Assembly (NCBI RefSeq): GCF_900091625.1
Contig: NZ_FMIC01000002.1
Span: forward strand, 2,418,001 to 2,482,000
Direction of reading: 5' to 3'
Origin: Micromonospora peucetia
GTDB taxonomy: Bacteria > Actinomycetota > Actinomycetes > Mycobacteriales > Micromonosporaceae
DNA length: 64,000 bases
Shown here: in pieces, positions 1 through 64,000 of the stretch
Position numbering within the stretch: position 1 is the stretch's first letter
Layout of the letters: each line of letters starts with the position of its first letter
Notes under the pieces: generated by a model
The model's input: only the letters and a program-made list of their open reading frames with translations
What the model was told of the DNA's origin: nothing
Databases searched by the model: none
Made by a program: the position numbers and the translations under genes

Positions 1-1
1 C

Positions 2-241
2 GCCCACGGCCAGTGCGAGCAGGCGCTGGACTGGGCCCGGCGGGCCGTCACCGCCCCGGCGGAGGACGTGCGCAGCCAGGTGATCGCCGCGAGCGTGCTC
101 GCCGAGGCGCTCGCGGCCTGCGGCCGGTCGGAGGAGGCGCTGGCCAGTGCCGAGGAGGCGGTCCGCCTGGCGTACGCGACCGAGCAGCGCAGCGAGCGTG
201 CCGCCGCCGACGCGCTGCGCGCCCGCCTCGCCACCCCCTAG
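2..241 (+). CDS. C-terminal fragment of a TPR-like helical repeat protein (5' end outside window)
   Basis: The frame is open from the window edge to a TAG at 239-241, giving the last 79 residues. The visible part is all amphipathic helix rich in Ala, Glu and Arg. Two helix pairs have the tetratricopeptide look (QALDWARRAV and EALASAEEAVRLAYAT, each ending in a helix-turn-helix hairpin). TPR tails like this close many actinobacterial SARP/AfsR or LuxR-type regulators, but also scaffold proteins, so the function cannot be named from this piece. The 131 bases to the next gene hold no recognised terminator. Confidence 0.5.
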   Translation, partial: AHGQCEQALDWARRAVTAPAEDVRSQVIAASVLAEALAACGRSEEALASAEEAVRLAYATEQRSERAAADALRARLATP

Positions 242-372
242 TCCCGCCGCGAATCCGGGCACGGGGAAGGTCTGCCGATTCCGGGGATGCGGTGTGTCGG
301 GGGTGGCCGATAGCGTGTCAGGTCCGAGGGGCGGTCGGTCGTGCGACCGCGTCGGATGTGGGGAGGGCCGTG

Positions 373-843
373 ATGAGGTTGCCGCGTTCGGCCGCCGGAT
401 GGACGATCGCGGTCTTCGGCGTGCTGGCCCTGGTCATGGGCGCGGTCGGGCTGGTCTGGCCGGAGGCGTTGCTGCGCCTGCTCGGCTTCGAGGTGCCGGC
501 GACCCGCGCGGTCGGCGACCACACCGGCACCTTCCTGACGGCCTCCTCGATGGCCTCGTTCAACATGGGGGTCTACTACCTGCTCGCCACCGCCACCGAG
601 TGGCGCCCGTTCTTCCGGTTCACAGTGGTGTTCCGGCTGGTCACGTTCACGGTGTTCAGCATCGCGGTGCTGGCCGACATCGCGCCCGGGCGGTTCTTCG
701 GGGTGGCGCTCTGGGAGGGCCTGGGCGCGGTGGCGACCGCCGCCGGGCTCTGGTGGGACGACCGTCGCGCGGGTCCGGCAGCGGCGGGCGGTGGAGGCGT
801 CTCCGCCGCCGGTGCCGTACCGGCCGCTGATGCGGTTCACTGA
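373..843 (+). CDS. small polytopic membrane protein
   Basis: A 156-residue protein. The ATG at 373 is preceded by a GGGAGG Shine-Dalgarno sequence at 361-366, which decides the start; the frame is open further upstream but without another good start. Residues about 8-30, 55-75, 80-100 and 105-125 are hydrophobic, so four membrane helices are likely, followed by a Gly/Ala-rich tail. It resembles the many uncharacterised DUF4345-like small membrane proteins of actinobacteria, but I do not recognise a specific family. The kinase gene starts 31 bases downstream and may have its own promoter. Confidence 0.6.
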   Translation: MRLPRSAAGWTIAVFGVLALVMGAVGLVWPEALLRLLGFEVPATRAVGDHTGTFLTASSMASFNMGVYYLLATATEWRPFFRFTVVFRLVTFTVFSIAVLADIAPGRFFGVALWEGLGAVATAAGLWWDDRRAGPAAAGGGGVSAAGAVPAADAVH

Positions 844-861
844 GTCGTCAGTCCGATTGGG

Positions 862-867
862 TATTTT
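862..867 (+). promoter_or_regulatory. putative -10 hexamer for a leaderless kinase mRNA
   Basis: TATTTT lies 7 bases before the GTG at 875. This matches the TAnnnT-N6-8-start arrangement seen in front of many genes in this window. No convincing -35 is visible and there is no Shine-Dalgarno sequence. Confidence 0.4.
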
Positions 868-874
868 CAGAGCT

Positions 875-2386
875 GTGACCGAGACCCCGCCCGGCGCCCT
901 GCCGTTGCCCATTGTGCCCGGTCTGACCGATCTGCACGTGTTTGCCAGGGGAGGCTACGCGACGATCTACAAGGCGACCCAGATCTCGGTGGGGCGCGAG
1001 GTTGCGGTCAAGGTGGAGAATCGCACGCTCGACAGCGAGCATGACCAGGCCCGCTTCCTGCGCGAGGCGCGGGCCGCCGGGCGGATGTCGTCGCACCCGC
1101 ACGTGGTCGACCTCTTCGACGTTGGGGTCACGATCGACCAGCACCCCTACCTGATCATGGAGCTCTGCGACGGCTCGTACGCCGAGCGGATGCGGACCTC
1201 GCCGCTCGGGCCGGCCGAGACGCGTGACCTCGGGGTCAAGATCGCCGACGCGATAGCCCACTCGCACGCGGCCGGCGTGCTGCACCGCGACGTGAAGCCG
1301 GCGAACATCCTCCACTCGCACTTCAACCCGGCGGTACTGGCCGACTTCGGGCTGGCCGTGGTGGGCGAGATGCGTGACGCCTCGGTCGCCCTGGAGGTGC
1401 TCACCCCGGCCTACGCGCCGCCGGAGATGTTCAACCACAGCCCGCCGTCGCCCGCCGTCGACGTCTACGCCCTCTGCGCCACCCTCTACGCGGTGATGCA
1501 CGGCCGCCCGCCGCGCTGGCAGTCCGAGCGCAACCCCAGCCTGGTCACCGTGCTGGAGATGTTCCACCAGCCGGTTCCCGGCCTGCCCGGTGTGCCGGCC
1601 AGGATGATCGACGTGCTCCGGGTCGGGATGTCCAACGATCCCGGCGAACGTCCCTCGGCCGTCGAGCTACGCGACCTGCTGGCCGGCCTGCCGCTCGACC
1701 CGGCGGGTGGCGCGGGCGGCCCGGGGGCCCCGGTCATCGGCGGCTCCGGCCCCGTCGGCCCGTACGCCGTCGACCGGGTTTCCCGGCCCGCCCCGCGACC
1801 GCCGGTAGAGGATCCGCACCCCACGGTGCCCACCGTCGGCCAGCGGCGTCGGCGGCGCTGGTTCCTCGGCGGTGCCGGGATGGTCGCGCTGGTCGCCTCG
1901 GCCGGCGCCGGTGCCTGGCTGGCCGGCACGGTGTCCACCCCGGGCCCGTCACTGACGGCCGACGCGGCGGCGACGAGCGTGGCGGCGACGAGCGCCGTGC
2001 TGCCCGCCTGTGCCCTGACGACCGGGCTGCCCGCCGGCGCGGGCTGCGCCGACGAGTTGGAGTGCTTCGGGCCGATGGAGGTGCTCGGCACGCGGGCCCG
2101 CGCTGCCCGGGTGCCGTGCGAGGGCCAGCACACCTGGGAGAGCTATGCCGAGGGCCGGCTTCCCGACACCCTGGTCGGCGCCGACCACGACGAGGTCAGC
2201 GCCGACGCGGCGGTGCGGCGGGTCTGCAACGAGACCACCTTCCGGCTCACCAGCGGGATCAGCTACGCCGGCGGCTGGAACCTGGAGGTGCTGCCCCCGG
2301 CCGGTGCGGAAGCCGACCGGACGTACCGCTGCCTGGCCGGGCGCGGGCTCGACGCGCTCGCCTCACCCACCCTCACGGGCCGCTGA
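875..2386 (+). CDS. transmembrane Ser/Thr protein kinase (PknB-type) with Cys-rich extracytoplasmic domain
   Basis: A 503-residue protein. The kinase domain spans about 18-290: Gly-rich loop ARGGYATIY (25-32), ATP lysine in VAVK (K46), helix-C Glu64, catalytic loop HRDVKPAN (137-144), metal-binding DFG (157-159) and a YAPPEM activation-segment end. A proline-rich juxtamembrane linker leads to an Arg cluster and one membrane helix at about 330-350. The outer roughly 130 residues contain six cysteines and a CEGQHTWE motif like those in Septum_form-type domains, so it may sense an envelope signal. The GTG at 875 is preferred because a -10-like hexamer lies 7 bases upstream; an ATG at 830 would overlap the previous gene. 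The 3' end overlaps a convergent gene by 24 bp. Confidence 0.88.
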   Translation: MTETPPGALPLPIVPGLTDLHVFARGGYATIYKATQISVGREVAVKVENRTLDSEHDQARFLREARAAGRMSSHPHVVDLFDVGVTIDQHPYLIMELCDGSYAERMRTSPLGPAETRDLGVKIADAIAHSHAAGVLHRDVKPANILHSHFNPAVLADFGLAVVGEMRDASVALEVLTPAYAPPEMFNHSPPSPAVDVYALCATLYAVMHGRPPRWQSERNPSLVTVLEMFHQPVPGLPGVPARMIDVLRVGMSNDPGERPSAVELRDLLAGLPLDPAGGAGGPGAPVIGGSGPVGPYAVDRVSRPAPRPPVEDPHPTVPTVGQRRRRRWFLGGAGMVALVASAGAGAWLAGTVSTPGPSLTADAAATSVAATSAVLPACALTTGLPAGAGCADELECFGPMEVLGTRARAARVPCEGQHTWESYAEGRLPDTLVGADHDEVSADAAVRRVCNETTFRLTSGISYAGGWNLEVLPPAGAEADRTYRCLAGRGLDALASPTLTGR

Positions 2387-2710
2387 GCCGCCGCGTCCCC
2401 GGTGACGTTCCCGCATGGCGCGGACCGCCTCCCGGTGGTCGAGCGACTCCAGCGTGTCGGCGTCGATGCCGTACATGCCCCCGGCCGGGTGCCCCGGGAC
2501 GCCCGGCGTGACCGCCGGTTCCGTGTCCTCCTCCTGCCGGACCGCCGCCACCGACACCGCCGCGATCATCGTCGACAGGACGCAGAGTAGCGCCAGGGTC
2601 ACCCCGACGAGATCCTGACGTCCCCACACGATCAGCGTCACCAGCAGGGAGGCCGCCGTCAGCGCCGCGACGACCGCCTTCGCCCGCGCGTCGGGCCTCG
2701 GAATACTCAC
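2363..2710 (-). CDS. small two-helix membrane protein
   Basis: A 115-residue protein convergent with the kinase gene; their 3' ends overlap by 24 bp. Two hydrophobic helices (about 11-30 and 35-57) are followed by an acidic, soluble tail containing ESLDHREAVRAMRERHRGRGG. Codon use has the strong third-position GC of its neighbours, supporting a real gene. No family is recognised. It might be a small envelope protein linked to the kinase, but only position suggests that. Confidence 0.55.
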   Translation of the reverse strand: MSIPRPDARAKAVVAALTAASLLVTLIVWGRQDLVGVTLALLCVLSTMIAAVSVAAVRQEEDTEPAVTPGVPGHPAGGMYGIDADTLESLDHREAVRAMRERHRGRGGSAAREGG

Positions 2711-2957
2711 CCGTCAAGGATGTCCCCGGCGGGGCTGCTGTCAACCGGGAGGCCACCGCCGGTGCGATGATTTCGCGCAAAGATCTTGTTCCGCGCGAGA
2801 GGGCGAATAGCGTCGACCGTGAAATATTCGTTACATCGCCTGACGGCTTGTCGGATATATGGCCCCTCGCCAGCCGATATTCATAGCTGGCGCTCCCTAG
2901 AGTGACGGAGGTCGAGCCACGGCTCGACCGTCCTGTCGCCCACCGGAAGGCGTCCAC

Positions 2958-4760
2958 ATGCCACGACGAAACCGGTCCCTCGCCGCCGCGGGAATCGCCG
3001 GCGTCCTCCTCGCTGGCGCCGCGGTCACACCCGCCACCGCCGCACCGTCCCCCGCTGGCGGGGACCGTCCGGTCACCTCCGACCGGACCAGCCCCCAGGA
3101 GGCCCGCCGGGTCGACCGGGTGCCCACGCCCGACCTGGACTGGTACGCCTGCTACGACTACGCCGAGTGCGCCACCGTCCGGCTGCCGCAGGACTACGAC
3201 AAGCCGAACGGCCCGACGACCGAAGTCGCCGTGCTGCGGGTCAAGGCCCGCGACCAGCAGCGCAGGATCGGTAGCCTCTTCATCAACCCGGGTGGCCCCG
3301 GCGGCTCCGGCACCTCCGTCGCGCTCGCCGCGCCGTACTTCATCAGTGACGAGGTGCTCGACCGCTTCGACATCGTGGGCGTCGACCCGCGTGGCGTCGG
3401 GGCGAGCCAGCAGGTCAGGTGCTTCCCCTCCGTGAAGGAACAGACCCGGGCGTACGCCGGGCTGAACGTGGCGTTCCCGTGGACGAAGGCCGAGGAGAAG
3501 GCGTACGTCGCCTCCTCGAAGGCTGTCGGAAAGGGCTGCTCCAGCACGGGCAAGCCGCTGACCGGCGCCATGTCGACCGCCGAGGTCGCCCGGGACATGG
3601 ACGTGCTGCGCCGCGCCGTGGGCGACCGGAAGCTCACCTACCTCGGCTTCAGCTACGGCAGCGTGCTCGGCCAGTACTACGCCAACATGTTCCCGGACCG
3701 GGTCCGTGCCCTGGCGATCGACGGCGTGCTGAACCCGAACGACTGGGTCGGTCAGGGCCGGGCACGCAACCTGCCTCAGGAGGACCGGATGCGCAGCGGG
3801 CAGGGCGCGTACCAGGCGCTGCGGGAGATCCTGGTGCGGTGCGACCGGGCCGGCGCCCAGGCGTGCCCGCTGGCCGAGGGCGACCCCGTCGCCTCGTTCG
3901 AGCTGGTCGCGAAGCGGCTGCGGGCAAAGCCGGTGGTGATCGAGGATCCCGAGTTCGGCACGGTCACCATCACGTACGCCGACTTCATCGGCGCCAACCT
4001 GAGTGCGCTCTACGGGCCGGAGGGTTACGCCGAGGTCGTCGACCTCACCGCCGCGCTGCTGGTGCTCACCGACCCGGCGTCGTCCCCGGCCGCCCGCCGC
4101 CCCGCGTCGGTCCACGTGACCCGGCAGGCCGCCGAGGTCCGTGAGCAGGCCCGACGGTACGACTTCCCGTACGACAACGGGCTGGAGACCTTCCTCGGCG
4201 TGGACTGCACCGACGGGTACCACCCCAAGGACGCCGGCTCGTTCCCGGCGCTGGCCGCGAAGGCCGACAAGCGCGACCCGTACTTCGGCCGACTCTGGAC
4301 CTGGCTCACCTCGCCGTGCGCCCGCAAGACCTGGACCGTGCGGGATGAGGACGCCTACACCGGGCCGTTCAACCGGCGCACCAGCGCCCCGGTGCTGGTG
4401 GTGGGCAACTACTGGGACCCGGCGACCAACTACCGGGGTGCGGTGAGCTCGGCCCGGCTGCTGCCGAACAGTCGCCTGCTCAGCAGCGACAGCTGGGGGC
4501 ACACCGCGTACGGGACGTCGGCCTGCGCGACCGGCGCGATCGACGCGTACCTGCTGCGCGGGGCGCTGCCGGCCAACGGCAGGGTCTGCGTGGGCGACGT
4601 CCAGCCGTTCGTCGCACTGCCGGAGGCGGCGGCGAGCCGGCGGGCGGAAACGTCGAAGGGCGCGCTGGCCGCCCAGGGGGCCCCGGGCCGGGGCGAGCCG
4701 AAGCGGCTACCCCCGGTGGTCGCCCCGCTGCCGGCGGTCGGCACGCTGACCGTCCGCTGA
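2958..4760 (+). CDS. secreted alpha/beta hydrolase, tripeptidyl aminopeptidase (TAP) type
   Basis: A 600-residue precursor. Residues 1-29 form a signal peptide (RR near the start, hydrophobic core, TATAA-type cleavage region). The mature protein has the alpha/beta hydrolase fold: an oxyanion-type NPGGPGGSG segment near 113-121, nucleophile elbow GFSYGS with Ser about 232, then a C-terminal TAP-like domain carrying the Asp in NYWDPAT and the His in WGHTAYG. The family includes Streptomyces secreted tripeptidyl aminopeptidases and mycobacterial Hip1, which remove N-terminal tripeptides or act as esterases outside the cell. The ATG at 2958 follows a GGAAGG ribosome-binding site. The 247 bases upstream are comparatively AT-rich and probably hold the promoter. 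A strong hairpin follows the stop codon. Confidence 0.88.
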   Translation: MPRRNRSLAAAGIAGVLLAGAAVTPATAAPSPAGGDRPVTSDRTSPQEARRVDRVPTPDLDWYACYDYAECATVRLPQDYDKPNGPTTEVAVLRVKARDQQRRIGSLFINPGGPGGSGTSVALAAPYFISDEVLDRFDIVGVDPRGVGASQQVRCFPSVKEQTRAYAGLNVAFPWTKAEEKAYVASSKAVGKGCSSTGKPLTGAMSTAEVARDMDVLRRAVGDRKLTYLGFSYGSVLGQYYANMFPDRVRALAIDGVLNPNDWVGQGRARNLPQEDRMRSGQGAYQALREILVRCDRAGAQACPLAEGDPVASFELVAKRLRAKPVVIEDPEFGTVTITYADFIGANLSALYGPEGYAEVVDLTAALLVLTDPASSPAARRPASVHVTRQAAEVREQARRYDFPYDNGLETFLGVDCTDGYHPKDAGSFPALAAKADKRDPYFGRLWTWLTSPCARKTWTVRDEDAYTGPFNRRTSAPVLVVGNYWDPATNYRGAVSSARLLPNSRLLSSDSWGHTAYGTSACATGAIDAYLLRGALPANGRVCVGDVQPFVALPEAAASRRAETSKGALAAQGAPGRGEPKRLPPVVAPLPAVGTLTVR

Positions 4761-4766
4761 GGACCC

Positions 4767-4802
4767 GGGGTGCGGCGGGCGTTCGGGTGCCCGCCGCACC
4801 CC
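4767..4802 (+). terminator. strong hairpin terminator after the TAP-type peptidase
   Basis: A perfect 14-bp stem (4767-4780 with 4789-4802) encloses an 8-base loop, starting 6 bases after the stop codon. There is no T-run, as is usual for high-GC actinobacterial terminators. Confidence 0.8.
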
Positions 4803-5053
4803 GGCCGCGTTGGGCACACCGCGCGACGGGTGCCCGGGGCCGGCTGGCCACGACGGCGCTCTCTCGGTGCCAGTCGCAGGGGAGCAGACATGATCACCCT
4901 CAGGCGGAGGAAGTCCAGTCACAGCAATGCGGGCGGTGACTGAGGTTGCCACCCCGTCCCAGAGGGGTCATGGCCCGTGACAGCAAGGACCGACACGCCC
5001 CGATGTTGTCCTCCACCGCAGGCCAGTGGGCGCGCAGAATGTGGGCGTCCCCA

Positions 5054-5114
5054 GGTGATCAGGACACCATGGACGTTATCTGGCCGTTTTAAGGTCCATG
5101 GCGTCCTGATCACC
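5054..5114. repeat. long near-perfect inverted repeat with AT-rich loop
   Basis: Two 21-base arms (5054-5074 and 5094-5114) are reverse complements with a single mismatch, separated by a 19-base loop containing a TTTT run. The arms contain TGATCAGGAC and CCATGGAC. It may terminate transcription of the converging operons, or be a dispersed palindromic (REP/MITE-like) unit; a genome scan would distinguish these. Confidence 0.75.
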
Positions 5115-5271
5115 CTTGGATGAGCGTGGTCAACAGCAGCGGCTTGACAGCGTTTCACGGGTGGATCCTCCGCCGGCCGGCACCGTGGCGGCGCTTGGAG
5201 TTGACCGCGGCTCCGGATTCCGGTCGGGTTTGCTGGTTGCGCCAGCGAGGCAGCCCTCACCCGCCGGTCCC

Positions 5272-6435
5272 TCAGTAGGACTTGTCCTGGCCGAGGACGT
5301 GCTGGGCGACGAAGTTGAGGATCATCTCGCGGCTGACCGGGGCGATCCGGCCGGCCCGCACCGCGCCGAGCAGCGTGGCCACGCCGTACTCGGTGGTCAT
5401 GCCGGCCCCGCCGAGCACCTGGACGGCGGTGTCGACGGCCAGCGCGGCAGCCTCCCCGGCGGCGTACTTGGCCATGTTGCCGGAGACCCCGGCCTCCAGG
5501 TCGCGGCCCGCGTCGTAGAGGCTGGCCGCCTTGAGGATCATGAGGCGGGCCAGTTCGACCTGCACGGCCGCGTGTGCGAGCGGGTGGGCGACACCCTGGT
5601 GTGAGCCGATGGTCCGGCCGCCCCAGACCTTGCGGGTGGCGGTGTACTCGCTGGCCCGTTCGATGGCGTACCGGCCGGTGCCGGCGCCCATCGCGGCGAC
5701 CGTGATCCGCTCCGGGTTGAGCCCGGCGAAGAGCGCCGGCAGGCCGGCGTCCAGCGACTCGCCGACCAGCGCGTCGGCGGGCAGCCGCACGTCGTCGAGG
5801 TAGAGCAGGAACTGGTTCTCCGGGGAGACGATCTCCATGTCCAGCTTGGACCGGGTCAGCCCGGGCGCGTCGGTCGGCACCACGAACAGCGCGGGCTTCA
5901 GCTTGCCGGTGGAGGCGTCCTCGGTGCGGGCCACCACCAGCACGTACTGTGCCTCGTCCACGCCCGAGATGTAGCACTTGCGGCCGGAGAGCAGCCAGTC
6001 GTCGCCGTCGCGGCGGGCCACCGTGCCGAGCCGGTGGAAGTTCGAGCCGGCCTCCGGCTCGGTGATCGCGAAGACCACCTTCAGCGAGCCGTCGGCGAAC
6101 CCGGGCAGGAAGCGCTTGCGCTGCTCCTCGGTGCCGTGCTTGTTGATCACGGTGGCGGCGATGGCGGGGGAGACCACCACCAGCAGCAGCGGGCAGCCGG
6201 CCGCTGCCAGTTCCTCGCAGACGATTGCCAGCTCGGTGATGCCTCCGCCTCCGCCGCCGTACTCGGTGGGGATGTTGACGCCGAGGTAGCCCAGCCGGCC
6301 GGCCTCGGTCCACAGTTCGGTGGTGTGCTCGCCGGCCTTCGCCTTCGTGACGAAGTAGTCGTGGCCGTACCGCCGGCCCAGCGCGCGGACGGCGTCGCGG
6401 AGCTGGTCCTGCTCGGGGGTGAGGTCGAAGTTCAT
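5272..6435 (-). CDS. acyl-CoA dehydrogenase (FadE12-like), last gene of the atu/acc operon
   Basis: A 387-residue FAD flavoprotein that would introduce the alpha-beta double bond into an acyl-CoA. It shows the family signatures AITEPEAGSN (about 123-132), SGRKCYISG (about 151-159), the RKVWGG segment and a C-terminal LGGAGMT. The short/medium-chain catalytic Glu position of the usual EGT motif near the C terminus is not Glu here (segment IAPVSREM). A Glu is present in LNPERI, at the position used as base by isovaleryl- and long-chain enzymes, so the active base is probably of that type. It starts 16 bases after the biotin carboxylase stop behind a GGAGGA site, so it is co-transcribed. By position it matches mycobacterial fadE12; its substrate is unknown. 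Confidence 0.88.
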   Translation of the reverse strand: MNFDLTPEQDQLRDAVRALGRRYGHDYFVTKAKAGEHTTELWTEAGRLGYLGVNIPTEYGGGGGGITELAIVCEELAAAGCPLLLVVVSPAIAATVINKHGTEEQRKRFLPGFADGSLKVVFAITEPEAGSNFHRLGTVARRDGDDWLLSGRKCYISGVDEAQYVLVVARTEDASTGKLKPALFVVPTDAPGLTRSKLDMEIVSPENQFLLYLDDVRLPADALVGESLDAGLPALFAGLNPERITVAAMGAGTGRYAIERASEYTATRKVWGGRTIGSHQGVAHPLAHAAVQVELARLMILKAASLYDAGRDLEAGVSGNMAKYAAGEAAALAVDTAVQVLGGAGMTTEYGVATLLGAVRAGRIAPVSREMILNFVAQHVLGQDKSY

Positions 6436-6451
6436 CGTGGGTCCTCCAGGA

Positions 6452-8461
6452 TCACTCGGGGTCGACCACGGCCAGCACGGCGCCGGTGTCGACCTGGCCG
6501 CCGGCCGGCACCGGCAGTTCGGCGACCACGCCGTCGGCCGGGGCGAGCACGGGATGTTCCAGCTTCATCGCCTCCAGCGTCAGCAGCAGGTCACCGGCTG
6601 CCACCCGCTGCCCGACCTCGACGTGCAGCCGGGTCACCGCGCCGGGCAGCGGCGCGACCAGCGACCCGGCCGCCAGCTCCGTGGTGGGCTCGGGGAAGCG
6701 CGGCAGCTCCGCCAGACTCGCCGCCCCGTCCGGGCCGTCCACGAAGACCTCCGAGGACACCCGGTGTACGCGGTACGCCCGCCGCACCCCGTCGACGTCG
6801 AGCACCACCCGGTCCGGAGCGGCCGACACCAGCGAGACCGTCGGCGGGCTGTCTGCTGGCTCGGCGGGGGTGGTGCCGTCGTGGCTGGCCGGTGGGTCGG
6901 TGGACCAGTCAGCGAGCGCGCCGACGCGGTCCAGCCGGTAGCGGACCTCGATCTCGCCGTCCGGCCCCGCATAGCGGGTGACCTGCGGGAAGGCGGGCAC
7001 GTTGCGCCAGCCCGACGGAAGCCCGGCGAGCACCGGCATGTCGGCCCGCCGGGCGGCGGCGGTGGCCAGCGCGGCAGCCAGGGCCACCAGCGGGAGTTGG
7101 CCGGCGGGCAGCAGCGGGGCGAAGACCTCCTCGTGCCGGTCCAGGAAACCGGTGTCGATCTCCACGGCGCCGAACTCCGGGCTGCGCAGCACCCGGACCA
7201 GCAGGTCCCGGTTGGTGGTCACGCCGTGCAACTCGGCGCGGGACAGCGCGTTGGCCAGCAGCCGGATCGCCTCCGCTCGGGTCTGCCCCCAGGCGATCAC
7301 CTTCGCCAGCATCGAGTCGTAGTACACGCCAACCGTCGAGCCGTCCACCACGCCGGAGTCCAGTCGCAGGCCGATCGCCCGGAGGTTGCCGAACTCCCGG
7401 GCCACCCCGGGGACCGCGAACCGGTGCACGGTGCCGGTGGCGGGACGCCAGCCCTGCGCCGGATCCTCGGCGCAGAGCCGCACCTCGATCGCGTAGCCGC
7501 GCATCCGGTGCGGGTCGGTGGCGTTCTCCGGCAGGGGTTGGCCCTCGGCGACCATCAGTTGCAGGCGGACCAGGTCCAGCCCGGTGCAGAGTTCGGTGAC
7601 CGGGTGCTCCACCTGGAGCCGGGTGTTCATCTCCAGGAAGAAGAACTCGCCGGTCGGGGCGAGCAGGAACTCCACCGTGCCCGCGCCGACGTAGTCGACC
7701 GCCCGTCCGGCAGCCACCGCCGCCTCGTGCAGCGCCGTGCGTACCTCGGGCGGGAGGACGCCGGGCGCCTCCTCGACGAGCTTCTGGTGCCGGCGCTGGA
7801 TCGAGCACTCACGTACGCCCTGGACGGCCACCGTCCCGTGCGTGTCGCCGAAGATCTGCACCTCGACGTGCCGACCGCGCTCGACGTACCGCTCGACGAA
7901 GACCGTGCCGTCGCCGAACGCCGCAGCCGCCTCGCGGCGGGCGGAGGCGACGGCCTCGGCCAGCGCGGCGGCGTCCCGGACGATCCGCATACCGCGCCCG
8001 CCGCCGCCGGCGGACGCCTTCACCAGCACCGGGAAGTCGGTGATCTCGTCGGCGTCGGTCCAGGTGGGCAGCATCGGCACGCCCGCCTCGGCGAGCAGCG
8101 CCTTCGCCGCCACCTTGTCGCCCATCGCGGCGATCGCCTTGGCCGGCGGCCCCACCCAGGTCAGCCCGGCGTCGGTCACCGCCGTGGCGAACGCGGCGTT
8201 CTCGGCGAGGAAGCCGTAGCCGGGATGGACGGCGTCCGCCCCGGTCCTGCGGGCCGCGTCCAGGATCAGGTCGATCCGCAGGTACGTCTCGGCGGGCGTG
8301 TTCCCGGGCAGCCGGACCGCGTGGTCGGCCTCGGCGACGTACGGGGCGTCGGCGTCGGCGTCGGAGTGCACGGCCACCGTCTCGACGCCCAGTGCCCGGC
8401 AGGTGGCGAAGATCCGGCGGGCGATCTCGCCCCGGTTCGCCACGAGAAGTCGGGTGATCAC
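6452..8461 (-). CDS. acyl-CoA carboxylase alpha subunit (biotin carboxylase plus biotin carrier; AccA2-like)
   Basis: A 669-residue protein that carboxylates its own biotin using ATP and bicarbonate, feeding the neighbouring carboxyltransferase. The biotin carboxylase half (about 1-450) opens with LLVANRGEIARRI, contains the ATP-grasp glycine loop SAGGGGRGM and the EMNTRLQVEHPVTE signature. After a linker domain, the C-terminal biotinyl domain carries EAMKLEH, with the biotinylated Lys about 40 residues from the end. GTG start at 8461, 40 bases after the carboxyltransferase stop. Architecture fits methylcrotonyl-, geranyl- and propionyl-type alpha subunits; the operon context favours a branched or terpenoid substrate. 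Confidence 0.92.
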   Translation of the reverse strand: MITRLLVANRGEIARRIFATCRALGVETVAVHSDADADAPYVAEADHAVRLPGNTPAETYLRIDLILDAARRTGADAVHPGYGFLAENAAFATAVTDAGLTWVGPPAKAIAAMGDKVAAKALLAEAGVPMLPTWTDADEITDFPVLVKASAGGGGRGMRIVRDAAALAEAVASARREAAAAFGDGTVFVERYVERGRHVEVQIFGDTHGTVAVQGVRECSIQRRHQKLVEEAPGVLPPEVRTALHEAAVAAGRAVDYVGAGTVEFLLAPTGEFFFLEMNTRLQVEHPVTELCTGLDLVRLQLMVAEGQPLPENATDPHRMRGYAIEVRLCAEDPAQGWRPATGTVHRFAVPGVAREFGNLRAIGLRLDSGVVDGSTVGVYYDSMLAKVIAWGQTRAEAIRLLANALSRAELHGVTTNRDLLVRVLRSPEFGAVEIDTGFLDRHEEVFAPLLPAGQLPLVALAAALATAAARRADMPVLAGLPSGWRNVPAFPQVTRYAGPDGEIEVRYRLDRVGALADWSTDPPASHDGTTPAEPADSPPTVSLVSAAPDRVVLDVDGVRRAYRVHRVSSEVFVDGPDGAASLAELPRFPEPTTELAAGSLVAPLPGAVTRLHVEVGQRVAAGDLLLTLEAMKLEHPVLAPADGVVAELPVPAGGQVDTGAVLAVVDPE

Positions 8462-8501
8462 GGGTCCTGCCTCTCGGTCGGGGGATTCCTGCGCACGGGG
8501 A

Positions 8502-10103
8502 TCACATCCGGAAGACGCCGAAGCCGTCGGCGCCCCTGACCGGTGCGTTGTGGATGGCCGAAAGGCAGAGCCCGAGCACGGTACGGGTGTCCCGGGGGTC
8601 GATCACCCCGTCGTCGTAGAGCCGGCCGGAGAGGAAGAGCGCGCCGGACTGCGACTCGATCTGCTGCTCGACCATCATCCGCATCGCGGTGTCGGAGTCC
8701 TCGTCGTAGTCCCGGCCCCGGGCGGCGGCGGCCTGCCGGGCCACGATGGAGAGCACCCCGGCGAGCTGCGCCGGCCCCATCACCGCCGACTTGGCGTTCG
8801 GCCAGGTGAACAGGAACCGTGGCTCGTACGCCCGCCCGCACATGCCGTAGTTGCCGGCCCCGTACGACGCGCCCAGGTTGACCGTCAGGTGCGGCACCGT
8901 CGAGTTCGACACCGCGTTGATCATGAGCGCACCGTGCTTGATGATGCCGCGCTGCTCGTACTCGGTGCCGACCATGTAGCCGGTGGTGTTCTGGAGGAAC
9001 ACCAGCGGGGTGTCGGTGGCGTTGGCGAGCTGGATGAACTGGGCCGCCTTCTGCGCCTCCTCGCTGAACAGCACGCCCCGCGCGTTGGCCAGCACCCCGA
9101 CCGGGTAGCCGTGCAGCTCGCCCCAGCCGGTGACCAGGGCGGTGCCGTAGGCCGGCTTGAACTCGTCGAACTCGCTGCCGTCGAGCACCCGGGCCAGCAC
9201 CTCGCGCGGGTCGAACGGCACCTTCAGGTCGGCGCTGGCGATGCCGAGCAGCTCCTCCGGGTCGTACTTCGGCGGCTGCGGGGACGGGTTGCGCGGTGGC
9301 GGGCCCTGCTTGCGCCAGTTCAGCCGGCGTACGCACTGCCGGGCCAGCCGGATGCCGTCCCGCTCGTCCGACGCCAGGAAGTCGGCCAGGCCCGACGTCG
9401 TGGCGTGCATGGCCGCCCCGCCGAGGGACTCGTCGTCGGTGACCTCGCCGGTGGCCATCTTCACCAGCGGCGGCCCGGCCAGGTAGACCTGCGACCGGTC
9501 CCGAATCATGATCACGTGGTCGGACATGCCCGGCACGTACGCGCCACCGGCGGTGGCGTTGCCGAAGACCACGCTGACCGTGGGGATCCTCGCGGCCGAG
9601 AGCCGGGTCAGGTCACGGAACACCCGCCCGCCCGGGATGAAGATCTCCGCCTGGGTGGGCAGGTCCGCGCCGGCAGACTCGACCAGGTTCACCATCGGCA
9701 GCCGGTTGGCCAGGGCGATCTCGCCGGCCCGGCGGGTCTTGGCGAGCGACCACGGGTTCACCGCGCCGCCGCGTACCGTCGGGTCGTTGGCGACGATGAG
9801 GCACTCGACGCCCTCGACCACGCCGATGCCGGTCACCACGCTGGCGCCGACGGGGAAGTCGGTGCCGTACGCGGCCACCGGCGACAGCTCCAGGAACGGG
9901 CTGTCCGGGTCGAGCAGCAGCTCGATCCGCTCCCGGGGGAGCAGCTTGCCCCGCTTGTGGTGCCGGGTCACGTACTTCTCGCCGCCGCCGGAGCGGGCCC
10001 GGTCGAGTTCGGCGTCCAGCTCGGCGAGGCGCTCCAGCAGGGTCTCCCGGTTGGCCCGGTGCCCCGGCGAGGACGGGTCGGTCGCGCTGCGCAGAGTGGT
10101 CAT
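8502..10103 (-). CDS. acyl-CoA carboxylase beta subunit, carboxyltransferase (AccD2/MccB-like)
   Basis: A 533-residue crotonase-fold carboxyltransferase that would move carboxybiotin CO2 to an acyl-CoA. The N-terminal half has the acyl-CoA binding region with FGNATAGGAYVPGMSD; the C-terminal half has the carboxybiotin region with LQNTTGYMVG and GASYGAGNYGMCGRAY, typical of methylcrotonyl/geranyl-CoA rather than acetyl-CoA enzymes. The ATG at 10103 overlaps the stop of the upstream dehydrogenase (ATGA), so translation is coupled. The gene order matches accD2 in mycobacteria. Methylcrotonyl-CoA and geranyl-CoA cannot be told apart from sequence reading alone. Confidence 0.92.
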   Translation of the reverse strand: MTTLRSATDPSSPGHRANRETLLERLAELDAELDRARSGGGEKYVTRHHKRGKLLPRERIELLLDPDSPFLELSPVAAYGTDFPVGASVVTGIGVVEGVECLIVANDPTVRGGAVNPWSLAKTRRAGEIALANRLPMVNLVESAGADLPTQAEIFIPGGRVFRDLTRLSAARIPTVSVVFGNATAGGAYVPGMSDHVIMIRDRSQVYLAGPPLVKMATGEVTDDESLGGAAMHATTSGLADFLASDERDGIRLARQCVRRLNWRKQGPPPRNPSPQPPKYDPEELLGIASADLKVPFDPREVLARVLDGSEFDEFKPAYGTALVTGWGELHGYPVGVLANARGVLFSEEAQKAAQFIQLANATDTPLVFLQNTTGYMVGTEYEQRGIIKHGALMINAVSNSTVPHLTVNLGASYGAGNYGMCGRAYEPRFLFTWPNAKSAVMGPAQLAGVLSIVARQAAAARGRDYDEDSDTAMRMMVEQQIESQSGALFLSGRLYDDGVIDPRDTRTVLGLCLSAIHNAPVRGADGFGVFRM

Positions 10104-11239
10104 AAGCCCATGCCCTTCGCGATGATCTCGTTCATGATCTCGGTGGTGCCGCCGCCGATGCCGAGGATCCGGGCGTCCCGGTAGTGCCGCTCCACCTCGG
10201 CGTCGCGCAGGTAGCCGTAGCCGCCGTGCAGCTGGAGCGCCTGGTCGACCACCTCGGCACAGGCGGCCACCGCGACGTTCTTCGCCATCGCCACCTCGGT
10301 CACCACCGGCTCGCCCGCCGCCACCCGTGCCGCGACCTGGTGCACGTACGCCCGGGCCGCCTCGGTGCGGGTGTGCATCTCGGCCAGCCGGTGCCGGACG
10401 AGCTGTCGGCTCGCCAGGGGACGGCCGAACGTGGACCGGTCCCGGCACCAGCGCACCGCCAGCTCCACCGAGCGCTGCGCGATGGCGTACGCCTGGGTGG
10501 CGAGGGAGAGCCGTTCCGCGGCGAAGTTCTGCATGATCGCCAGGAAGGCCGTGTTCTCCTCGCCGACCCGGTTGGACACCGGCACCCGTACGTCGGCGAA
10601 GGACAGCTCGGCGGTGTCCGAGCAGTGCCAGCCGAGCTTCTCCAGCCGGCGTCCGACGGTGAAGCCGGGCGTGTCCTTGTCGATCACCAGCAGGGTCAGG
10701 GCGCCGCTGCCGGGCGGCAGGGTGCAGACGGCGGTGGTCACGAAGTCGGCCCGGATGCCGCTGGTGATGTAGGTCTTCGAACCGTTGACCACGTAGTGGT
10801 CGCCGTTCCGCCGCGCGTGGGTGCGGATGCTCGCCACGTCCGAGCCGCCGTCGGGTTCGGTGATCGCCAGCGCGCCGATCGTGGTGCCGGCCAGCGTCGG
10901 CCGGACGTACCGGTCGATCAGCTCCGGGTCGCCGGAGGCGACGATGTGCGGCAGCGCGATGCCGTGCGTGAAGAGCGCCGCGATCAGCCCGGACGAGCCG
11001 CCCGAGCGGATGATCTCCTCGGTGACGATGATCGAGTCGAGCAGGTCGCCCCCGCTGCCGCCGACCGCCTCCGGGAAGCCGATGCCGAGCAGGCCGAGCT
11101 TGGCGGCGGTGGCGTGCAGCTCGCGAGGGATCTCGCCGGCCCGCTCCCAGTCGTCCAGGTGCGGCAGCACCTCCCGGGTGACGAAGGCGCGGGTCAGCTC
11201 CCGCAGCTGCCGCCGTTCCGGCGTGTCCACGATGGTCAT
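10100..11239 (-). CDS. acyl-CoA dehydrogenase (FadE13-like; possibly citronellyl- or isovaleryl-CoA)
   Basis: A 379-residue protein with the flavin signatures LAITEPDGGSD and NGSKTYITSG, the STFGRPL loop and the C-terminal LHGGYGYLRD and GGTTEIM motifs. The usual EGT catalytic Glu is Gly (GIGGGTTEIM), while NFAAERL supplies a Glu at the isovaleryl/long-chain base position, as expected for enzymes acting on branched substrates. Start and stop overlap the neighbours by 4 bases on each side (ATGA), indicating one polycistronic message. Known atu and liu pathways pair such a dehydrogenase with a biotin-dependent carboxylase, which is the context here. Confidence 0.9.
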   Translation of the reverse strand: MTIVDTPERRQLRELTRAFVTREVLPHLDDWERAGEIPRELHATAAKLGLLGIGFPEAVGGSGGDLLDSIIVTEEIIRSGGSSGLIAALFTHGIALPHIVASGDPELIDRYVRPTLAGTTIGALAITEPDGGSDVASIRTHARRNGDHYVVNGSKTYITSGIRADFVTTAVCTLPPGSGALTLLVIDKDTPGFTVGRRLEKLGWHCSDTAELSFADVRVPVSNRVGEENTAFLAIMQNFAAERLSLATQAYAIAQRSVELAVRWCRDRSTFGRPLASRQLVRHRLAEMHTRTEAARAYVHQVAARVAAGEPVVTEVAMAKNVAVAACAEVVDQALQLHGGYGYLRDAEVERHYRDARILGIGGGTTEIMNEIIAKGMGL

Positions 11240-13059
11240 CGGCCCTCCCCGGGCGCCATGCCGCCGGGCGGTGCGTCCAGGCCGGGCGGTGCGTCCAGGC
11301 CGGGCGGTGCGTCCGGGCCGGGCGGTGCGTCCGGGCCGGGCGGTGAGTCCGGGCCGGGCGTGAGGTTCGCCGGCAGGTCGACGAGCCGGGAGCGGAGCAG
11401 CTCGCCGAGCGCCTTGGCCTGCGGATCGAACCGGGTGGAGGCGGCCACCCCCTGCCCGAGCAGGCCCCGGACGACGAAGTTGACCGACCGCAGGTTCGGC
11501 AGCTCGTACCGCTGGACGGTCAGCGGCGCGGTCTCCGGCAGCAGCTCGTGCAGCCGGTCGGTGGTGAGCCAGCCGCGCAGCCACGACCAAATCGCGTCGG
11601 TGCGGGCCCAGACGCCCAGGTTGGCGTCGCCGCCCTTGTCGCCGGAGCGGGCCCCGACCAGCTCGCCGAGCGGCGCGCGTCGGGTGGGCCGGTCGGCCGG
11701 CGAGGCCGGCGGGTCGGCCTCCGGTGCGGCGCCGTCGGTCGGGTCGGCGGCGGGCGCCGGCTCGTCGGGGCCGACGGTGCGGGACGGCGGCGGGATCGGC
11801 TTCCGCTCGCCGGAGGGGAGCACCGCGACGTGCGGCACCGCGTCCTGCGGCACGGCGTCGGCGGTGAACACGCCGTAGGGCGTCGCGTCGCCGGGCAGCG
11901 TGGTCAGCGTGCAGCCGGGATAGGAGGCCAGGGCCAGTTCCACCGCGGCGGCCGAGAAGGCCCGCCCGGCCCGCGCCTTGTCGCCGTCCCGCAGGTGTAC
12001 GTGCAGCAGCGCGCTCGCAGCCTCGGTGTCGGCCGCGTCCGGGTGGTCGGTGCGGGCCAGGGTGAACTCCAGCCCTTCCGGGCCGACGGACGCCTCGATC
12101 TGGCCCCGGACCAGGGCCGCCTTTGCGGGGATGTCGAGCCCGCACAGGACGAAGGTCATCGAGTTGCGGAAGCCGCCGAGGTTGTTGACGCCCACCTTCA
12201 GGGTGTCCGGCGGGGGCGTGCCCCGGACGCCGCTCACCCGCACCCGGTCCGGCCCGTCGGCGCACAACTCGACCGTGTCCAGCCGGGTCACCACGTCCGG
12301 GCCGAGGTACGCGGGGCCGCCGATCTCGTAGAGGAGCTGGGCGGTGACCGTCTCCACGGTGACCGCGCCACCCGTGCCCGGGTGTTTGGTGATCACACAG
12401 GAGCCGTCGGGGTGCAGTTCGGCGACCGGGAAGCCGGGGCGTCGCCCACCGTCGGGCAGCTCGGTGAAGAAGCTGAAGTTGCCCCCGGTCACCTGCGCCC
12501 CGCACTCGAGGAGGTGACCGGCCACGGTCGCCCCGGCCAGCGCGTCCAGGTCGTCGCGGCCCCAGCCGAACCGGGCGATCGCCGGCCCGACCACCAGGGA
12601 CGCGTCGGTCACCCGGCCGGTGACCACCACGTCCGCGCCGCTGTCCAGGCAGGCGGCGATGCCGTACGCCCCCAGGTAGGCGTTTGCCGTCAGCGCGTCC
12701 GGGCGGGCGAGGGCGTCGCCCTCGACGTACCCGACCCGTACGGTCAGGCCGAGCCGGTCGGCGAGCGACCCGATCGCGGCGGCCAGGCCGGCCGGGTTCA
12801 GCCCGCCGGCGTTGGTCACGATCCGCACGCCACGATCCAGTGCGGTGCCGAGGCAGCCCTCCAACTGGCGCAGGAAGGTCTTCGCGTAGCCGAGGGCGGG
12901 GTCGCGCAGCCGGTCCCGGCCGAGGATCAGCATGGTCAGCTCGGCCAGGTAGTCGCCGGTCAGCACGTCCAGTTCGCCGCCGTCGAGCATCTCCCGCCAG
13001 GCCGCGAACCGGTCGCCGTAGAAGCCGGAGGCGTTGCCCACCCGCAGCACCTCGCTCAT
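11236..13059 (-). CDS. AtuA-like protein (DUF1446, acyclic terpene utilisation)
   Basis: A 607-residue protein. The first roughly 450 residues are the conserved AtuA/DUF1446 domain, recognisable by the start VLRVGNASGFYGDRF, IVTNAGGLNPAGLA and CLDSGADVVVTGRVTDASL. A smaller ferredoxin-fold-like domain follows at about 475-570 (LGELVGARSGDKGGDANLG). AtuA is required for citronellol/geraniol use in Pseudomonas, but its reaction is not known to me. The C terminus degenerates into Pro-Gly-Pro-Asp-Ala-Pro repeats encoded by an 18-bp tandem repeat. The ATG at 13059 overlaps the preceding stop. Mycobacterial Rv0976c is the counterpart in the same order. Confidence 0.88.
   Translation of the reverse strand: MSEVLRVGNASGFYGDRFAAWREMLDGGELDVLTGDYLAELTMLILGRDRLRDPALGYAKTFLRQLEGCLGTALDRGVRIVTNAGGLNPAGLAAAIGSLADRLGLTVRVGYVEGDALARPDALTANAYLGAYGIAACLDSGADVVVTGRVTDASLVVGPAIARFGWGRDDLDALAGATVAGHLLECGAQVTGGNFSFFTELPDGGRRPGFPVAELHPDGSCVITKHPGTGGAVTVETVTAQLLYEIGGPAYLGPDVVTRLDTVELCADGPDRVRVSGVRGTPPPDTLKVGVNNLGGFRNSMTFVLCGLDIPAKAALVRGQIEASVGPEGLEFTLARTDHPDAADTEAASALLHVHLRDGDKARAGRAFSAAAVELALASYPGCTLTTLPGDATPYGVFTADAVPQDAVPHVAVLPSGERKPIPPPSRTVGPDEPAPAADPTDGAAPEADPPASPADRPTRRAPLGELVGARSGDKGGDANLGVWARTDAIWSWLRGWLTTDRLHELLPETAPLTVQRYELPNLRSVNFVVRGLLGQGVAASTRFDPQAKALGELLRSRLVDLPANLTPGPDSPPGPDAPPGPDAPPGLDAPPGLDAPPGGMAPGEGR
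11269..11360. repeat. 18-bp tandem repeat in the 3' end of the AtuA-like gene
   Basis: Five consecutive 18-base units built on GGGCGGTGCGTCCGGGCC encode a PPGPDA/PPGLDA repeat at the protein C terminus. Units differ by one or two bases, which suggests recent slippage expansion. It lies just before the next gene start. Confidence 0.85.
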
Positions 13060-13940
13060 GCCGGCACCTCGCCCGCCACGCGGCTCGCGGCGCTGGCACC
13101 GGTCATCCTGGTCGCGTCGGTCCCGGCGCTGGTGCCGGTCATCCTGGTCGCGTCGGTCCTGGCGGCCTTGGGCGGGCGGCCGGGGCCGGGCGGGCCGGCG
13201 AAGGCCTGCGCGACGTCCAGCCACGCGTCGGCGACCGGGCCGGTCGCCGACAGTGCCAGGTCCGCGTGGTGCCTCCGCTGGGTGACCAGCAGGCAGAAGT
13301 CGAGGGCGGGGCCGGTGACCCGGTCGGCGGCGTCGGCCGGGCCGTACGTCCAGGTGTCGCCGTCCGGCGCCGCCAGCTCGACCCGCACCGGCTCCGTCGG
13401 CGCGGGCCGGCCGTGGGCGGCGAAGCTGTGGCCGAGGGTACGGAAGCCGAGGTGCGCGACGTGGCGCAGCCGGGCCGATCCGGGGCGGGTCACGCCGAGC
13501 GCATCGGCCACGTCCGTGCCGTGTGCCCAGGTCTCCATGATCCGGGCGGTGGCCATCGAGGCGGCCGACATCCGGGTGCCGAACCACGGCAGCTTCCCGC
13601 CCTCCGGCACCCGTGACAGCGCGTCGGCGAGCGCCGCCCGGCCGGCCCGCCAGCGGGTGAGCAGCTCGGTCGACGGGACGAGGAACTCCTCCGCGCCGGC
13701 GTCGACGAGTCGGGCGGGGTCGGACGCGGTGACCACGGCGGCGAGGAACGCCTCGGCGTCGGTGGCGGCGAGCAGCGCCACGTGGTCGGTCCAGGCGAGG
13801 TGGGCGATCTGGTGCCCGACGCTCCAGCCCGGCGACGGCGTGGCCTGCTTCCAGTCGGCCGGCGGTGGGCCGGTCACCAGGTCGTCGAGCTGCTCGGACT
13901 CGTCGGCCAGGTCCGCGAGCAGGGCCTTGAGGTCGACCAT
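13056..13940 (-). CDS. TIGR03084 family protein (DinB / mycothiol-dependent isomerase-like fold)
   Basis: A 294-residue protein. The N-terminal 150 residues look like the DinB/MDMPI four-helix bundle: a WSVGHQIAHLAWTDHVAL helix with candidate metal-ligand histidines, and later METWAHGTDVADALG. The central part matches what I remember of the TIGR03084 family, which travels with this acyl-CoA operon in actinobacteria. The last 30 residues contain two copies of TDATRMTG, from a near-perfect tandem DNA duplication. The ATG at 13940 follows GGAGGCACC and the stop overlaps the AtuA start (ATGA). A thiol-transfer or metal-binding role is inferred only from fold. Confidence 0.75.
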   Translation of the reverse strand: MVDLKALLADLADESEQLDDLVTGPPPADWKQATPSPGWSVGHQIAHLAWTDHVALLAATDAEAFLAAVVTASDPARLVDAGAEEFLVPSTELLTRWRAGRAALADALSRVPEGGKLPWFGTRMSAASMATARIMETWAHGTDVADALGVTRPGSARLRHVAHLGFRTLGHSFAAHGRPAPTEPVRVELAAPDGDTWTYGPADAADRVTGPALDFCLLVTQRRHHADLALSATGPVADAWLDVAQAFAGPPGPGRPPKAARTDATRMTGTSAGTDATRMTGASAASRVAGEVPA

Positions 13941-13980
13941 GGTGCCTCCGAGGGCTGGACGGGCCGGTGAGGGCGGGCGG

Positions 13981-14583
13981 TCAGGGGGTGAGCAGGGTGG
14001 CGAGCTGGCGCTTCCAGGTGTGCAGCAGGGCGGTGCGGCGGGACGAGTCGTCGTTGAGCAGGTTGGCCACGCCGAGCCCACGGAGCAGATCGAGGGTCGC
14101 CTGCACCGCCTCGCGTACGCCCGGGCGGCGTTCGTCCACGTCGAGCAGCGCGACGGTGAGCCGGTGCATCTCGCGGCCGACCCGGGCCTCCAGCGGCACC
14201 AGGGCCTCGCGTAGCTCCCGGTCGGTGCGCGCGGCGACCCAGAGTTCGAGGGCGGCGACGAAGAGCGGGCCGGTGAAGGCCACGCCGAGCAGGTCGATCA
14301 CCCGGTCGAGCCGTTGCGGGCCGGGCGGCAGCGCCTCGGCCTCGGTGCGCAGCTCCTCCGCCCGCCGGTCGGCGAGGTGGGCGACGGCGGCCGTGACCAG
14401 CGCGGCCCTGGTGGGGTAGTGGTGCAGTTGGGCGCCGCGCGAGACGCCGGCCCGGGCCGCGACGACGGTGGTGGTGGTGCCGGACCAGCCGTGCTCGACC
14501 AGGCACTCGACGGTCGCCTCCAGCAGCCGGGCCTGGGTGGCGCGGCTGCGCTCCTGCTGGGGGACACGGGTCGATGCGGGCAC
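13981..14583 (-). CDS. TetR-family repressor of the atu/acc operon
   Basis: A 200-residue protein with the TetR helix-turn-helix at about 10-56 (ARLLEATVECLVEHGWSG then GVSRGAQLHHYPTRAALV), followed by an all-helical ligand domain. It is the first gene of the minus-strand operon and sits 40 bases before the TIGR03084 gene. I place the start at the GTG ending at 14583, because TTGACT, a 17-base spacer, CACGCT and 6 bases lead exactly to it. A TTG at 14610 would add 9 residues but overlaps that promoter. It probably represses its own operon and is released by an acyl-CoA or terpenoid ligand; that is inference from position. Confidence 0.85.
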   Translation of the reverse strand: MPASTRVPQQERSRATQARLLEATVECLVEHGWSGTTTTVVAARAGVSRGAQLHHYPTRAALVTAAVAHLADRRAEELRTEAEALPPGPQRLDRVIDLLGVAFTGPLFVAALELWVAARTDRELREALVPLEARVGREMHRLTVALLDVDERRPGVREAVQATLDLLRGLGVANLLNDDSSRRTALLHTWKRQLATLLTP

Positions 14584-14625
14584 GAGGCCAGCGTGCCGCC
14601 CTGGAAACAAACAGTCAAGACTGAC
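14584..14625 (-). promoter_or_regulatory. promoter and TetR-type operator of the atu/acc operon
   Basis: On the minus strand TTGACT (14618-14613) is followed by 17 bases, CACGCT (14595-14590), 6 bases and the GTG start. The -35 lies inside the palindrome CAGTC-TT-GACTG (14612-14623), extended to AGTCAGTC..GACTGTTT. An operator overlapping the -35 box fits autorepression by the TetR protein. Confidence 0.55.
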
Positions 14626-14952
14626 TTTTTCTGGAGGTGGGAGGGTGGCTCGACGGCCTTCGACGGGCCGAGGCGGTCGGACGCTGTCGAGCTGCCCCTA
14701 CTGATGGGGCAGAGTTCCCGGCCCGGCCCGGCCCGGCCGTCTTGCGGATGACGACCGGGGCGTGGTGTCGGCTGCGCACCGCCAGGAGCCGTTGGTCCTG
14801 TGGACGGGGCAGCTCGACACGGTGTGACAAGTGTGGTCCCACCCGGACAGGAGCCTGCGCGGTCGTTACCCGGACCCAGGTGACCGCTCCGCGCGGCGAA
14901 CCACCGTAGGCGGCATCGGGGAGGTGACGCCCCGGTGCAGGGCGGGGACTGT
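14626..14952. other. non-coding stretch with a small hairpin
   Basis: No credible gene is seen between the TetR promoter and the metallophosphoesterase stop. A 7-bp stem (CTGCCCC 14692-14698 with GGGGCAG 14706-14712) is the only structure noticed. The rest looks like decayed high-GC sequence. Confidence 0.4.
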
Positions 14953-15696
14953 TCAGCGGCCGTCGCGCGGGGCGAACACCGCGAGCGCGTCGGCGTCGCT
15001 GTGCTGGGAGCGCAGGTATTCGTCCGCCCACGCGGCGGCGTCGGGAAAGCCCGACTCGGCGGCCACCCGGGCGCAGGCGGCCTCCACGTCGAAGGGGGTG
15101 CGCCGCAGGTGCACCCCGGGCCCGAGGAGCGCCCAGAAGGCGCCGGGGCCACCGTAGGGCATCCCGATGCTGCCCGGGTTGACGATCAGCCGGCGGTCGG
15201 CCAGCCGGGTGAACGGCATGTGGGTGTGCCCGCAGACGACCGTCCCCACCTCGGCCGGCACGTCGGCCAGCACCTCCGTCCACCGTTCCATCCGGGAGTC
15301 GACGAGCACGACCTCCTCGTCGTCACGGGGGGTAGCGTGGCAGAACAGCACCGGGCCGAGGCCGCCGATCTCCATGGTCACCGTCAGCGGCAGCGCCGCC
15401 AACCGGGCCACCTGGTCGTCGCGGAGCTGCTCCGCCGCCCAGTTGGAGACGTCGATCCGGGAAGGGCGGCCGGCCCGTGCCTCCACCAGCTCGCGGTCCG
15501 CGTTGCCCCGCACCCAGCAGGCCCGGTCGCCGAGCCCGGCGAGCACGTCCAGCACCTCGACCGGCTGCGGACCGGCCGCGATGTCGCCGGTGAGCACGAT
15601 CAGGTCGGCGGCGGCGACGTCCGGCTCGGCCAGTACGGCCTCCAGCGCCGGCAGCGCACCGTGGATGTCGGAGAGAACAGCGACCCGGTTCAGCAT
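14953..15696 (-). CDS. calcineurin-like metallophosphoesterase (YfcE/MJ0936 type)
   Basis: A 247-residue protein with the full dimetal phosphoesterase signature: SDIHG (about 9-13), GDIAAG (near 37), RGNAD (near 63), a His in LFCHATPRDDEE, and GHTHMPF (near 155). These supply the Asp, His and Asn ligands of two metals. Family members hydrolyse phosphodiesters or phosphomonoesters; the cellular substrate is unknown. The ATG at 15696 has a GGTGGAG site. The gene follows crp on the same strand with an 88-base gap, so it could be read through from crp or have its own promoter. Confidence 0.88.
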   Translation of the reverse strand: MLNRVAVLSDIHGALPALEAVLAEPDVAAADLIVLTGDIAAGPQPVEVLDVLAGLGDRACWVRGNADRELVEARAGRPSRIDVSNWAAEQLRDDQVARLAALPLTVTMEIGGLGPVLFCHATPRDDEEVVLVDSRMERWTEVLADVPAEVGTVVCGHTHMPFTRLADRRLIVNPGSIGMPYGGPGAFWALLGPGVHLRRTPFDVEAACARVAAESGFPDAAAWADEYLRSQHSDADALAVFAPRDGR

Positions 15697-15784
15697 CGCT
15701 CCACCGTGCCCACCGGCCCACGCCGGTGTCCAGCGATTCTGCCCCGGGCAGACGGAGCCCGGGGCGGACCCGACCGAGGCGACG

Positions 15785-16462
15785 TCAGACGCGGGCTCGG
15801 CGGGCCAGGCGCTCCGGATCGAGGATGATGATGCTCTTGCCGTCCAGGCGCAGCCAGCCACGCGAGGCGAAGTCGGCGAGTGCCTTGTTGACCGTCTCCC
15901 GGGAGGCGCCGACGAGCTGGGCGATCTCCTCCTGGGTGAGGTCGTGGGTCACCCGCAGCACGCCGCCGTCGCGGGTGCCGAAGCGGCCGGCCATCTGGAG
16001 CAGGTTCTTGGCGACGCGGCCGGGCACGTCGGTGAAGATCAGGTCGGCCAGCGAGTCGTTCGTCCGTCGCAGCCGGCGGGCCAGCACCCGGAGCAGCTGC
16101 TCGGCGATCTCCGGCCGGTTGTTCAGCCACGGGCGAAGGGACTGCTTGCGCAGCCGCACCAACCGGGTGTCGGTGACCGCGGTGGCGGTCGCCGTACGTG
16201 GGCCGGGGTCGAAGAGCGACAGCTCACCGACCATGTCCGACGGGCCCATGACCGCGATCAAATTCTGCCGGCCGTCGGCGGCTCGCCGACCTACCTTGAT
16301 CTTGCCGGACAGCAGGATGTAGAGACTGTCGCCGGGCTCGCCCTCGTTGAAGACGATCTCGCCCTTGCGGGCCTCCAGCGTCTCCATCTCCTTGGCGAGC
16401 GCTTCGGCAGCCTCCGGGTCGACGCCCTGGAAGATTCCACTGCGGGCCAGTACCTCATCCAT
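15785..16462 (-). CDS. crp: Crp/FNR family transcriptional regulator
   Basis: A 225-residue protein. The N-terminal cyclic-nucleotide-binding beta roll (about 10-125) contains the phosphate-binding cassette [17 protein letters not shown], close to the cAMP-binding version. The C-terminal winged helix (about 150-220) contains [21 protein letters not shown]. Its neighbours cbiZ, capA, nth, tlpA, nudix and marP place it as the orthologue of mycobacterial crp (Rv3676), a cAMP-responsive global regulator. The ATG at 16462 has a GGCGGAGG site and a leader of about 65 bases. cAMP binding is inferred from the cassette, not proved. Confidence 0.9.
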
Positions 16463-16533
16463 CGCGCACCTCCGCCTGCGCGTGCCGTCCGTCGGCCGGG
16501 TCCGCCGTCCGCTGATCCCCTCGCGCGTCGCCC

Positions 16534-16539
16534 AGTCTA
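16534..16539 (-). promoter_or_regulatory. putative -10 box for crp
   Basis: TAGACT on the minus strand, about 72 bases upstream of the crp start, leaving a leader that contains the Shine-Dalgarno sequence. No clear -35 is visible. Confidence 0.35.
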
Positions 16540-16670
16540 GGCGCACGTGAGCAGCAATCAGAGGAGCACCCCTGGAATCTTGATCGTTGGGCGTAACCCG
16601 CCCGACCTGATCAAACAGTAGGATCACGCGCCCGTCCGGGTGCCGGCCGGCCCCGCCGACACCCGGGTCG

Positions 16671-16676
16671 TAGGGT
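16671..16676 (+). promoter_or_regulatory. putative -10 hexamer for leaderless cbiZ
   Basis: TAGGGT lies 6 bases before the GTG at 16683, with no Shine-Dalgarno sequence between. Confidence 0.45.
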
Positions 16677-16682
16677 CACCAC

Positions 16683-17348
16683 GTGCTGAGTGAACCCGTG
16701 CTGACCGCCCGTCGCGAGAACGGTCGGGACGTCCCGCTGTTGGTCTGGCGCGCCGACCGCCCGCTGCGCGCGGTCAGTTCCGCGCCGCTGGGCGGCGGGA
16801 TCGGCGTCCGGCACTGGGTCGTCAACGCGACCGTGCCCATGTCGTACGACCGGGACGATCCCGCCGACCACCTGGCCGAACTGGCCGACCGGCTCGACCT
16901 CGACGGGCCCGGGGTGGGCCTGCTGACCGGGGTGGACGTCGCCGAGCTGGTCGCCCGGACGGACACCGGCGTGCGGGTCTGGGCGACGGTCGGCCTGGGC
17001 ACCCCGGTCCGGGCGGCGGAGCCCGCCCCGGCGGCGCTGGCCCAGCGGGTCGGCACCGTCAACATCGTGGTGTACGTCCCGGCCCGGCTCGGCGACGCCG
17101 CCCTGGTCAACGCGGTGGCCACGGCCACCGAGGCGAAGGTGCAGGCGATCGCGGAACTGGGCGTGCCGGGCACCGGCACCCCGACCGACGCGGTCACCGT
17201 CCTCTGCCCGGTCGACGGCCCGGAGTCGGCGTACGGCGGACCGCGCTCCACCTGGGGCGCCCCGCTGGCCCGGGCCGTGCACGCCGCGGTGACGGCCGGC
17301 GGCGGCGTGGGCACCGTGGTCCCGTGGTCGGACCGACCGGCAAGCTGA
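16683..17348 (+). CDS. cbiZ: adenosylcobinamide amidohydrolase CbiZ
   Basis: A 221-residue protein spanning the usual length of the CbiZ family, which cleaves the aminopropanol tail from adenosylcobinamide or pseudo-B12 to give adenosylcobyric acid for corrinoid salvage. Conserved stretches I recognise are LRAVSSAPLGGGIG near 30-43, GVGLLTGVDV near 77, and a Gly/Thr-rich C-terminal half with GTPTDAVTVLCP. The GTG at 16683 is chosen because the next upstream in-frame codons lie inside the likely promoter. No other cobalamin gene is near, so it acts as a stand-alone salvage enzyme or serves another amide; the family call is from memory. Confidence 0.75.
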   Translation: MLSEPVLTARRENGRDVPLLVWRADRPLRAVSSAPLGGGIGVRHWVVNATVPMSYDRDDPADHLAELADRLDLDGPGVGLLTGVDVAELVARTDTGVRVWATVGLGTPVRAAEPAPAALAQRVGTVNIVVYVPARLGDAALVNAVATATEAKVQAIAELGVPGTGTPTDAVTVLCPVDGPESAYGGPRSTWGAPLARAVHAAVTAGGGVGTVVPWSDRPAS

Positions 17349-17390
17349 TACTTCACCCGATCGGCTCTCGTTTCGGCGTTGCACACCCGA

Positions 17391-17396
17391 TAGGGT
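17391..17396 (+). promoter_or_regulatory. putative -10 hexamer for capA
   Basis: TAGGGT lies 8 bases before the ATG at 17405. A 15-base imperfect direct repeat starting CACCCGAT occurs at about 17355 and 17385 and could be a regulator site. Confidence 0.4.
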
Positions 17397-17404
17397 CGCG
17401 CTCG

Positions 17405-18559
17405 ATGTACGCTGCCGCCTCCCCTCCGCGTCGCCGCGCCGCAGTCGCCCTCGGCGCGCTGCTCGCCGTCCTGCTCACCGCCGGCTGCGGGGGTCCCGAT
17501 TCCGGGGCCGACGCCGTCTGGGAGACCGGCGCGGGTGGTGGTGACACCGGCACCCCGGTCCGCTCGGGCGAGCCCACGAAGCCCGCCGAGCAGGCGATCT
17601 CGCTCTCGGCGACCGGCGACATCATCATCGGCAACGCGCCGAATCGGCTGCCCCCCAACGGCGGGAAGGGCTTCTTCGACTCGGTCGAGAAGGCGCTCGC
17701 CGCCGACCTGGTGATGGGCAACCTGGAGGAGCCACTCACCGTCGACACCGGCACCGGCAAGTGTGGCCCGAACTCGACCCGCTGCTTCCAGTTCCGGGCC
17801 CCGCCCGAGTACGCCGCGCACCTGCGCGACGCCGGCTTCGACCTGCTCAACCAGGCCAACAATCACGGCTACGACTTCGGCCCGAAGGGCTACGAGAACA
17901 CCCAGAAGGCGCTGGAGAAGTACGACCTCGCGCACACCGGGGCGCCCGACCAGATCACCGTGGTCGACGTCAAGGGGGTCAAGGTCGCGGTCGCCGGCTT
18001 CTCGTCGTACGTCTGGTCCAACAGCCTCACCAACATCGCTGCGGCGAAGAAGGTGATCACCAAGGCGGCCGGCATGGCCGACGTGGTCGTGGTGCAGGTG
18101 CACATGGGCGGCGAGGGCTCCGAGAAGACGCGGGTGCGGCCGGGCACCGAGATGTTCCTCGGCGAGAACCGGGGCGACCCGGTCAAGTTCTCCAAGGCGA
18201 TGATCGACGCCGGGGCGGATCTGATCGTCGGGCACGGCCCGCACGTGCTGCGCGGCATGGAGTTCTACAAGGGCCGGCTGATCGCGTACAGCCTGGGCAA
18301 CTTCGCCGGCGGGGGCAACTCGCTGAGCAACGCCGGCCGGCTCGGCTGGGGCGGGGTGCTCAAGGTGTCGCTGAAGCCGGACGGCAGCTGGGCCGGCGGC
18401 TCGTTCGCCTCGACGTACATGAACTCCATCGGCAAGCCGACCATGGACCGCGACGACCGTGGGCTCGGCCTGTTGAAGCAGTTGACCAAGAGTGACTTCC
18501 CGGAGACCGGCGCCGGGTTCGACGACTCCGGCGCGATCAGCGCGCCGCAGGGCGGCTGA
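17405..18559 (+). CDS. CapA-family lipoprotein (poly-gamma-glutamate synthesis-type metallophosphatase)
   Basis: A 384-residue lipoprotein: Arg-rich n-region, hydrophobic core and lipobox LTAGC with the lipidated Cys near residue 28. The mature part is the CapA domain, a calcineurin-like metallophosphatase fold: SATGDIIIGN (near 70), GNLEEPLT, NQANNHGYDFG, VHMGGEG and GHGPHVLRG, supplying the usual Asp, Asn and His ligands. CapA proteins serve poly-gamma-glutamate capsule assembly, but many actinobacterial homologues stand alone as surface phosphatases of unknown role, as here. The ATG at 17405 is chosen over upstream starts because a -10-like TAGGGT is 8 bases before it. Confidence 0.85.
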   Translation: MYAAASPPRRRAAVALGALLAVLLTAGCGGPDSGADAVWETGAGGGDTGTPVRSGEPTKPAEQAISLSATGDIIIGNAPNRLPPNGGKGFFDSVEKALAADLVMGNLEEPLTVDTGTGKCGPNSTRCFQFRAPPEYAAHLRDAGFDLLNQANNHGYDFGPKGYENTQKALEKYDLAHTGAPDQITVVDVKGVKVAVAGFSSYVWSNSLTNIAAAKKVITKAAGMADVVVVQVHMGGEGSEKTRVRPGTEMFLGENRGDPVKFSKAMIDAGADLIVGHGPHVLRGMEFYKGRLIAYSLGNFAGGGNSLSNAGRLGWGGVLKVSLKPDGSWAGGSFASTYMNSIGKPTMDRDDRGLGLLKQLTKSDFPETGAGFDDSGAISAPQGG

Positions 18560-18580
18560 CCGGGCCGTACGACGCGTGGC

Positions 18581-18601
18581 CCCGGCCGACCGTCGGCCGG
18601 G
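18581..18601 (+). terminator. GC-rich hairpin after capA
   Basis: CCCGGCCGAC and GTCGGCCGGG are perfect complements one base apart; in practice about 8 pairs with a small loop. It lies 22 bases after the capA stop and abuts the nth promoter. Confidence 0.5.
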
Positions 18602-18606
18602 CGACG

Positions 18607-18612
18607 TAGGCT
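18607..18612 (+). promoter_or_regulatory. putative -10 hexamer for leaderless nth
   Basis: TAGGCT is placed 7 bases before the GTG at 18620; there is no Shine-Dalgarno sequence. Confidence 0.45.
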
Positions 18613-18619
18613 GGCCGGC

Positions 18620-19408
18620 GTGACCACGAGCTCTTCCGGCTTCACCGAGACCGATCTCGGGCGCACCCGTCGCGCCCGCCGGATCGGCCGGGCGCTGACC
18701 GACACCCACCCCGACGCGCACTGTGAACTGGACCACTCCAACCCCCTGGAGCTGGCCGTCGCGACGATCCTCTCCGCGCAGTGCACGGACAAGAAGGTCA
18801 ACGAGGTCACCCCGAAGCTCTTCGCCCGCTACCCGAGGGCCGCCGACTACGCGGGGGCGGACCGGGCGGAGCTGGAGGAGTTGATCCGGCCCACCGGCTT
18901 CTACCGCAACAAGACCGACTCGCTGATCAAGCTCGGCCAGGCCCTCGTGGAGCGGTACGACGGCCGGATCCCGGGCAAGCTCGCCGACCTGGTGACGCTG
19001 CCCGGCATCGGCCGCAAGACCGCCAACGTCATCCTCGGCAACGCCTTCGACGTCCCCGGGATCACGGTCGACACCCACTTCCAGCGGCTGGTCCAGCGCT
19101 GGCGGCTGACCGCCGAGACCGACCCGGTCAAGATCGAGCACGCGATCGGGGCGCTCTTCCCCCGGCGCGACTGGACCATGCTGTCGCACCGGATCATCTT
19201 CCACGGCCGGCGGGTCTGCCACGCCCGCAAGCCGGCCTGCGGCGCGTGCACGCTGGTGAAACTCTGCCCCTCGTACGGCACCGGCCCGACCGACCCGGCG
19301 GCGGCCGCGAAGCTGCTCAAGGGCCCCCGGGCCCGGGACCTGGCGGTGGCGGCCGGGGTCGACCCGGAACTGGTGCCGGTCCAGGCCGTCGTGGCGGAGG
19401 CACCGTGA
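18620..19408 (+). CDS. nth: endonuclease III (DNA glycosylase/AP lyase)
   Basis: A 262-residue base-excision repair enzyme that removes oxidised pyrimidines and nicks the abasic site. The helix-hairpin-helix [11 protein letters not shown] (about 127-137) carries the catalytic Lys, and VDTHFQRL (about 150) the catalytic Asp. The iron-sulfur loop has C-x6-C-x2-C-x5-C spacing ([18 protein letters not shown], about 199-216). The C-terminal roughly 40 residues extend beyond the E. coli enzyme, as in other actinobacteria. It follows capA and precedes the tlpA/nudix/marP genes, as in mycobacteria. Confidence 0.95.
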
Positions 19409-19455
19409 GCACGAGGAGCGAGCCGGTGTTGCGAGCCCCACAGTCGCGAACCACG
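19408..19455 (-). repeat. dispersed GC-rich repeat unit (reverse orientation copy)
   Basis: Read on the minus strand this segment contains GCGACTGTGGGGCTCGCAA followed by GGCTCGCTCCTCG. It closely resembles the units at 38342-38488, apart from a short insertion. It occupies most of the gap between nth and the TlpA gene. Confidence 0.55.
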
Positions 19456-19463
19456 GTGAACCG

Positions 19464-20087
19464 ATGAACCGCCGACTTGCCGCCCTGCTGGTGCCCGTGC
19501 TGCTGGCCGTCGCGGGGTGTACCGCCGGCACCGAGGAGAAGGACCCGGGCCCGTCCGACCGGCAGCAGGCCGCCGCCAACCGGCCGTCGCCCTTCCAGGA
19601 CTGCTCCGCCCTCGGTACGCCACCCGCGTCCGCCGCACCGGCCCCCCCGTCCGGGGCCGGGGGGCAGGCGTTACCCGAGCTGACCCTGAACTGCTTCACC
19701 GGCGGTGCCCCGGTCGCCCTGCGGGACGTGCGCGGCCCTGCGGTGATCAACGTCTGGGCCTCCTGGTGCCCGCCCTGCCGCAAGGAACTGCCCGCCTTCC
19801 AGCGGCTCAGCGAGCGGGCCGCCGGCCGGCTGCACGTCATCGGGGTCAACAACCAGGACAGCCGCGAGGCCGCGAAGGGGGCCGGTGAGGACTTCGGCCT
19901 CCGCTTCCCCGTCCTGTTCGACCAGGGCGAGTCGTTCAAACGGGCGCTCAGAGCCAAGGGCATCCCCGTGACCGTCTTCGTCGACGGGCAGGGCCGCGTC
20001 CGGCACGTCGACTCCTCCGGCGCCCTGGACGACGCCCGCCTGGCGGAGCTCGTCCGCCAGCACCTCGGCCTGACGGTGCCAACGTGA
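19464..20087 (+). CDS. TlpA/ResA-like thioredoxin lipoprotein
   Basis: A 207-residue lipoprotein with lipobox LAVAGC (Cys about 19) and a low-complexity linker. The thioredoxin fold begins about residue 72 and has the redox motif WCPPC near 99-103 in WASWCPPCRKELPAF, then a cis-Pro region GIPVTVFVDGQGRV. It would reduce or oxidise disulfides on the outer membrane face, for example in cytochrome c maturation or protein folding. The position downstream of nth matches Rv3673c of mycobacteria. The ATG at 19464 gives a complete signal; the gap from nth is taken up by a dispersed repeat. Confidence 0.88.
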   Translation: MNRRLAALLVPVLLAVAGCTAGTEEKDPGPSDRQQAAANRPSPFQDCSALGTPPASAAPAPPSGAGGQALPELTLNCFTGGAPVALRDVRGPAVINVWASWCPPCRKELPAFQRLSERAAGRLHVIGVNNQDSREAAKGAGEDFGLRFPVLFDQGESFKRALRAKGIPVTVFVDGQGRVRHVDSSGALDDARLAELVRQHLGLTVPT

Positions 20088-20124
20088 GCCGCAGACGGGC
20101 GCGGCGGGGCGCGGGGGTGCCGGC

Positions 20125-20817
20125 GTGAGCCGCCGGCCGCCGGGCTGGCTCGACCCGCTGGTGACCCGGCTCGGCAGCGCGCGCAGCGAGGACTTCACCC
20201 GGCTGGTCACCCCCGAGAGCGGAGGGCGGGAGAGCGCGGTGCTGGTGCTGCTCGGCGAGCAGCCCGACACGGGCCCGGACGTGCTGATCCTCCAGCGGGC
20301 GGCCACCCTGCGCAACCACGCCGGCCAGCCCGCCTTCCCCGGCGGCGCGGCCGACCCCGAGGACGCCGACGTCCGGGCGACCGCGCTGCGCGAGGCGAAC
20401 GAGGAGGTCGGCCTCGACCCGGCCAGCGTCACCGTCATGGCGGAGCTGCCGAAGCTCTGGATCCCGGTCAGCGACTTCGTGGTCACCCCCGTGCTCGCCT
20501 GGTGGCACGACCCGCACCCGGTGCATCCCCGGGAGCCGGCCGAGGTGGCACACGTGGCCCGGCTGCCCGTCACCGAGCTGATCGACCCGGCGAACCGGAT
20601 GCGGGTCCGCCACCCGAGTGGTTGGATCGGTCCGGCCTTCTCGGCGCGCGGGATGCTGGTCTGGGGGTTCACCGCCGGGGTGCTGTCCGCCCTGCTGGAG
20701 ATGGGCGGTTGGGCCCGGCCGTGGCCGCGCGACCGGGTCGTGGAGCTGCCGCCGACCGGGGCCGCCCCGGCACCCTCGGCCGGCACCGACGCGGTCGACG
20801 AGACCCCGGTGCGCTGA
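20125..20817 (+). CDS. NUDIX hydrolase, CoA pyrophosphatase type
   Basis: A 230-residue protein. The NUDIX helix is GGAADPEDADVRATALREAN followed by EEVGL (about 73-97); the preceding RNHAGQPAFPGG is the extra motif typical of CoA-specific NUDIX proteins that split CoA into phosphopantetheine and 3',5'-ADP. The metal-binding Glu residues of REANEEVGL are intact. GTG start at 20125, 37 bases after the TlpA stop, so probably co-transcribed. The counterpart in mycobacteria is Rv3672c, in the same place. The C-terminal 40 residues are variable and low complexity. Confidence 0.88.
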   Translation: MSRRPPGWLDPLVTRLGSARSEDFTRLVTPESGGRESAVLVLLGEQPDTGPDVLILQRAATLRNHAGQPAFPGGAADPEDADVRATALREANEEVGLDPASVTVMAELPKLWIPVSDFVVTPVLAWWHDPHPVHPREPAEVAHVARLPVTELIDPANRMRVRHPSGWIGPAFSARGMLVWGFTAGVLSALLEMGGWARPWPRDRVVELPPTGAAPAPSAGTDAVDETPVR

Positions 20818-20868
20818 CCGGACGGTCACCTTCCGCAACCGATGGTCATCTCGCGGGCGCGGTGCCCG

Positions 20869-20874
20869 TACGCT
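20869..20874 (+). promoter_or_regulatory. putative -10 hexamer for leaderless marP-like gene
   Basis: TACGCT lies 6 bases before the GTG at 20881; there is no Shine-Dalgarno sequence. Confidence 0.45.
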
Positions 20875-20880
20875 TGACGG

Positions 20881-22059
20881 GTGTCCGCCGTGGATCTCGT
20901 ACTGCTGCTGCTCATGCTCGTGTTCGCGATCAGCGGATACCGCCAGGGGTTCGTCATCGGGGTGCTGTCGTTCTCCGGGTTCTTCCTGGGCGCGCTGGTG
21001 GGACTCCAGGTGGGGCCGCTGCTGGCCCAGCAGTTCGTCGCCAGCGGCACCCGGGTGCTGATCTCCCTGGTGGCGATCTTCGGGCTGGCGGTGGTCGGTC
21101 AGGCGCTCGCCGGCTGGATCGGTTCCCACCTGCGCAAGACGATCACCAACGACGTCGTCAAGCGGGTCGACGACATCGGCGGGGCGTTCGTCTCGCTCTT
21201 CGCCGTGCTGCTGGTCGCCTGGCTCGTCGCGGTGCCGCTCGGCTCGTCGTCGCTGCCCTGGCTGGCATCCTCGGTACGCAACAGCGCGCTGCTCACCGTG
21301 GTCGACCGGGTCCTGCCCGACCAGGCGCAGCAGCTCTCCACGGCGCTGCGGGACACCGTCGACACCAACGGCTTCCCCGATGTCTTCGGCGACCTGGCAC
21401 CCACCCGGGCCCGGCAGGTGTCCCCGCCCGACCCGGCGCTCGCCGGCTCACAGGTGGTGGTCAACAGCCAGCGTTCGGTGGTCAAGGTGCTCGGCTCCGC
21501 CCCGAGTTGTTCGCGCCGGATCGAGGGCTCCGGCTTCGTCTACGCCGACGACCGGGTGATGACCAACGCCCACGTCGTCGCCGGCACCCGATCCACCGTC
21601 ATCGAGCTCAACGGCGACCGGTACGACAGCAAGGTGGTCGTCTACGACCCCGACCGGGACCTGGCCGTGCTGCACGTCCCCGGGCTGCCCGGTCCGTCGA
21701 TGCGTTTCGCCGCCGGCAACGCGGGCAGCGGCGCGGACGCGATCGTGCTGGGCTTTCCGCTCGACGGGCCGTACAACGCCCAGTCGGCGCGGATCCGGGA
21801 CGTCGACCGGATCACCGGGCCGGACATCTACTCCGCCGGCAACGTGACCCGGGAGGTCTACACGATCCGCGCGCTCGTGCAGAGCGGCAACTCCGGCGGC
21901 CCGCTGGTCTCCTCGAACGGACTGGTGCTCGGTGTGATCTTCGCGGCGGCGGCCGACGACCCGAACACCGGTTTCGCGGTGACCGCGGCCGAGGCCCGTC
22001 CGGTGGCCCTGGCCGGAGCCGAGCGCACCCGCGCCGTCGGCACCGGCGAGTGCACCTGA
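20881..22059 (+). CDS. MarP-like membrane serine protease (CvpA domain plus trypsin-like domain)
   Basis: A 392-residue protein. The N-terminal 160 residues form four membrane helices of the CvpA type. The outer chymotrypsin-fold protease has the His in MTNAHVVAG (about 230), the Asp in DRDLAVLHV (about 260) and the Ser in QSGNSGGPL (about 338). Two cysteines, in APSCSR (about 209) and the fourth-last residue region GECT, are placed like the redox-sensitive disulfide of mycobacterial MarP (Rv3671c), needed for acid and oxidative-stress resistance. Order and position after nth/tlpA/nudix agree with that orthology. Start GTG 20881. Confidence 0.9.
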   Translation: MSAVDLVLLLLMLVFAISGYRQGFVIGVLSFSGFFLGALVGLQVGPLLAQQFVASGTRVLISLVAIFGLAVVGQALAGWIGSHLRKTITNDVVKRVDDIGGAFVSLFAVLLVAWLVAVPLGSSSLPWLASSVRNSALLTVVDRVLPDQAQQLSTALRDTVDTNGFPDVFGDLAPTRARQVSPPDPALAGSQVVVNSQRSVVKVLGSAPSCSRRIEGSGFVYADDRVMTNAHVVAGTRSTVIELNGDRYDSKVVVYDPDRDLAVLHVPGLPGPSMRFAAGNAGSGADAIVLGFPLDGPYNAQSARIRDVDRITGPDIYSAGNVTREVYTIRALVQSGNSGGPLVSSNGLVLGVIFAAAADDPNTGFAVTAAEARPVALAGAERTRAVGTGECT

Positions 22060-22087
22060 CCGGTCAGCGCGTCACGTCTGCCGCCGG

Positions 22088-22858
22088 TCAGCTCCCGACG
22101 CCTGCCGCCGGCCCGTGACCCTCGGGTGCCGGCCGGCCGGCCGGGACGGCCCGCCAGACGGTGAGGGCGGCGGCGGTCGCGGCCACCACGGCCGCGCCGA
22201 GCAGCCAGCCGGCCAGCACGTCGCTGGTCCAGTGCACGCCGAGGGCCACCCGGCTGAACCCGGTCACCAGGGCGAGCAGCAGGGCGGCCGACCAGAGCAC
22301 CCGGCGCGCGACCGGGCGGGCGTACGGGAGGAAGACCACCAGCAGCACCCCGGCGGCGAGGGCGGCGTTGAGCGCGTGCCCGGACGGGAAGGCCAGGCCG
22401 GGCGCCTCGGCCACCGGGTCGGGCAGGTCCGGCCGGGGCCGACCGAAGAGCAGCTTGAGCAGCGGGCTGAGCAGGCCACCGACCGTTATGGTGACGGCCA
22501 CCCAGACCGCCAGCTGCCGGGCACCCCGACGGACCAGCCAGAGGACCAGGAGCAGGGCCCCGACGCGTAGCGGCATCGGGGCGAACACGTCGGTCCAGAG
22601 GGTCAGCAGGCGTACCCACGCCGGGTGGTCGGCGGCGTGGCCGGCCAGCGCGTCGGTGACCGCCGTGTCCAGCCGGCGCAGCGGGGACCAGTCTCCCAGG
22701 ACCAGTACCGCCAGCAGCGTGAACGGCACCGCCACCAGGAACGCGGCCCCCGCGGCGAGGGTCAGCCGGAGGCCCCGGGCGTCGTCCGGGTGCAGGCGGC
22801 GGCCCCGCCACGTGGATCGTGGCGGGGCGGCGAGGGTACGTGGGCCGGACCGGCTCAT
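22088..22858 (-). CDS. PAP2-family membrane phosphatase
   Basis: A 256-residue polytopic protein with the three-part acid phosphatase signature: KLLFGRPRPD (about 137), FPSGHALN (about 157) and SRVALGVHWTSDVLAG (about 204), which place the catalytic His pair on the outer face between membrane helices. Such enzymes dephosphorylate undecaprenyl pyrophosphate, phosphatidic acid or phosphatidylglycerol phosphate; the substrate is not decided by sequence. Its stop faces that of the marP-like gene 28 bases away. A gap of only 30 bases upstream to the mycosin stop suggests possible read-through from the secretion locus. Confidence 0.88.
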   Translation of the reverse strand: MSRSGPRTLAAPPRSTWRGRRLHPDDARGLRLTLAAGAAFLVAVPFTLLAVLVLGDWSPLRRLDTAVTDALAGHAADHPAWVRLLTLWTDVFAPMPLRVGALLLVLWLVRRGARQLAVWVAVTITVGGLLSPLLKLLFGRPRPDLPDPVAEAPGLAFPSGHALNAALAAGVLLVVFLPYARPVARRVLWSAALLLALVTGFSRVALGVHWTSDVLAGWLLGAAVVAATAAALTVWRAVPAGRPAPEGHGPAAGVGS

Positions 22859-22888
22859 GACACTCGTCCTACCCGGAACGCGGCCCGG

Positions 22889-24256
22889 TCAGACCCGGTC
22901 CGGGCCATCCACCGGCGAGGCCAGCGGGGTCCACCGGCGGAACCGGCGCACCATCAGCGCCGCCCCGGCCAGCACGGCGACGAAGAACGCTGCCCCGGTC
23001 CACAACTGCTCCGGCGTGCTCTCCTCGTGCCCGCCCGCCGGCTGCGCCGCCCACCGGGACTGCTGGCGCGGGGCGGTGAAGCCGAGCGGGTCACCGCCGA
23101 CCCTCGCGACGTCGGGCTGAGTCGACCCCGGTGCCGGGCCGAACCCGACCACGCCCGGCGAGGACTGGTCGTCCAGCGGGTTGCGGCCCACCGAACTCAC
23201 CTCGGCGTCCAGCGCGGCGACCGGGTCGACCATGCCGTACCCGAAGCGGTCGTCCCGGCCGGTCGGGCCGATGTCGCGGGCGGTGCTGAGCAGCCGGTTG
23301 ACCACGTCGCCGGCGGACATCTCCGGGTAGCGGGCCCGCACCAGCGCGGCGGTGGCGGCGACCAGCGGTGCCGCGAAGCTGGTGCCCTGCACCCGCCAGT
23401 AGCCGCCCGGCCGGGCCCCGACCAGGCCGGTGGCGGGGGCGGTGAGCACGGTGGCCCGCCCGGTGATCGAACCGGACCAGAGGTTGTCGCTGTCGCGCTC
23501 CGACCCGGCGACCGCGATGACGCCCGGCTCACGCGCCGGGTACCAGACCTTCGAGTCGGACGAGGCGCCCAGGTTGCCGGTGCAGGCCACCACGACGACG
23601 TCCCGGACGAAGGCGTAGTCGAGCGCCGCCGCCAGGGCGGGGCTGTCGCCGCTGCCGCCGAGAGACAGGTTGATCACGCGGGCGCCGTTGTCGACGGCCC
23701 AGCGCACGCCCTTGGCGACGATCAGCGCGTCGTCGTAGCGGTTCTCGGCGTCGAGGACGCGGACCGGGAGGATCCGGGCGTCCGGCGCCAGGCCGACGGC
23801 CCCCCGCTTGTCGTCGCTGCGGCCGGCGATCAAACCGGCCACCGTGGTGCCGTGGCCGACCGGATCGGGATCGCCGGCCGAGCCCCGGGGTGCGACCAGG
23901 TCGAGGCCGGGCAACACCTGGCCGGCCAGGTCGGGATGGGCGGCGTCCACGCCTGAGTCGATCACCGCGACGGTGACTCCCCGCCCGGTCGAACTGCGCC
24001 ACGCGCTCTTCGCCCGCAACATGTCGAGCTGCCACTGCTCGTCGCGGACCTGGTCGGGGCGGTTCTTGCTGTCGGGGGCCGCGAGGACGACGGTGGCCGT
24101 CTGGTGGAGGACCGGTCGGGCGGCGGGCTGCCGAGGAGCGGCGTCGGCCGCCGTGACCGGACCCGCGACGGACACGACGACGGCCGCCATGCCGAGCAAC
24201 GTACGTCCGGCGATCCGCCGAACCGCTGGCGGACAGCTGTGCCGCACGGTCGTCAC
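22889..24256 (-). CDS. mycP: mycosin, type VII secretion subtilisin-like protease
   Basis: A 455-residue protein. Signal peptide up to about 39 (hydrophobic LLGMAAVVVSVAGPVTAA). Subtilase domain with the Asp in AVIDSGVDAAHPDL, the His in VGHGTTVAGLIAG and the Ser in VQGTSFAAP, then a proline-rich linker and one C-terminal membrane helix (FFVAVLAGAALMV) with an Arg-rich cytoplasmic end. This is the mycosin layout of type VII secretion systems, where the protease stabilises the membrane complex and cleaves substrates. I choose the GTG at 24256 because GAGG lies just upstream; longer starts lack a site. eccC lies directly upstream and eccD diverges beyond it, so it belongs to the same locus. Confidence 0.88.
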   Translation of the reverse strand: MTTVRHSCPPAVRRIAGRTLLGMAAVVVSVAGPVTAADAAPRQPAARPVLHQTATVVLAAPDSKNRPDQVRDEQWQLDMLRAKSAWRSSTGRGVTVAVIDSGVDAAHPDLAGQVLPGLDLVAPRGSAGDPDPVGHGTTVAGLIAGRSDDKRGAVGLAPDARILPVRVLDAENRYDDALIVAKGVRWAVDNGARVINLSLGGSGDSPALAAALDYAFVRDVVVVACTGNLGASSDSKVWYPAREPGVIAVAGSERDSDNLWSGSITGRATVLTAPATGLVGARPGGYWRVQGTSFAAPLVAATAALVRARYPEMSAGDVVNRLLSTARDIGPTGRDDRFGYGMVDPVAALDAEVSSVGRNPLDDQSSPGVVGFGPAPGSTQPDVARVGGDPLGFTAPRQQSRWAAQPAGGHEESTPEQLWTGAAFFVAVLAGAALMVRRFRRWTPLASPVDGPDRV

Positions 24257-24296
24257 ATCCCTCAGGCATTCATCGCGACGCAAACATGACGATCGG

Positions 24297-24302
24297 AGAT
24301 TA
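24297..24302 (-). promoter_or_regulatory. putative -10 box for mycP
   Basis: TAATCT on the minus strand, about 40 bases before the mycP GTG and inside the gap after eccC. It suggests that the mycosin gene has its own transcription start with a short leader. Confidence 0.4.
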
Positions 24303-24343
24303 CCGGTTCCTCGCGGCCTTGCGGGCCGTTCCGGGGACACCGG

Positions 24344-27300
24344 TCACGGTGCCGGCAGATGGGCCAGCTGGACCAGACGTACGCCTCCGCGCCGGGTGAC
24401 CAGCCGGCCGCGTCCCGGGGGCAGTGGACCGGGCTTGACCGGGCCGACCAGCGCCCCCTCATCCGGGCTGCCCGCCATCACCAGCCCCGCGGTGGAGAGT
24501 TCACGCAGGCGCTGGGCCAGCGGCTCGTACTGGGCCCGTCCGGCACCGCCCGAGCGGCGGACGAGCACCAGGTGCAGGCCGACGTCCCGGGCGTGCGGCA
24601 GATGCTCCTCCAGGGCGCGCAGCGGGTTGGCCGGCCCACTGGCGACCAGGTCGTAGTCGTCGACCAGCACGAACAGCTCCGGCCCGGACCACCACGACCG
24701 TTGCCGCAGCTGGGCGGGCGTGACCTCGGGGCCGGGCGCCCGGGCCGCGAGGTAGCCGGCGGCCGACTCGATCAGGTCGGTGGTGTGCGCCGCGGCGGAG
24801 CCGTACCCGATCAGGTGCGGCGACATCGGGTCGGTCATGTCCGCCAGGCTGCGGCGGTAGTCGACCAGGATCACCCGGGCCTGCTCGGGGGTGAACCGGG
24901 CCATGATCGAGGTGGCCAGCGCGCGCAGGAACGACGACTTGCCGCACTCGGCGTCGCCGAAGACCACGAAGTGCGGCTCGGTGGCGAAGTCCAGCACCAC
25001 CGGGCGCAGGTCCGCCTCGGCGATCCCCACGGGAATGTGCAGGCCGGTGGTCGCGGTCAGGTCCAGCTCGGCGTACGGAAGCACCGGCGGGAGCAGCCGC
25101 ACCGGGGGCGCGAGCGGGCCGGCCCAGCTCCCGGCGGCCTGCTTGACCAGGTCCGTCGTGTCCCCGCCGGAGGCGGCCAGCTGCGGCAGCGCGGTGAGGA
25201 AGTGCAGGCTCTCCGCGGTGATGCCCCGGCCGGGGGTCTTCTCCGGCACGTTCGTCGCCGCCCGGCGGGCCACCAGCGAGTCGGCCGGGTCGCCGAGGCG
25301 CAGCTCCAGCCGGGAACCGAAGAGGTCCCGGATCGCCGGCCGGAAGTCCAGCCAGCGCACCGCCGTCGCCACCACGTGCACCCCGTACGACAGGCCCCGG
25401 GTGGCCAGGTCGGTGATGAGCGGCTCCAGGTCGTCGTACTCGCCGCGCAGCGTGGCCCAGCCGTCCACCACCAGGAACACGTCGCCGAACGGGTCGGTCC
25501 CGGGCTGGCCGGTGCCCGCCAGCGCGGCCCGGCGCTGCCGCCAGGCGGCCATCGACTCCACGCCCAGCTCGGCGAAGCGCTGTTCCCGCTCGACCAGCAG
25601 GGTGGCGATCTCGCCGACCGTACGCCGGACGGCCGTCGGGTCGGCGCGGCCGGTGACCCCGCCGACGTGCGGCAGGTCGCGCAGCGCGGCCAGCCCGCCG
25701 CCGCCGAAGTCGAGGCAGTAGACCTGCACCTCGGTCGGGGTGTGGGTGAGCGCCAGGGCGCAGATCAGCGTGCGCAGCGCGGTCGACTTGCCGCTCTGCG
25801 GCCCGCCGAGCACCGCGACGTGGCCGGCGGCGCCGTCCAGCGCCAGCCAGAGCAGGTCGCGGCGCTGCTCGAAGGGCTTGTCGACCACCGCGACCGGCAC
25901 CTGGAGCGCGCCGTGCAGTTCCGGGTTGCCGAAGGTGAGACCACGCGCCGGGTCGACGCCGACCGGCCCGAGCAACTCGTCCAGCGCCGGCGCCCGGCCG
26001 AGCGGGGGGAGCCAGACCTGGTGGGCGGGCGGCCCCTGCCCGGCCAGCCGGTCGACCATCAGCTCCAGCACACTCTCCGAGCCGCCCTCGTCGGCGGTGG
26101 CGGGCAGGGCGGGTGGCCCGACCGGCTCCGGCTTGGGCACGAGATGGGTGGAGAAGGTGAGCAGGCGCGGGGCCCCGGCGCCTCCCGCGCCCGGTGCCGA
26201 GCCGCGCCGGCGCAGCGCCCCCGAGACGTACGCGGCCTTGAACCGGACCAGCGGTTCGGTGCCGAAGCGCAGGTAGCCGTGGCCGGGGGAGCGGGGCAGC
26301 TCGTGCGCGTCCGGCACCCCGAGCACCGTGCGGGACTCCAGCGCCGAGAAGGTCCGTAACCCGATCCGGTACGACAGGTGGGTGTCGAGTCCACGTAGCC
26401 GCCCCTCTTCCAACCGCTGGCTGGCCAGCAGCAGGTGCACGCCGAGCGACCGGCCCAGCCGGCCGATCTGCACGAACAGGTCGATGAAGTCGGGCTTGGC
26501 CGAGAGCAGCTCGGAGAACTCGTCGCAGATCAGCAGCAGCGACGGCAGCGGGGCGAGCGGGTTGCCGGCGGCGCGGGCCCGCTCGTAGTCGCGCAGGCTG
26601 GCGAAGTTGCCGGCCCGGCGCAGCAGCTCCTGGCGGCGGACCAGCTCGCCGTTGATGGCGTCGACCATCCGGTCGACCAGCGGCAGCGCGTCGGCCAGGT
26701 TGGTGATCACCGCGGCGGTGTGCGGCAGCCGGTCGAAGGAGGCGAAGGTCGCGCCGCCCTTGAAGTCGATCAGCACGAAGTTGAGCTGCTCCGAGCTGTG
26801 CGTGGCGGCCAGCCCGAGCACCAGCGTGCGCAGCAGCTCCGACTTGCCGGAACCGGTCGCCCCGATCAGCAGGCCGTGCGGCCCCATCCCGTCCTGCGCC
26901 GACTCCTTCAGGTCCAGCTCGATGGCGCCGCCGTCGGCGCCCACCCCGATCGGCACCCGCAGCCGCTCCCGCGCGGACCGGGGCAGCCAGCCCTGCTCGG
27001 CGGTGAAGCCCTCCGGGTCGCCGAGACCGAGCAGCTCGGGCAGGCCCAGCTCGGCGCCCGGTGGGGCGTCCGGGCCGCGGGCCGCGGTGGCCAGCCGCAG
27101 CGGGGCCAGCCGCCGGGCGACGGCCTCCGCGTCGACCGGGTCGAGCCGGTCCGCCGTACCGACCTCGGCGGGCCCCTGCGCGGAGTGCGAGTGCAGTCGG
27201 CCGCGGCGCAGCTCCAGCAGCAGCGCGAACCGGTCCAGCAGGCGCGGCGGCGGGGTGTCCAGGTCGATGATCGTGACGGCGTCGATGCCGCCGTCCCCGG

Positions 27301-28309
27301 TCAGGTCGGTGGCTCCGGTCAGGTCGCCGCCGTCGAGCACCACCACCACGTGCGGGCCGTCGGTGGCCGGGCCGGCCGGGCTGAACCGGGACCGGCTGGC
27401 CAGCACCTCGTCCAGCAGCCCCTCCAGCTCCGCCCCCGCGCTGGTGACCAGCCGGACCGGGCCGAGAGCGTCGGTGCGGGTGGGATGGTGGGCGTGCGGC
27501 AGCCACTTGACCCACTCCCAGGCGGCCCGCCGCTCCGGCCCGGCACAGACCGCGACGAGCAGCTCGTCCGGGGCGTGGAAGACCGCGAGCTGGGCGAGCA
27601 TCGCCCGGGCCAGCGCCTGGGCGGCCGGCCCGTCGGCCGGGCCGGCGGTGGCGTCGCGTACGAAGACCCGCGCGAAACTGCGCAGCGAGAGCGCCACCGG
27701 CAGGTCGGGCACCACGGAGTACGCGTCCAGGAACCGGCGCAGCGCGCCGGCGGTCATCGGCTCCAGCTCCTCCAGCGGGCGGGTGACCGGAGGGGCCAGC
27801 GGGGTGGCGAGGGTCTGCGGGCCGACAGCGACCCGGACCACCGCGAAGTCCGGGTCGGTGGGGCGGCGTTCCCAGACCCGGTGGCTGTCGACGGTCGACC
27901 AGAGCCGGCCCGGATCCGGGTGCCGGTAGTAGAGCCCGGCGCGCTGCTGCCCGGCGGTCTGCCGGACCCGGCGCCGCAGCACGGTCAGGTGCCGCAGGTA
28001 GTCCCGCCGGGCGGCCATCATCTCCGACTTCTTCGGGGTGCCGGAGGCGCTGCCCCACGAGGTCACCAGCATGGCCAGGGAGGAGAGCCCGAACATCCCG
28101 CCGACCACGTAGGAGTACGCGCCCCCGCCGCGGCCGAACATCATCGCCATCGCCACGGTGCCGCCGAGCATGGGCAGCACCATGAACAGCTGCTGCCAGC
28201 GTCCGCCGGCTACGGCGGGGATCTCCGGCGGCGCGTCCACCGGCAGCTCACCCACCGGGATGTCCGGCGCCGGTCGGCGGGGCGGCCGTTTGATGACGAC
28301 AGTGGACAC
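24344..28309 (-). CDS. eccC: EccC, type VII secretion FtsK/SpoIIIE motor ATPase
   Basis: A 1321-residue single-chain EccC. Two membrane helices at about 35-80 are followed by the DUF (stalk) region and three ATPase modules with intact P-loops: GATGSGKS (about 482), GGPQSGKS (about 832) and GDAECGKS (about 1115). Module 1 also has the Walker B LLLICDEFSELL. EccC energises export of WXG100/Esx and associated proteins across the membrane. The GTG at 28309 sits behind a perfect AGGAGG site, which sets the start. It is divergent from eccD across about 100 bp and followed by mycP. The unsplit form and ESX-4-like gene set are typical of the ancestral actinobacterial system. Confidence 0.93.
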   Translation of the reverse strand: MSTVVIKRPPRRPAPDIPVGELPVDAPPEIPAVAGGRWQQLFMVLPMLGGTVAMAMMFGRGGGAYSYVVGGMFGLSSLAMLVTSWGSASGTPKKSEMMAARRDYLRHLTVLRRRVRQTAGQQRAGLYYRHPDPGRLWSTVDSHRVWERRPTDPDFAVVRVAVGPQTLATPLAPPVTRPLEELEPMTAGALRRFLDAYSVVPDLPVALSLRSFARVFVRDATAGPADGPAAQALARAMLAQLAVFHAPDELLVAVCAGPERRAAWEWVKWLPHAHHPTRTDALGPVRLVTSAGAELEGLLDEVLASRSRFSPAGPATDGPHVVVVLDGGDLTGATDLTGDGGIDAVTIIDLDTPPPRLLDRFALLLELRRGRLHSHSAQGPAEVGTADRLDPVDAEAVARRLAPLRLATAARGPDAPPGAELGLPELLGLGDPEGFTAEQGWLPRSARERLRVPIGVGADGGAIELDLKESAQDGMGPHGLLIGATGSGKSELLRTLVLGLAATHSSEQLNFVLIDFKGGATFASFDRLPHTAAVITNLADALPLVDRMVDAINGELVRRQELLRRAGNFASLRDYERARAAGNPLAPLPSLLLICDEFSELLSAKPDFIDLFVQIGRLGRSLGVHLLLASQRLEEGRLRGLDTHLSYRIGLRTFSALESRTVLGVPDAHELPRSPGHGYLRFGTEPLVRFKAAYVSGALRRRGSAPGAGGAGAPRLLTFSTHLVPKPEPVGPPALPATADEGGSESVLELMVDRLAGQGPPAHQVWLPPLGRAPALDELLGPVGVDPARGLTFGNPELHGALQVPVAVVDKPFEQRRDLLWLALDGAAGHVAVLGGPQSGKSTALRTLICALALTHTPTEVQVYCLDFGGGGLAALRDLPHVGGVTGRADPTAVRRTVGEIATLLVEREQRFAELGVESMAAWRQRRAALAGTGQPGTDPFGDVFLVVDGWATLRGEYDDLEPLITDLATRGLSYGVHVVATAVRWLDFRPAIRDLFGSRLELRLGDPADSLVARRAATNVPEKTPGRGITAESLHFLTALPQLAASGGDTTDLVKQAAGSWAGPLAPPVRLLPPVLPYAELDLTATTGLHIPVGIAEADLRPVVLDFATEPHFVVFGDAECGKSSFLRALATSIMARFTPEQARVILVDYRRSLADMTDPMSPHLIGYGSAAAHTTDLIESAAGYLAARAPGPEVTPAQLRQRSWWSGPELFVLVDDYDLVASGPANPLRALEEHLPHARDVGLHLVLVRRSGGAGRAQYEPLAQRLRELSTAGLVMAGSPDEGALVGPVKPGPLPPGRGRLVTRRGGVRLVQLAHLPAP

Positions 28310-28411
28310 TCGACCTCCTGACAGCGCTCGGTGACCCGAGCCTGGCTCATGGTAGGTAAAGTCCTGTCGTCCGCGCAGCCACCAACCCTCGCCGAGGATG
28401 GAGACCAGTCG

Positions 28412-29812
28412 ATGACGATCGGGTTGGCCCGGGTCACCATCAGCGCCCCCCAGCGGCGCGTGGACGTCGCGCTGCCCGAGCAGGTTCCGCTGGCCGAGCT
28501 GCTGCCCGAGGTGCTGCGGCACGCGGGCGAGGGGCTCGCCGACGACGGCGAACGGCACGGCGGCTGGGTGCTGCGGCGTACCGACGGGGCGGTGCTGGCC
28601 ACCGCGCAGGCGCTGCTGCCGCAGGGGGTCCGCGACGGCGAGGTGCTGCACCTGGTGCCGGCCCGCGCGCAGTGGCCCGAGCTGGAGTACGACGACGTGG
28701 CCGAGGCGATCGCCGACGGTGCCCGGCGGCGCGGTGGGGCGTGGTCACCCGCCGCCTCCCGCACCGCCGCCCTGGCCGGGGCCGCCGTGCCGCTGGCCGT
28801 CGGGCTGCTAGCCGTGACGGCCGGTGGCCCGGCGCACGAGGCGGCCTGGCCGGTCGCCGCCGTGGTGGCGCTGCTGCTCACCCTCGCCGGGGTGGTGGCG
28901 TCCCGCGCCCACGGGGACGGGCCGGCGGGCGCGACCCTGGGCGGCTACGCCCTGCCGTACGCGGCCGTGGCGGGCGCCCTCGCGGTCAGCTCCGGCGATC
29001 CGGTCGGACCGGTCCCGGGGCTGCGTTGGATCGGCGCGCCCGAGCTGCTGGCCGGGTCGATGGCGCTGCTGCTGGTGTCGGTGCTCGGGCTGGCCGGCGT
29101 CGCCACCCGGCTCCGGGTCTTCGTGGCGGGTGCCACCGCCGGGTTCGCCGGCGCGCTGGCCGCCCTCGGCGGACTGCTGCTCAGCCCGGCCGGCACGGCG
29201 GCGGTGCTGCTCTGCGTGCTGGTCTTCGCCGTGGGGGCGATTCCCCTGCTGGCCATCCGGCTCGGCAAGGTGCCGCTGCCCCCGATCACCCTGCCCACCA
29301 GCGAGCCGGGCGACGCCGACCGGGCCCGCGACCTGCCCGACCGGGACCGGGTCTACGCGGCGGTGGCCCGCACCGAGGAGATGCTCACCGGAATGCTGCT
29401 CGGGCACGCCGTGCTGGCGGTCGCCGCCGCGGTGGTGCTGGGCCTCTCCGGCGGGGTCGCCGGCCGGCTGCTGGTGGCGGTCGCCGCGGCTGTGCTGCTG
29501 CTCCGCTCCCGGCTGTTCGTGTCCCTGCGCCACCGGGTGCCGACCGTCGCCGCCGGCCTCGTCGGGTACGCCGTGCTGGGCGCCGTGCTCGTCGAACGGT
29601 CCGGCCCGACCGCCCGGCTCGCACTGGTCGTCGGTGGGCTGGTGCTGGCCCTCGTGGCGGTGGCCACCGGCACTACGTACGCCCGCCGGCCGGTCTCCCC
29701 GTACGTCGGCCGGATCGCGGACCTGACTGACACCGCCCTGGTGGTGTCGCTGGTGCCCGTCGCCTGCGCGGTGCTCGACCTGTACGACCGGGCCCGGGGG
29801 CTGCTCGGCTGA
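28412..29812 (+). CDS. eccD: EccD, type VII secretion membrane channel component
   Basis: A 466-residue protein. The first 80 residues are a ubiquitin-like (YukD) domain (GLARVTISAPQRRVDVALP). About eleven hydrophobic helices follow (about 120-460), separated by one cytosolic loop near 300-330 (SEPGDADRARDLPDRDRVYAA). EccD dimers line the pore of the type VII membrane complex. The ATG at 28412 has GGAG 10 bases upstream. A possible promoter is GTGACC, 16 bases, TAGGTA in the eccC-eccD gap. eccB, eccE and esx genes are not in this window. Confidence 0.88.
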   Translation: MTIGLARVTISAPQRRVDVALPEQVPLAELLPEVLRHAGEGLADDGERHGGWVLRRTDGAVLATAQALLPQGVRDGEVLHLVPARAQWPELEYDDVAEAIADGARRRGGAWSPAASRTAALAGAAVPLAVGLLAVTAGGPAHEAAWPVAAVVALLLTLAGVVASRAHGDGPAGATLGGYALPYAAVAGALAVSSGDPVGPVPGLRWIGAPELLAGSMALLLVSVLGLAGVATRLRVFVAGATAGFAGALAALGGLLLSPAGTAAVLLCVLVFAVGAIPLLAIRLGKVPLPPITLPTSEPGDADRARDLPDRDRVYAAVARTEEMLTGMLLGHAVLAVAAAVVLGLSGGVAGRLLVAVAAAVLLLRSRLFVSLRHRVPTVAAGLVGYAVLGAVLVERSGPTARLALVVGGLVLALVAVATGTTYARRPVSPYVGRIADLTDTALVVSLVPVACAVLDLYDRARGLLG

Positions 29813-29846
29813 GCGGCCCCCGGGCCCGTCGGTGGTCAGTGCCGGG

Positions 29847-30353
29847 TCAGTGCGCGGACTCGCCGCGCGCCTCGGCGTCCCTGGCGCGCTGGTACGACGC
29901 CACGATCTCCGCCTCGGCCTCGATCCGCCCCACCCAGGTGGCGCCCTCGACCGACTTGCCGGGCTCCAGGTCCTTGTAGACCTCGAAGAAGTGCTGGATC
30001 TCCAGCCGGTCGAACTCGCCGAGGTGGTGGATGTCGCGCAGGTGCTCCTGGCGCGGGTCCTCGTAGGGCACGCAGAGGACCTTGTCGTCGCCGCCCTTCT
30101 CGTCCGTCATCCGGAACATGCCGATGGTGCGGCACCGGATCAGGCAGCCCGGGAAGGTGGGCTCGGGGACCAGCACGAGCGCGTCCAGCGGGTCGCCGTC
30201 CTCGCCCAGCGTGCCCTCGATGAAGCCGTAGTCGGCGGGGTACTGGGTGGAGGTGAAGAGGGTGCGGTCCAGCCGGATCCGGCCGGTCGCGTGGTCGACC
30301 TCGTACTTGTTGCGGTGACCCTTGGGGATCTCAACCGTCACGTCGAAATCCAT
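29847..30353 (-). CDS. ppa: inorganic pyrophosphatase
   Basis: A 168-residue type I (family I) soluble pyrophosphatase that hydrolyses PPi to drive biosynthetic reactions. It has the conserved E-x7-KYE pattern ([14 protein letters not shown]), [11 protein letters not shown], the [11 protein letters not shown] metal-binding motif with three Asp, and the later KDLEPGK/VGR segment. The ATG at 30353 is preferred over the GTG two codons upstream because GAGGGA is properly spaced only for the ATG. Convergent with eccD (34-base gap) and divergent from dacB, as ppa and dacB are in mycobacteria. Confidence 0.95.
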
Positions 30354-30465
30354 CTGCACGCTCCCTCGTCTGCCCACGCTGGCCAACGGAAACCAGCGGC
30401 CCGCCGCTCCCGCACGGGTGTTTGCCCACCCGGGCTCCGGCCGCCGCATAGTGTTCGGACCGAAG

Positions 30466-30471
30466 TAGTGT
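30466..30471 (+). promoter_or_regulatory. putative -10 box and strong RBS for dacB
   Basis: TAGTGT lies about 36 bases before the GTG at 30507, followed by a long purine tract GGGGGAGGAGGGGG at 30491-30504 that serves as an unusually strong ribosome-binding site and fixes the GTG start. Confidence 0.4.
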
Positions 30472-30506
30472 CACCCAAGCAGATTTCCGCGGGGGAGGAG
30501 GGGGTC

Positions 30507-32285
30507 GTGGGGAGGGAAGATTCACACTACCGTCCGGATGCCGGCGCTGGACGGGGTACCGGGCGGTCTGCTTCCGGCGGTGCCACCGGACGGTTCCCGG
30601 TGCCCGACACGCACCTCTCCCAGCCGACGGCTTCCCCTGGCGACCGCGACCTGACGCCCGGCCCGCCCCAGGGTGACGGCATCCCGGCCGACGCCTGGTC
30701 CGGTGACGGCGGCCAGACCGGCCCGACCGGCCAGGACCACCGGCTCCAGCCAACCGATCTCTGGGCCGTCGCCGCGGCCCGCCCCGCCGGCGGGCCACCC
30801 GGCCCCGGCCAGGCCCCGCTTCCCGAAACTTCCGCGCCCCCGCCGTCGCGCCGCCGGACCCTGCCCGTCGTGCTGGCCGGGGTGCTCGTGCTCGTGCTGG
30901 CCGCCGTCGGGATCGCCGTGGTCCGTCCAGGACCGGTGGCGGACTGGCTGGGCGACGAGCCCGCCGACCGGGGGGCCGCCGCGCAGGCGGCGGAACCGGC
31001 TCCCGCGGCGGTGCTGGCCGGCGCGGACGCGAACGCCCCGATGCCCACCTCCGAGGGCGTACGCGCCGCGCTCGCCCCGCTCGTGGGCGTGCCCGCTCTC
31101 GGCGACCGGGTCCACGTCTCGGTGGCCGACGTGGCCACCGGCCAGCCGCTCTTCGGCCGGGGCGAGGACGACGGCACGGTGCCCGCCTCGGTGACCAAGC
31201 TGGTCACCGGGGTGACGGTGCTCGCCGCGCGGGGCCCGGCGTACCGCATCCAGACCCGGGCGGTGGCCGGCGCGACGCCGGGCGAGGTGGTGATCGTCGG
31301 CGGCGGCGACCCCACGCTGGCGGTCGACAAGAAGGGCTTCTATCCGGGTGCGGCCCGCCTGGACGACCTGGCCGGCCAGGTACGCGACGCCCTCGGCGGC
31401 ACCAAACCGACGAAGGTGACGGTCGACTCGTCGCTCTACTCGGGCCCGGTCTTCGAGCCGGGTTGGGACGACGACATTCCCACCGGTGGCTACGGCGGCC
31501 CGATCACGGCGCTGATGACCGACGGGGCCCGCAGCGACGTGACCCGCGCGAAGAAGGACGAGGCGGCCGGCAACCACTGGGCCGAGCGGGTGTCCCAGCC
31601 CGACCTCGCGGCCGGCAGGGCCTTCGCCCGGCTGCTGGGAGTGCCGGCCGACGCGGTCAGGCGTGGCACCGCCCCCGACGCCGCGCCCCCGGCCGCGACC
31701 CCGGGGCCCGGCGCCGAGCTGGGCAAGGTGGAGTCGCTGCCGATGGTCCGGCTCGTCGACATCATGATCAGCGACAGCGACAACATCGTGGCCGAGGCGC
31801 TGGCCCGGCAGGTCGCGCTGGCCCGCAACCAGCCCGCCTCGTTCGCCGGCGCCGGCTCGGCGATGGACGCGGTGGCCGGGGAGCTCGGCCTGCCGGCCGA
31901 CGAGCTGACCCTCGCCGACGGCAGCGGCCTGTCCCGCAGTAACCGGATCAGCCCCTCGCTGCTCACCGACCTGATCGTGCTCGCCGGCGGCGGCAGCCGC
32001 TCCGAACTGGCCGCGATCTTCGGCGGCCTGCCCGTCGCCGACTGGTCCGGCACCCTCGCCGGCCGGTACGGAACGGCGGCGACGAAGGCCGGCGCCGGGG
32101 TGGTCCGGGCCAAGACCGGGACGTTGACCAAGGTGCACGCGATCGCCGGCCTGGTCAGCACGGCCGACGGGCGGCTGCTCGCCTTCGCCGTGCTCACCGA
32201 CGCGGTGCCCCCGGACGGGCTGACGTCCGCCCGGGTGGCGCTGGACCGGATCGGCGCCACCCTGGCCAGCTGCGGCTGCGGCTGA
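30507..32285 (+). CDS. dacB: D-alanyl-D-alanine carboxypeptidase/endopeptidase (PBP4 type)
   Basis: A 592-residue class C low-molecular-mass penicillin-binding protein. About 115 residues of disordered, Pro/Gly-rich cytoplasmic sequence precede one membrane helix (LPVVLAGVLVLVLAAVGIAVV). The outer peptidase S13 domain has SVTK (nucleophile Ser about 228), the SDN motif in ISDSDNIVAEALA (about 422) and KTG (about 535). It trims or cross-cuts peptidoglycan stem peptides. The long cytoplasmic tail is unusual for PBP4 and could be a target of the many Ser/Thr kinases of these bacteria, but that is speculation. The neighbours ppa, DUF2342 protein and tilS match mycobacterial Rv3628-Rv3625c. Confidence 0.9.
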   Translation: MGREDSHYRPDAGAGRGTGRSASGGATGRFPVPDTHLSQPTASPGDRDLTPGPPQGDGIPADAWSGDGGQTGPTGQDHRLQPTDLWAVAAARPAGGPPGPGQAPLPETSAPPPSRRRTLPVVLAGVLVLVLAAVGIAVVRPGPVADWLGDEPADRGAAAQAAEPAPAAVLAGADANAPMPTSEGVRAALAPLVGVPALGDRVHVSVADVATGQPLFGRGEDDGTVPASVTKLVTGVTVLAARGPAYRIQTRAVAGATPGEVVIVGGGDPTLAVDKKGFYPGAARLDDLAGQVRDALGGTKPTKVTVDSSLYSGPVFEPGWDDDIPTGGYGGPITALMTDGARSDVTRAKKDEAAGNHWAERVSQPDLAAGRAFARLLGVPADAVRRGTAPDAAPPAATPGPGAELGKVESLPMVRLVDIMISDSDNIVAEALARQVALARNQPASFAGAGSAMDAVAGELGLPADELTLADGSGLSRSNRISPSLLTDLIVLAGGGSRSELAAIFGGLPVADWSGTLAGRYGTAATKAGAGVVRAKTGTLTKVHAIAGLVSTADGRLLAFAVLTDAVPPDGLTSARVALDRIGATLASCGCG

Positions 32286-32390
32286 CCGGCCCGGCTGCGG
32301 CTGCCGTCGAACGGCCCGGCGGGGCGCACGTCAGGCGTGACCGGTGTCGATCGCCCGGCGCGAGCCCGGGCCGGGGTGTCGCGGCGCGGG

Positions 32391-32396
32391 TACGGT
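32391..32396 (+). promoter_or_regulatory. putative -10 hexamer for leaderless DUF2342 gene
   Basis: TACGGT lies 7 bases before the ATG at 32404, with only a GGGG tract between. Confidence 0.4.
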
Positions 32397-32403
32397 GGGG
32401 TGC

Positions 32404-33474
32404 ATGGCGCAGTTCGTGGACTGGGATCTGGCCGCCGCGACCGCGGGGGCGCTGAGCAAGTCGGGCCCCCGGGTGTCGTACACCGAGGCCACCGATGTGG
32501 TCAGTGACCTGCGGCGGTTGACCGACGAGGCGGCGGGGCACGTCGCCGACTACACGGGCCTGCGCTCGCAGGTGTCCCACCCGCCGGTGCGGGTGGTGGA
32601 CCGGCGGGACTGGGCGGCGACCAACATCGCCGGGCTACGCGAGGTGATCACCCCGCTGGTCGGCCGGCTGACCAAGGACAAGCAGCCCGGCGCGCTGACT
32701 GAGGCGATCGGCTCCCGGGTCACCGGGGTGCAGGCCGGCACCGTGCTGGCCTACCTCTCCGGCCGGGTCCTCGGCCAGTACGAGGTCTTCTCCGCCGACC
32801 CGGGGCAACTGCTGCTGGTCGCGCCGAACATCGTCGAGGTGGAGCGCAAGCTGGGGGCCGACCCGCGGGACTTCCGGCTCTGGGTCTGCCTGCACGAGGT
32901 GACCCACCGCACCCAGTTCACCGCCGTGCCGTGGATGCGGGCGTACTTCCTCAGCGAGGTGCAGGCCTTCGTGGACGCCTCGTCCAGCGGCGGTGAGCAC
33001 CTGCTGGAGCGGCTGCGCCGGGGCGTGGCCACCCTCTCCGACGCGGTGAAGGACCCGGAGAGCCGCACCAGCGTGCTGGACATCGTCCAGACCCCGGCGC
33101 AGCGGGCCGTGCTGGATCGGCTCACCGCGCTGATGACCCTGCTGGAGGGGCACGCCGAGTTCGTCATGGACGGCGTCGGGCCGCAGGTGGTTCCGAGCGT
33201 CGAGCGGATCCGGGCGGCGTTCAACCGGCGCCGGGAGGCCGGCAACCCGCTGGAGAAGGCGATCCGCCGGCTGCTCGGCGTGGAGGTCAAGATGCGCCAG
33301 TACGCCGAGGGTCGCAAGTTCGTGCACGGTGTGGTCGACCGGGTCGGCATGGCGGGCTTCAACAAGATCTTCAGCTCGCCGCTCACCCTGCCCCGGCTGG
33401 ACGAGCTCGGCGACCCGGACGCCTGGGTTGCCCGGGTGCACGGGCCGGTCGGCCCGGCCCCGACCGCCGGCTGA
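32404..33474 (+). CDS. zinc-dependent metalloprotease-like protein (DUF2342)
   Basis: A 356-residue protein that keeps the HEVTH zinc motif (LHEVTHRTQF, about 164-168) and a downstream LLEGHAEFVMD segment where a third ligand would sit. This is the actinobacterial DUF2342 family, sometimes annotated as F420-biosynthesis-associated. It is always found beside dacB and tilS in the lineages I recall (Rv3626c). The substrate is unknown. There is no signal peptide, so it should act in the cytoplasm. Ten bases separate it from tilS, so the two are translationally linked. Confidence 0.88.
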   Translation: MAQFVDWDLAAATAGALSKSGPRVSYTEATDVVSDLRRLTDEAAGHVADYTGLRSQVSHPPVRVVDRRDWAATNIAGLREVITPLVGRLTKDKQPGALTEAIGSRVTGVQAGTVLAYLSGRVLGQYEVFSADPGQLLLVAPNIVEVERKLGADPRDFRLWVCLHEVTHRTQFTAVPWMRAYFLSEVQAFVDASSSGGEHLLERLRRGVATLSDAVKDPESRTSVLDIVQTPAQRAVLDRLTALMTLLEGHAEFVMDGVGPQVVPSVERIRAAFNRRREAGNPLEKAIRRLLGVEVKMRQYAEGRKFVHGVVDRVGMAGFNKIFSSPLTLPRLDELGDPDAWVARVHGPVGPAPTAG

Positions 33475-33484
33475 CCGTACGCCG

Positions 33485-34477
33485 GTGGCCGCACTCGCCC
33501 CGCCGGTGGCCGCGATCCGGGTCGCGGTCCGTCGCGCGCTGATCGACCTGCCGCCCGGGGGGCCGGTGCTGGTCGCCTGCTCCGGGGGTGCGGATTCGCT
33601 CGCGCTGGCCGCCGCCACCGCGTTCGTGGCGCCCCGCCTGGGCCGCGCCGCCGGCTTGGTGACGGTCGACCACGGCCTCCAGGAGGGGTCGGCGCAGCGG
33701 GCCGCGGCGGTGGTGAGGTGGGCCCGCGAGGTCGGCCTGGCGCCGGTCGAGTCGGTGCGGGTCGAGGTGGCCGGGCGACCGGGCGGGCCGGAGGCAGCCG
33801 CCCGCGAGGCCCGCTACCGGGCGCTCGCCGACGTGGCCGCCCGGCTCGGGGCAGCGGCCCTGCTCACCGGGCACACCCGCGACGACCAGGCGGAGACCGT
33901 GCTGCTCGCGCTCGCCCGGGGCGCCGGCCCGCGCGGCCTGGCCGGGATGCCCGTGCGACGGGACCTCGACGGGGTGCCGCTGCTGCGCCCGCTGCTCGAG
34001 GTCGGCCGGGAGCAGACCCGCACGGCGTGCGCGGTGCTCGGGCTGAGCCCCTGGGAGGACCCGCACAACGCCGACCCGTCGTACGCCCGGGCCCGGGTCC
34101 GGGCCGACGTGCTGCCCGCCCTGGTTCGCGCGCTCGGGCCGGGGGTGCTGGACAACCTGGCCCGGACCGCCCGGCTGGTGGCGGCGGACAACGCCGTCCT
34201 CGACGAGTTGGCGGGCGCCGCGCTGGCCGACGTCCGCCACCCCGACGGCGGGCTCGCGGTGCGGGCGCTGGCCGATCTTCCGCCCGCGGTGCGCGGCCGG
34301 GTGCTGCACGCCTGGGCCCGGGAGTTGGGGGCGCCGCCCGCCGCCCTGTCGCACCGGCACGTGACCGCCCTGGACGCGCTGGTGACCGGCTGGCGGGGGC
34401 AGGGGCCGGCCCACCTGCCGGGCGGGCTCCGGGTGCTCCGCCGCGACGGCCGGCTCGCCGCCATCGACTTCCGCTGA
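33485..34477 (+). CDS. tilS: tRNA(Ile)-lysidine synthase
   Basis: A 330-residue N-type ATP pyrophosphatase with the PP-loop SGGADS at 33-38 (ACSGGADSLALA), the VDHGLQEGS segment and TGHTRDDQAETVLL. It attaches lysine to C34 of the minor isoleucine tRNA, which changes both decoding and charging; it is essential. It has the short C terminus usual for actinobacteria. The GTG at 33485 leaves 10 bases after the DUF2342 gene stop. hpt normally follows directly; here ggt and an AraC-type regulator lie between. Confidence 0.93.
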   Translation: MAALAPPVAAIRVAVRRALIDLPPGGPVLVACSGGADSLALAAATAFVAPRLGRAAGLVTVDHGLQEGSAQRAAAVVRWAREVGLAPVESVRVEVAGRPGGPEAAAREARYRALADVAARLGAAALLTGHTRDDQAETVLLALARGAGPRGLAGMPVRRDLDGVPLLRPLLEVGREQTRTACAVLGLSPWEDPHNADPSYARARVRADVLPALVRALGPGVLDNLARTARLVAADNAVLDELAGAALADVRHPDGGLAVRALADLPPAVRGRVLHAWARELGAPPAALSHRHVTALDALVTGWRGQGPAHLPGGLRVLRRDGRLAAIDFR

Positions 34478-34535
34478 CTCGCCCCGCCGGAAACCGGGGC
34501 CTGGTTCCGGGGCCGCGGGATCCGCCGGTAGGCGG

Positions 34536-34541
34536 TAGACA
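34536..34541 (+). promoter_or_regulatory. putative -10 hexamer for leaderless ggt
   Basis: TAGACA lies 6 bases before the ATG at 34548; an out-of-frame ATG at 34541 overlaps it. No Shine-Dalgarno sequence is seen. Confidence 0.3.
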
Positions 34542-34547
34542 TGGCGG

Positions 34548-36191
34548 ATGGCGTACCCCCGACAGCCGCTCTTCGCGCCGCACGGCGCGGTGGCGACGAG
34601 CCAGCCGCTGGCCGCGGCGGCCGGCCTGGCCGTGCTGCGCCGCGGCGGCAACGCCGTCGACGCGGCGCTGGCCACCGCGATCACCCTGACCGTGGTGCAG
34701 CCCCCGTCCAACGACATCGGCGGCGACCTGTTCGCGATCGTCTTCGACGGCGAGCGGCTGCACGGCCTCAACGCCTCCGGCCGGTCCCCGGCGGCCCTGA
34801 CCCGCGAGCTGGTGCTCGCCGCGACCGGAGGGCGTGGTGAGCACCCGGTCGACGCGTTGGGCGGCGCGCAGCGGGCCGGGCCGGCGATGCCCGCCCGGGG
34901 GTGGTTGCCGGTGACCGTGCCCGGCGCGCCGGCCGGCTGGCGCGACCTGCACGACCGCTTCGGCTCGCTGCCCTTCGCCGAGCTCTTCACCGACGCGATC
35001 GGGTACGCCGAGCACGGCCATCCAGTCTCTCCGGCCGTGGCGGGGATCTGGTCGCGGGCGCTCGCCGCGCACGTCGACCTGACCGACGCGGAACACGCGG
35101 AGTTCGACCGGGTGTTCGCGCCCGGCGGCCGGGCGCCCCGGGCCGGGGAGCGCTGGCGCAACCCCGACGCGGCGCGGACCCTGCGGCTGATCGCCGACAC
35201 CGGGGCGGAGGACTTCTACCGGGGCGGGATCGCGGCGGCGCTGGCCGGGCACTCGGCCCGCACCGGCGGTCTCCTCACCGGCGACGACCTGGCCCGGCAC
35301 ACCTCGACCTGGGTGACCCCGGTGTCCGCCCGCTACCGGGGCCACGAGGTCTGGGAGCTGCCGCCCAACGGGCAGGGCCTGGCGGCGCTGCTGGCGCTGC
35401 ACATCCTGGACGGGGCGGAACTCGCCGGTCTGCCACTCGCCGAGCGGCTGCACCGGCAGATCGAGGCGATGAAGCTGGGCTTCGCCGACGCGCACGCCCA
35501 CGTCGCCGACCCGGAGCGGGTGCCGGTGCCGACGGAGGCGCTGCTCTCGCCGGAGTACGCGGCGGCCCGGCGCGCGCTGGTCACCGAGCGGGCCGGCGAG
35601 CCGACCGCCGGTGACCCGGAGCGCGGTGGCACGGTCTATCTCTGCACCGCCGACGCCAGCGGCATGATGGTCAGCCTGATCCAGTCGACCTACCTGGCCT
35701 TCGGCTCGCGCGTGGTGCTGCCCGGGCACGGCTTCGCCCTGCAGAACCGAGGGCTCGGGTTCCGCCTCGATCCCGCGCATCCCAACGTGGTGGGGCCGGC
35801 GAAGCGGCCGTACCACACCATCATCCCCGGCTTCCTCACCCGGGACGGACGGCCGGTGGGCCCGTTCGGGGTGATGGGCGGGCACATGCAGCCGCAGGGG
35901 CACGTGCAGCTGGTCTCGGCGACCCTGGACGGCGGGCTCGACCCGCAGGCGGCGCTGGACGCGCCGCGCTGGTACTGGCACGCCGGTCGGACGGTGCTGG
36001 TCGAGTCGGAGCTGGTCGCCACCGCCGAGGGGCGGGCGGCGGTCGCCGAGCTGCGGGCCCGGGGCCACGAGATCGCCGTCGCGCAGGAGCCGGCGGTCTT
36101 CGGGCACGGGCAGGCGATCTGGCGGCTGCCGGACGGCGGATACGTGGTCGGCTCGGAACCCCGGGTGGGCGGTGGGATGCTCGGCTGGTGA
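34548..36191 (+). CDS. ggt: gamma-glutamyltransferase family protein
   Basis: A 547-residue N-terminal nucleophile hydrolase. The large-subunit part has GGNAVDAALATAITLTVVQP and a D-IGGD-F segment. The autoprocessing site and nucleophile is the Thr of RGGTVYLCTADASG (about 361), followed by a small-subunit part with GGHMQPQGHVQ. It would transfer or hydrolyse gamma-glutamyl groups from glutathione-like compounds. No signal peptide is visible, so unlike classical periplasmic enzymes it may be cytoplasmic, acting on gamma-glutamyl metabolites. Together with the AraC-type regulator it interrupts the usual tilS-hpt order. Convergent with that regulator by 6 bases. Confidence 0.88.
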   Translation: MAYPRQPLFAPHGAVATSQPLAAAAGLAVLRRGGNAVDAALATAITLTVVQPPSNDIGGDLFAIVFDGERLHGLNASGRSPAALTRELVLAATGGRGEHPVDALGGAQRAGPAMPARGWLPVTVPGAPAGWRDLHDRFGSLPFAELFTDAIGYAEHGHPVSPAVAGIWSRALAAHVDLTDAEHAEFDRVFAPGGRAPRAGERWRNPDAARTLRLIADTGAEDFYRGGIAAALAGHSARTGGLLTGDDLARHTSTWVTPVSARYRGHEVWELPPNGQGLAALLALHILDGAELAGLPLAERLHRQIEAMKLGFADAHAHVADPERVPVPTEALLSPEYAAARRALVTERAGEPTAGDPERGGTVYLCTADASGMMVSLIQSTYLAFGSRVVLPGHGFALQNRGLGFRLDPAHPNVVGPAKRPYHTIIPGFLTRDGRPVGPFGVMGGHMQPQGHVQLVSATLDGGLDPQAALDAPRWYWHAGRTVLVESELVATAEGRAAVAELRARGHEIAVAQEPAVFGHGQAIWRLPDGGYVVGSEPRVGGGMLGW

Positions 36192-36197
36192 CCGGGC

Positions 36198-37157
36198 TCA
36201 GGCCTCCACCCGGTCGCGGAAGGTGGCCCGGTAGTTGTGCGGGGTGGCGCCGACCCGGCGGGCGAAGTGGTGCCGCAGCGCTGCCGAGTCGCCGAAGCCG
36301 GCCCGGTCGGCGACGGCCTCGACGCTGAGCCCGGTCTCCTCCAACAGCCGCCGGGCCAGCAGCACCCGCTGGTTGGTCAGCCAGTCGTGCGGCGTGGTGC
36401 CGGTCTCGGCGCGGAACCGCCGGGCGAACGTGCGCGGGGACATCTCCGCCCGGGCGGCCAGCTCGTCGACGGTCACCGGCCGGTCCAGGTGCCCCATCAG
36501 CCACTCCAGCACCGGCTCCAGAGTCGGCGCCTCGGGGGTCCTGGGGATGGGCGTCTCGATGTACTGCGCCTGCCCGCCGTCGCGGTGCGGGGGGACCACC
36601 ATCCGGCGGGCCAGCCGGGTGGCCATCGCCGAGCCGTGTTCCTGGCGGACGAGGTGCAGGCATGCGTCGATGCCGGCCGCCGTGCCGGCGCTGGTGAGCA
36701 GCCGGTCGTCCTGCACGTACAGCGAGTTGCAGCGGACCCTGGCGGTCGGGTGGCGGCGTTGCAGTTCGTCGACGTACCGCCAGTGGGTGGTGCACTCCCG
36801 GCCGTCGAGCAGGCCGGCCTCGCCCAGCACGAACGCGCCGGAACAGACGCTGAGCAGGTACGCCCCGCGATCGGCGGCCCGGCGCAGGGCGTCGAGCACG
36901 GAGGCCGGGACCACGATGCCGTGCTGGTGGGCCGGCACGGCGACCAGATCGGCCTCCTCGATCGGGCCGAGGTCCGTGTGCGGGGTCAGGTGGAAGCCCG
37001 ACGAGGTGCGGACCGGTGCCCCGTCGGGGCTGCACACGTGGAAGCGGTAATCGGGGAACCCGTCGGCGGTGCGGTCGGTCCCGAAGACCTCGGCGAGGAC
37101 CCCGAGCTCGAACGTGGCGACCCGGTCCAGGGCGAGGACGGCGACCGATCTGAGCAT
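36198..37157 (-). CDS. GlxA-type transcriptional regulator (DJ-1/PfpI domain plus AraC helix-turn-helix)
   Basis: A 319-residue regulator. Residues about 4-180 form a class I glutamine amidotransferase-like (DJ-1/PfpI) domain with [17 protein letters not shown], whose Cys sits at the usual nucleophile elbow and probably senses a small molecule. Residues about 215-315 form two AraC helix-turn-helices ([20 protein letters not shown] and [20 protein letters not shown]). The ATG at 37157 is preceded on its strand by TACCCT and 6 bases, suggesting a leaderless transcript. Repeated TGGCA half-sites lie just upstream and suggest autoregulation. Targets might include the convergent ggt or the small gene upstream. 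Confidence 0.88.
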
Positions 37158-37163
37158 GTGACG

Positions 37164-37232
37164 AGGGTAACCGCGCGGCTGGCAGGAAATCGAGGGGGCG
37201 TGGCATTTCTGCCACTGTCCGGGCGGTGGCAG
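37164..37232 (-). promoter_or_regulatory. AraC-type operator cluster and -10 of the GlxA-like regulator
   Basis: Minus-strand TACCCT (37169-37164) lies 6 bases before the ATG. Upstream are four TGGCA/TGCCA half-sites at 37180-37184, 37201-37205, 37210-37214 and 37227-37231. They include the hairpin-like TGGCA-TTTC-TGCCA and CTGCCAC with GTGGCAG (37209-37215, 37226-37232). Confidence 0.4.
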
Positions 37233-37307
37233 TCGACGGAAACTGGTTCCAGTCCGGTGCGCACCGGCGGCGAAAACAACAGCAACCATGCGAAAGTGAG
37301 CGCCGCC

Positions 37308-37445
37308 ATGGAGATCCTGCTCTTCCTGCTCTTCTTAGTCATCCTCGCCGTGGCCTCGGCCGCCGGCCTCACCGCCGACAGCCGGGACTCAGCCGACTGG
37401 AAGCCGTCCGACGACGGTCGCCGCTGGCGGTCACGCGCCTGCTGA
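37308..37445 (+). CDS. 45-residue single-pass membrane peptide
   Basis: A short frame beginning at the ATG at 37308 (or the in-frame GTG at 37296). It has a strongly hydrophobic helix [19 protein letters not shown] right at the N terminus and a polar tail rich in Asp, Arg and Trp ([18 protein letters not shown]). The hydrophobic-then-charged composition and good third-position GC argue for a real gene. It lies between the divergent GlxA-like regulator and hpt. No family is recognised. The tail could be extracytoplasmic or cytoplasmic. Confidence 0.45.
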
Positions 37446-37533
37446 GATGTTTGGTGGCCTTCGTGGAGTTCATCCCGGGTGGGACCGTGCCCAAAAGGGC
37501 CGGCCCCGCCGACGGGGGCCATCCGGCGTACGG

Positions 37534-37539
37534 CAGGCT
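37534..37539 (+). promoter_or_regulatory. possible -10 hexamer before hpt
   Basis: CAGGCT lies 7 bases before the ATG at 37547, one base off the TAGGCT used by other genes here; GGAG inside the spacer could instead be a weak ribosome-binding site. Confidence 0.25.
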
Positions 37540-37546
37540 AGGAGTC

Positions 37547-38122
37547 ATGGCTGACGGCTCCTGGTACGACGCCGACATCGACCACGTGATCATCTCGGAG
37601 GCGCAGATCCGCGAGAAGACCGCGGAACTCGCCAAGCAGGTCTCGGCGGACTACGCCGACGTCGATGACGGGCTCCTGCTGGTCTGCGTCCTCAAGGGCG
37701 CGGTGATGTTCATGGCCGACTTCGCCCGGGCGCTGGGTCGCAGCGGGCCGCCCGCCGAACTCGAGTTCATGGCCGTCTCCTCCTACGGCCAGGGCACGAC
37801 CTCCTCCGGGGTGGTCCGCATCCTCAAGGACCTGGACCGGGACATCGCCGGCCGGCACGTGGTCGTGGTCGAGGACATCGTCGACTCCGGCCTGACCCTG
37901 TCCTGGCTGCTGCGCTACCTGGAGTCCCGCTCGGCCGCGAGCGTCGAGGTGGTCGCGCTGTTCCGCAAGCCCGACGCGGTCAAGGTGCCGGTGCCGGTGA
38001 AGTACGTCGGTTTCGACATCCCGACCGAGTTCGTCGTCGGCTACGGTCTCGACTTCGGCGAGCGCTACCGCGAGGTGCCCTACGTCGGCGTCCTCAAGCC
38101 CGAGGTGTACGCCCGGGCCTGA
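37547..38122 (+). CDS. hpt: hypoxanthine phosphoribosyltransferase
   Basis: A 191-residue purine salvage enzyme converting hypoxanthine or guanine plus PRPP to IMP or GMP. The PRPP motif [13 protein letters not shown] (about 104-116) is intact, as are [16 protein letters not shown] and the C-terminal [21 protein letters not shown] start at 37547. It sits upstream of ftsH in the classical actinobacterial tilS-hpt-ftsH-folE order. The stop codon lies inside the first of three 11-bp direct repeats. Confidence 0.95.
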
Positions 38123-38164
38123 GCCCTGGGCCCCCGGCCTGAGCCCCCGGCCCGGCCTGAGCCC
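38116..38164. repeat. three 11-bp direct repeats at the hpt 3' end
   Basis: GGCCTGAGCCC occurs at 38116-38126, 38136-38146 and 38154-38164; the first includes the hpt stop codon. The GGCC/GGGCCC mixture can fold into alternative hairpins and may act as a terminator. Confidence 0.6.
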
Positions 38165-38321
38165 TCCTCGTATCGGTGTCCGTCGAGCGGACGTTCAGCG
38201 GGCTCCCAGTGAACCGGTCTACGGTATAGGCCGGTGGCGTGGAAGTTGTCTTCACGCCCGAACCATCGGACCGCGGGACCGGGCGGACGGAAGGTCGGGC
38301 AGGGAGTTCCCGTCACGCCGG

Positions 38322-38350
38322 TTGGACCCGGTTCGCCCTACGCGTAATTG
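38322..38350 (+). promoter_or_regulatory. putative sigma-70-type promoter for ftsH
   Basis: TTGGAC (38322-38327), a 17-base spacer and TAATTG (38345-38350) make one of the best -35/-10 pairs in the window. Transcription from here would give a leader of about 285 bases that includes the repeat cluster. Confidence 0.5.
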
Positions 38351-38488
38351 TTTGGCTCGCATGCTCGCTCCGCGCGCGACGATGTTCGGATCGTGCGTGA
38401 TCGTGGGGCTGGCAGGCTCGCTCGGTGCGCGCACAGCTGTTTCCTTTGTGCGCGACTGCGGGGCTCGCAAGCTCACTCCTCGCGTGCA
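38342..38488 (+). repeat. three-copy degenerate GC-rich repeat upstream of ftsH
   Basis: Units of about 39 bases start near 38342, 38395 and 38450 (spacing 53-55). They share the pattern GCGxGAxxGxGGGGCTCGCAxGCTC followed by GCTCC-GCGCG. A fourth, inverted copy lies between nth and the TlpA gene at 19408-19455. The family is probably dispersed in the genome. Confidence 0.6.
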
Positions 38489-38643
38489 CGGTGTACCGTC
38501 GAATGACCGCGGCGCGGCAGTTTCGTGCCTCGGGGTCGAGTCGGCCCGCACGGCGGCTCCGGCCGCCGCCACAGGCGGCGACACCATCAGACGGTCAGGA
38601 CGTCGATCAGGAGGATGCGGGCGCCTCGGCGCTCGACAACAGT

Positions 38644-40668
38644 ATGGAACGTACGCGTTTCTTCCGCCGACCGGTGGTCTGGATCATCCTGGTCATCCTC
38701 GGCGCCGTTGTGCTCAGTCAACTTTTCACCGCTGGTCCCAGCTACCACCGGGTGGACACTTCCGTTGCGCTCGACCAGCTCAACACCGGCAAGATCAAAA
38801 AGGTCGTCTTCCAGGACAAGGAACAGACGATCCAGCTCGACCTGGAGCAGAAGACCAAGTTCGGTGACACCAACACCGACCTGATCGAGGCGCAGTTCCC
38901 CTACGAGGTCGGCGCCGAGGTCTGGAACGAGGTCCTCGAGGCCAAGGCGAACAACCGGGTCACCGGCCCGGCCGACGCCAAGGTGTCGTCCGACAGCATC
39001 TGGGTGAGCCTGCTGGTCAACCTGCTCCCGATCGCCCTGCTGGTACTCCTGCTGCTCTTCTTCATGTCGCAGATGCAGGGCGGCGGCTCCCGGGTGCTCA
39101 ACTTCGGCAAGTCCAAGGCGAAGATGATCACCAAGGACACGCCGAAGACCACGTTCGCGGACGTGGCCGGCGCCGAGGAGGCCGTCGAGGAGCTGCACGA
39201 GATCAAGGACTTCCTGCAGAATCCGGCGAAGTACCAGGCACTGGGCGCCAAGATCCCGAAGGGCGTCCTGCTCTTCGGCCCGCCCGGCACCGGTAAGACG
39301 CTGCTGGCCCGCGCCGTCGCCGGCGAGGCCGGGGTGCCGTTCTACTCGATCTCCGGCTCGGACTTCGTGGAGATGTTCGTCGGTGTCGGCGCCAGCCGGG
39401 TCCGTGACCTCTTCGAGCAGGCCAAGGCGAACGCCCCGGCGATCGTCTTCGTCGACGAGATCGACGCCGTCGGTCGTCACCGCGGCGCCGGCATGGGCGG
39501 CGGCCACGACGAGCGCGAGCAGACGCTCAACCAGCTGCTCGTCGAGATGGACGGCTTCGACACCAAGGGCGGGGTCATCCTGATCGCCGCCACCAACCGG
39601 CCGGACATCCTCGACCCGGCGCTGCTGCGCCCGGGCCGTTTCGATCGGCAGATCCCGGTGGACGCCCCCGACATGGAGGGCCGCAAGGCGATCCTGCGGG
39701 TGCACGCCAAGGGCAAGCCGTTCGCCCCCGACGTCGACCTCGACGCGGTGGCCCGGCGCACCCCGGGCTTCAGCGGCGCCGACCTGGCCAACGTGATCAA
39801 CGAGTCCGCGTTGCTCACCGCCCGCAAGGACGAGCGGGCGATCAGCAACGACTCCCTGGAGGAGTCGATCGACCGGGTGATCGCCGGACCGCAGCGCCGG
39901 ACCCGGGTGATGAGCGACCAGGAGAAGAAGATCACCGCGTACCACGAGGGTGGGCACGCGCTGGTCGCCTGGGCGTTGCCGCACGCCGCGCCGGTGCACA
40001 AGGTGACGATCCTGTCCCGCGGTCGGTCGCTGGGCCACACGCTGGTCCTCCCCACCGAGGACAAGTACACCCAGACCCGCGCCGAGATGGTCGACACCCT
40101 GGCGTACGCGCTGGGTGGGCGGGCCGCCGAGGAACTGGTCTTCCACGAGCCGACCACCGGCGCCGGCAACGACATCGAGAAGGCCACCCAGCTGGCCCGC
40201 GCGATGATCACGCAGTACGGCATGAGCTCCAAGCTCGGCGCGATCAAGTACGGCACCAGCGGCGACGAGCCGTTCCTCGGCCGCAACATGGGCCACGAAC
40301 GGGACTACTCCGACGTCGTCGCCGCCGAGATCGACGGCGAGATGCGGGCGCTGATCGAGCTGGCCCACGACGAGGCCTGGGAGATCCTGGTGGAATACCG
40401 GGACGTCCTGGACAACATCGTGCTGGAGCTGATGGAGAAGGAGACCCTCTCCACCGCCGACATGGCCCGGATCTGCGCCCGGGTGGCCAAGCGGCCGCCG
40501 ATGGCGCCGTACAACGGCTTCGGCAAGCGCCAGCCCTCCACCGAGCCGCCGGTGCTCACGCCGGCGGAGAAGGACGCGCTCAAGGTGCAGGCCCAGGCCG
40601 ACGGCGCCCAGGCGACGGTGGGCGGCAGCACCTCGAACAACTCCAACAACTCGGACGGTATGCACTGA
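38644..40668 (+). CDS. ftsH: ATP-dependent zinc metalloprotease FtsH
   Basis: A 674-residue membrane AAA protease that degrades misassembled membrane proteins and selected regulators. Helix 1 is at about 9-28 ([16 protein letters not shown]), then an outer domain, helix 2 near 117-138. The AAA module has Walker A GPPGTGKT (about 212-219), Walker [10 protein letters not shown] and the second region of homology [18 protein letters not shown]. The protease has the zinc motif HEGGH (about 434). The ATG at 38644 (MERTRFF) gives the family-typical short cytoplasmic start. The C terminus ends in an Asn/Ser-rich tail. folE follows in the same direction. Confidence 0.95.
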
Positions 40669-40754
40669 GCAGCGACCCGACGGCCAGTTCCCGGGAGCAC
40701 CGGGGACTGGCCGTCTCCGCGACCGAGCCGGACGGCGACGACACTCTCGACTAC

Positions 40755-41372
40755 GTGGCCGCGCGCCTGATCAGCGGCAGGCTCACCGGTCGGCCCGTCG
40801 AGGAGACCGTGGACCTCGGGCGGATCGAGAAGGCGGTCCGCGAGATCCTCATCGCCGTCGGGGAGGACCCGGACCGCGACGGGCTCCAGCAGACCCCGGC
40901 CCGGGTGGCCCGCGCGTACGCCGAACTCTTCGCCGGCCTCCGGGTCGACCCGGCCCAGGTGCTCAGCACCACCTTCGAGGCCAACCACGAGGAGTTGGTG
41001 CTCGTCCGGGACATCGACGTGATGAGCCTGTGCGAGCACCACCTGCTGCCGTTCCGGGGCAGCGCCCACATCGGCTACATCCCGGGCCCGGACGGCCGGA
41101 TCACCGGCCTGTCCAAGCTGGCCCGCCTGGTCGAGGTCTTCGCCCGCCGGCCACAGGTGCAGGAGCGGCTCACCTCGCAGGTCGCCGACCTGCTGATGGA
41201 GCGGCTCGCGCCGCGCGGCGTGGTGGTGGTGCTCGAGTGCGAGCACATGTGCATGGCGATGCGCGGCATCCAGAAGTCGGGTGCCAAGACCATCACCTCG
41301 GCCGTGCGGGGCACCCTCCAGCGCGACGCCAAGTCGCGCGCCGAGGCGATGGCGCTGATCATCCACCGCTGA
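40755..41372 (+). CDS. folE: GTP cyclohydrolase I (first step of folate synthesis)
   Basis: A 205-residue enzyme (from GTG 40755) converting GTP to dihydroneopterin triphosphate. Zinc ligands are in [11 protein letters not shown] (about 94-104) and LECEHMCM (about 158); [20 protein letters not shown] is the signature region. No Shine-Dalgarno sequence precedes this GTG. The frame is open upstream, and a CTG at 40707 with CGGGAG about 10 bases before it would add 16 residues ([16 protein letters not shown]), so the start is uncertain. In most actinobacteria folP follows directly; here 13 kb of secretion-like genes intervene. Confidence 0.9.
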
Positions 41373-41383
41373 CCGCGACAGAT

Positions 41384-41415
41384 CGGCCGGCCGCCCCACC
41401 AGGGTCGGCCGGCCG
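41384..41415. terminator. hairpin terminator between convergent folE and the 250-residue membrane protein gene
   Basis: CGGCCGGCCG at 41384-41393 and again at 41406-41415 form a 10-bp stem with a 12-base loop, 11 bases after the folE stop. It can serve both converging transcripts. Confidence 0.6.
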
Positions 41416-41512
41416 AGCCGTCTGCGCCCGGTGCGGGAGACGTCCCTGTGGGTTCCGTCCGGTGGCGATCAGGGCCGGCGCGTCGTGTCGCGGGGCCTGG
41501 CGAGCAGGCGGA

Positions 41513-42265
41513 TCAGCCGGCCAGCATGGCGAGCAGCAGGCCCGCGCTGACCAGCACCCCCGGAACCAGGCACACCAGAGCGCCAAGCCGGGCCGTGCGG
41601 TCCACCCGGCCGCCGTCCGGCGGGGGGAACAACCGGCCGACGCCGATCCAACCCGCCGCGAACGCCACCGCCGGCATCGGCAGCCCGAAGACCAGCGCGG
41701 CCACGCTCGCCACCCCGGTGCCGGTCGCCACGAACAAGGCCACCTGGATCACCGGCACCAGCAGCGCCAGCGGCCCGTACACCAGCAGATTCCGGGGGCG
41801 CGGTGGCCAACCGGCCAGCCGTGGCAGCCCACGCGCGGAGAGCGCCGCGTCCGCGGCTTCCGCCCGGCCACGGGCGGCGCGCAGCGCGGCCAGCACCGCC
41901 GCCGGCCCACCCGCCATCGACCGGGTCGCCTCGGTCAGTTCCGGCGGCGTCGGGACCAGCGAGATCGGCGGTACGCCCCGCTCGCGCAGCCGAGCCTCCT
42001 GCGACGCCAACCGGGTGCGTACGGCGGTCAGCTCCTCGCGGGCGGCCTGCACCGACCGGGCCTGCTCGCCGGCGGCGGTGGTCGCGTCACGGCGTATCCC
42101 GTCGAGTTGGCGGGCGGCGGCGAGGTACTCGGTCCACGCGGCGGACACCGCGTCTGTGTCCGCCCGCCCGCCGTTGTCAGCGCGATCCGGTGCCGGGTCG
42201 GTGCCGGAACGCTGCCGCCCCGGCGTGGCCTGCCCTGACCTGCTCCGTGCCCCGTGGCGGGTCAT
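41513..42265 (-). CDS. coiled-coil membrane protein, partner of the EccC-like protein
   Basis: A 250-residue protein with a disordered, basic N terminus, a long coiled coil at about 45-140 (including QAAREELTAVRTRLASQEAR), and about four hydrophobic helices in the last 95 residues. The ATG at 42265 overlaps the stop of the EccC-like gene (ATGA), so the two are made together and probably interact, the coiled coil reaching the cytoplasmic ATPase-like protein. No family is recognised. It could be the membrane anchor for the EccC-like protein, which itself lacks membrane helices. Confidence 0.65.
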   Translation of the reverse strand: MTRHGARSRSGQATPGRQRSGTDPAPDRADNGGRADTDAVSAAWTEYLAAARQLDGIRRDATTAAGEQARSVQAAREELTAVRTRLASQEARLRERGVPPISLVPTPPELTEATRSMAGGPAAVLAALRAARGRAEAADAALSARGLPRLAGWPPRPRNLLVYGPLALLVPVIQVALFVATGTGVASVAALVFGLPMPAVAFAAGWIGVGRLFPPPDGGRVDRTARLGALVCLVPGVLVSAGLLLAMLAG

Positions 42266-44802
42266 GCCGGCTCCCCCTCCCCGGCGAACGGGACCAGCAC
42301 GGTGCCCTGCTCGCCAGGGCCGTCCCAGAGCATCGCCCGGCCGGGGCGGGGCCGCCACTGCACCTGCCGGCCGAAGACCGACGTGAGCTGCGCGCCCGGC
42401 AGGTCCACCACGGCCACGGCGGCGAGCTTGTCCACCTCGCCCTCCGGTTCCAGCAACGCCGCGAACGACGGCACCGTCCGCCAGCGGCCCAGCAGGTGCC
42501 GGCCGGCGGACGGACCCTCCCGCAACAGCGTGCGTAGCCGCTCCGCAGGCAGTTGCGCCGGCGTCAGCACGTCCAGTCCGAAGACCACCAGGTAGGCCGG
42601 CACGGTGTCGTCCACGGCGGCGAGCAGGCCGGCGAGGTCCACCGTGTCCACCGGGTGCCGCCCGGCCAGCTCGACCGCCAGCGCCCCGGCCAGCGCCCGG
42701 CACTCCTCGTCCGGCGCGGCCAGCACGAAGCGGGCCGTCCCCGGCTCGTGGTGCGCCGCCGTGCTGCGCGCCGCGGTGGCCAACAGCCGGGCCGCCTCCG
42801 GCCCGGGGCCGAGCACGGCCAGGTTGCGCCCCGGCGCCGGCCCGAGCGACACCGCGACGGTGCTCCGCGGCACGTCCAGCGCCCGGCCCAGCAGGGCGGC
42901 GGGACCGGGTGCCTGCCCCGCCAGCGCGGTCCGGTGCCGGGGATCGTTGCGCAGCAGCGGGCGGGCGTAACCGGCGAAGACCACCGGCGGGGTGGCCCCC
43001 TCCGGGCGGGCCGACCAGAGCCGGTGCCGCAGCTCCTCCACCGTGTCGGGATGGTCCTGCGGGTCCGGGAACCGGACCATCCGCTCGTGTCCCCGGATCG
43101 CGCCCCGGGGACCACCCAGCCCACCGGCGGTGTTCACCACCGCGCTGCCCACCGGCAGCCCGGCGGCCGAGTCGTTCGTCGGCTCCAGCACGGCGCCCCC
43201 ACCGGGCAGCGCCACCCGCACCGGGAATTGCCCCAGCACCGAGTCCCGATCGGTACGCGAGCCCAACCCCAGATCGCCCTCGCCGGCCAGCACCAGGTGC
43301 ACCCCGTACGCGCGCCCCGTGCGGGCCAGCGCGTCCAGCCGGGCGGCGGCGTCGACGGCCAGCCGGTCCCGCTCGGCGAAGAGCAGCGGGAGGTTGTCGA
43401 GCACGCAGACCACCCGGGGCATGGCCCGGTGCTGTCGCAGCTCGGCAAAGCGCTGCCCGCCGGCCCGACCGCCCGCCTCCTCGCGCCGCCGTACCTCCGC
43501 CACCAACTCGTCGAGCAGGCTCAGCACGTACTCCCGATCGGCGGCCATCGCGGCGGCCCGGACCTGCGGGATCCACGACCGGTCCCGTTCGGTCTGGAGG
43601 AACTCCACGAAGGACTCGGCGTCGGCGAGATCCGCCAGGTAGAGAGCCAGCTCGTCGGGGCCGTACCGGGCGGTCAGGCCGAGCAGCGCGGTGGTGAGGA
43701 AGGTGGAACGGCCCGCGCCCGAACGGCCGCTGACCAGCCAGTGCGGCGTCAACTCCGTGAAACCGAGCGACACCGGACGGCCACCGGCATCCCCGGCGGT
43801 CGTGGTCAGCCCGCCCACCCCGCTCGCCGTCCACAACTCCTCGTCGGCCGACGGCAGCAGATCGGTCAGCGCCAGCCGGGAACCCGCCTCCACCTGCGCG
43901 GCCAGCCGGCGGCAGACCGCGTCGACGAGCTCGGCCGGCGGATCCGCCTCGATGAACACCGGCGAATTCAACCCGCCCGGAGGATCGGCGCCCGGACCGG
44001 CGAACGACCCGCCCGGCGGGGCACCCAGCAACGCGTACGCGGTGCGGACCGCCAGGGTCGTCGCCTGCGGCAACGGCTCCCGGCCGCCCGCCGGAGACCA
44101 GCCCGCCACGACGAGGTGCAGGCCGGCGGCCCGGCCCGGCTCGGCCAGAGCCTCAATCCGGGCCAGGTCGGTGGGGCCGGTCGCCTCGGGCAGCGCGGCG
44201 ATCACCAGCAGCAGCGTCCGGTCGTGTCGGCGACGCCCACTCGTCCCCGGAGCCACCCACTGCTCGGCTTCGGTGAGCACGGCCCGCAGACCCGCCACGT
44301 CCACCGCTGGAGGCGGCAGCAGACCCGCGTCCGCGAGCGCCGCGAACGGCGCGAGGGCCGTGCCGGTCGCGTCCACCGCGCGTACCAGCAGCGCCCCGGC
44401 CGGGGTCGCCGCCAGCAACCGCAGCAGTACGGCCCGGAGCAACCCCGCCACCCGGGGATCCCGGGCATCGACGTCCACCGAGAGGTGCCCCGTGCCGAGC
44501 AACGGCACCAGTGCGGGAAACCGGGCGTCGTCCAGCGGTGCCGCCGTCCCGATCCGGACGAAGGAAGGCAGCCCCTCACCGGCCGGTGTGGTCGCTGCGA
44601 TCGTCTCCAGAGGGGCGCCTGCCCAGCCGGGGGCCAGCACCGCCGCCGCAGACCGGAGACGATCGGCCAGTTCGTACTGGCGGCGCTGGTCGGCGGGGGC
44701 GGGCCGGGTGTCGTCGAGGACGCCGGCGGCAGCGGTTGCGGTGGCGGCGACCCGCCGGTGCAGTACGGCGGCGCGGCTAGTGCGTGCCTTCGAACCGGCC
44801 AC
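42262..44802 (-). CDS. EccC/FtsK-like three-module protein with degenerate nucleotide-binding motifs
   Basis: An 846-residue soluble protein with three EccC-like modules (about 90-270, 340-570, 640-835). Module 2 keeps the P-loop shape but reads LVSGRSGAGRSTF, with Arg replacing the Walker A Lys, and its Walker B position reads VVCVLDNLPLLF with Asn replacing the catalytic Glu. Modules 1 and 3 lack a P-loop altogether (module 3 has LAVLGPGPEAARLL). The true EccC at 24344-28309 is intact in all these positions. So this is probably a non-hydrolysing substrate receptor or scaffold. The GTG at 44802 is set by GAGGGGG 7 bases upstream. The stop overlaps the membrane partner gene. It lies in the secretion-like block. 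Confidence 0.75.
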   Translation of the reverse strand: MAGSKARTSRAAVLHRRVAATATAAAGVLDDTRPAPADQRRQYELADRLRSAAAVLAPGWAGAPLETIAATTPAGEGLPSFVRIGTAAPLDDARFPALVPLLGTGHLSVDVDARDPRVAGLLRAVLLRLLAATPAGALLVRAVDATGTALAPFAALADAGLLPPPAVDVAGLRAVLTEAEQWVAPGTSGRRRHDRTLLLVIAALPEATGPTDLARIEALAEPGRAAGLHLVVAGWSPAGGREPLPQATTLAVRTAYALLGAPPGGSFAGPGADPPGGLNSPVFIEADPPAELVDAVCRRLAAQVEAGSRLALTDLLPSADEELWTASGVGGLTTTAGDAGGRPVSLGFTELTPHWLVSGRSGAGRSTFLTTALLGLTARYGPDELALYLADLADAESFVEFLQTERDRSWIPQVRAAAMAADREYVLSLLDELVAEVRRREEAGGRAGGQRFAELRQHRAMPRVVCVLDNLPLLFAERDRLAVDAAARLDALARTGRAYGVHLVLAGEGDLGLGSRTDRDSVLGQFPVRVALPGGGAVLEPTNDSAAGLPVGSAVVNTAGGLGGPRGAIRGHERMVRFPDPQDHPDTVEELRHRLWSARPEGATPPVVFAGYARPLLRNDPRHRTALAGQAPGPAALLGRALDVPRSTVAVSLGPAPGRNLAVLGPGPEAARLLATAARSTAAHHEPGTARFVLAAPDEECRALAGALAVELAGRHPVDTVDLAGLLAAVDDTVPAYLVVFGLDVLTPAQLPAERLRTLLREGPSAGRHLLGRWRTVPSFAALLEPEGEVDKLAAVAVVDLPGAQLTSVFGRQVQWRPRPGRAMLWDGPGEQGTVLVPFAGEGEPA

Positions 44803-44984
44803 GCGTCCACCCCCTCTGCCCGAGGTTGGCAACCCCTCCCCGCGCAGAGACCGTAACCCAGGCAGGCCTGCTCGGCCGGGATGCGCGGCGGCACTGCGCC
44901 GGTGATGTCGTGGAACTCACCGATGGGGACTGGTCCGTCACGATCCGCTGGATCTGGGGCATTGGGTCAATCGCGTCCAGCCGC

Positions 44985-44990
44985 TAGCCT
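44985..44990 (+). promoter_or_regulatory. putative -10 hexamer for the plus-strand VirB8-like gene
   Basis: TAGCCT lies 6 bases before the GTG at 44997, in the gap from the divergent EccC-like gene. Confidence 0.4.
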
Positions 44991-44996
44991 CAGAGG

Positions 44997-45560
44997 GTGG
45001 AATCAGTGCAGCCCTCCGCCGGTTCCCAGGTCTCCCGCGTACCGGCGCAACGGCCCCCCTCCGACCACCTGGCGCCGCCCTCGCCGGCCCCGGTGCCGCA
45101 GCGGCCACGGCGGCGGCTTCGCACCGTGTTCACCGTGGTGGCGAGCGTCGTCGTGGCACTCTGCCTCGGCGGGGTGGCCGCCGGATACGTGCTCTACAAC
45201 CGAGCCGCGGCACCGGACCGTGGTTCTCCGGACGTCGCGGTCGTCAACTACCTGCAGGCCGCGCTTGTCTCGCGTGACCAGAACCGGGCTCTGCTATTCA
45301 CCTGCGATGGCTCGCTACCATCGATTGATGATCTGCGAGCCCAGATCGAACGACGCGAGCAGGAGTTGGGCACCAGCTTTTCGATCAACGTCGAAAGCAT
45401 CGTGGTAGCCATGAACGGCTCGTCGGCGGCTACGGTCACGGCGGTTATCCGGCGTAGCGCTTCCGTCGATGGGGTGCAACAGAGCCTCACCGACCCATGG
45501 CGTTTCGAGGTACAAGACACAGACGGTTGGCGAGTCTGTGCTGGATCGATGGTCAGCTAA
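44997..45560 (+). CDS. membrane-anchored NTF2/VirB8-like extracytoplasmic protein
   Basis: A 187-residue protein with a proline-rich cytoplasmic N terminus, one membrane helix at about 43-67 (TVFTVVASVVVALCLGGVAAGYVLY) and an outer domain of about 110 residues. The outer domain reads like an NTF2/Rv0361-type accumulation-associated fold (VVNYLQAALVSRDQNRALLF, and an ending LTDPWRFEVQDTDGWRVC). Two cysteines may form a disulfide. It is the only plus-strand gene in the secretion-like block and is convergent by 4 bases with the next gene. Function is unknown; a structural role beside the other VirB8-like protein is a guess. Confidence 0.6.
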   Translation: MESVQPSAGSQVSRVPAQRPPSDHLAPPSPAPVPQRPRRRLRTVFTVVASVVVALCLGGVAAGYVLYNRAAAPDRGSPDVAVVNYLQAALVSRDQNRALLFTCDGSLPSIDDLRAQIERREQELGTSFSINVESIVVAMNGSSAATVTAVIRRSASVDGVQQSLTDPWRFEVQDTDGWRVCAGSMVS

Positions 45561-45564
45561 GGCG

Positions 45565-46167
45565 TCATTCAATCCAGAGTAGATGCACCGGAACCTCCAG
45601 CGTCGTCGGCGACTGGCCCCGCCAGACCCAGCGGTACCAATCCATCTCCGGCGTTACCCGAATGCAGATGTCGCCTTCCGCACCCGAGTAGGTCTCGGTG
45701 ACGGCTCGCAGGTCCCGATGTTCGACCGACTCTGCGACGTGCACCACCCGGCGACCAGTGACGGCATCCGCCTCGAAGACCGGGGTTGGCTTGCGGTGTG
45801 TCGGCGCGTCCAGGGAGACCAGGCGGGCGTCCGTCTCGTGGCCCCCCGACGCGTCCGCCCGCCGGGCCCCTACCGTCTCCACCCAGACCCGTTCGACCGG
45901 GACCAGCGGCGCGAAGACCTCCACCTGGTCGGACTCTGCCCGGTACCACTCGTGCTCAGGGATCACCGGCACGTAGGTCCGACTGCCCTGCACCACCCGA
46001 TCGTCGGCGCGAAGGTCTCCGCGCCAGCCCAGTCCGGGCAGGCCAACCAGCACCCGCTGTCCCCGTAGCTCGACGCGGCCGGTGGCCGGCACGATCTCGA
46101 TCGGTCGGGGCGGGCGGGGAGCCCAGTCCGGCTGGTCGGCGAACGGGTCGGGAAGCGGCTCGTTCAT
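45565..46167 (-). CDS. unknown conserved-looking cytoplasmic protein in the T4SS-like block
   Basis: A 200-residue protein without signal or membrane helix. It starts with an acidic proline-rich segment (NEPLPDPFADQPDWAPRPPRP). The rest is mostly beta (RVELRGQRVLVGLPGLGWRGDL and a later PEMDWYRWVWRG), with several tryptophans. The ATG at 46167 lies 13 bases after the cell-wall hydrolase stop, so it is the last gene of that operon. No family is recognised. It might be an accessory or immunity-like partner, but nothing in the sequence shows it. Confidence 0.55.
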   Translation of the reverse strand: MNEPLPDPFADQPDWAPRPPRPIEIVPATGRVELRGQRVLVGLPGLGWRGDLRADDRVVQGSRTYVPVIPEHEWYRAESDQVEVFAPLVPVERVWVETVGARRADASGGHETDARLVSLDAPTHRKPTPVFEADAVTGRRVVHVAESVEHRDLRAVTETYSGAEGDICIRVTPEMDWYRWVWRGQSPTTLEVPVHLLWIE

Positions 46168-46180
46168 GACAGCGAACGTC

Positions 46181-47347
46181 TCATCCTGCGCCTTTGAGCG
46201 GCGCGCCGCGCGACCGCATGAACGGCACCGGGTCGATGGCACCCCGGCTGCTCCGGTCCTCGTCTTTGTGTACCTCGTAGTGCAGGTGCGGGCCCGAGGA
46301 GTTGCCGCTGCTGCCCACCTCGCCGATGACTACACCTGCCTCGACGAGTTGGCCGACATTGACTCGGGGCTTGCTCACCATATGGCAGTAGCGGGTGACA
46401 AACCCGCCGGCGTGCAGGACGTCAACGAACCAGCCGCACCCTCCCTTGTTTGGCCAGCCGTCTACGTCACAGGTTCGTCCGCCACGATTGTCAGGGTCGC
46501 AGTGGGCCACCAGGACGCGGCCGGTGGCAGCGACCCGGATGTCGGTGCCCTTCGGGGCGGCGATGTCGACCCCGTTGTGGGCGGGGCGGTCCGCAGTGCG
46601 GAAGCCCGAGCCGACTCCGCCCGGTATAGGAGCCGTCCAGCCCGAGGCGGCGATCTGCCCTTCGGCGGCGCTGTCACACGTCTGCTTCCCTCCGGCCAGC
46701 GTGATCCGTGCGGCCCCACCGGCCAGCGCGCTGACGATCCGGGCGGCAACGTCCTCGTGCTTGGCGTACGCATCGGGAAATGCGCTGATCTGCACCGCCT
46801 GCGCGGCCCGGCTCAGCGGCATCGTTTCCCAGCCGGGAACCCGGACCAGCTTTTCGTAAAACTTCCGGGCGGCGTACTCGGGCGTCATCCGCTGCGTCAC
46901 ACTTCCCCAACTCGCCCGCTGTTGGAACAGGCCGACGGAGTCGTGGTCGGCGCCGATGCCCTCGTTGGGTATGGTCTCGGACTCGCTGACGGTCCGATTT
47001 GCCAGATTGAGAAGTCTGGACTCCTGCAGGGCAGTCGCCACGGCAATCACCCATCCGCGGGGGGAAACCTTCATCTCCTGCCCCACCTTGATAATCCTGG
47101 CGGCATTGCGGAGTTGACGTTCACCGTACTGGGGTATTCGCGGCATTTCGCCTACTATGTTTACCTGAGTGTCTTCCTTGCAGTCCTGATTAGCCAGTGT
47201 CATACCGTTAGCGGACTCGCCGCCCAGTTCTGTGAGGAAGAAGGCGCCGGCGCCGCCGGTGCAGCAGAGCAGGGCGAGCGTCGCCGTCAACGCGGCGGCC
47301 AGGGAGCCGAGCCGGAGCTGTCGGCGAGGTCGGGTCTCGTCGCTCAT
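46181..47347 (-). CDS. bifunctional cell-wall hydrolase: lytic transglycosylase-like plus M23 peptidase (VirB1-like)
   Basis: A 388-residue protein with an N-terminal membrane anchor (about 13-38). A lysozyme-like domain at about 70-190 contains IAVATALQESRLLNLANR with the candidate catalytic Glu and the SVGLFQQR motif. A LytM/M23 endopeptidase domain at about 225-375 has its zinc ligands in HNGVDIAAPKGTD and GPHLHYEV. Pairing a glycan-cleaving with a peptide-cleaving domain is typical of the VirB1-like hydrolases that open the wall for Gram-positive type IV secretion. The ATG at 47347 overlaps the stop of the VirB8-like gene. The two Cys in GGRTCDVDGWPNKGGCGW may make a local disulfide. Confidence 0.82.
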   Translation of the reverse strand: MSDETRPRRQLRLGSLAAALTATLALLCCTGGAGAFFLTELGGESANGMTLANQDCKEDTQVNIVGEMPRIPQYGERQLRNAARIIKVGQEMKVSPRGWVIAVATALQESRLLNLANRTVSESETIPNEGIGADHDSVGLFQQRASWGSVTQRMTPEYAARKFYEKLVRVPGWETMPLSRAAQAVQISAFPDAYAKHEDVAARIVSALAGGAARITLAGGKQTCDSAAEGQIAASGWTAPIPGGVGSGFRTADRPAHNGVDIAAPKGTDIRVAATGRVLVAHCDPDNRGGRTCDVDGWPNKGGCGWFVDVLHAGGFVTRYCHMVSKPRVNVGQLVEAGVVIGEVGSSGNSSGPHLHYEVHKDEDRSSRGAIDPVPFMRSRGAPLKGAG

Positions 47348-47901
47348 TTCTGCTCCCAGTCCACCGTATCCACCAGCCACCGCCCGTCGGGCGCCACCAG
47401 TTCGAGGCGGAGCCGTCCCGTGTCCAGCGGGACCAGCACCTCGACGAAGTTCTCGGCCCGGGGCCGGAGCGTGACCTTGCCGTCCACCTGCCCGGCCGGC
47501 ACCCCCGACGGATCGACGCCGGCCAGCTTGTCGATCAGCGCCGGGGTCGACAAGGAATGCAGGCCCTCCTGCCACCGCTCCGCCGTGATGCCCGGCTTGC
47601 CGAGCCAGGCGGTGACGAAACGGGCGGCGGTCTGCTCCGGCGTGAGATCGCCCGGGCGGGTGATCGGAGAGGGCGGAGCGCCGGTCGAGAACGCCCCGTC
47701 ATCACCGGTGGTCGGGGCGACCGTCGTGATCGGTCGGCTCGGGCGGTTGCTGAGCCCGGACGTGGAATCGCCGGGTCCGGACACCAACTGTGCCGCCCCG
47801 ATGATCCCGAACACGAGGACGGCGATGCCGATGGCGATGCCGAGCCGGGATCGAAGCACCCGGGTGAACAGAAATTCGACTGCCCGCCGCACCGCACTCA
47901 C
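47344..47901 (-). CDS. VirB8/TcpC-like membrane-anchored protein
   Basis: A 185-residue protein with one membrane helix (about 20-42, LGIAIGIAVLVFGIIGAAQLV), a low-complexity Ser/Thr/Pro linker to about 80, and an outer domain of about 100 residues (DLTPEQTAARFVTAWLG, then SLSTPALIDKLAGV, and VEVLVPLDTGRLRLELVAPDGRWLVD). This order and secondary-structure pattern resemble the NTF2-like domains of TcpC and VirB8 that form the core of conjugation channels. GTG start overlapping the VirB6-like stop, and a stop overlapping the hydrolase start, show tight coupling. Assignment is by context and shape, not by a definite motif. Confidence 0.6.
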   Translation of the reverse strand: MSAVRRAVEFLFTRVLRSRLGIAIGIAVLVFGIIGAAQLVSGPGDSTSGLSNRPSRPITTVAPTTGDDGAFSTGAPPSPITRPGDLTPEQTAARFVTAWLGKPGITAERWQEGLHSLSTPALIDKLAGVDPSGVPAGQVDGKVTLRPRAENFVEVLVPLDTGRLRLELVAPDGRWLVDTVDWEQK

Positions 47902-49838
47902 CGCGCCTCGGAGCGGATCCGCGGAGTGGGCCGGTCAGGCTCGCGTTTCGCGGACCCAGGACGGTAGATGACGAACGAGGGGTTCTCGTCCGGCACGTCC
48001 GGCTCTGTCCAGGTGGCTGGCTGGCGCCGTCGGGGCTGGGGCGCGACCGGGCGGGAGGTGCCCCGGTCCTCGGCCGGCGTCGCCTTCTCGGCGGGCTGCT
48101 CGCGGCCGTCGGGCCGCTGCCGCTCCTCACCTCCGCTGCGGGTGGCGGCGTGCGCCGGATCCTCCCGCCGGGCCTCCGGCCGCAGGGTGGTCTGCTCCGC
48201 CACGACGCCACGGCGTCGGCCCATCGCCGGCTCGGCCGTGCCGCCGGGTTCCGCCACGTCGAGCCTCGCTGCGGTGCGCATGTCCCGGAAGAAGCGCCGG
48301 TGCCACGAGCCGGCCGAGCCGACCGCCTCGCTGCTGTCCTTGCCGCCGAGTTGGGTGATCCGCCGGTAGGGGCGCAGCAGCAGCCAGCCGACCACGCCGC
48401 AGAGCCAGACCAGCACCACCTGGAGCCAGCCGGGCAGGGTCGGCGTGCTCATGATGAGGTCGACCGCGAAGAGGTAGATGGCTGCGCCGGTGCCGAAGAT
48501 GGCGATGTTGAAGACGGCCGCCACCACCGCGTTCGCCAACCGCCGCAACCCGGCGCTGGCGGGACGCATCAAACCCACCGTGCCGAGGATCGGCGCGGCG
48601 ATCACCGCCCAGCGGAAGATCAGGAAGCCCAGCAGCACCAGCAGCGAGGCGGTCAGGTCGAACATGGCGAAGAGCACGGCGGCCAGCACCGCGATGAACC
48701 CGGCCCCCACCCGGTCCATGTCCCGGACTCCCTGGAGGTACTCGTACGCCTCCGGGTCCTCTTCTTTGATCTGCTCAGCCACCTTCATCCACTGCTGCTG
48801 CTTCGCCTCGATGGTGGCCTGCCGTGTTGCTGGATTGGCGCGGATCGACTGCGCCTCGCCCCAGGTCAAAGACCGCGCGTCGTACAGCGCCGGGCCGTAT
48901 TTCTTGGCGGTTTCGTTGTCAGCCGATCCGAGAACGCCCCGCAGCCAGTTCCGGTACAGCATGGACTCGGTAGCGGTGTCGCTGGCTCGGACGGCGGGTG
49001 CACGGTTGTCCTTGCATCGCTCCGGATCGGGGTCGATGCACCGGCCGGGCGCAGGTTCCTTAACCTGCGGGCCGACCGCGTCGTGCACCACGCCCAGGGT
49101 GGTGATGAGGGTGCCGTCGGCGATGTTGGCCGACTTGACCGGCCAGGCGGCCAGGGCGGTCACCGCAACCATCACCAGCAGGGCCCAGCCCGCCGTGGTC
49201 ATCGCGTTGCTCATGTCCGACTGGCGGGAGCGCCAGAGCAGGTACAGCCCGACCACGCAGAGCGTGACGATGCCGAAGACGCTGAACACCTTCTGGTAGA
49301 CGGCCTTGGTCGCCTGGTCGACAAGCGGGTCGGCCCAGCCCCACATCGACCGCGGATCCCAGGCGCGCTCGCGCAGTGCGTTGGAAGCGCCGATCACCGC
49401 AGTGGCAATCATGAACTCGCCATTAGCGACAGTGGTGGTGAACTTGTAGTCGGGATGGAGCACGGTTGAAGCGCAACCGATGTCGTATGTCGTGTAGCTG
49501 TACCCGGCATATCCATAGAGGCTGTATCTGCCGGTGATGCCGGTGGAGGATTCCGGCGGTGAACTGGCAAACCAGCCGGCTAGGCCGGCATCGGGAGCCC
49601 CGGGCGTTGGTGGCTCAAGGCATTCCGCCCGGGCTGCCGACACATCCTTGAGCTTGCCGACGCAGGCGCGGAAGTCGGCCTGCCACTCCGGCGTGGTGCA
49701 GAGGTCGGCGTTGGCCTGGGCTGTCAGCGGGTTCGGGCCGGCTGCTGTGGCGCCGACGGCCGGCCAGCCGATGGTGGCCCCGGCGAGTACGCCGAGCGCG
49801 AGCAGGAACGCCGCCAACCGTGCCCGGGCCCGCGCCAT
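47898..49838 (-). CDS. VirB6/TrbL-like polytopic membrane protein
   Basis: A 646-residue protein. A signal-peptide-like N terminus (to about 34) leads to an outer region of about 130 residues with several Cys. Hydrophobic helices lie at about 175-200 and 205-230, and after a helical charged loop (about 290-370) a cluster of about five more (FIAVLAAVLFAMFDLTASLL onward, to about 490). A disordered cytoplasmic tail of about 150 residues follows. This is the layout of TrbL/VirB6 channel proteins of Gram-positive type IV systems. The ATG at 49838 is 1 base beyond the VirB4-like stop. Sequence motifs are weak; the call rests on topology and operon. Confidence 0.7.
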   Translation of the reverse strand: MARARARLAAFLLALGVLAGATIGWPAVGATAAGPNPLTAQANADLCTTPEWQADFRACVGKLKDVSAARAECLEPPTPGAPDAGLAGWFASSPPESSTGITGRYSLYGYAGYSYTTYDIGCASTVLHPDYKFTTTVANGEFMIATAVIGASNALRERAWDPRSMWGWADPLVDQATKAVYQKVFSVFGIVTLCVVGLYLLWRSRQSDMSNAMTTAGWALLVMVAVTALAAWPVKSANIADGTLITTLGVVHDAVGPQVKEPAPGRCIDPDPERCKDNRAPAVRASDTATESMLYRNWLRGVLGSADNETAKKYGPALYDARSLTWGEAQSIRANPATRQATIEAKQQQWMKVAEQIKEEDPEAYEYLQGVRDMDRVGAGFIAVLAAVLFAMFDLTASLLVLLGFLIFRWAVIAAPILGTVGLMRPASAGLRRLANAVVAAVFNIAIFGTGAAIYLFAVDLIMSTPTLPGWLQVVLVWLCGVVGWLLLRPYRRITQLGGKDSSEAVGSAGSWHRRFFRDMRTAARLDVAEPGGTAEPAMGRRRGVVAEQTTLRPEARREDPAHAATRSGGEERQRPDGREQPAEKATPAEDRGTSRPVAPQPRRRQPATWTEPDVPDENPSFVIYRPGSAKREPDRPTPRIRSEAR

Positions 49839-49839
49839 G

Positions 49840-52800
49840 TCACGCCTCCATGTTCGGCAGGATGGCCGGCAGTACCCCGGCCGCCGCGGCGATCGCGGCG
49901 GGGGTGGTGTCGAGGTGGTCCAGCAGCCCGTCGACGTACGAGACGTCGACCCGGACCTTCTGCACCCGGCCGTCGACGTCCCGCATGACGAACTCCCGGA
50001 AGCCGAGCCGGACCGCGCTGGTGGCGTCTGCGGTGGAGAGGGAGGCCAGGGTGGCCTCGTAGCCGTCGTTGACCGGCACCCGCAGCAGGCGCAACGCTTC
50101 GGAGGCGATCTCCGCGTCCTCGGCGATCCGGCCGACGAAGACGGTCGAGACCAGGTTCTGTACGTCGAGGCCGAGGATGTCGCGGGGGTTCTGCGAGGCC
50201 ACCAGCGCGGCGAGGTTCCACTTGCGGGAGTCACGCGCGAGCCGGACCAGGAACGACCGACCCGAACGCCACCCCTCCATGAAGTGCGCCTCGTCCAGGC
50301 CGACCAGCTTCCGCGATGACATCGAGCCGCCGTAGCAGCGGCGTACGGCGAGCCGGTGCGCGGTGTGCAGCATCGGCAGGGCCAGCGCCTCTTCGGCGGA
50401 CCAGTACTCGCGTTCGATCTTGAGGTCGGGCAGTCGCAGCCCGGCCATGGTGATCACGGTGAGTGCGGCGTCCGCGCCGAGCAGCCCCTCCGGCGGCCGG
50501 CCGAAGAAGAGCATGGCCAGCGGCATCTCGGCGGTGTCCAGCAGCAGGTTGGCGAGTTCCTTGCCGGCGTCGTCGTCGAGCTGGCTGAGGCAGGCGACCA
50601 CATCGTCCAGGGTGGAGTTCTCCTCCGCCGGCACCTGGCGTACGGCGTGCCGGAAGAGGGTGGCGGTGGACGCCTCGCGGGCGACCTGTGGGGGCACCAG
50701 CATCATGCAGATGTCCTGCACCAGCATCCGCCGCTCGGCGCGGGCGTTGGAGATCGCGATCTCGAACTCCCGGTCCCCCGCCGCCCCGGTGCCGAACTCG
50801 CTTCGCAGCGGCGTCGGAATGAGCGAGTACGGGGCCAGGGTGCCGGGCTCGGAGCCGGTCAGGTTCAGCACCCGCGAGTATGGCCGCAGTTCCGGCATGG
50901 CGCAGAGCCGGGCGAGCGGGCCGGACGGGTCGAGCAGTGTCACCTGGACCCCGCGTCGAGCCGCGAGGTAGCCGAGCGCACCGAGCAGGGTGGACTTGCC
51001 GCCGCCCGGTTCGGCGACGAAGACGGCGAGCCCGGAGCGTTCGCGTACTTCCATCGGGAAGTGCAGGTCGAGGAAGACAGGCCGGCGGCAGGTGCCGGCG
51101 GTGCGCCCGATGAGGTCGCCGCGCCGGTCGCCGACGGTGGAGGCGGCCTGCGGGAGCGCGGCGGCGAGCAGGTTGACCGGCATCCGCCGGACGTAGCCGG
51201 TGTTGGCGATCGGCTCGCCGGGGATGAACTCGCGGGCCAGCCAGTCCTGGTTTTTCGGGTGTTGCAGCGAGATCCGCAGCTCGCGGGCGTAGAGCTGGAT
51301 CAGCCGGCGGGCCCGCTCCAGGCACTCCTCGCGGTTGCGACCGCCGACGGCGAGCCGGTGCCAGCCGTGCGCGCGGGCGGAGTCGACCGGCAGCCCGGTG
51401 GTCATCTCGTCGCCGATCACCAGGGCCCGCTTGGCCAGCCGCTCCAGCTCGGGCGGGGCGTCGATGCCGTGTTCCGCGTAGTCGAGCTGTTGGGAGCGGA
51501 TCATCCGCAGCCGGTGTTCGAGGTTGCGGAAGGAGTCGCCGGAACCGAGGATGTCGACCCGGGTGGAGAGCTCCATGGGCCAGGGCAGCCGCTCGTGGAA
51601 GTGCAGCCAGGGCTCGTGCCGCTCGGGGATCTCCAGTGGCTCCATCCGGCCGACCGCCAGCACGGCGACGTGCCGCTCCTCGCCGGTCATCCGGTTGACC
51701 AGCTTGACGGTGGAGCCGTACGGGCTGCGGTAGCGCTCGACCTGCTCGGTGAGGGCGAGCAGGTCGCCGCGTTCCCACTGCCCGTCGGTGAGCGGGGAGA
51801 GCTCGCCGGGCGGCGCCATGCAGAGCGCCACCGAGCGGTAGAGCAGCCACTCCAACTCCTGTGCGGTGACCCGCCGGCCGCGCATGCCGAACGCGCCCAG
51901 CACCTCGTCGAACTGCTCGACGGTGCGGCCGAGCTTGCGGCGCTCACCTTCGGCCACGCCCCGGCCGAAGGTGCGCAGCACCCGCTCGGTGAGCGAGTCG
52001 CCGAGGGACCGCCGGGCGAAGGTGACGCCGAGGTAGGTCTGCCCCTCGGCGTGGTTGACCGAGAGCAGGTGCCGCTGCGCGGCCACCAGGTGGTCGCCCC
52101 AGCCGGCGGTGCCGGGGACGTCGGGCAGCGGGGCGGCGGTGTGCGCGTCGATGGTGCGGGCCCACTCGTCGGCCGGGAAGGGCCGGGTGGTGCGCCGTAG
52201 GTGCAGCCGGAAGCCGGCCAGCCCGGCGTACTGCTCGGAGATTGCCGAGAGCAGCGCCTCCCGTTCCGCGTCGGGCCGGAACGCCCAGCGCACCTCGGGC
52301 AGCCAGTACCAGGCGGTGACGGTGTTCGGGGTGAAGGTGAGGTGGCCGGCGATCTCGGTGATGGCCAGCTCGACCGCCGGGTCCCGGTCGCCGAATTTGA
52401 TCTTCGGCGGCTTGACCCGGACCGGCTTGGTGGGCTGGCTGCGCCGGTCGGCGGAGCGTTGCCGCGGTGGCGCCACCTCCCGGCCGGCCCGCTGCGGCGG
52501 GCGCTCCCTGGTGCGGCCGGGCGCCGGCTCGGGCTCCGGACCCGATGGAGGTGGGTCGAGCGGTGCCGGATGGAACGGCGCCGGGTGGGCCGGTGGCGGT
52601 GCCGCCGCGACGGGCGGCGCGGCCGGCGGCTCCTCGGCCGGCGGGCGGAGCGTGGGCAGCCGGTCCCCGGGCTGGTGCGGCACCCGGGACCGGGCCGGGC
52701 GGGCGGGCGGCTCGTACGCGGCTGCCGGGAGCTGGTCGGACGTCTCCGCCGGGTGTAGCAGGCCGATCGTGTCGGTCGGGTGGTCCGTCCGGTGGCCAAC

Positions 52801-53340
52801 GTCCGCCCGGTGGCCAACGTCCGCCCGGTGGCCAACGTCCGCCCGGTGGCCAACGTCGGTCCGGTGGCCAACGTCGGTCCGGTGGCCAGCGTCGGACTGG
52901 TGGGCCGCGTCGGTCCGGTGGCCCGCCCGTGCGGGCGGCGGCAGGGGGGCGGGAGCCCGCGGGAGCGCCGCTGGGGACGGTGCGGCGGCCGGTTGTTGCG
53001 CGATGGCGGGGTGCTCCCGCCCGGTGGCCCGCTGTGGGGGCGCCGTCGGTCGGGTCGCGCCGGGGCGCGTTCCGCCGAACAGGTCGAGGAAGGGCGAGTC
53101 GATGTCGGCGTTGTCGCCGGTGCCGGCGGGCTGCGGCTCGGCCGGCGGCATCCGGCGTGGTGCCGGACGGGGTGCCTGGAAGACGCCCACGCCGCCGTGC
53201 CCGGGCGTCGTCACCAGGGCCGGGTCGAGGGCGACCTCGTCCGTCTCGGGATCGTTCGGGTAGTCGAACGAGCGCGCACGGTTACCGGGCGGGACGCCTG
53301 GACGTCCGGCCGGGGAACCCGGCGTGGAACTGCGATTCAT
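49840..53340 (-). CDS. VirB4-like ATPase (TraC/SCO6880 type) with long repeat-rich N terminus
   Basis: An 1166-residue protein. Residues 1-310 are disordered and Pro-rich and contain a TDVGHR-type hexapeptide repeat at about 140-185. The remainder is a VirB4/TraC-like engine: helical N-terminal domain, then the ATPase with Walker A VAEPGGGKSTLLG (about 773-785) and Walker B KLVGLDEAHFMEG (about 1010), and ASQNPRDI as the sensor-like motif. Such ATPases power assembly and substrate transfer in type IV secretion. Both nucleotide motifs are intact. The nearest remembered annotation is the SCO6880 family of Streptomyces. ATG start at 53340; the PrgI-like gene is 49 bases upstream and the VirB6-like gene directly downstream. 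Confidence 0.85.
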   Translation of the reverse strand: MNRSSTPGSPAGRPGVPPGNRARSFDYPNDPETDEVALDPALVTTPGHGGVGVFQAPRPAPRRMPPAEPQPAGTGDNADIDSPFLDLFGGTRPGATRPTAPPQRATGREHPAIAQQPAAAPSPAALPRAPAPLPPPARAGHRTDAAHQSDAGHRTDVGHRTDVGHRADVGHRADVGHRADVGHRTDHPTDTIGLLHPAETSDQLPAAAYEPPARPARSRVPHQPGDRLPTLRPPAEEPPAAPPVAAAPPPAHPAPFHPAPLDPPPSGPEPEPAPGRTRERPPQRAGREVAPPRQRSADRRSQPTKPVRVKPPKIKFGDRDPAVELAITEIAGHLTFTPNTVTAWYWLPEVRWAFRPDAEREALLSAISEQYAGLAGFRLHLRRTTRPFPADEWARTIDAHTAAPLPDVPGTAGWGDHLVAAQRHLLSVNHAEGQTYLGVTFARRSLGDSLTERVLRTFGRGVAEGERRKLGRTVEQFDEVLGAFGMRGRRVTAQELEWLLYRSVALCMAPPGELSPLTDGQWERGDLLALTEQVERYRSPYGSTVKLVNRMTGEERHVAVLAVGRMEPLEIPERHEPWLHFHERLPWPMELSTRVDILGSGDSFRNLEHRLRMIRSQQLDYAEHGIDAPPELERLAKRALVIGDEMTTGLPVDSARAHGWHRLAVGGRNREECLERARRLIQLYARELRISLQHPKNQDWLAREFIPGEPIANTGYVRRMPVNLLAAALPQAASTVGDRRGDLIGRTAGTCRRPVFLDLHFPMEVRERSGLAVFVAEPGGGKSTLLGALGYLAARRGVQVTLLDPSGPLARLCAMPELRPYSRVLNLTGSEPGTLAPYSLIPTPLRSEFGTGAAGDREFEIAISNARAERRMLVQDICMMLVPPQVAREASTATLFRHAVRQVPAEENSTLDDVVACLSQLDDDAGKELANLLLDTAEMPLAMLFFGRPPEGLLGADAALTVITMAGLRLPDLKIEREYWSAEEALALPMLHTAHRLAVRRCYGGSMSSRKLVGLDEAHFMEGWRSGRSFLVRLARDSRKWNLAALVASQNPRDILGLDVQNLVSTVFVGRIAEDAEIASEALRLLRVPVNDGYEATLASLSTADATSAVRLGFREFVMRDVDGRVQKVRVDVSYVDGLLDHLDTTPAAIAAAAGVLPAILPNMEA
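52790..52925. repeat. 18-bp tandem repeat in the VirB4-like gene
   Basis: About seven 18-base units (consensus GTCCGCCCGGTGGCCAAC, later units with GGTCCG) encode a six-residue (T/A)DVGHR repeat on the minus strand. The three central units are identical, which implies recent expansion and likely strain-to-strain length variation. Confidence 0.85.
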
Positions 53341-53389
53341 GCGACCGCCTCACCCGTGTCGTTCGACTGCCTGATCGGCGTACGACCGG

Positions 53390-53752
53390 TCATGCCAGTT
53401 CCTCCCGGATCCTGATCCGACTGCCGACCAGGCGGGGGTCCCGCTGTTCCGCGGCCGGCTCCCGGGTCCGCCGCCAGTCGGTCAGCGCGGTGCGGATCAC
53501 CATGCGCGCGGGCCGGTCGGGGTCGACGTACCGGAAGATGAACGAGGTGCTCACGATGGCGAGCGCGATCTCCCAGGCGGGGAAGAGTTCGACCTGCAAC
53601 GTGAACAGCCAGTGGATGAAGATGTAGAGGGGGACGAGCAGCATGAACAGCCCGTACTGGGCGTACGGCAGGTGGACGGGAAGGGTGTAGCCGGGCGGCC
53701 CGAGGTAGACCAGGCGGGCCCGGTAGATGTCGTCGTCGGTGCGCAGCCGCAT
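53390..53752 (-). CDS. PrgI/VirB3-like membrane protein
   Basis: A 120-residue protein with a short N terminus, two closely spaced membrane helices (about 33-50 and 57-75, including LFMLLVPLYIFIHWLF) and a basic cytoplasmic C terminus (TALTDWRRTREPAAEQR). Size and topology match VirB3 and the Gram-positive PrgI family, which always neighbour VirB4. ATG at 53752, 13 bases after the VirB2-like stop. The direct adjacency to the VirB4-like gene is the strongest support. Confidence 0.72.
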   Translation of the reverse strand: MRLRTDDDIYRARLVYLGPPGYTLPVHLPYAQYGLFMLLVPLYIFIHWLFTLQVELFPAWEIALAIVSTSFIFRYVDPDRPARMVIRTALTDWRRTREPAAEQRDPRLVGSRIRIREELA

Positions 53753-53765
53753 CTGGTGCCCGCGC

Positions 53766-54080
53766 CTATTCGAAGATCAGGTCGATCAGGTAGTCGCCGA
53801 TGAAGAACAGTGTGGCGGCTCCGGCGATGAAGGCGAGCCCGACGATCGCGATCGCCGAGCTGGTGAGGACCTTGGAGATCTCACCCCGGCTGGCCCGTCC
53901 GATGAAGATGACGCCCAGCACGGCCAGCAGGATCGGGGCGATCTTGCTGGCGAAGAATGTGACGACACCGTTGGTGTCGATGCCCTTGGGTGCGGGCTCG
54001 GCGAGTGGAGTCGACGCCAGGGCGGAGAGCGTGTGGGTGACGGCGGAAGTGGCCGTCTCCATCAGCTCGATGGCGATCAC
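53766..54080 (-). CDS. VirB2/TrbC-like two-helix membrane protein
   Basis: A 104-residue protein with a roughly 40-residue N-terminal segment, then two hydrophobic helices (about 42-62, FFASKIAPILLAVLGVIFIG, and about 73-98, AIAIVGLAFIAGAATLFFIG) joined by a short basic loop RASRGEISK. This is the shape of VirB2/TrbC pilin-like subunits and of small channel proteins in Gram-positive systems. The GTG at 54080 is set by GGGGAGG 5 bases upstream. It is the first gene of the operon whose promoter is proposed at 54340-54369. Confidence 0.68.
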   Translation of the reverse strand: MIAIELMETATSAVTHTLSALASTPLAEPAPKGIDTNGVVTFFASKIAPILLAVLGVIFIGRASRGEISKVLTSSAIAIVGLAFIAGAATLFFIGDYLIDLIFE

Positions 54081-54339
54081 TGGAACCTCCCCAAGTCGCG
54101 GCCGGCGGCGCCGCGGTGGTGCGTAGGCATGCCTGGCGGGAACGGTGCTCGCTGCGCGCAGTGTCGGCGACCCTGCGTTCGTTACCCACCACGGAGGGTG
54201 GTGAGCTTTGGGCGGATTTTCCCGCTTCGGCCCTCCCTCCAGGCTTCGCCATCTCGATGCCGGGCAGTTCCAAAGCGTACGGGCACCCACTGTTTGCGAC
54301 AAGCCGCGAAGAGTCTGCCCGATTCGACCCGGGCGACCG

Positions 54340-54369
54340 ATCGTACACCCGTTCGAAAGTGCATGTCAT
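54340..54369 (-). promoter_or_regulatory. putative promoter of the T4SS-like operon
   Basis: On the minus strand ATGACA (54369-54364), an 18-base spacer and TACGAT (54345-54340) match the -35/-10 consensus well. It would give a leader of about 250 bases before the VirB2-like GTG. Confidence 0.4.
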
Positions 54370-54410
54370 CGCCAGCTACCCGGCCCGCTCGCGGCGCTCC
54401 GGTCGACCGG

Positions 54411-54416
54411 TACCGT
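54411..54416 (+). promoter_or_regulatory. putative -10 hexamer for leaderless folP
   Basis: TACCGT lies 6 bases before the GTG at 54423. It supports that start over the in-frame ATG at 54363, which has no ribosome-binding site. Confidence 0.4.
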
Positions 54417-54422
54417 CTAGCC

Positions 54423-55343
54423 GTGACCGATCTGGTACGGGCCTCGGCCCCGGTGGTGATGGGCGTCCTCAACGTCACGCCCGACTCCTTCTCCGACGGC
54501 GGACGGTACGCGGACCTCGATGCCGCCGTCGGACACGGCGTGCGGCTGCGGGCCGACGGCGCCCATCTGGTGGACGTCGGCGGCGAGTCCACCCGGCCCG
54601 GCTCCTACCGCGTCGAACCGGAGACCGAGGCGGCCCGGGTGGTCCCCGTGATCCGGGAGTTGACCGCTGCCGGGGTGCCGATCAGCATCGACACCACCCG
54701 CGCGCGGGTCGCCGAGGCGGCCCTCGCCGCCGGGGCGACCGTCGTCAACGACGTCTCCGGCGGCCTCGCCGACCCCGACATGGCCCGGGTGGTCCGCGAC
54801 GCCGGCTGCCCGTGGGTGCTCATGCACTGGCGGGGCCACTCCCGTGAGATGGGGGAGCTGGCCCGCTACACCGACGTGGTCGCCGACGTGCGTGCCGAAC
54901 TGGGCCGCCGGATCGACGAGGCGCTGCGGGCCGGCGTCGCCGCCGACCGCATCGTCATCGACCCGGGGCTGGGCTTCGCCAAGACGGCCGCGCACAACTG
55001 GCAACTGAGCAGCCGCCTGCCCGAGCTGCTGGACCTCGGCTTCCCGCTGCTCTTCGCGTCCAGCCGCAAGTCGTACCTGGGGCGGCTGCTGGCCGGCCCC
55101 GACGGCAGCCCCCGCCCCACGGACGGCCGCGACGTGGCCACCGTCGCCACCAGCCTGCTCGCGGTGGCGGCCGGTGCCTGGGGGGTACGCGTGCACGACG
55201 TCCGGTCGACCGTGGACGCCCTCGCCGTCTGGCAGGCCACGGGCACGCCCCACCTGGCACCCGGGTTCACCGTCGGGGGCCGCCCGGCCCACGCGGGCGC
55301 CGGCCGGGCGGCCCGCACCGCCGAGCACGGAGGAGACCGATGA
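54423..55343 (+). CDS. folP: dihydropteroate synthase
   Basis: A 306-residue TIM-barrel enzyme joining p-aminobenzoate to dihydropterin pyrophosphate; the sulfonamide target. Both signatures are present: MGVLNVTPDSFSDGG (about 13-27) and DVGGESTRPGS (about 48-58), plus ASSRKSYLGRLL near 219. Start taken at GTG 54423. The stop overlaps folB (ATGA), so folP-folB-folK form one operon. folE, its usual upstream partner, lies 13 kb away beyond the secretion-like block. Confidence 0.95.
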   Translation: MTDLVRASAPVVMGVLNVTPDSFSDGGRYADLDAAVGHGVRLRADGAHLVDVGGESTRPGSYRVEPETEAARVVPVIRELTAAGVPISIDTTRARVAEAALAAGATVVNDVSGGLADPDMARVVRDAGCPWVLMHWRGHSREMGELARYTDVVADVRAELGRRIDEALRAGVAADRIVIDPGLGFAKTAAHNWQLSSRLPELLDLGFPLLFASSRKSYLGRLLAGPDGSPRPTDGRDVATVATSLLAVAAGAWGVRVHDVRSTVDALAVWQATGTPHLAPGFTVGGRPAHAGAGRAARTAEHGGDR

Positions 55344-55705
55344 CCGACCGGATTCAGCTGACCGGCCTGCGGGCGCACGGCCGGCACGGGGTGTACGACT
55401 TCGAGCGCGCCCAGGGGCAGGTTTTCGTGGTCGACGCCGTCCTGGAGATGGACCTCGCCCCGGCGGCCCGCTCCGACGAGGTCAGCGACACCGTCCACTA
55501 CGGCGAACTGGCCGGGCGGCTGGTCGAGGTGGTCACCGGTGAGCCGGTCAACCTGATCGAGACGCTCGCCGACCGGCTGCTGGCCGTCTGCCTGGCCGAC
55601 CCGCGGGTCGAGGCCGCCACGGTCACCGTGCACAAGCCGGAGGCACCCGTTCCGCACGCCTTCACCGACGTGGCCGTCACGATGACGCGGCGGCGGGACC
55701 GGTGA
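55340..55705 (+). CDS. folB: dihydroneopterin aldolase
   Basis: A 121-residue tunnelling-fold enzyme cleaving dihydroneopterin to the hydroxymethyl pterin used by FolK. GLRAHGRHGVYDFERAQGQ carries the conserved Glu and HGV motif; VHYGELAG and NLIETLADRLL match the family. ATGA overlap with folP and GTGA overlap with folK give strict translational coupling. Confidence 0.94.
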   Translation: MTDRIQLTGLRAHGRHGVYDFERAQGQVFVVDAVLEMDLAPAARSDEVSDTVHYGELAGRLVEVVTGEPVNLIETLADRLLAVCLADPRVEAATVTVHKPEAPVPHAFTDVAVTMTRRRDR

Positions 55706-56229
55706 CCCGCGCCGTGCTCTCCCTGGGCAGTAACCTCGGCGACCGGCTGGCCCACCTGCGCTCGGCCGTCTCGGCGTTCGGCGACAGCGTGCTCCTGGTC
55801 TCCGGTGTCTACGAGACTCCACCGTGGGGCGACGCGGACCAGCCCGCGTACCTGAACGCCGTGCTGCTCGCCGAGGATCCCGCCGCGACCCCGTACGACT
55901 GGCTGGAGCGGGCCCGGGTGGCGGAGCGCGCTGCCGGGCGCAGCCGTGACCCGCAGCGACGCTTCGGGCCGCGCACCCTCGACGTGGACGTCGTCGCCGT
56001 GTGGGCCGACGGCGACGAGCCGGTGCTCAGCGACGACCCCGAGCTGACCCTGCCGCACCCCCGGGCCCACCTGCGGGCCTTCGTGCTGCGACCGTGGATC
56101 GACATCCAACCCTACGGGCGGCTGCCCGGGCACGGCTGGCTGACCGACCTGCTCAACACCCCTCCGGCGGCCGACGACGCGCTGGATCTGCGCCCCCGGC
56201 CGGATCTGGCGATAGAGTCGACGGCATGA
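55702..56229 (+). CDS. folK: 2-amino-4-hydroxy-6-hydroxymethyldihydropteridine pyrophosphokinase
   Basis: A 175-residue enzyme that pyrophosphorylates the hydroxymethyl pterin for FolP. Signatures: LSLGSNLGDR near the start, the pterin and ATP loop region RRFGPRTLDVDVV (about 89-101) with the two Asp metal ligands, and LTLPHPRAHLRAFVLRP. The GTG at 55702 overlaps the folB stop. Confidence 0.94.
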   Translation: MTRAVLSLGSNLGDRLAHLRSAVSAFGDSVLLVSGVYETPPWGDADQPAYLNAVLLAEDPAATPYDWLERARVAERAAGRSRDPQRRFGPRTLDVDVVAVWADGDEPVLSDDPELTLPHPRAHLRAFVLRPWIDIQPYGRLPGHGWLTDLLNTPPAADDALDLRPRPDLAIESTA

Positions 56230-56248
56230 CCCAGTGGAGCCGGCCGGC

Positions 56249-56791
56249 ATGACGCAGGCGCAGTCGCCACGACCCGGCGGGACGGGCCCCGACCGGTCCC
56301 GGATGGGTCCCACCCGGATCTCGACCCTGGTGGTGGCCGGTCTCGGCGCCGCCGCGGTGGCCTGGCTGCTGATCAGCAGCCTCTACTACGACTACCTGCC
56401 CGAACTGCCCTGGCTGCCGGTGGTGACCCTCGCCGCCCTGACCGTGCTGGAGGCGTACGCCGCGGTCAACACCCGGGGGCGGATCGAGCGCCGGCCGGGC
56501 CGCGACCCGGTCAACCCGCTGCTGGTGGCCCGTTTCGTGGTGCTGGCCAAGGCGTCGGCGCTGGCCGGCGCGATCTTCGCCGGGTTCTACGCCGGGCTGA
56601 CCGGCTGGCTCTTCGTGGAGCGCACCGACGCCGCGATGGGCGACCGGCCGATCGCCGTCGCCGGCCTGCTCACCGGGCTGGCGCTGGTGGCGGCGGCGCT
56701 CTGGCTGGAGCGCTCCTGCCGGGTTCCCGAGCAGGAGGACGACGAGGACCGCGAGCCCGGCGGCCGGGAGGGCCGGCCCGGCCCACGCTGA
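56249..56791 (+). CDS. DUF3180 membrane protein
   Basis: A 180-residue protein with a polar N terminus, four hydrophobic helices (about 30-50, 56-74, 95-118 and 131-152) and an acidic C-terminal tail. The basic GRIERRPGRDPVNPLLVAR loop is typical of DUF3180, which follows folK throughout actinobacteria (Rv3605c). Function is unknown. The ATG at 56249 has GTGGAG 9 bases upstream. An almost identical CGGCATGAC-CAG sequence occurs 23 bases earlier at the folK end. Confidence 0.85.
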   Translation: MTQAQSPRPGGTGPDRSRMGPTRISTLVVAGLGAAAVAWLLISSLYYDYLPELPWLPVVTLAALTVLEAYAAVNTRGRIERRPGRDPVNPLLVARFVVLAKASALAGAIFAGFYAGLTGWLFVERTDAAMGDRPIAVAGLLTGLALVAAALWLERSCRVPEQEDDEDREPGGREGRPGPR

Positions 56792-56912
56792 TTCCGGGGG
56801 GTTACGCCCGGCCTCCCGCGCGGGTACGGTGCCTGCGACCGGAGAGCAACGCCGCCCCGGTCCGCCCGCGCGTCGGACCTGGCTGGACGGCGGCCACGTG
56901 GGAGGCGGCGTC

Positions 56913-58127
56913 ATGCGGTACGACGAACCGGGGCGTGAGCCGTCCTCCGAGCCCTCGTCCGGGATCCCCGCCGCCGTCCTGGAGAACGTCTTCGACGACC
57001 CCGCGCACGGCGAACCCGGCCGGGACCGGTTCGCCGTCCACGTCGTCTGGGAGTTGCTGCTCCTGATCGGGCTGGGCGTCCTGGCGTACCTGCTCTGGCA
57101 GGAGGACCCGGCCGCGCTGCGCGGTGACGCGTTGCGTTCCCTGCTCCTCGACGCGGTCGTGCTCGGGCTGCTGGCGCTGGCCGTCGGGCTGAGCCTGCGT
57201 ACCGCCGCGGTGAACCTGGCCGTCGGCCCGGTGGCGGTCGCCGCCGCGCTGCACGTGGCCGAGCAGGGCGACCGGGGCGCCGCAGCCGCCGCCGGGCCGG
57301 CCCTGGCGGTCGCCGCGCTGGGCGGGCTCGCCCTGGCGCTGGTCGTGGTGGTGCTGCACGTCCCCGGCTGGGCGGCGTCCCTGGCCGGTGCGGCCGGGGT
57401 GATCGGGTACGTCGAACAGCGCTCCGCGCCGGTCCTGCCACAGGGCGAATTCGATCCGGGTGGCGACGCCCTGTACCTCTTCGTCGGGTTCGCGGCCGTC
57501 GCTGTGCTCGGTGGGTTGTTCGGCGCGGTGCGGGCCGTCCGCCGGCTGGTCGGCCGGTTCCGCCCGGTCGTGGATCCGGCCCGCCGCCGCGGCGCGGTGG
57601 CCGCGGTGGTCACCTCCGGCGCGCTCGTCGGCTCCACCGTGCTGGCCGCGCTGGCCGGCATGCTCACCGCCAGCCGGGACACCGCCCCGGTCGTGCCCGC
57701 CCCCGGGCTGGACTGGACGGTGCTCGCGGTCGGCCTGGCGCTGCTGGCCGGCACCAGCGCCTACGGCCGGCGGGGCGGCGTCTTCGGCACCCTGCTGGCG
57801 GTCTGCCTGGTCACGGTCTTCGTCGCGTACGCACAGGCCCGGGGCTGGACGGTGAGCCGGTGGGCGGTCGGTTCGGCGGCGCTCGGCGTCGGGCTGCTCG
57901 CCACCCGGCTGGTCGAGGCGTACGGACGACCGGCGACCGGCGCGGCGGCGGAACCCGTCCCCGCAGGGGACAGCCGGATCGGCACGGGCTGGACGGCACC
58001 CCCGGCGGACCCGGTCGGCGACTGGCCGCCCGCCGTGCCGACGCGATCCCCGGAGAGCCCCGTGGACCCCTGGAACGACCCCCAGTGGGAGACCGGTCCC
58101 CGGCGGTGGGACGCCGGCGAGCGGTGA
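56913..58127 (+). CDS. polytopic membrane protein, possibly permease-like
   Basis: A 404-residue protein: about 45 acidic N-terminal residues, then about nine hydrophobic helices (about 48-345) rich in Ala, Val, Leu and Gly, and a disordered C-terminal tail rich in Pro and Trp. Helices containing AAVNLAVGPVAVAAALHVAE recall the inner-membrane permeases of sugar or branched-chain amino acid ABC transporters (BPD_transp_2), but no partner ATPase is adjacent. The ATG at 56913 is set by GGAGG 7 bases upstream. A -10-like TACGGT lies at 56825-56830. Confidence 0.6.
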   Translation: MRYDEPGREPSSEPSSGIPAAVLENVFDDPAHGEPGRDRFAVHVVWELLLLIGLGVLAYLLWQEDPAALRGDALRSLLLDAVVLGLLALAVGLSLRTAAVNLAVGPVAVAAALHVAEQGDRGAAAAAGPALAVAALGGLALALVVVVLHVPGWAASLAGAAGVIGYVEQRSAPVLPQGEFDPGGDALYLFVGFAAVAVLGGLFGAVRAVRRLVGRFRPVVDPARRRGAVAAVVTSGALVGSTVLAALAGMLTASRDTAPVVPAPGLDWTVLAVGLALLAGTSAYGRRGGVFGTLLAVCLVTVFVAYAQARGWTVSRWAVGSAALGVGLLATRLVEAYGRPATGAAAEPVPAGDSRIGTGWTAPPADPVGDWPPAVPTRSPESPVDPWNDPQWETGPRRWDAGER

Positions 58128-58168
58128 GCCGGTGCCGCGTCCACCGGGCCGGAAGTGATCTCGCCGGT

Positions 58169-58174
58169 TAGGCT
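58169..58174 (+). promoter_or_regulatory. putative -10 hexamer for leaderless 104-residue protein
   Basis: TAGGCT lies 7 bases before the ATG at 58182; no Shine-Dalgarno sequence is present. Confidence 0.45.
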
Positions 58175-58181
58175 CGGCGGC

Positions 58182-58496
58182 ATGACCGACACACCATCGA
58201 CCGCCGCCGGCCCGTCGTTCGAGGAACTCGACGCGCTGTCCACTGAGGAACTGCGGGAGCGGGCGTTCGCGGTCGCCCGGGAGCGCCGCGACGTGCGCTT
58301 CTTCTGGTCCGTGCTGCGGCACCTGCCGAACGCGGACGAGGCCGCCGCCCTCGACGGCGCGCCCAACTCGGTCGGGCCGACGATCGACGAGGCCGCGGCA
58401 CTGTGGCGGGAGCTGACCGGGCACGGCTACGAGGAGTCCGCGCCGCTGCTGCGGGCCGCGTTCATCGACTACCTGATGAAGCACCCGCGACGGTGA
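58182..58496 (+). CDS. small soluble helical protein, unknown function
   Basis: A 104-residue protein with no signal or membrane helix. It is almost all helix, acidic in the middle, with EELRERAFAVARERRDVRFF, WSVLRHLPNADEAAAL and a C-terminal LRAAFIDYLMKHPRR. It looks like a conserved actinobacterial hypothetical protein, but I cannot name a family. A hairpin terminator follows it. Confidence 0.7.
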   Translation: MTDTPSTAAGPSFEELDALSTEELRERAFAVARERRDVRFFWSVLRHLPNADEAAALDGAPNSVGPTIDEAAALWRELTGHGYEESAPLLRAAFIDYLMKHPRR

Positions 58497-58509
58497 CGGC
58501 GACCGACGG

Positions 58510-58534
58510 CCCCGGGCAGGTTTGCCTCCCGGGG
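58510..58534 (+). terminator. hairpin terminator after the 104-residue protein gene
   Basis: CCCCGGGCAGG pairs with CCTCCCGGGG across a short TTTG loop, with one bulged base, 14 bases after the stop. Confidence 0.65.
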
Positions 58535-58556
58535 TCCGCCGGGAACTGATCCGATC

Positions 58557-59054
58557 ATGGCGCTCACCAACCCGCCACGCACCGGCGGTCGCTACGGGTC
58601 GGCGGCGGGCACGGGCGCGCTCGCCGCGCTCCTCGTGGTCGCGGTCTGCGGCAGCCCGGCGTACGTGGGCTGGGCCGCGGGCACCGACCCGAACTCGGCC
58701 GGCGGCTGGTACCTGCAACTGCTCTCCTGGCCGGCGTGGCACTTCGGCGGTGACGGGGCGACCGGTGGCCTGCTCGTGGCGAACCTGCGGGCCGTCCTGC
58801 TGGTCATCCTCGCGGCGCTCTTCCTCTACCTGCTGCCCACCTCGCAGGTGGCCCGGGTGCAGGGCTCCGGGACACAGTTCTTCTCCGGCTGGGCGGCGTA
58901 CGTCCTGGCCAGCGGCTTCGCCTCGCTGCTCGCCGCCTTCCTCGGCCCGGAGCCGTCGCTGCTCACGGCGATCCAGGCGGGCGGCACCGGCGCGACCTAC
59001 GGCTTCCTCGCCGGCTGGATCATCGGAGCGGCCAGCCTCGGCGGTCGCGCCTGA
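58557..59054 (+). CDS. four-helix membrane protein of unknown function
   Basis: A 165-residue protein with hydrophobic segments at about 19-40, 72-92, 105-127 and 141-160. The first loop is rich in Trp and Gly (WYLQLLSWPAWHFGGDG) and probably outside the membrane. No family is recognised. ATG at 58557; no clear ribosome-binding site, and a possible TTTGCC/TGATCC promoter. It is convergent with the ABC ATPase gene by 12 bases. Confidence 0.6.
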   Translation: MALTNPPRTGGRYGSAAGTGALAALLVVAVCGSPAYVGWAAGTDPNSAGGWYLQLLSWPAWHFGGDGATGGLLVANLRAVLLVILAALFLYLLPTSQVARVQGSGTQFFSGWAAYVLASGFASLLAAFLGPEPSLLTAIQAGGTGATYGFLAGWIIGAASLGGRA

Positions 59055-59066
59055 CCCGGTCGTGCC

Positions 59067-60068
59067 TCAGCGTACGGGCGTGCCGAGTTCGAGCAGCCGT
59101 GCCCGGCTGAGCACGCCGACCGGTCGCTCCCCGTCGGTCACCACCAGCCGGTCCGCGGCTGAGGTCAGCAACACCCCCAGCGCGTCGTACGCCGAGCCGC
59201 CCAGCGGCATCGTCGGCAGCCCGGCGACCCCGGTCTCCGGCAGCGGCTCGACGGCCTCGCCCGTGACCGGGGTGACCGCCAGCCGGCGGATGCCCCGGTC
59301 GGCGCCCACGAACTCCCGGACGAAGGGCGTGGCGGGCGCGCCCAGCACGGCGGCGGGCGTGTCGTACTGCTCGAGGCGCCCGCCCTCGGAGAGCACCGCG
59401 ATCCGGTCGCCCAGCCGGACCGCCTCGTCCAGGTCGTGGGTGACCAGCACGATGGTCTTGCGTACCTCGGCCTGCAACCGGAGGAACTCCTCCTGCAACC
59501 GGGTCCGCACGATGGGGTCGACGGCCGAGAACGGCTCGTCCATCAGCAGCACCACCGGGTCGGCGGCGAGGGCCCGGGCCACCCCGACCCGTTGTCGCTG
59601 CCCGCCCGAGAGCTCGTGCGGGTAGCGGCGGCCGAACGTGGCCGGGTCGAGCCCGACCAGTTCCAGCAGCTCGTCGACCCGGCCCTTGCTGCGCTGGCGG
59701 GGCCAGCCGAGCAGCCGGGGCACGGTGGCGACGTTGGCGCTGACCGTCTGGTGCGGAAAGAGCCCGACGTTCTGGATCACGTAGCCGATCCGGCGGCGCA
59801 GCCGGACCGGGTCGACCCGGGTGACGTCCTCGCCGCCGAGCAGGATCCGGCCGCCGGTCGGCTCGATGAGCCGGTTGACCATCCGCAGCACCGTGGACTT
59901 GCCGCAGCCCGACGGCCCGATCAGCACCACCAGCTCGCCGGCGGAGATGTCCAGGCTCAGTTCGCGTACGGCCTCGGTGCCGTCCGGGTAGCGTTTGCGG
60001 ATGCCGTCCAGCGCGATCGAGGCCGCGCGCGGCTCGGCGGCGCCCGTGCCGTCCGGGGTAACGTCCAC
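59067..60068 (-). CDS. glycine betaine/proline-type ABC transporter ATPase with C-terminal CBS-like region
   Basis: A 333-residue OpuCA/ProV-like ATPase: Walker A IGPSGCGKST (about 47-56), Q-loop VIQNVGLFP, signature LSGGQRQR, Walker B VVLLMDEPFSAVDP and the switch His in VLVTHDLDEA. The C-terminal 100 residues resemble a CBS regulatory half (YDALGVLLTSAADRLVVTDG then RPVGVLSRARLLE) as in osmoregulated transporters. It pairs with the divergent permeases. The GTG at 60068 is only 2 bases from the permease ATG; its GGAAGGA ribosome-binding site lies inside the permease coding start. The promoters must therefore overlap. Confidence 0.9.
   Translation of the reverse strand: MDVTPDGTGAAEPRAASIALDGIRKRYPDGTEAVRELSLDISAGELVVLIGPSGCGKSTVLRMVNRLIEPTGGRILLGGEDVTRVDPVRLRRRIGYVIQNVGLFPHQTVSANVATVPRLLGWPRQRSKGRVDELLELVGLDPATFGRRYPHELSGGQRQRVGVARALAADPVVLLMDEPFSAVDPIVRTRLQEEFLRLQAEVRKTIVLVTHDLDEAVRLGDRIAVLSEGGRLEQYDTPAAVLGAPATPFVREFVGADRGIRRLAVTPVTGEAVEPLPETGVAGLPTMPLGGSAYDALGVLLTSAADRLVVTDGERPVGVLSRARLLELGTPVR
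60059..60064 (+). promoter_or_regulatory. putative -10 hexamer of the permease operon, inside the divergent ATPase gene start
   Basis: TAACGT lies 6 bases before the ATG at 60071 and within codons 2-4 of the minus-strand ATPase gene. Confidence 0.4.
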
Positions 60069-60070
60069 AC

Positions 60071-60757
60071 ATGTCCTTCCGCCTGAGCTACCGGGCCGAC
60101 CCGGGTAACCCGTGGTTCTCCTGGCAGTACGTGCGGGACAACTCTGACACGATCCTCGCGGCCGTGCGCGACCACGCCTCGCTGACCGTCCGCGCGGTGC
60201 TGATCGCCGCCCTGATCGCACTGCCGCTGGCGGTGGTCGCGTACTGGTACCGCTCGCTCGCCGGGCCGGTCCTGGCCCTCACCGGGGTGCTCTACACGGT
60301 GCCGTCGCTGGCGCTCTTCGCGTTCATCGCCCCCTACCTGGGCATCGGCGTGGCCACCGCGCTCAGTGTGGTGGTTCTCTACGCGCTGCTGGTGATCGTC
60401 CGCAACGCCGTCGCCGGCCTCAACCAGGTGCCCCCCGAGGTGCGCGAGGCGGCCGAGGGGATGGGGTACGGCCGCTGGGGCCGGTTGTTCCGGGTCGAGC
60501 TGCCGCTGGCCCTGCCGGGCATCCTCACCGGGCTGCGGCTGGCCACCGTCTCCACGGTGGCGCTGGTGACCGTGGGCGTGGTGATCGGGCGCGGCGGCCT
60601 CGGACAGCTGATCTTCGCCGGCTTCCAGAACAACTTCTACAAGGCGCAGATCATGACGGGGACGCTGCTCTGTGTCCTGCTCGCCCTGGTGCTCGACCTG
60701 GCCCTGGCCGGTGCGGGCCGGCTGCTGACCCCGTGGCTGAGGAGAAGGACCCCATGA
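60071..60757 (+). CDS. glycine betaine-type ABC transporter permease 1
   Basis: A 228-residue OpuCB/ProW-like permease with about five helices and the EAA-type coupling loop EVREAAEGMGYGRWGRLFRVELPL (about 124-147) that contacts the ATPase. VLYTVPSLALFAFIAPYLGIG is characteristic of the betaine/choline permeases. The stop overlaps the second permease (ATGA). It starts 2 bases from the divergent ATPase gene. Confidence 0.9.
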   Translation: MSFRLSYRADPGNPWFSWQYVRDNSDTILAAVRDHASLTVRAVLIAALIALPLAVVAYWYRSLAGPVLALTGVLYTVPSLALFAFIAPYLGIGVATALSVVVLYALLVIVRNAVAGLNQVPPEVREAAEGMGYGRWGRLFRVELPLALPGILTGLRLATVSTVALVTVGVVIGRGGLGQLIFAGFQNNFYKAQIMTGTLLCVLLALVLDLALAGAGRLLTPWLRRRTP

Positions 60758-61476
60758 ATCCCGTCGAGGCGGCGCTGGTCTGGTTCAACGACCCGCTGAA
60801 CTGGACGAACCCGGGCGGCATCCTGGACCGGCTGGGCGAGCACCTGTCGATGTCGGCGGCGGCGGTGGCGCTCGGCTGTCTGATCGCCTGGCCGATCGGG
60901 CTCTGGCTCGGGCACACCGGTCGGGGCGGCGGCCTGGTGGTGCTGGTGTCCAACGTCACGCTCGCCGTCCCCACGCTCGCCCTGCTCACCATCCTGCCGC
61001 TGACCTTCCTCGGTTTCGGCCAGCCGTCGGTGGTGGTCGCGCTGGCCGTCTTCGCGGTGCCGCCGCTGCTGGCCAACGCGTACACGGGGGTGCGGCAGGC
61101 CGATCCGGAGGCCCGGGACGCGGCACGCGGGATGGGCTTCTCCGGATGGCAGTTGCTGCGCCGGGTCGAGCTGCCACTGGCGGTGCCCTATCTGGCGGCC
61201 GGGTTCCGCACGGCGGCGGTGCAGGTGGTGGCGACCGCCGCGCTGGCGTCCTTCGTCAACGGCGGCGGCCTGGGCCAGATCATCCGGGCGGGCTTCGGGC
61301 TGGACATCGCGGCTGGCGGCGGCCAGATCATCGCTGGCGGTGTGCTGGTGGCCGGGCTCGCCGTCCTGCTGGAACTGGTGCTGGCCCTGGTCGAGCGGCT
61401 GCTCACGCCGCGTCCGCTGCGGGCGGAGCGTCGTCGGGCGGGCCGTCGGGCGGCGCAGGCGGTGGCCGGCGGCTGA
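60754..61476 (+). CDS. glycine betaine-type ABC transporter permease 2
   Basis: A 240-residue paralogue of the preceding permease with the coupling loop DPEARDAARGMGFSGWQLL and helices TLAVPTLALLTILPLTFLGFG. The ATG at 60754 overlaps the first permease stop and has GGAG at 60741. Two different permeases plus one ATPase and one lipoprotein make a complete OpuC-like importer. The nearly 300 bases to the lipoprotein gene suggest separate control of that gene. Confidence 0.9.
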   Translation: MNPVEAALVWFNDPLNWTNPGGILDRLGEHLSMSAAAVALGCLIAWPIGLWLGHTGRGGGLVVLVSNVTLAVPTLALLTILPLTFLGFGQPSVVVALAVFAVPPLLANAYTGVRQADPEARDAARGMGFSGWQLLRRVELPLAVPYLAAGFRTAAVQVVATAALASFVNGGGLGQIIRAGFGLDIAAGGGQIIAGGVLVAGLAVLLELVLALVERLLTPRPLRAERRRAGRRAAQAVAGG

Positions 61477-61771
61477 AACCGGTCCCACTGAGGCTGAGGC
61501 CGTCCCGCTGAGGACCTGCGTCGGTCCTGCCGGAGGCGTACGTCACGCCGGGAGTTGCGCGCACCGGCGAGGGTGACTGACGTCCGGTGACGATCCGGTG
61601 ACAAACGTTTCCCCGAGTTGTCGGACCCGCGTGGAAGATGTTGGGGTGGAGATCGCGGGTGATCCGAGAGGGATTGCCCGCCGGACACAAGCGGGCGGCC
61701 GGACGGAGATCGCCCGTCGGACACGCGGCCGGCCCGACAGGGCCGCGCCGGGACACGGAAGGCGGGCACTG
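61477..61771. other. gap between permease and substrate-binding protein genes
   Basis: It holds a small hairpin AGGACC-TGCGTC-GGTCCT (61511-61528), a direct repeat of TCCGGTGAC near 61585-61603 and a TTGTCG/GATGTT pair that could be the lipoprotein promoter. No gene is seen. Confidence 0.35.
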
Positions 61772-62776
61772 ATGCGCGCACGTACACGCCTGGCCGTCGG
61801 TGCGGTGGGAGCCCTCGCCGCGGCGGGGCTGCTGACCGGCTGCGGCGACGCCGGCTCCTCCGGCACGGACGCCCCCGAACAGGCGGCCTCCGGGGCCGGC
61901 TGCGCGCCGGTCGCCGGTGACCAGCTCGTCGTCCTCGACGACGACAAGAAGCTCCAGAACAGCGACAACGTCATCCCGGCGGTCAACGCCGACGCCGCCA
62001 AGCCGCAGCTGATCGCGGCGCTGGACAAGGTCTCGGCCGCGCTGGACACGCCGAAGCTGATCCAGCTCAACAAGGCCGTCGGCGTCGAACGCAAGACGGC
62101 GCAGAAGGCGGCCGAGGAGTTCGCGGCGGCCAACGGCATCACCGCGGGCATCGCCAAGGGGCCCGGTGGGCAGATCGTGATCGGCGCGGCCAACTTCACG
62201 GAGAACGAGATCCTGGCCGAGCTCTACAAGATCGCCCTGACCGCCGCCGGCTATGAGGTCAAGGTGCAGCAGATCGGCAACCGCGAGCTCTACGAGCCGG
62301 CCCTGGAGAAGGGCGAGATCCAGGTCGTCCCGGAGTACGCGGCGACCCTGGCCGAGTTCCTCAACACCAAGGCCAACGGCAAGGACGCCCAGCCGGTGTC
62401 CGCGCCGGAGCTGGACAAGACCGTCGCGGCGCTCAAGGCGTCCGGCGACAAGGCGGGCCTCGTCTTCGGCGCGCCGGCCGCGGCGCAGAACCAGAACGCC
62501 TTCGCCGTGACCAAGGCCTTCGCCGACAAGTACAGCGTCAGCACGCTCTCCGAGCTGGCCGCCAAGTGCTCGGGTCAGGCCACTGTGCTGGCCGGGCCGC
62601 CGGAGTGCCCGCAGCGGCCGAAGTGCCAGGCGGGGCTCGTGCAGGTCTACGACTTCAAGGCCGGCTCGTTCAGCTCGCTGGACCAGGGCGGCCCGCAGAC
62701 CAAGAACGCGCTGAAGACCGGGGCCGCCAGTGTGGGCCTGGTGTTCTCCTCGGACGGCGAACTCGCCACCGCCTGA
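61772..62776 (+). CDS. glycine betaine-type substrate-binding lipoprotein, apparently circularly permuted
   Basis: A 334-residue lipoprotein (lipobox LLTGC, Cys near 24; GGAAGG site before ATG 61772). In the ProX/OpuAC family the mature protein starts with the I-V-x-x-x-NFTEN-type strand and ends with a VVLEDDK...LN...V segment. Here the order is reversed: QLVVLDDDKKLQNSDNVIPAV and ALDTPKLIQLNKAVGV come first (about 50-110). IVIGAANFTENEILAELYKI and VPEYAATLAEFL follow (about 130-200), and the chain stops at VGLVFSSDGELATA, the point where the VVLDDDK strand would normally begin. All parts of both lobes seem present, so binding should be kept. It serves the adjacent permeases and ATPase. Confidence 0.85.
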   Translation: MRARTRLAVGAVGALAAAGLLTGCGDAGSSGTDAPEQAASGAGCAPVAGDQLVVLDDDKKLQNSDNVIPAVNADAAKPQLIAALDKVSAALDTPKLIQLNKAVGVERKTAQKAAEEFAAANGITAGIAKGPGGQIVIGAANFTENEILAELYKIALTAAGYEVKVQQIGNRELYEPALEKGEIQVVPEYAATLAEFLNTKANGKDAQPVSAPELDKTVAALKASGDKAGLVFGAPAAAQNQNAFAVTKAFADKYSVSTLSELAAKCSGQATVLAGPPECPQRPKCQAGLVQVYDFKAGSFSSLDQGGPQTKNALKTGAASVGLVFSSDGELATA

Positions 62777-62885
62777 CCCCCGGCCGGCTGCCGGTGGCCT
62801 GGTGCCGCCGGCGGCCGACGGGGCGATCGGCGGCGTAGATGCCGGATGCCCCGGTTCACCCGTTCCCAGGCGGGGCAACTCTCGG

Positions 62886-62891
62886 TAGGCT
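62886..62891 (+). promoter_or_regulatory. putative -10 hexamer for the last gene
   Basis: TAGGCT lies 8 bases before the ATG at 62900; no Shine-Dalgarno sequence is present. Confidence 0.4.
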
Positions 62892-62899
62892 GCGGACCC

Positions 62900-64000
62900 A
62901 TGCCAGCCCCGGTCGCCCCCGCCGACAAGCGCAGTCCGCAGCTGCTCACCGTGCTCTTCTGGATCGGTGTCGCCCTGGCGCCGGTGGCGGCGCTGATCCT
63001 GCTCGTCGCCGACGGCAACGGTCCGCTGCGGTTCGCCGCCGTGCTCGCCATCATGGCCGTGGTCCTGATCGGCCTGTCGATCGCGTTGCGGGCCGACGGT
63101 GCGGGCCCGGCCCGCGACGAGGAACTGCTGGACGAGATCGAGCAGCTCCGTCGCGAGTTGCGGGGGGAGATCGTGGCCGCCGCCCAGCGCGGCAACCAGG
63201 CACTCGACCACGCCCAGCGGGCCCAGGAGGAGGCCGTCGCGCTGCGCCGGCGGCTGGATGCCACCAGTGCCGCGCTGGCCGGGGCGGACGCCCAGGCCGG
63301 TGCCGGCCGCGCCCGGGCATCCGTCGACGACGCGGTCGCCGGCCGGGGGCGGGTGCCGGGCCAGGACGACGCGGTGCCCCGCCGGGGCCGCGCCGACCGG
63401 GACGAGGCTGAGCCGGCCCACCGGCGGCAGCCGGCTCCGCGTGCCGAGCGGCCCGCACAGCCGGCTCCACGTGCCGAGCGGCCCGCACCCGGCCCGGCCG
63501 AGTACGCCACGGACGGGCCCACCGTGGGAACGGCCGGCGGTCACCCCACGGACGGGCCGGCCGGCGGGTATTCGCCGGCCGGGCAGCCCGGCGGATACGG
63601 CGCGGAACGGCCGGCCGCCGGTGGAACGGCCGGGGGGTACGGGGCGGCCCGGCCGGCGGAGCCCGGTAGCCAGCCCGCGGCCCGTCCGCTCGGAGTGGTG
63701 CGGCACACCGAGACCGTGCACGTCACCACCCGGCACACCATCGTGGACGGTGCCGGATCCGTTCCTGCCGACCGGGGCACGCGGTACGACGGCGGGTACC
63801 CGGGACGCTGGTCGTCGGGGCCGGAGGAGCAGCCGTGGCCGGGCGAGCCGGACCACCGGCCCCGGACCGAGCAGCCAGGTGACCGGGAGTGGTCCGCGCA
63901 GTCCGGCGGGCGGGAGTGGCCGGGGCAGCGCGACGAGCGCGGAGAGCAGTGGGACGACCGGGGTCCGGGCGGCGCGGGCGGGCCGGGCTGGGCGGCGCCG
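62900..64000 (+). CDS. membrane-anchored coiled-coil protein with long disordered tail (3' end outside window)
   Basis: The frame is open from ATG 62900 to the window edge (367 residues visible, no stop). Two membrane helices (about 17-38 and 44-63) are followed by a coiled coil at about 70-135 (EELLDEIEQLRRELRGEIVAAAQ). A long Pro/Gly/Arg/Ala-rich region follows with a twice-repeated PAPRAERPA unit and tyrosine-containing GGYG repeats. A more ordered island reads VVRHTETVHVTTRHTIVDGAG near 272-292. No family is recognised. The composition recalls actinobacterial envelope or DivIVA-like scaffold proteins, but there is no proof. Confidence 0.65.
   Translation, partial: MPAPVAPADKRSPQLLTVLFWIGVALAPVAALILLVADGNGPLRFAAVLAIMAVVLIGLSIALRADGAGPARDEELLDEIEQLRRELRGEIVAAAQRGNQALDHAQRAQEEAVALRRRLDATSAALAGADAQAGAGRARASVDDAVAGRGRVPGQDDAVPRRGRADRDEAEPAHRRQPAPRAERPAQPAPRAERPAPGPAEYATDGPTVGTAGGHPTDGPAGGYSPAGQPGGYGAERPAAGGTAGGYGAARPAEPGSQPAARPLGVVRHTETVHVTTRHTIVDGAGSVPADRGTRYDGGYPGRWSSGPEEQPWPGEPDHRPRTEQPGDREWSAQSGGREWPGQRDERGEQWDDRGPGGAGGPGWAAP

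Follow-up and report, generated by a model that had tools for sequence, protein, structure and literature searches.

A conserved, apparently vertically inherited type IV secretion-like gene block beside the folate genes of Micromonosporaceae

The chromosome of Micromonospora peucetia carries, between folE and folP, seven close-packed minus-strand genes (X4-X10; positions 45565-54080 of the window, i.e., of the whole 64,000-nucleotide stretch that was analysed) in which we recognize candidate parts of a type IV secretion system (T4SS). We lean, with modest confidence, toward a vertically inherited monoderm T4SS without a linked relaxase, most likely serving hyphal growth or sporulation. The data below establish which genes are present, their order and their motifs; they also show that the block is nearly universal in the family sample, is inherited together with the folate genes, is under purifying selection and has plasmid kin. 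The genome comparisons support a T4SS channel that is vertically inherited and kept by most of the family. A developmental role appears most likely by analogy, because deletion of the cmd cluster in Streptomyces gave sporulation defects.

Layout and components of the block

The block is flanked by ftsH-folE on one side and by folP-folB-folK on the other (Table 1). An earlier sequence-only reading of this DNA had described six consecutive minus-strand genes. All six were located, in the order X10-X9-X8-X7-X6-X5, with spacings of 13, 49, 1, -4 and -4 bp; a seventh, X4, which was absent from that list, lies 13 bp beyond X5.

Table 1. Features of the block and its surroundings, in window positions
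Feature	Position	Strand	Basis
X10, VirB2-like small protein, 104 aa (tentative)	53766..54080	-	hydropathy, hhalign
X9, PrgI/TcpE/VirB3-like membrane protein, 120 aa (tentative)	53390..53752	-	hhalign
X8, VirB4-type ATPase, 1166 aa	49840..53340	-	AAA_10 over cut-off
X7, VirB6/TrbL-like polytopic membrane protein, 646 aa	47898..49838	-	profile chain, hydropathy
X6, VirB8-like, one membrane helix and NTF2-like domain, 185 aa	47344..47901	-	fold
X5, VirB1-like wall hydrolase, muramidase and M23 endopeptidase, 388 aa	46181..47347	-	Pfam, solved-structure match
X4, soluble, two tandem repeats, 200 aa, without known family	45565..46167	-	repeat score, homologues
X3, convergent membrane protein, weakly Rv0361-like; membership uncertain	44997..45560	+	NCBIfam
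X2, FtsK/SpoIIIE-EccC-like ATPase, degenerate Walker A	42262..44802	-	Pfam, NCBIfam, profile
X1, membrane protein paired with X2	41513..42265	-	hydropathy
Promoter-like element TTGTCG-N17-TACGCT	54274..54302	-	conserved, 194-222 nt upstream of X10
folE, GTP cyclohydrolase I, left flank	40755..41372	+	Pfam 7e-77
folP, dihydropteroate synthase, right flank, start approximate	54408..55343	+	Pterin_bind 2.5e-81 on enclosing ORF

X8 consists of a low-complexity N-terminus and a core of about 858 residues. It exceeds the cut-off of Pfam AAA_10 (80.8 bits), and the profile of alignment A1 matched the solved VirB4 structure 4ag5 at E 3e-10. The Walker motifs, GGGKST and LDEAH, are invariant across all 30 family sequences that were aligned. 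These results support X8 as a VirB4 ATPase in which both Walker motifs, A and B, are intact. Its best NCBIfam match is TcpF (3.7e-19, below cut-off); membership in that subfamily (NF052333) was rejected, the score being 68 bits against a cut-off of 1100. TcpC, TcpE and TcpF are proteins of the pCW3 conjugation system, from which the block differs in that no linked coupling gene or relaxase was found.

Among the membrane proteins, X7 has seven hydrophobic segments. It found no match in the Pfam TrbL models, so its assignment depends on a profile chain: hhalign gave 99.3% to the VirB6 protein of f18 (the family that contains Actinomadura), one representative of which exceeds the Pfam TrbL/VirB6 cut-off, and 100% to the plasmid and Pseudonocardiaceae counterparts. 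This chain supports X7 as VirB6/TrbL-like. For X6, fold comparison returned PrgL and TraM as best matches, with other NTF2-like proteins close behind and a Foldseek E of 1.2e-3, short of 1e-3; a VirB8-like NTF2 domain is supported at the level of fold. X9 is tentatively VirB3/TcpE/PrgI-like, with hhalign values of 98.3% to the same-position proteins of Pseudonocardiaceae and 97.6% to those of plasmids. One plasmid counterpart of X9 matches TcpE at E 0.008, below cut-off, and X9 had no match to the TcpE domain of f18. X10, tentatively VirB2-like, has hydrophobic segments at residues 42-60 and 76-94 with a short polar loop between them; hhalign gave 57-81% against same-position proteins of Pseudonocardiaceae, f18 and plasmids, weak values given that one control pair reached 62%, and no Pfam pilin model matched.

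X5 combines, in a single protein, the transglycosylase and M23 hydrolase that had been read from the sequence. Residues 73-206 match a muramidase of solved structure, 8b2e (E 1.2e-22), Peptidase_M23 covers the C-terminal half, and the H and D of HxGVD together with PHLH are retained in 32/32 aligned sequences. We class it as a predicted VirB1-like wall hydrolase. Taken together, the earlier parts list stands for VirB4, VirB6 (through the profile chain), VirB8 (by fold) and the wall hydrolase, and is tentative for VirB2 and VirB3; that is, of the VirB3, VirB6 and VirB8 similarities on which the proposal had been staked, the latter two were recovered by profile or fold comparison, and the first is a tentative assignment.

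X4 is built of tandem repeats of about 85 residues each (repeat score 58; shuffled sequences averaged 28, and 0/500 shuffles reached the observed score). It was found in 31/32 Micromonosporaceae loci, with a dN/dS of 0.15, and four Streptomyces plasmids of related T4SS type carry homologues.

Upstream of the block, the pattern TTGT-N19-TA[CG]NCT was found in 36 of 40 regions (shuffled mean 0.01); because it was taken from the same alignment in which it was counted, this is evidence of conservation, not of function. The conserved promoter looks housekeeping, and a search of 58 upstream regions gave no WhiG site. Thus, there is no sign here that marks the block as developmental.

X1 and X2 adjoin folE in M. 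peucetia. X2 matches FtsK_SpoIIIE (5e-17) and, below cut-off, EccCa (5e-14), and its profile is nearer to the window's EccC (98%) than to plasmid FtsK proteins (46-83%). No coupling ATPase with intact motifs had been noted in the block, and this holds for X2 in the window, where the Walker A lysine is an arginine, though lysine occurs in several other genera. X2 was rejected as a coupling protein of TcpA/FtsK or VirD4 type, being closer to EccC, degenerate in the window's Walker A and without a tblastn match in the plasmid loci. It had no match within the fetched stretch of 5/32 loci. X1 has three hydrophobic segments and is among the least constrained proteins here (dN/dS 0.45). Because X2 is EccC-like, and because one genome (G074) has X1-X2 beside folP without X3-X10, these two genes probably do not belong to the machine. 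X3 scores 32.5 bits against NCBIfam Rv0361_Cterm (cut-off 37) and has a match in 32/32 loci, in one of them (L071) across folP from the usual side.

Inheritance, selection and DNA-transfer genes

Of 200 Micromonosporaceae genomes sampled, 192 gave a VirB4 match, and 187 of these 192 have exactly one. None was found in genus g23 (3/3 sampled genomes) or in genome G085, so the block is not indispensable. All 32 fetched loci adjoin fol genes and contain X5-X7, X9 and X10. At 95% support, 12/12 fol splits were shared and 0/18 T4SS splits were in conflict; at 80% support, 4/20 T4SS splits conflicted with fol splits. In 8/8 outgroup genomes folE directly neighbours folP, an empty site from which we conclude that the block probably entered once and was then retained. 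Median dN/dS is 0.09-0.31 for X4-X10, lowest for X9 (0.09), and 0.13-0.26 for folE, folP, folB and folK, indicating purifying selection. The earlier impression that the block sits beside the folate genes as if fixed in the lineage is thereby supported, and so is vertical inheritance, through agreement with the folate genes at 95% support.

The sequence-only reading also held that the block lacks a relaxase and an integrase and does not look like an ordinary conjugative element. Indeed, none of the ten block ORFs matched a relaxase or integrase family (Pfam, NCBIfam). In tblastn searches of the 32 loci (E 1e-5), two relaxases, three VirD4-like proteins and three plasmid FtsK proteins had no match; a chromosomal FtsK query matched 4/32 loci, at the X2 gene. 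The relaxase queries were those of the M. peucetia genome, of PF03432 type on contig C1 and TrwC on C2; thus, of the relaxase, integrase and att repeats that might have flanked the block in relatives, the search covered these two relaxase types and found neither. If the block were an ordinary integrative conjugative element, or one in decay, its kinship with plasmid transfer modules would be accounted for, but presence is not patchy, the neighbourhood is the same in all 32 fetched loci, the block ORFs gave no relaxase or integrase match and the motifs are intact. Near-universal presence, the fol neighbourhood, agreement of the trees and purifying selection together make this origin extremely unlikely.

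The same genome does contain transfer enzymes: the PF03432 relaxase with a VirD4-like protein on C1, and a PF08751/TrwC relaxase on the chromosome at C2:6.69 Mb, away from the block. A resident channel helping such plasmids or integrated elements in trans would also fit the many relaxases but few T4SSs of actinobacteria described in passages of a 2011 survey (PMC3158045). We regard this role as quite doubtful: C1 already has an SCO6880-type module that includes a VirB4-like ATPase, another SCO6880 protein is encoded close to the chromosomal TrwC, SCO6880 occurs in 43/101 family members while X8 occurs in 192/200, and cmd deletion in Streptomyces did not affect plasmid transfer (see below).

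Relatives and possible roles

Related loci are near-universal in two further families, Pseudonocardiaceae (f3; VirB4 in 120/120 sampled genomes, about 39% identical to X8) and f18 (118/120; about 31%). Like the block, they have VirB2-, VirB3-, VirB6-, VirB8- and VirB1-like genes in order, but the 21 loci inspected lie elsewhere on the chromosome than the fol site. Queries with two relaxases, three VirD4-like and four FtsK-type proteins found nothing in these 21 loci, and neither X4 nor X2 had a match there. In f18 there is also a TcpC protein, and the TcpE protein bears a ParA-like domain; both TcpC and TcpE were matched over cut-off.

The closest plasmid relatives are on Streptomyces and Nonomuraea plasmids. 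Three linear plasmids (NZ_CP029542, NZ_CP050694, NZ_CP107854) have the block's order of small membrane protein, VirB3-like, VirB4 (36-38% identical to X8), VirB6, VirB8 and wall hydrolase. Unlike the block, they share an FtsK-type ATPase (35-43% identity) with ParA genes nearby, and their hydrolases end in NlpC/P60 (Pfam or annotation) rather than M23. Two Streptomyces plasmids of the three inspected carry an X4 homologue; the Nonomuraea stretch gave no match.

The earlier reading held that a resident system exporting protein or wall-active cargo, or moving DNA with a distant relaxase, would be new. The block has company, however, in f3 and f18 and in the published Streptomyces cmdABCDEF (SCO4126-4131), described in portions of PMC2782261 as a chromosomal cluster of several Streptomyces species, with a VirB4-like CmdB and related to SLP2 transfer genes. 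According to the same text, its deletion gave sporulation and chromosome-segregation defects and left transfer of an SLP2-derived plasmid unaltered (data not shown there), and null mutants of SCO6878 and SCO6881, in a second S. coelicolor cluster, had no sporulation phenotype (cited there as unpublished). The Cmd cluster resembles the SCO6880 class, whereas the block proteins had no match to NF042935 (SCO6880 family, CmdC-like); identity of the block with the Cmd/SCO6880 cluster was rejected on this ground. The two are only distant relatives, and the analogy with Cmd is therefore one of circumstance, not of homologous parts.

In another phylum, the T4SS of Patescibacteria (VirB4 in the MPF_FATA clade) resembles the block in published descriptions: excerpts of PMC12102498 present it as widespread, chromosomal, of monoderm conjugative origin and mostly without relaxase, with VirB2-like pilins and a suggested link to epibiotic life. 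Sections of a 2025 review name a VirD4-like component in the Saccharibacteria locus and give VirB2 as absent from Gram-positive T4SSs except in Patescibacteria (PMC12857230).

In the mechanism that we propose, an ancestral Micromonosporaceae cell would have gained the VirB2-B3-B4-B6-B8-B1 module and X4 of a conjugative actinobacterial plasmid between folE and folP. DNA-processing and coupling genes would not have stayed with the block, while the channel, the ATPase and the wall-perforating enzyme were held under selection. X6, X7, X9 and X10 may build a platform in the membrane, or a short pilus, that VirB4 drives, with X5 opening the peptidoglycan for it. Without a dedicated coupling ATPase, substrates might take a two-step route as in Ptl, with export preceding transfer to the machine, or be delivered through X4. 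The system would then move material through the envelope or the septum while hyphae grow or sporulate, as a functional counterpart of the Cmd complex.

Two other cargoes deserve weighing. Secretion of proteins or toxins, with effectors passing into neighbours or the medium, seems unlikely to us: the wall hydrolase and VirB4 are present, relaxase-less T4SSs are suggested to be, in many cases, protein secretion systems (in parts of PMC3158045), and Ptl and Brucella VirB function without a coupling protein (in parts of PMC12857230), but the ten block ORFs had no toxin or immunity family match (Pfam, NCBIfam), no coupling ATPase is linked, and X5-X7, X9 and X10 are kept throughout the fetched loci. 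DNA uptake with VirB4 as sole ATPase, as in Helicobacter ComB, is very improbable: ComB also lacks a coupling protein, as stated in that review (PMC12857230), and the block has no linked relaxase, but the same ORFs gave no competence family match (Pfam, NCBIfam).

Returning to a developmental channel, a conceivable but less likely extension is that several large filamentous families independently made core organelles of plasmid mating machines: Micromonosporaceae, Pseudonocardiaceae and f18 would each have fixed their own VirB2-B3-B4-B6-B8-B1 lineage, with Streptomyces cmd as a fourth class. All would be VirB4-driven conduits that pierce the wall, between or across compartments of the hypha, for cargo other than plasmid DNA in development.

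An intact machine without DNA-transfer enzymes, kept in nearly all sampled relatives, would seem to be a plasmid-mating channel turned permanent organelle in these filamentous bacteria. T4SS-like loci occur in three filamentous actinomycete families, in nearly all of the genomes sampled from each. Should the block prove to be a developmental organelle, it would help to account for conjugation-like genes that affect Streptomyces sporulation, and would offer a tractable, non-pathogenic model of a T4SS freed from DNA transfer.

Layout of the block between folE and folP

The Micromonospora peucetia genome comprises two contigs; the larger (7.27 Mb) holds the window at bases 2418001-2482000, and the smaller, C1, measures 96 kb. 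In the window, ten genes, X1 to X10, lie between folE and folP. X10 through X4 form a single minus-strand run with spacings of 13, 49, 1, -4, -4 and 13 bp (negative values being overlaps), which bears out the consecutive, coupled minus-strand genes described by the sequence-only reading. X3 has the opposite orientation, and is followed towards folE by X2 and X1 on the minus strand. The parts of the block are those of an envelope-crossing channel, in which the VirB4 ATPase X8 would be the single motor and X5, a muramidase with an M23 domain, the wall opener. The VirB8 assignment, of X6, is not specific by fold alone, because PDB fold searches returned many NTF2 proteins besides VirB8. We conclude that a real, intact module of the type IV secretion system (T4SS) type very probably resides at this locus.

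The conserved element upstream of X10 resembles a housekeeping sigma-70 promoter, and 36 of the 40 upstream regions compared across the family contain a pattern that matches it. Developmental promoter motifs were counted in 58 upstream regions and compared with shuffled means: AdpA-like, 45 (37); BldD-like, 6 (1.9); WhiA-like, 27 (32); BldN-like, 3 (8); and WhiG, 0 (0). Rfam gave no matches in the window at gathering scores, and relaxing the limit to E 5 brought up nothing at 53900-54450.

Locations of the block, its flanks and related features
Feature	Location	Remark
Type VII (ESX) cluster	window 22889-29812	subtilase, EccC-like triple-ATPase protein and EccD; ~11 kb before folE
folE	40755-41372	one flank of X1-X10
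X4	window 45565-46167	85-aa unit in tandem duplication; belongs to no known family
folP	ends 55343	other flank of X1-X10
TTGTCG-N17-TACGCT	194-222 nt upstream of X10	conserved element
Plasmid X4 homologue	L092:24418-25053	adjoins partition or primase gene, ~10 kb from transfer genes
Plasmid X4 homologue	L094:18533-19159	adjoins partition or primase gene, ~10 kb from transfer genes
TcpE/VirB3-like protein	L140:10843-13986	one f18 representative
Split VirB4 gene	L139:7339-11481	Pseudonocardiaceae, genome G659
Module on C1	32.4-44.7 kb	relaxase, SCO6880-family protein, VirB4-like ATPase, VirD4-like protein
Module on C2, the larger contig	6.69-6.71 Mb	TrwC relaxase, VirD4-like and SCO6880-family proteins inside ~22 kb

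Conservation and inheritance in Micromonosporaceae

The X8 core was matched in 192 of 200 sampled family genomes, 187 of them with just one match, and in 41 of 44 genera; identities among the matches listed ran from 96% down to 81%. Three of the eight genomes without a match (G023, G054 and G074) belong to one genus; these are all of its sampled genomes, and a natural deletion is possible. In G038, another of the eight, X9 and X10 still adjoin folP on a short contig, and in G094 a contig end adjoins folP. Across 32 fetched family loci with genera spread out, X5, X6, X7, X9, X10 and folP lay within 20 kb in every case, X4 in 31 loci and folE, which certain fetched stretches do not reach, in 25. 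The tblastn count of X8 over these loci is too low, because rows are missing for L111 and L114, where the X8 core was matched in the genome survey. In three loci (L069, L113 and L114) folP and folB are inverted as a pair, yet still adjacent. The earlier impression that the block is fixed in the lineage is upheld by these surveys.

One tree of six block proteins was compared with one of FolP, FolB and FolK, for 27 of 33 taxa (the window and 26 of the 32 loci), six having been dropped by a length or presence filter. At 95% support, all 12 fol splits recurred in the block tree and none of 18 block splits was in conflict, as expected of the vertical inheritance proposed for the block; conflicts numbered 4 of 20 at 80% support and 11 of 24 without a cut-off. 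Patristic distances of the two sets correlated at 0.84. Median dN/dS was 0.09-0.31 for X4-X10 and 0.13-0.26 for folE, folP, folB and folK, with X1 (0.45) and X3 (0.39) looser, in sets without L187, L188, L189, L200 and L221, five of the 39 loci whose titles name Micromonospora or Salinispora. These five had not been assigned to the Micromonosporaceae, we think from the same cause as the missing X8 rows.

Two relaxase, three VirD4-like and three plasmid FtsK queries gave no matches at E 1e-5 in the 32 family loci, in agreement with the reported lack of a relaxase; the queries are few sequences that distant classes could escape, and the two relaxase queries were also blank on three plasmid stretches. 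A chromosomal FtsK query matched four of the 32, at X2. X2 is nearer EccC, the type VII ATPase, than plasmid FtsK proteins. It is also separable, together with X1, from X3-X10, because G074 keeps X2-X1 beside folP with X3-X10 unmatched in between. X2 was therefore ruled out as a coupling protein, in line with the first description, in which the block shows no coupling ATPase with intact motifs. X2 also resembles the EccC of the window's own ESX cluster. An ICE or a decaying element, the mobile alternatives, were rejected in view of the near-universal presence, the kept motifs, the selection and the trees, which agree with the initial view that this is no ordinary conjugative element. The block is almost certainly vertically fixed rather than an ICE. 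In eight genomes of other sampled families (three of Pseudonocardiaceae, three of f18 and two of f2), folE lies next to folP, and 26-163 bp separate the matched ends; on the simplest reading, a single insertion into the folate operon preceded the diversification of Micromonosporaceae.

Relatives in other families and on plasmids

VirB4 proteins of the X8 kind occur in all 120 sampled Pseudonocardiaceae (f3) genomes and in 118 of 120 sampled genomes of f18, which includes Actinomadura and which we take to be the Streptosporangiaceae of GTDB. A combined profile at E 1e-60 matched 48 of 394 genomes of a class-wide sample (3 in f1, which is Micromonosporaceae, 2 in f3, 40 in f18 and 3 elsewhere), a split by family that covers the matching genomes, 326 non-matching ones having no family label. 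The order VirB2-B3-B4-B6-B8-B1 was repeated in the inspected f3 (10) and f18 (11) loci, in all of which the relaxase, VirD4, FtsK, X2 and X4 queries were unmatched. One f18 representative gave clear TcpC, TcpE and TrbL matches. By hhalign, X9 was unmatched to the f18 TcpE domain (0.10%) and to the whole f18 protein (0.08%), and relatedness of X4 to a Pseudonocardiaceae 177-aa protein was ruled out (0.15%); X5 was likewise unmatched to the f18 hydrolase (0.40% whole, 0.5% N-terminal). The AlphaFold model of X4 is unusable (pLDDT 34).

A plasmid search returned 301 records, of which 40 were listed and three inspected. Among the matches listed, the closest plasmid relatives are Streptomyces and Nonomuraea linear plasmids, and X4 is present on four of six Streptomyces records. 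All three inspected plasmids share the block gene order, but carry in addition genes for an FtsK-type ATPase and ParA. We consider it likely that the block derives from a plasmid-type transfer module. In a VirB4 tree of 42 sequences, midpoint-rooted and sparse, the plasmids and f3 form a group (support 100) that leaves out f1, and f18 belongs to a different deep group. These groups, together with the different chromosomal places, suggest more than one fixation, and we somewhat favor independent fixation in several families.

At the C-terminus of the TcpE/VirB3-like protein of L140, a ParA/MinD-like ATPase domain was matched weakly, below cut-off. On three plasmids (L092-L094), ParA genes directly precede the transfer genes; the two observations together hint at a positioning ATPase for the VirB4 machine. 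In G659, a long insert with a LAGLIDADG homing-endonuclease domain, most likely an intein, splits the VirB4 gene at Walker A (GGGK) while keeping the reading frame; VirB4 matches are also split in G618, G627, G656 and G702, the insert itself having been inspected in the G659 copy only. A record titled Rhodococcus rhodnii (L228, JOAA01000056.1) holds a Pseudonocardiaceae-type locus, and is possibly mislabelled or a mixed assembly. Near the f18 loci L075, L077 and L078 lies a gene resembling the GTPase gene ychF; none was noticed in L076 or L140.

Possible role of the machine

No linked relaxase or dedicated coupling protein was found, and the block probably serves as a channel across the envelope or as a pilus. 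According to one account, T4SSs without a coupling protein include Ptl, which exports protein in two steps, Trw, which may form adhesive pili, and ComB, which takes up DNA (PMC12857230). The X4-X10 machine could alternatively be a helper channel for a resident plasmid; because C1 carries an SCO6880-type module of its own, this explanation is lowered. The VirB4-like ATPase of that module is ~95% identical to Micromonospora and Verrucosispora plasmid copies (L232, L233). The module on C2 is probably a separate integrated conjugative element.

We found no study of the folE-folP T4SS-like locus in the open-access literature; the nearest report lists, for Micromonospora lupini, a single VirB4-like gene amid proteins of unknown function (PMC4182475). 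The best functional lead, by analogy, is the chromosomal cmdABCDEF of Streptomyces, which includes a VirB4-like ATPase and is related to SLP2 transfer genes (PMC2782261). In that paper, cmd loss left transfer of an SLP2-derived plasmid unchanged, whereas branching became aberrant, septation and chromosome segregation were defective, and actinorhodin appeared early; knock-outs of SCO6878 and SCO6881, in a second similar cluster, gave no cmd-type phenotype, and the authors already raised the possibility of a type IV-like channel (PMC2782261). Cmd resembles the SCO6880 class; in Micromonosporaceae that class is accessory (43 of 101 genomes), whereas the fol-linked machine is nearly universal. From this distribution we tentatively propose that the fol-linked machine may have a developmental role comparable to that of Streptomyces Cmd, a possibility we hold at rather less than even.
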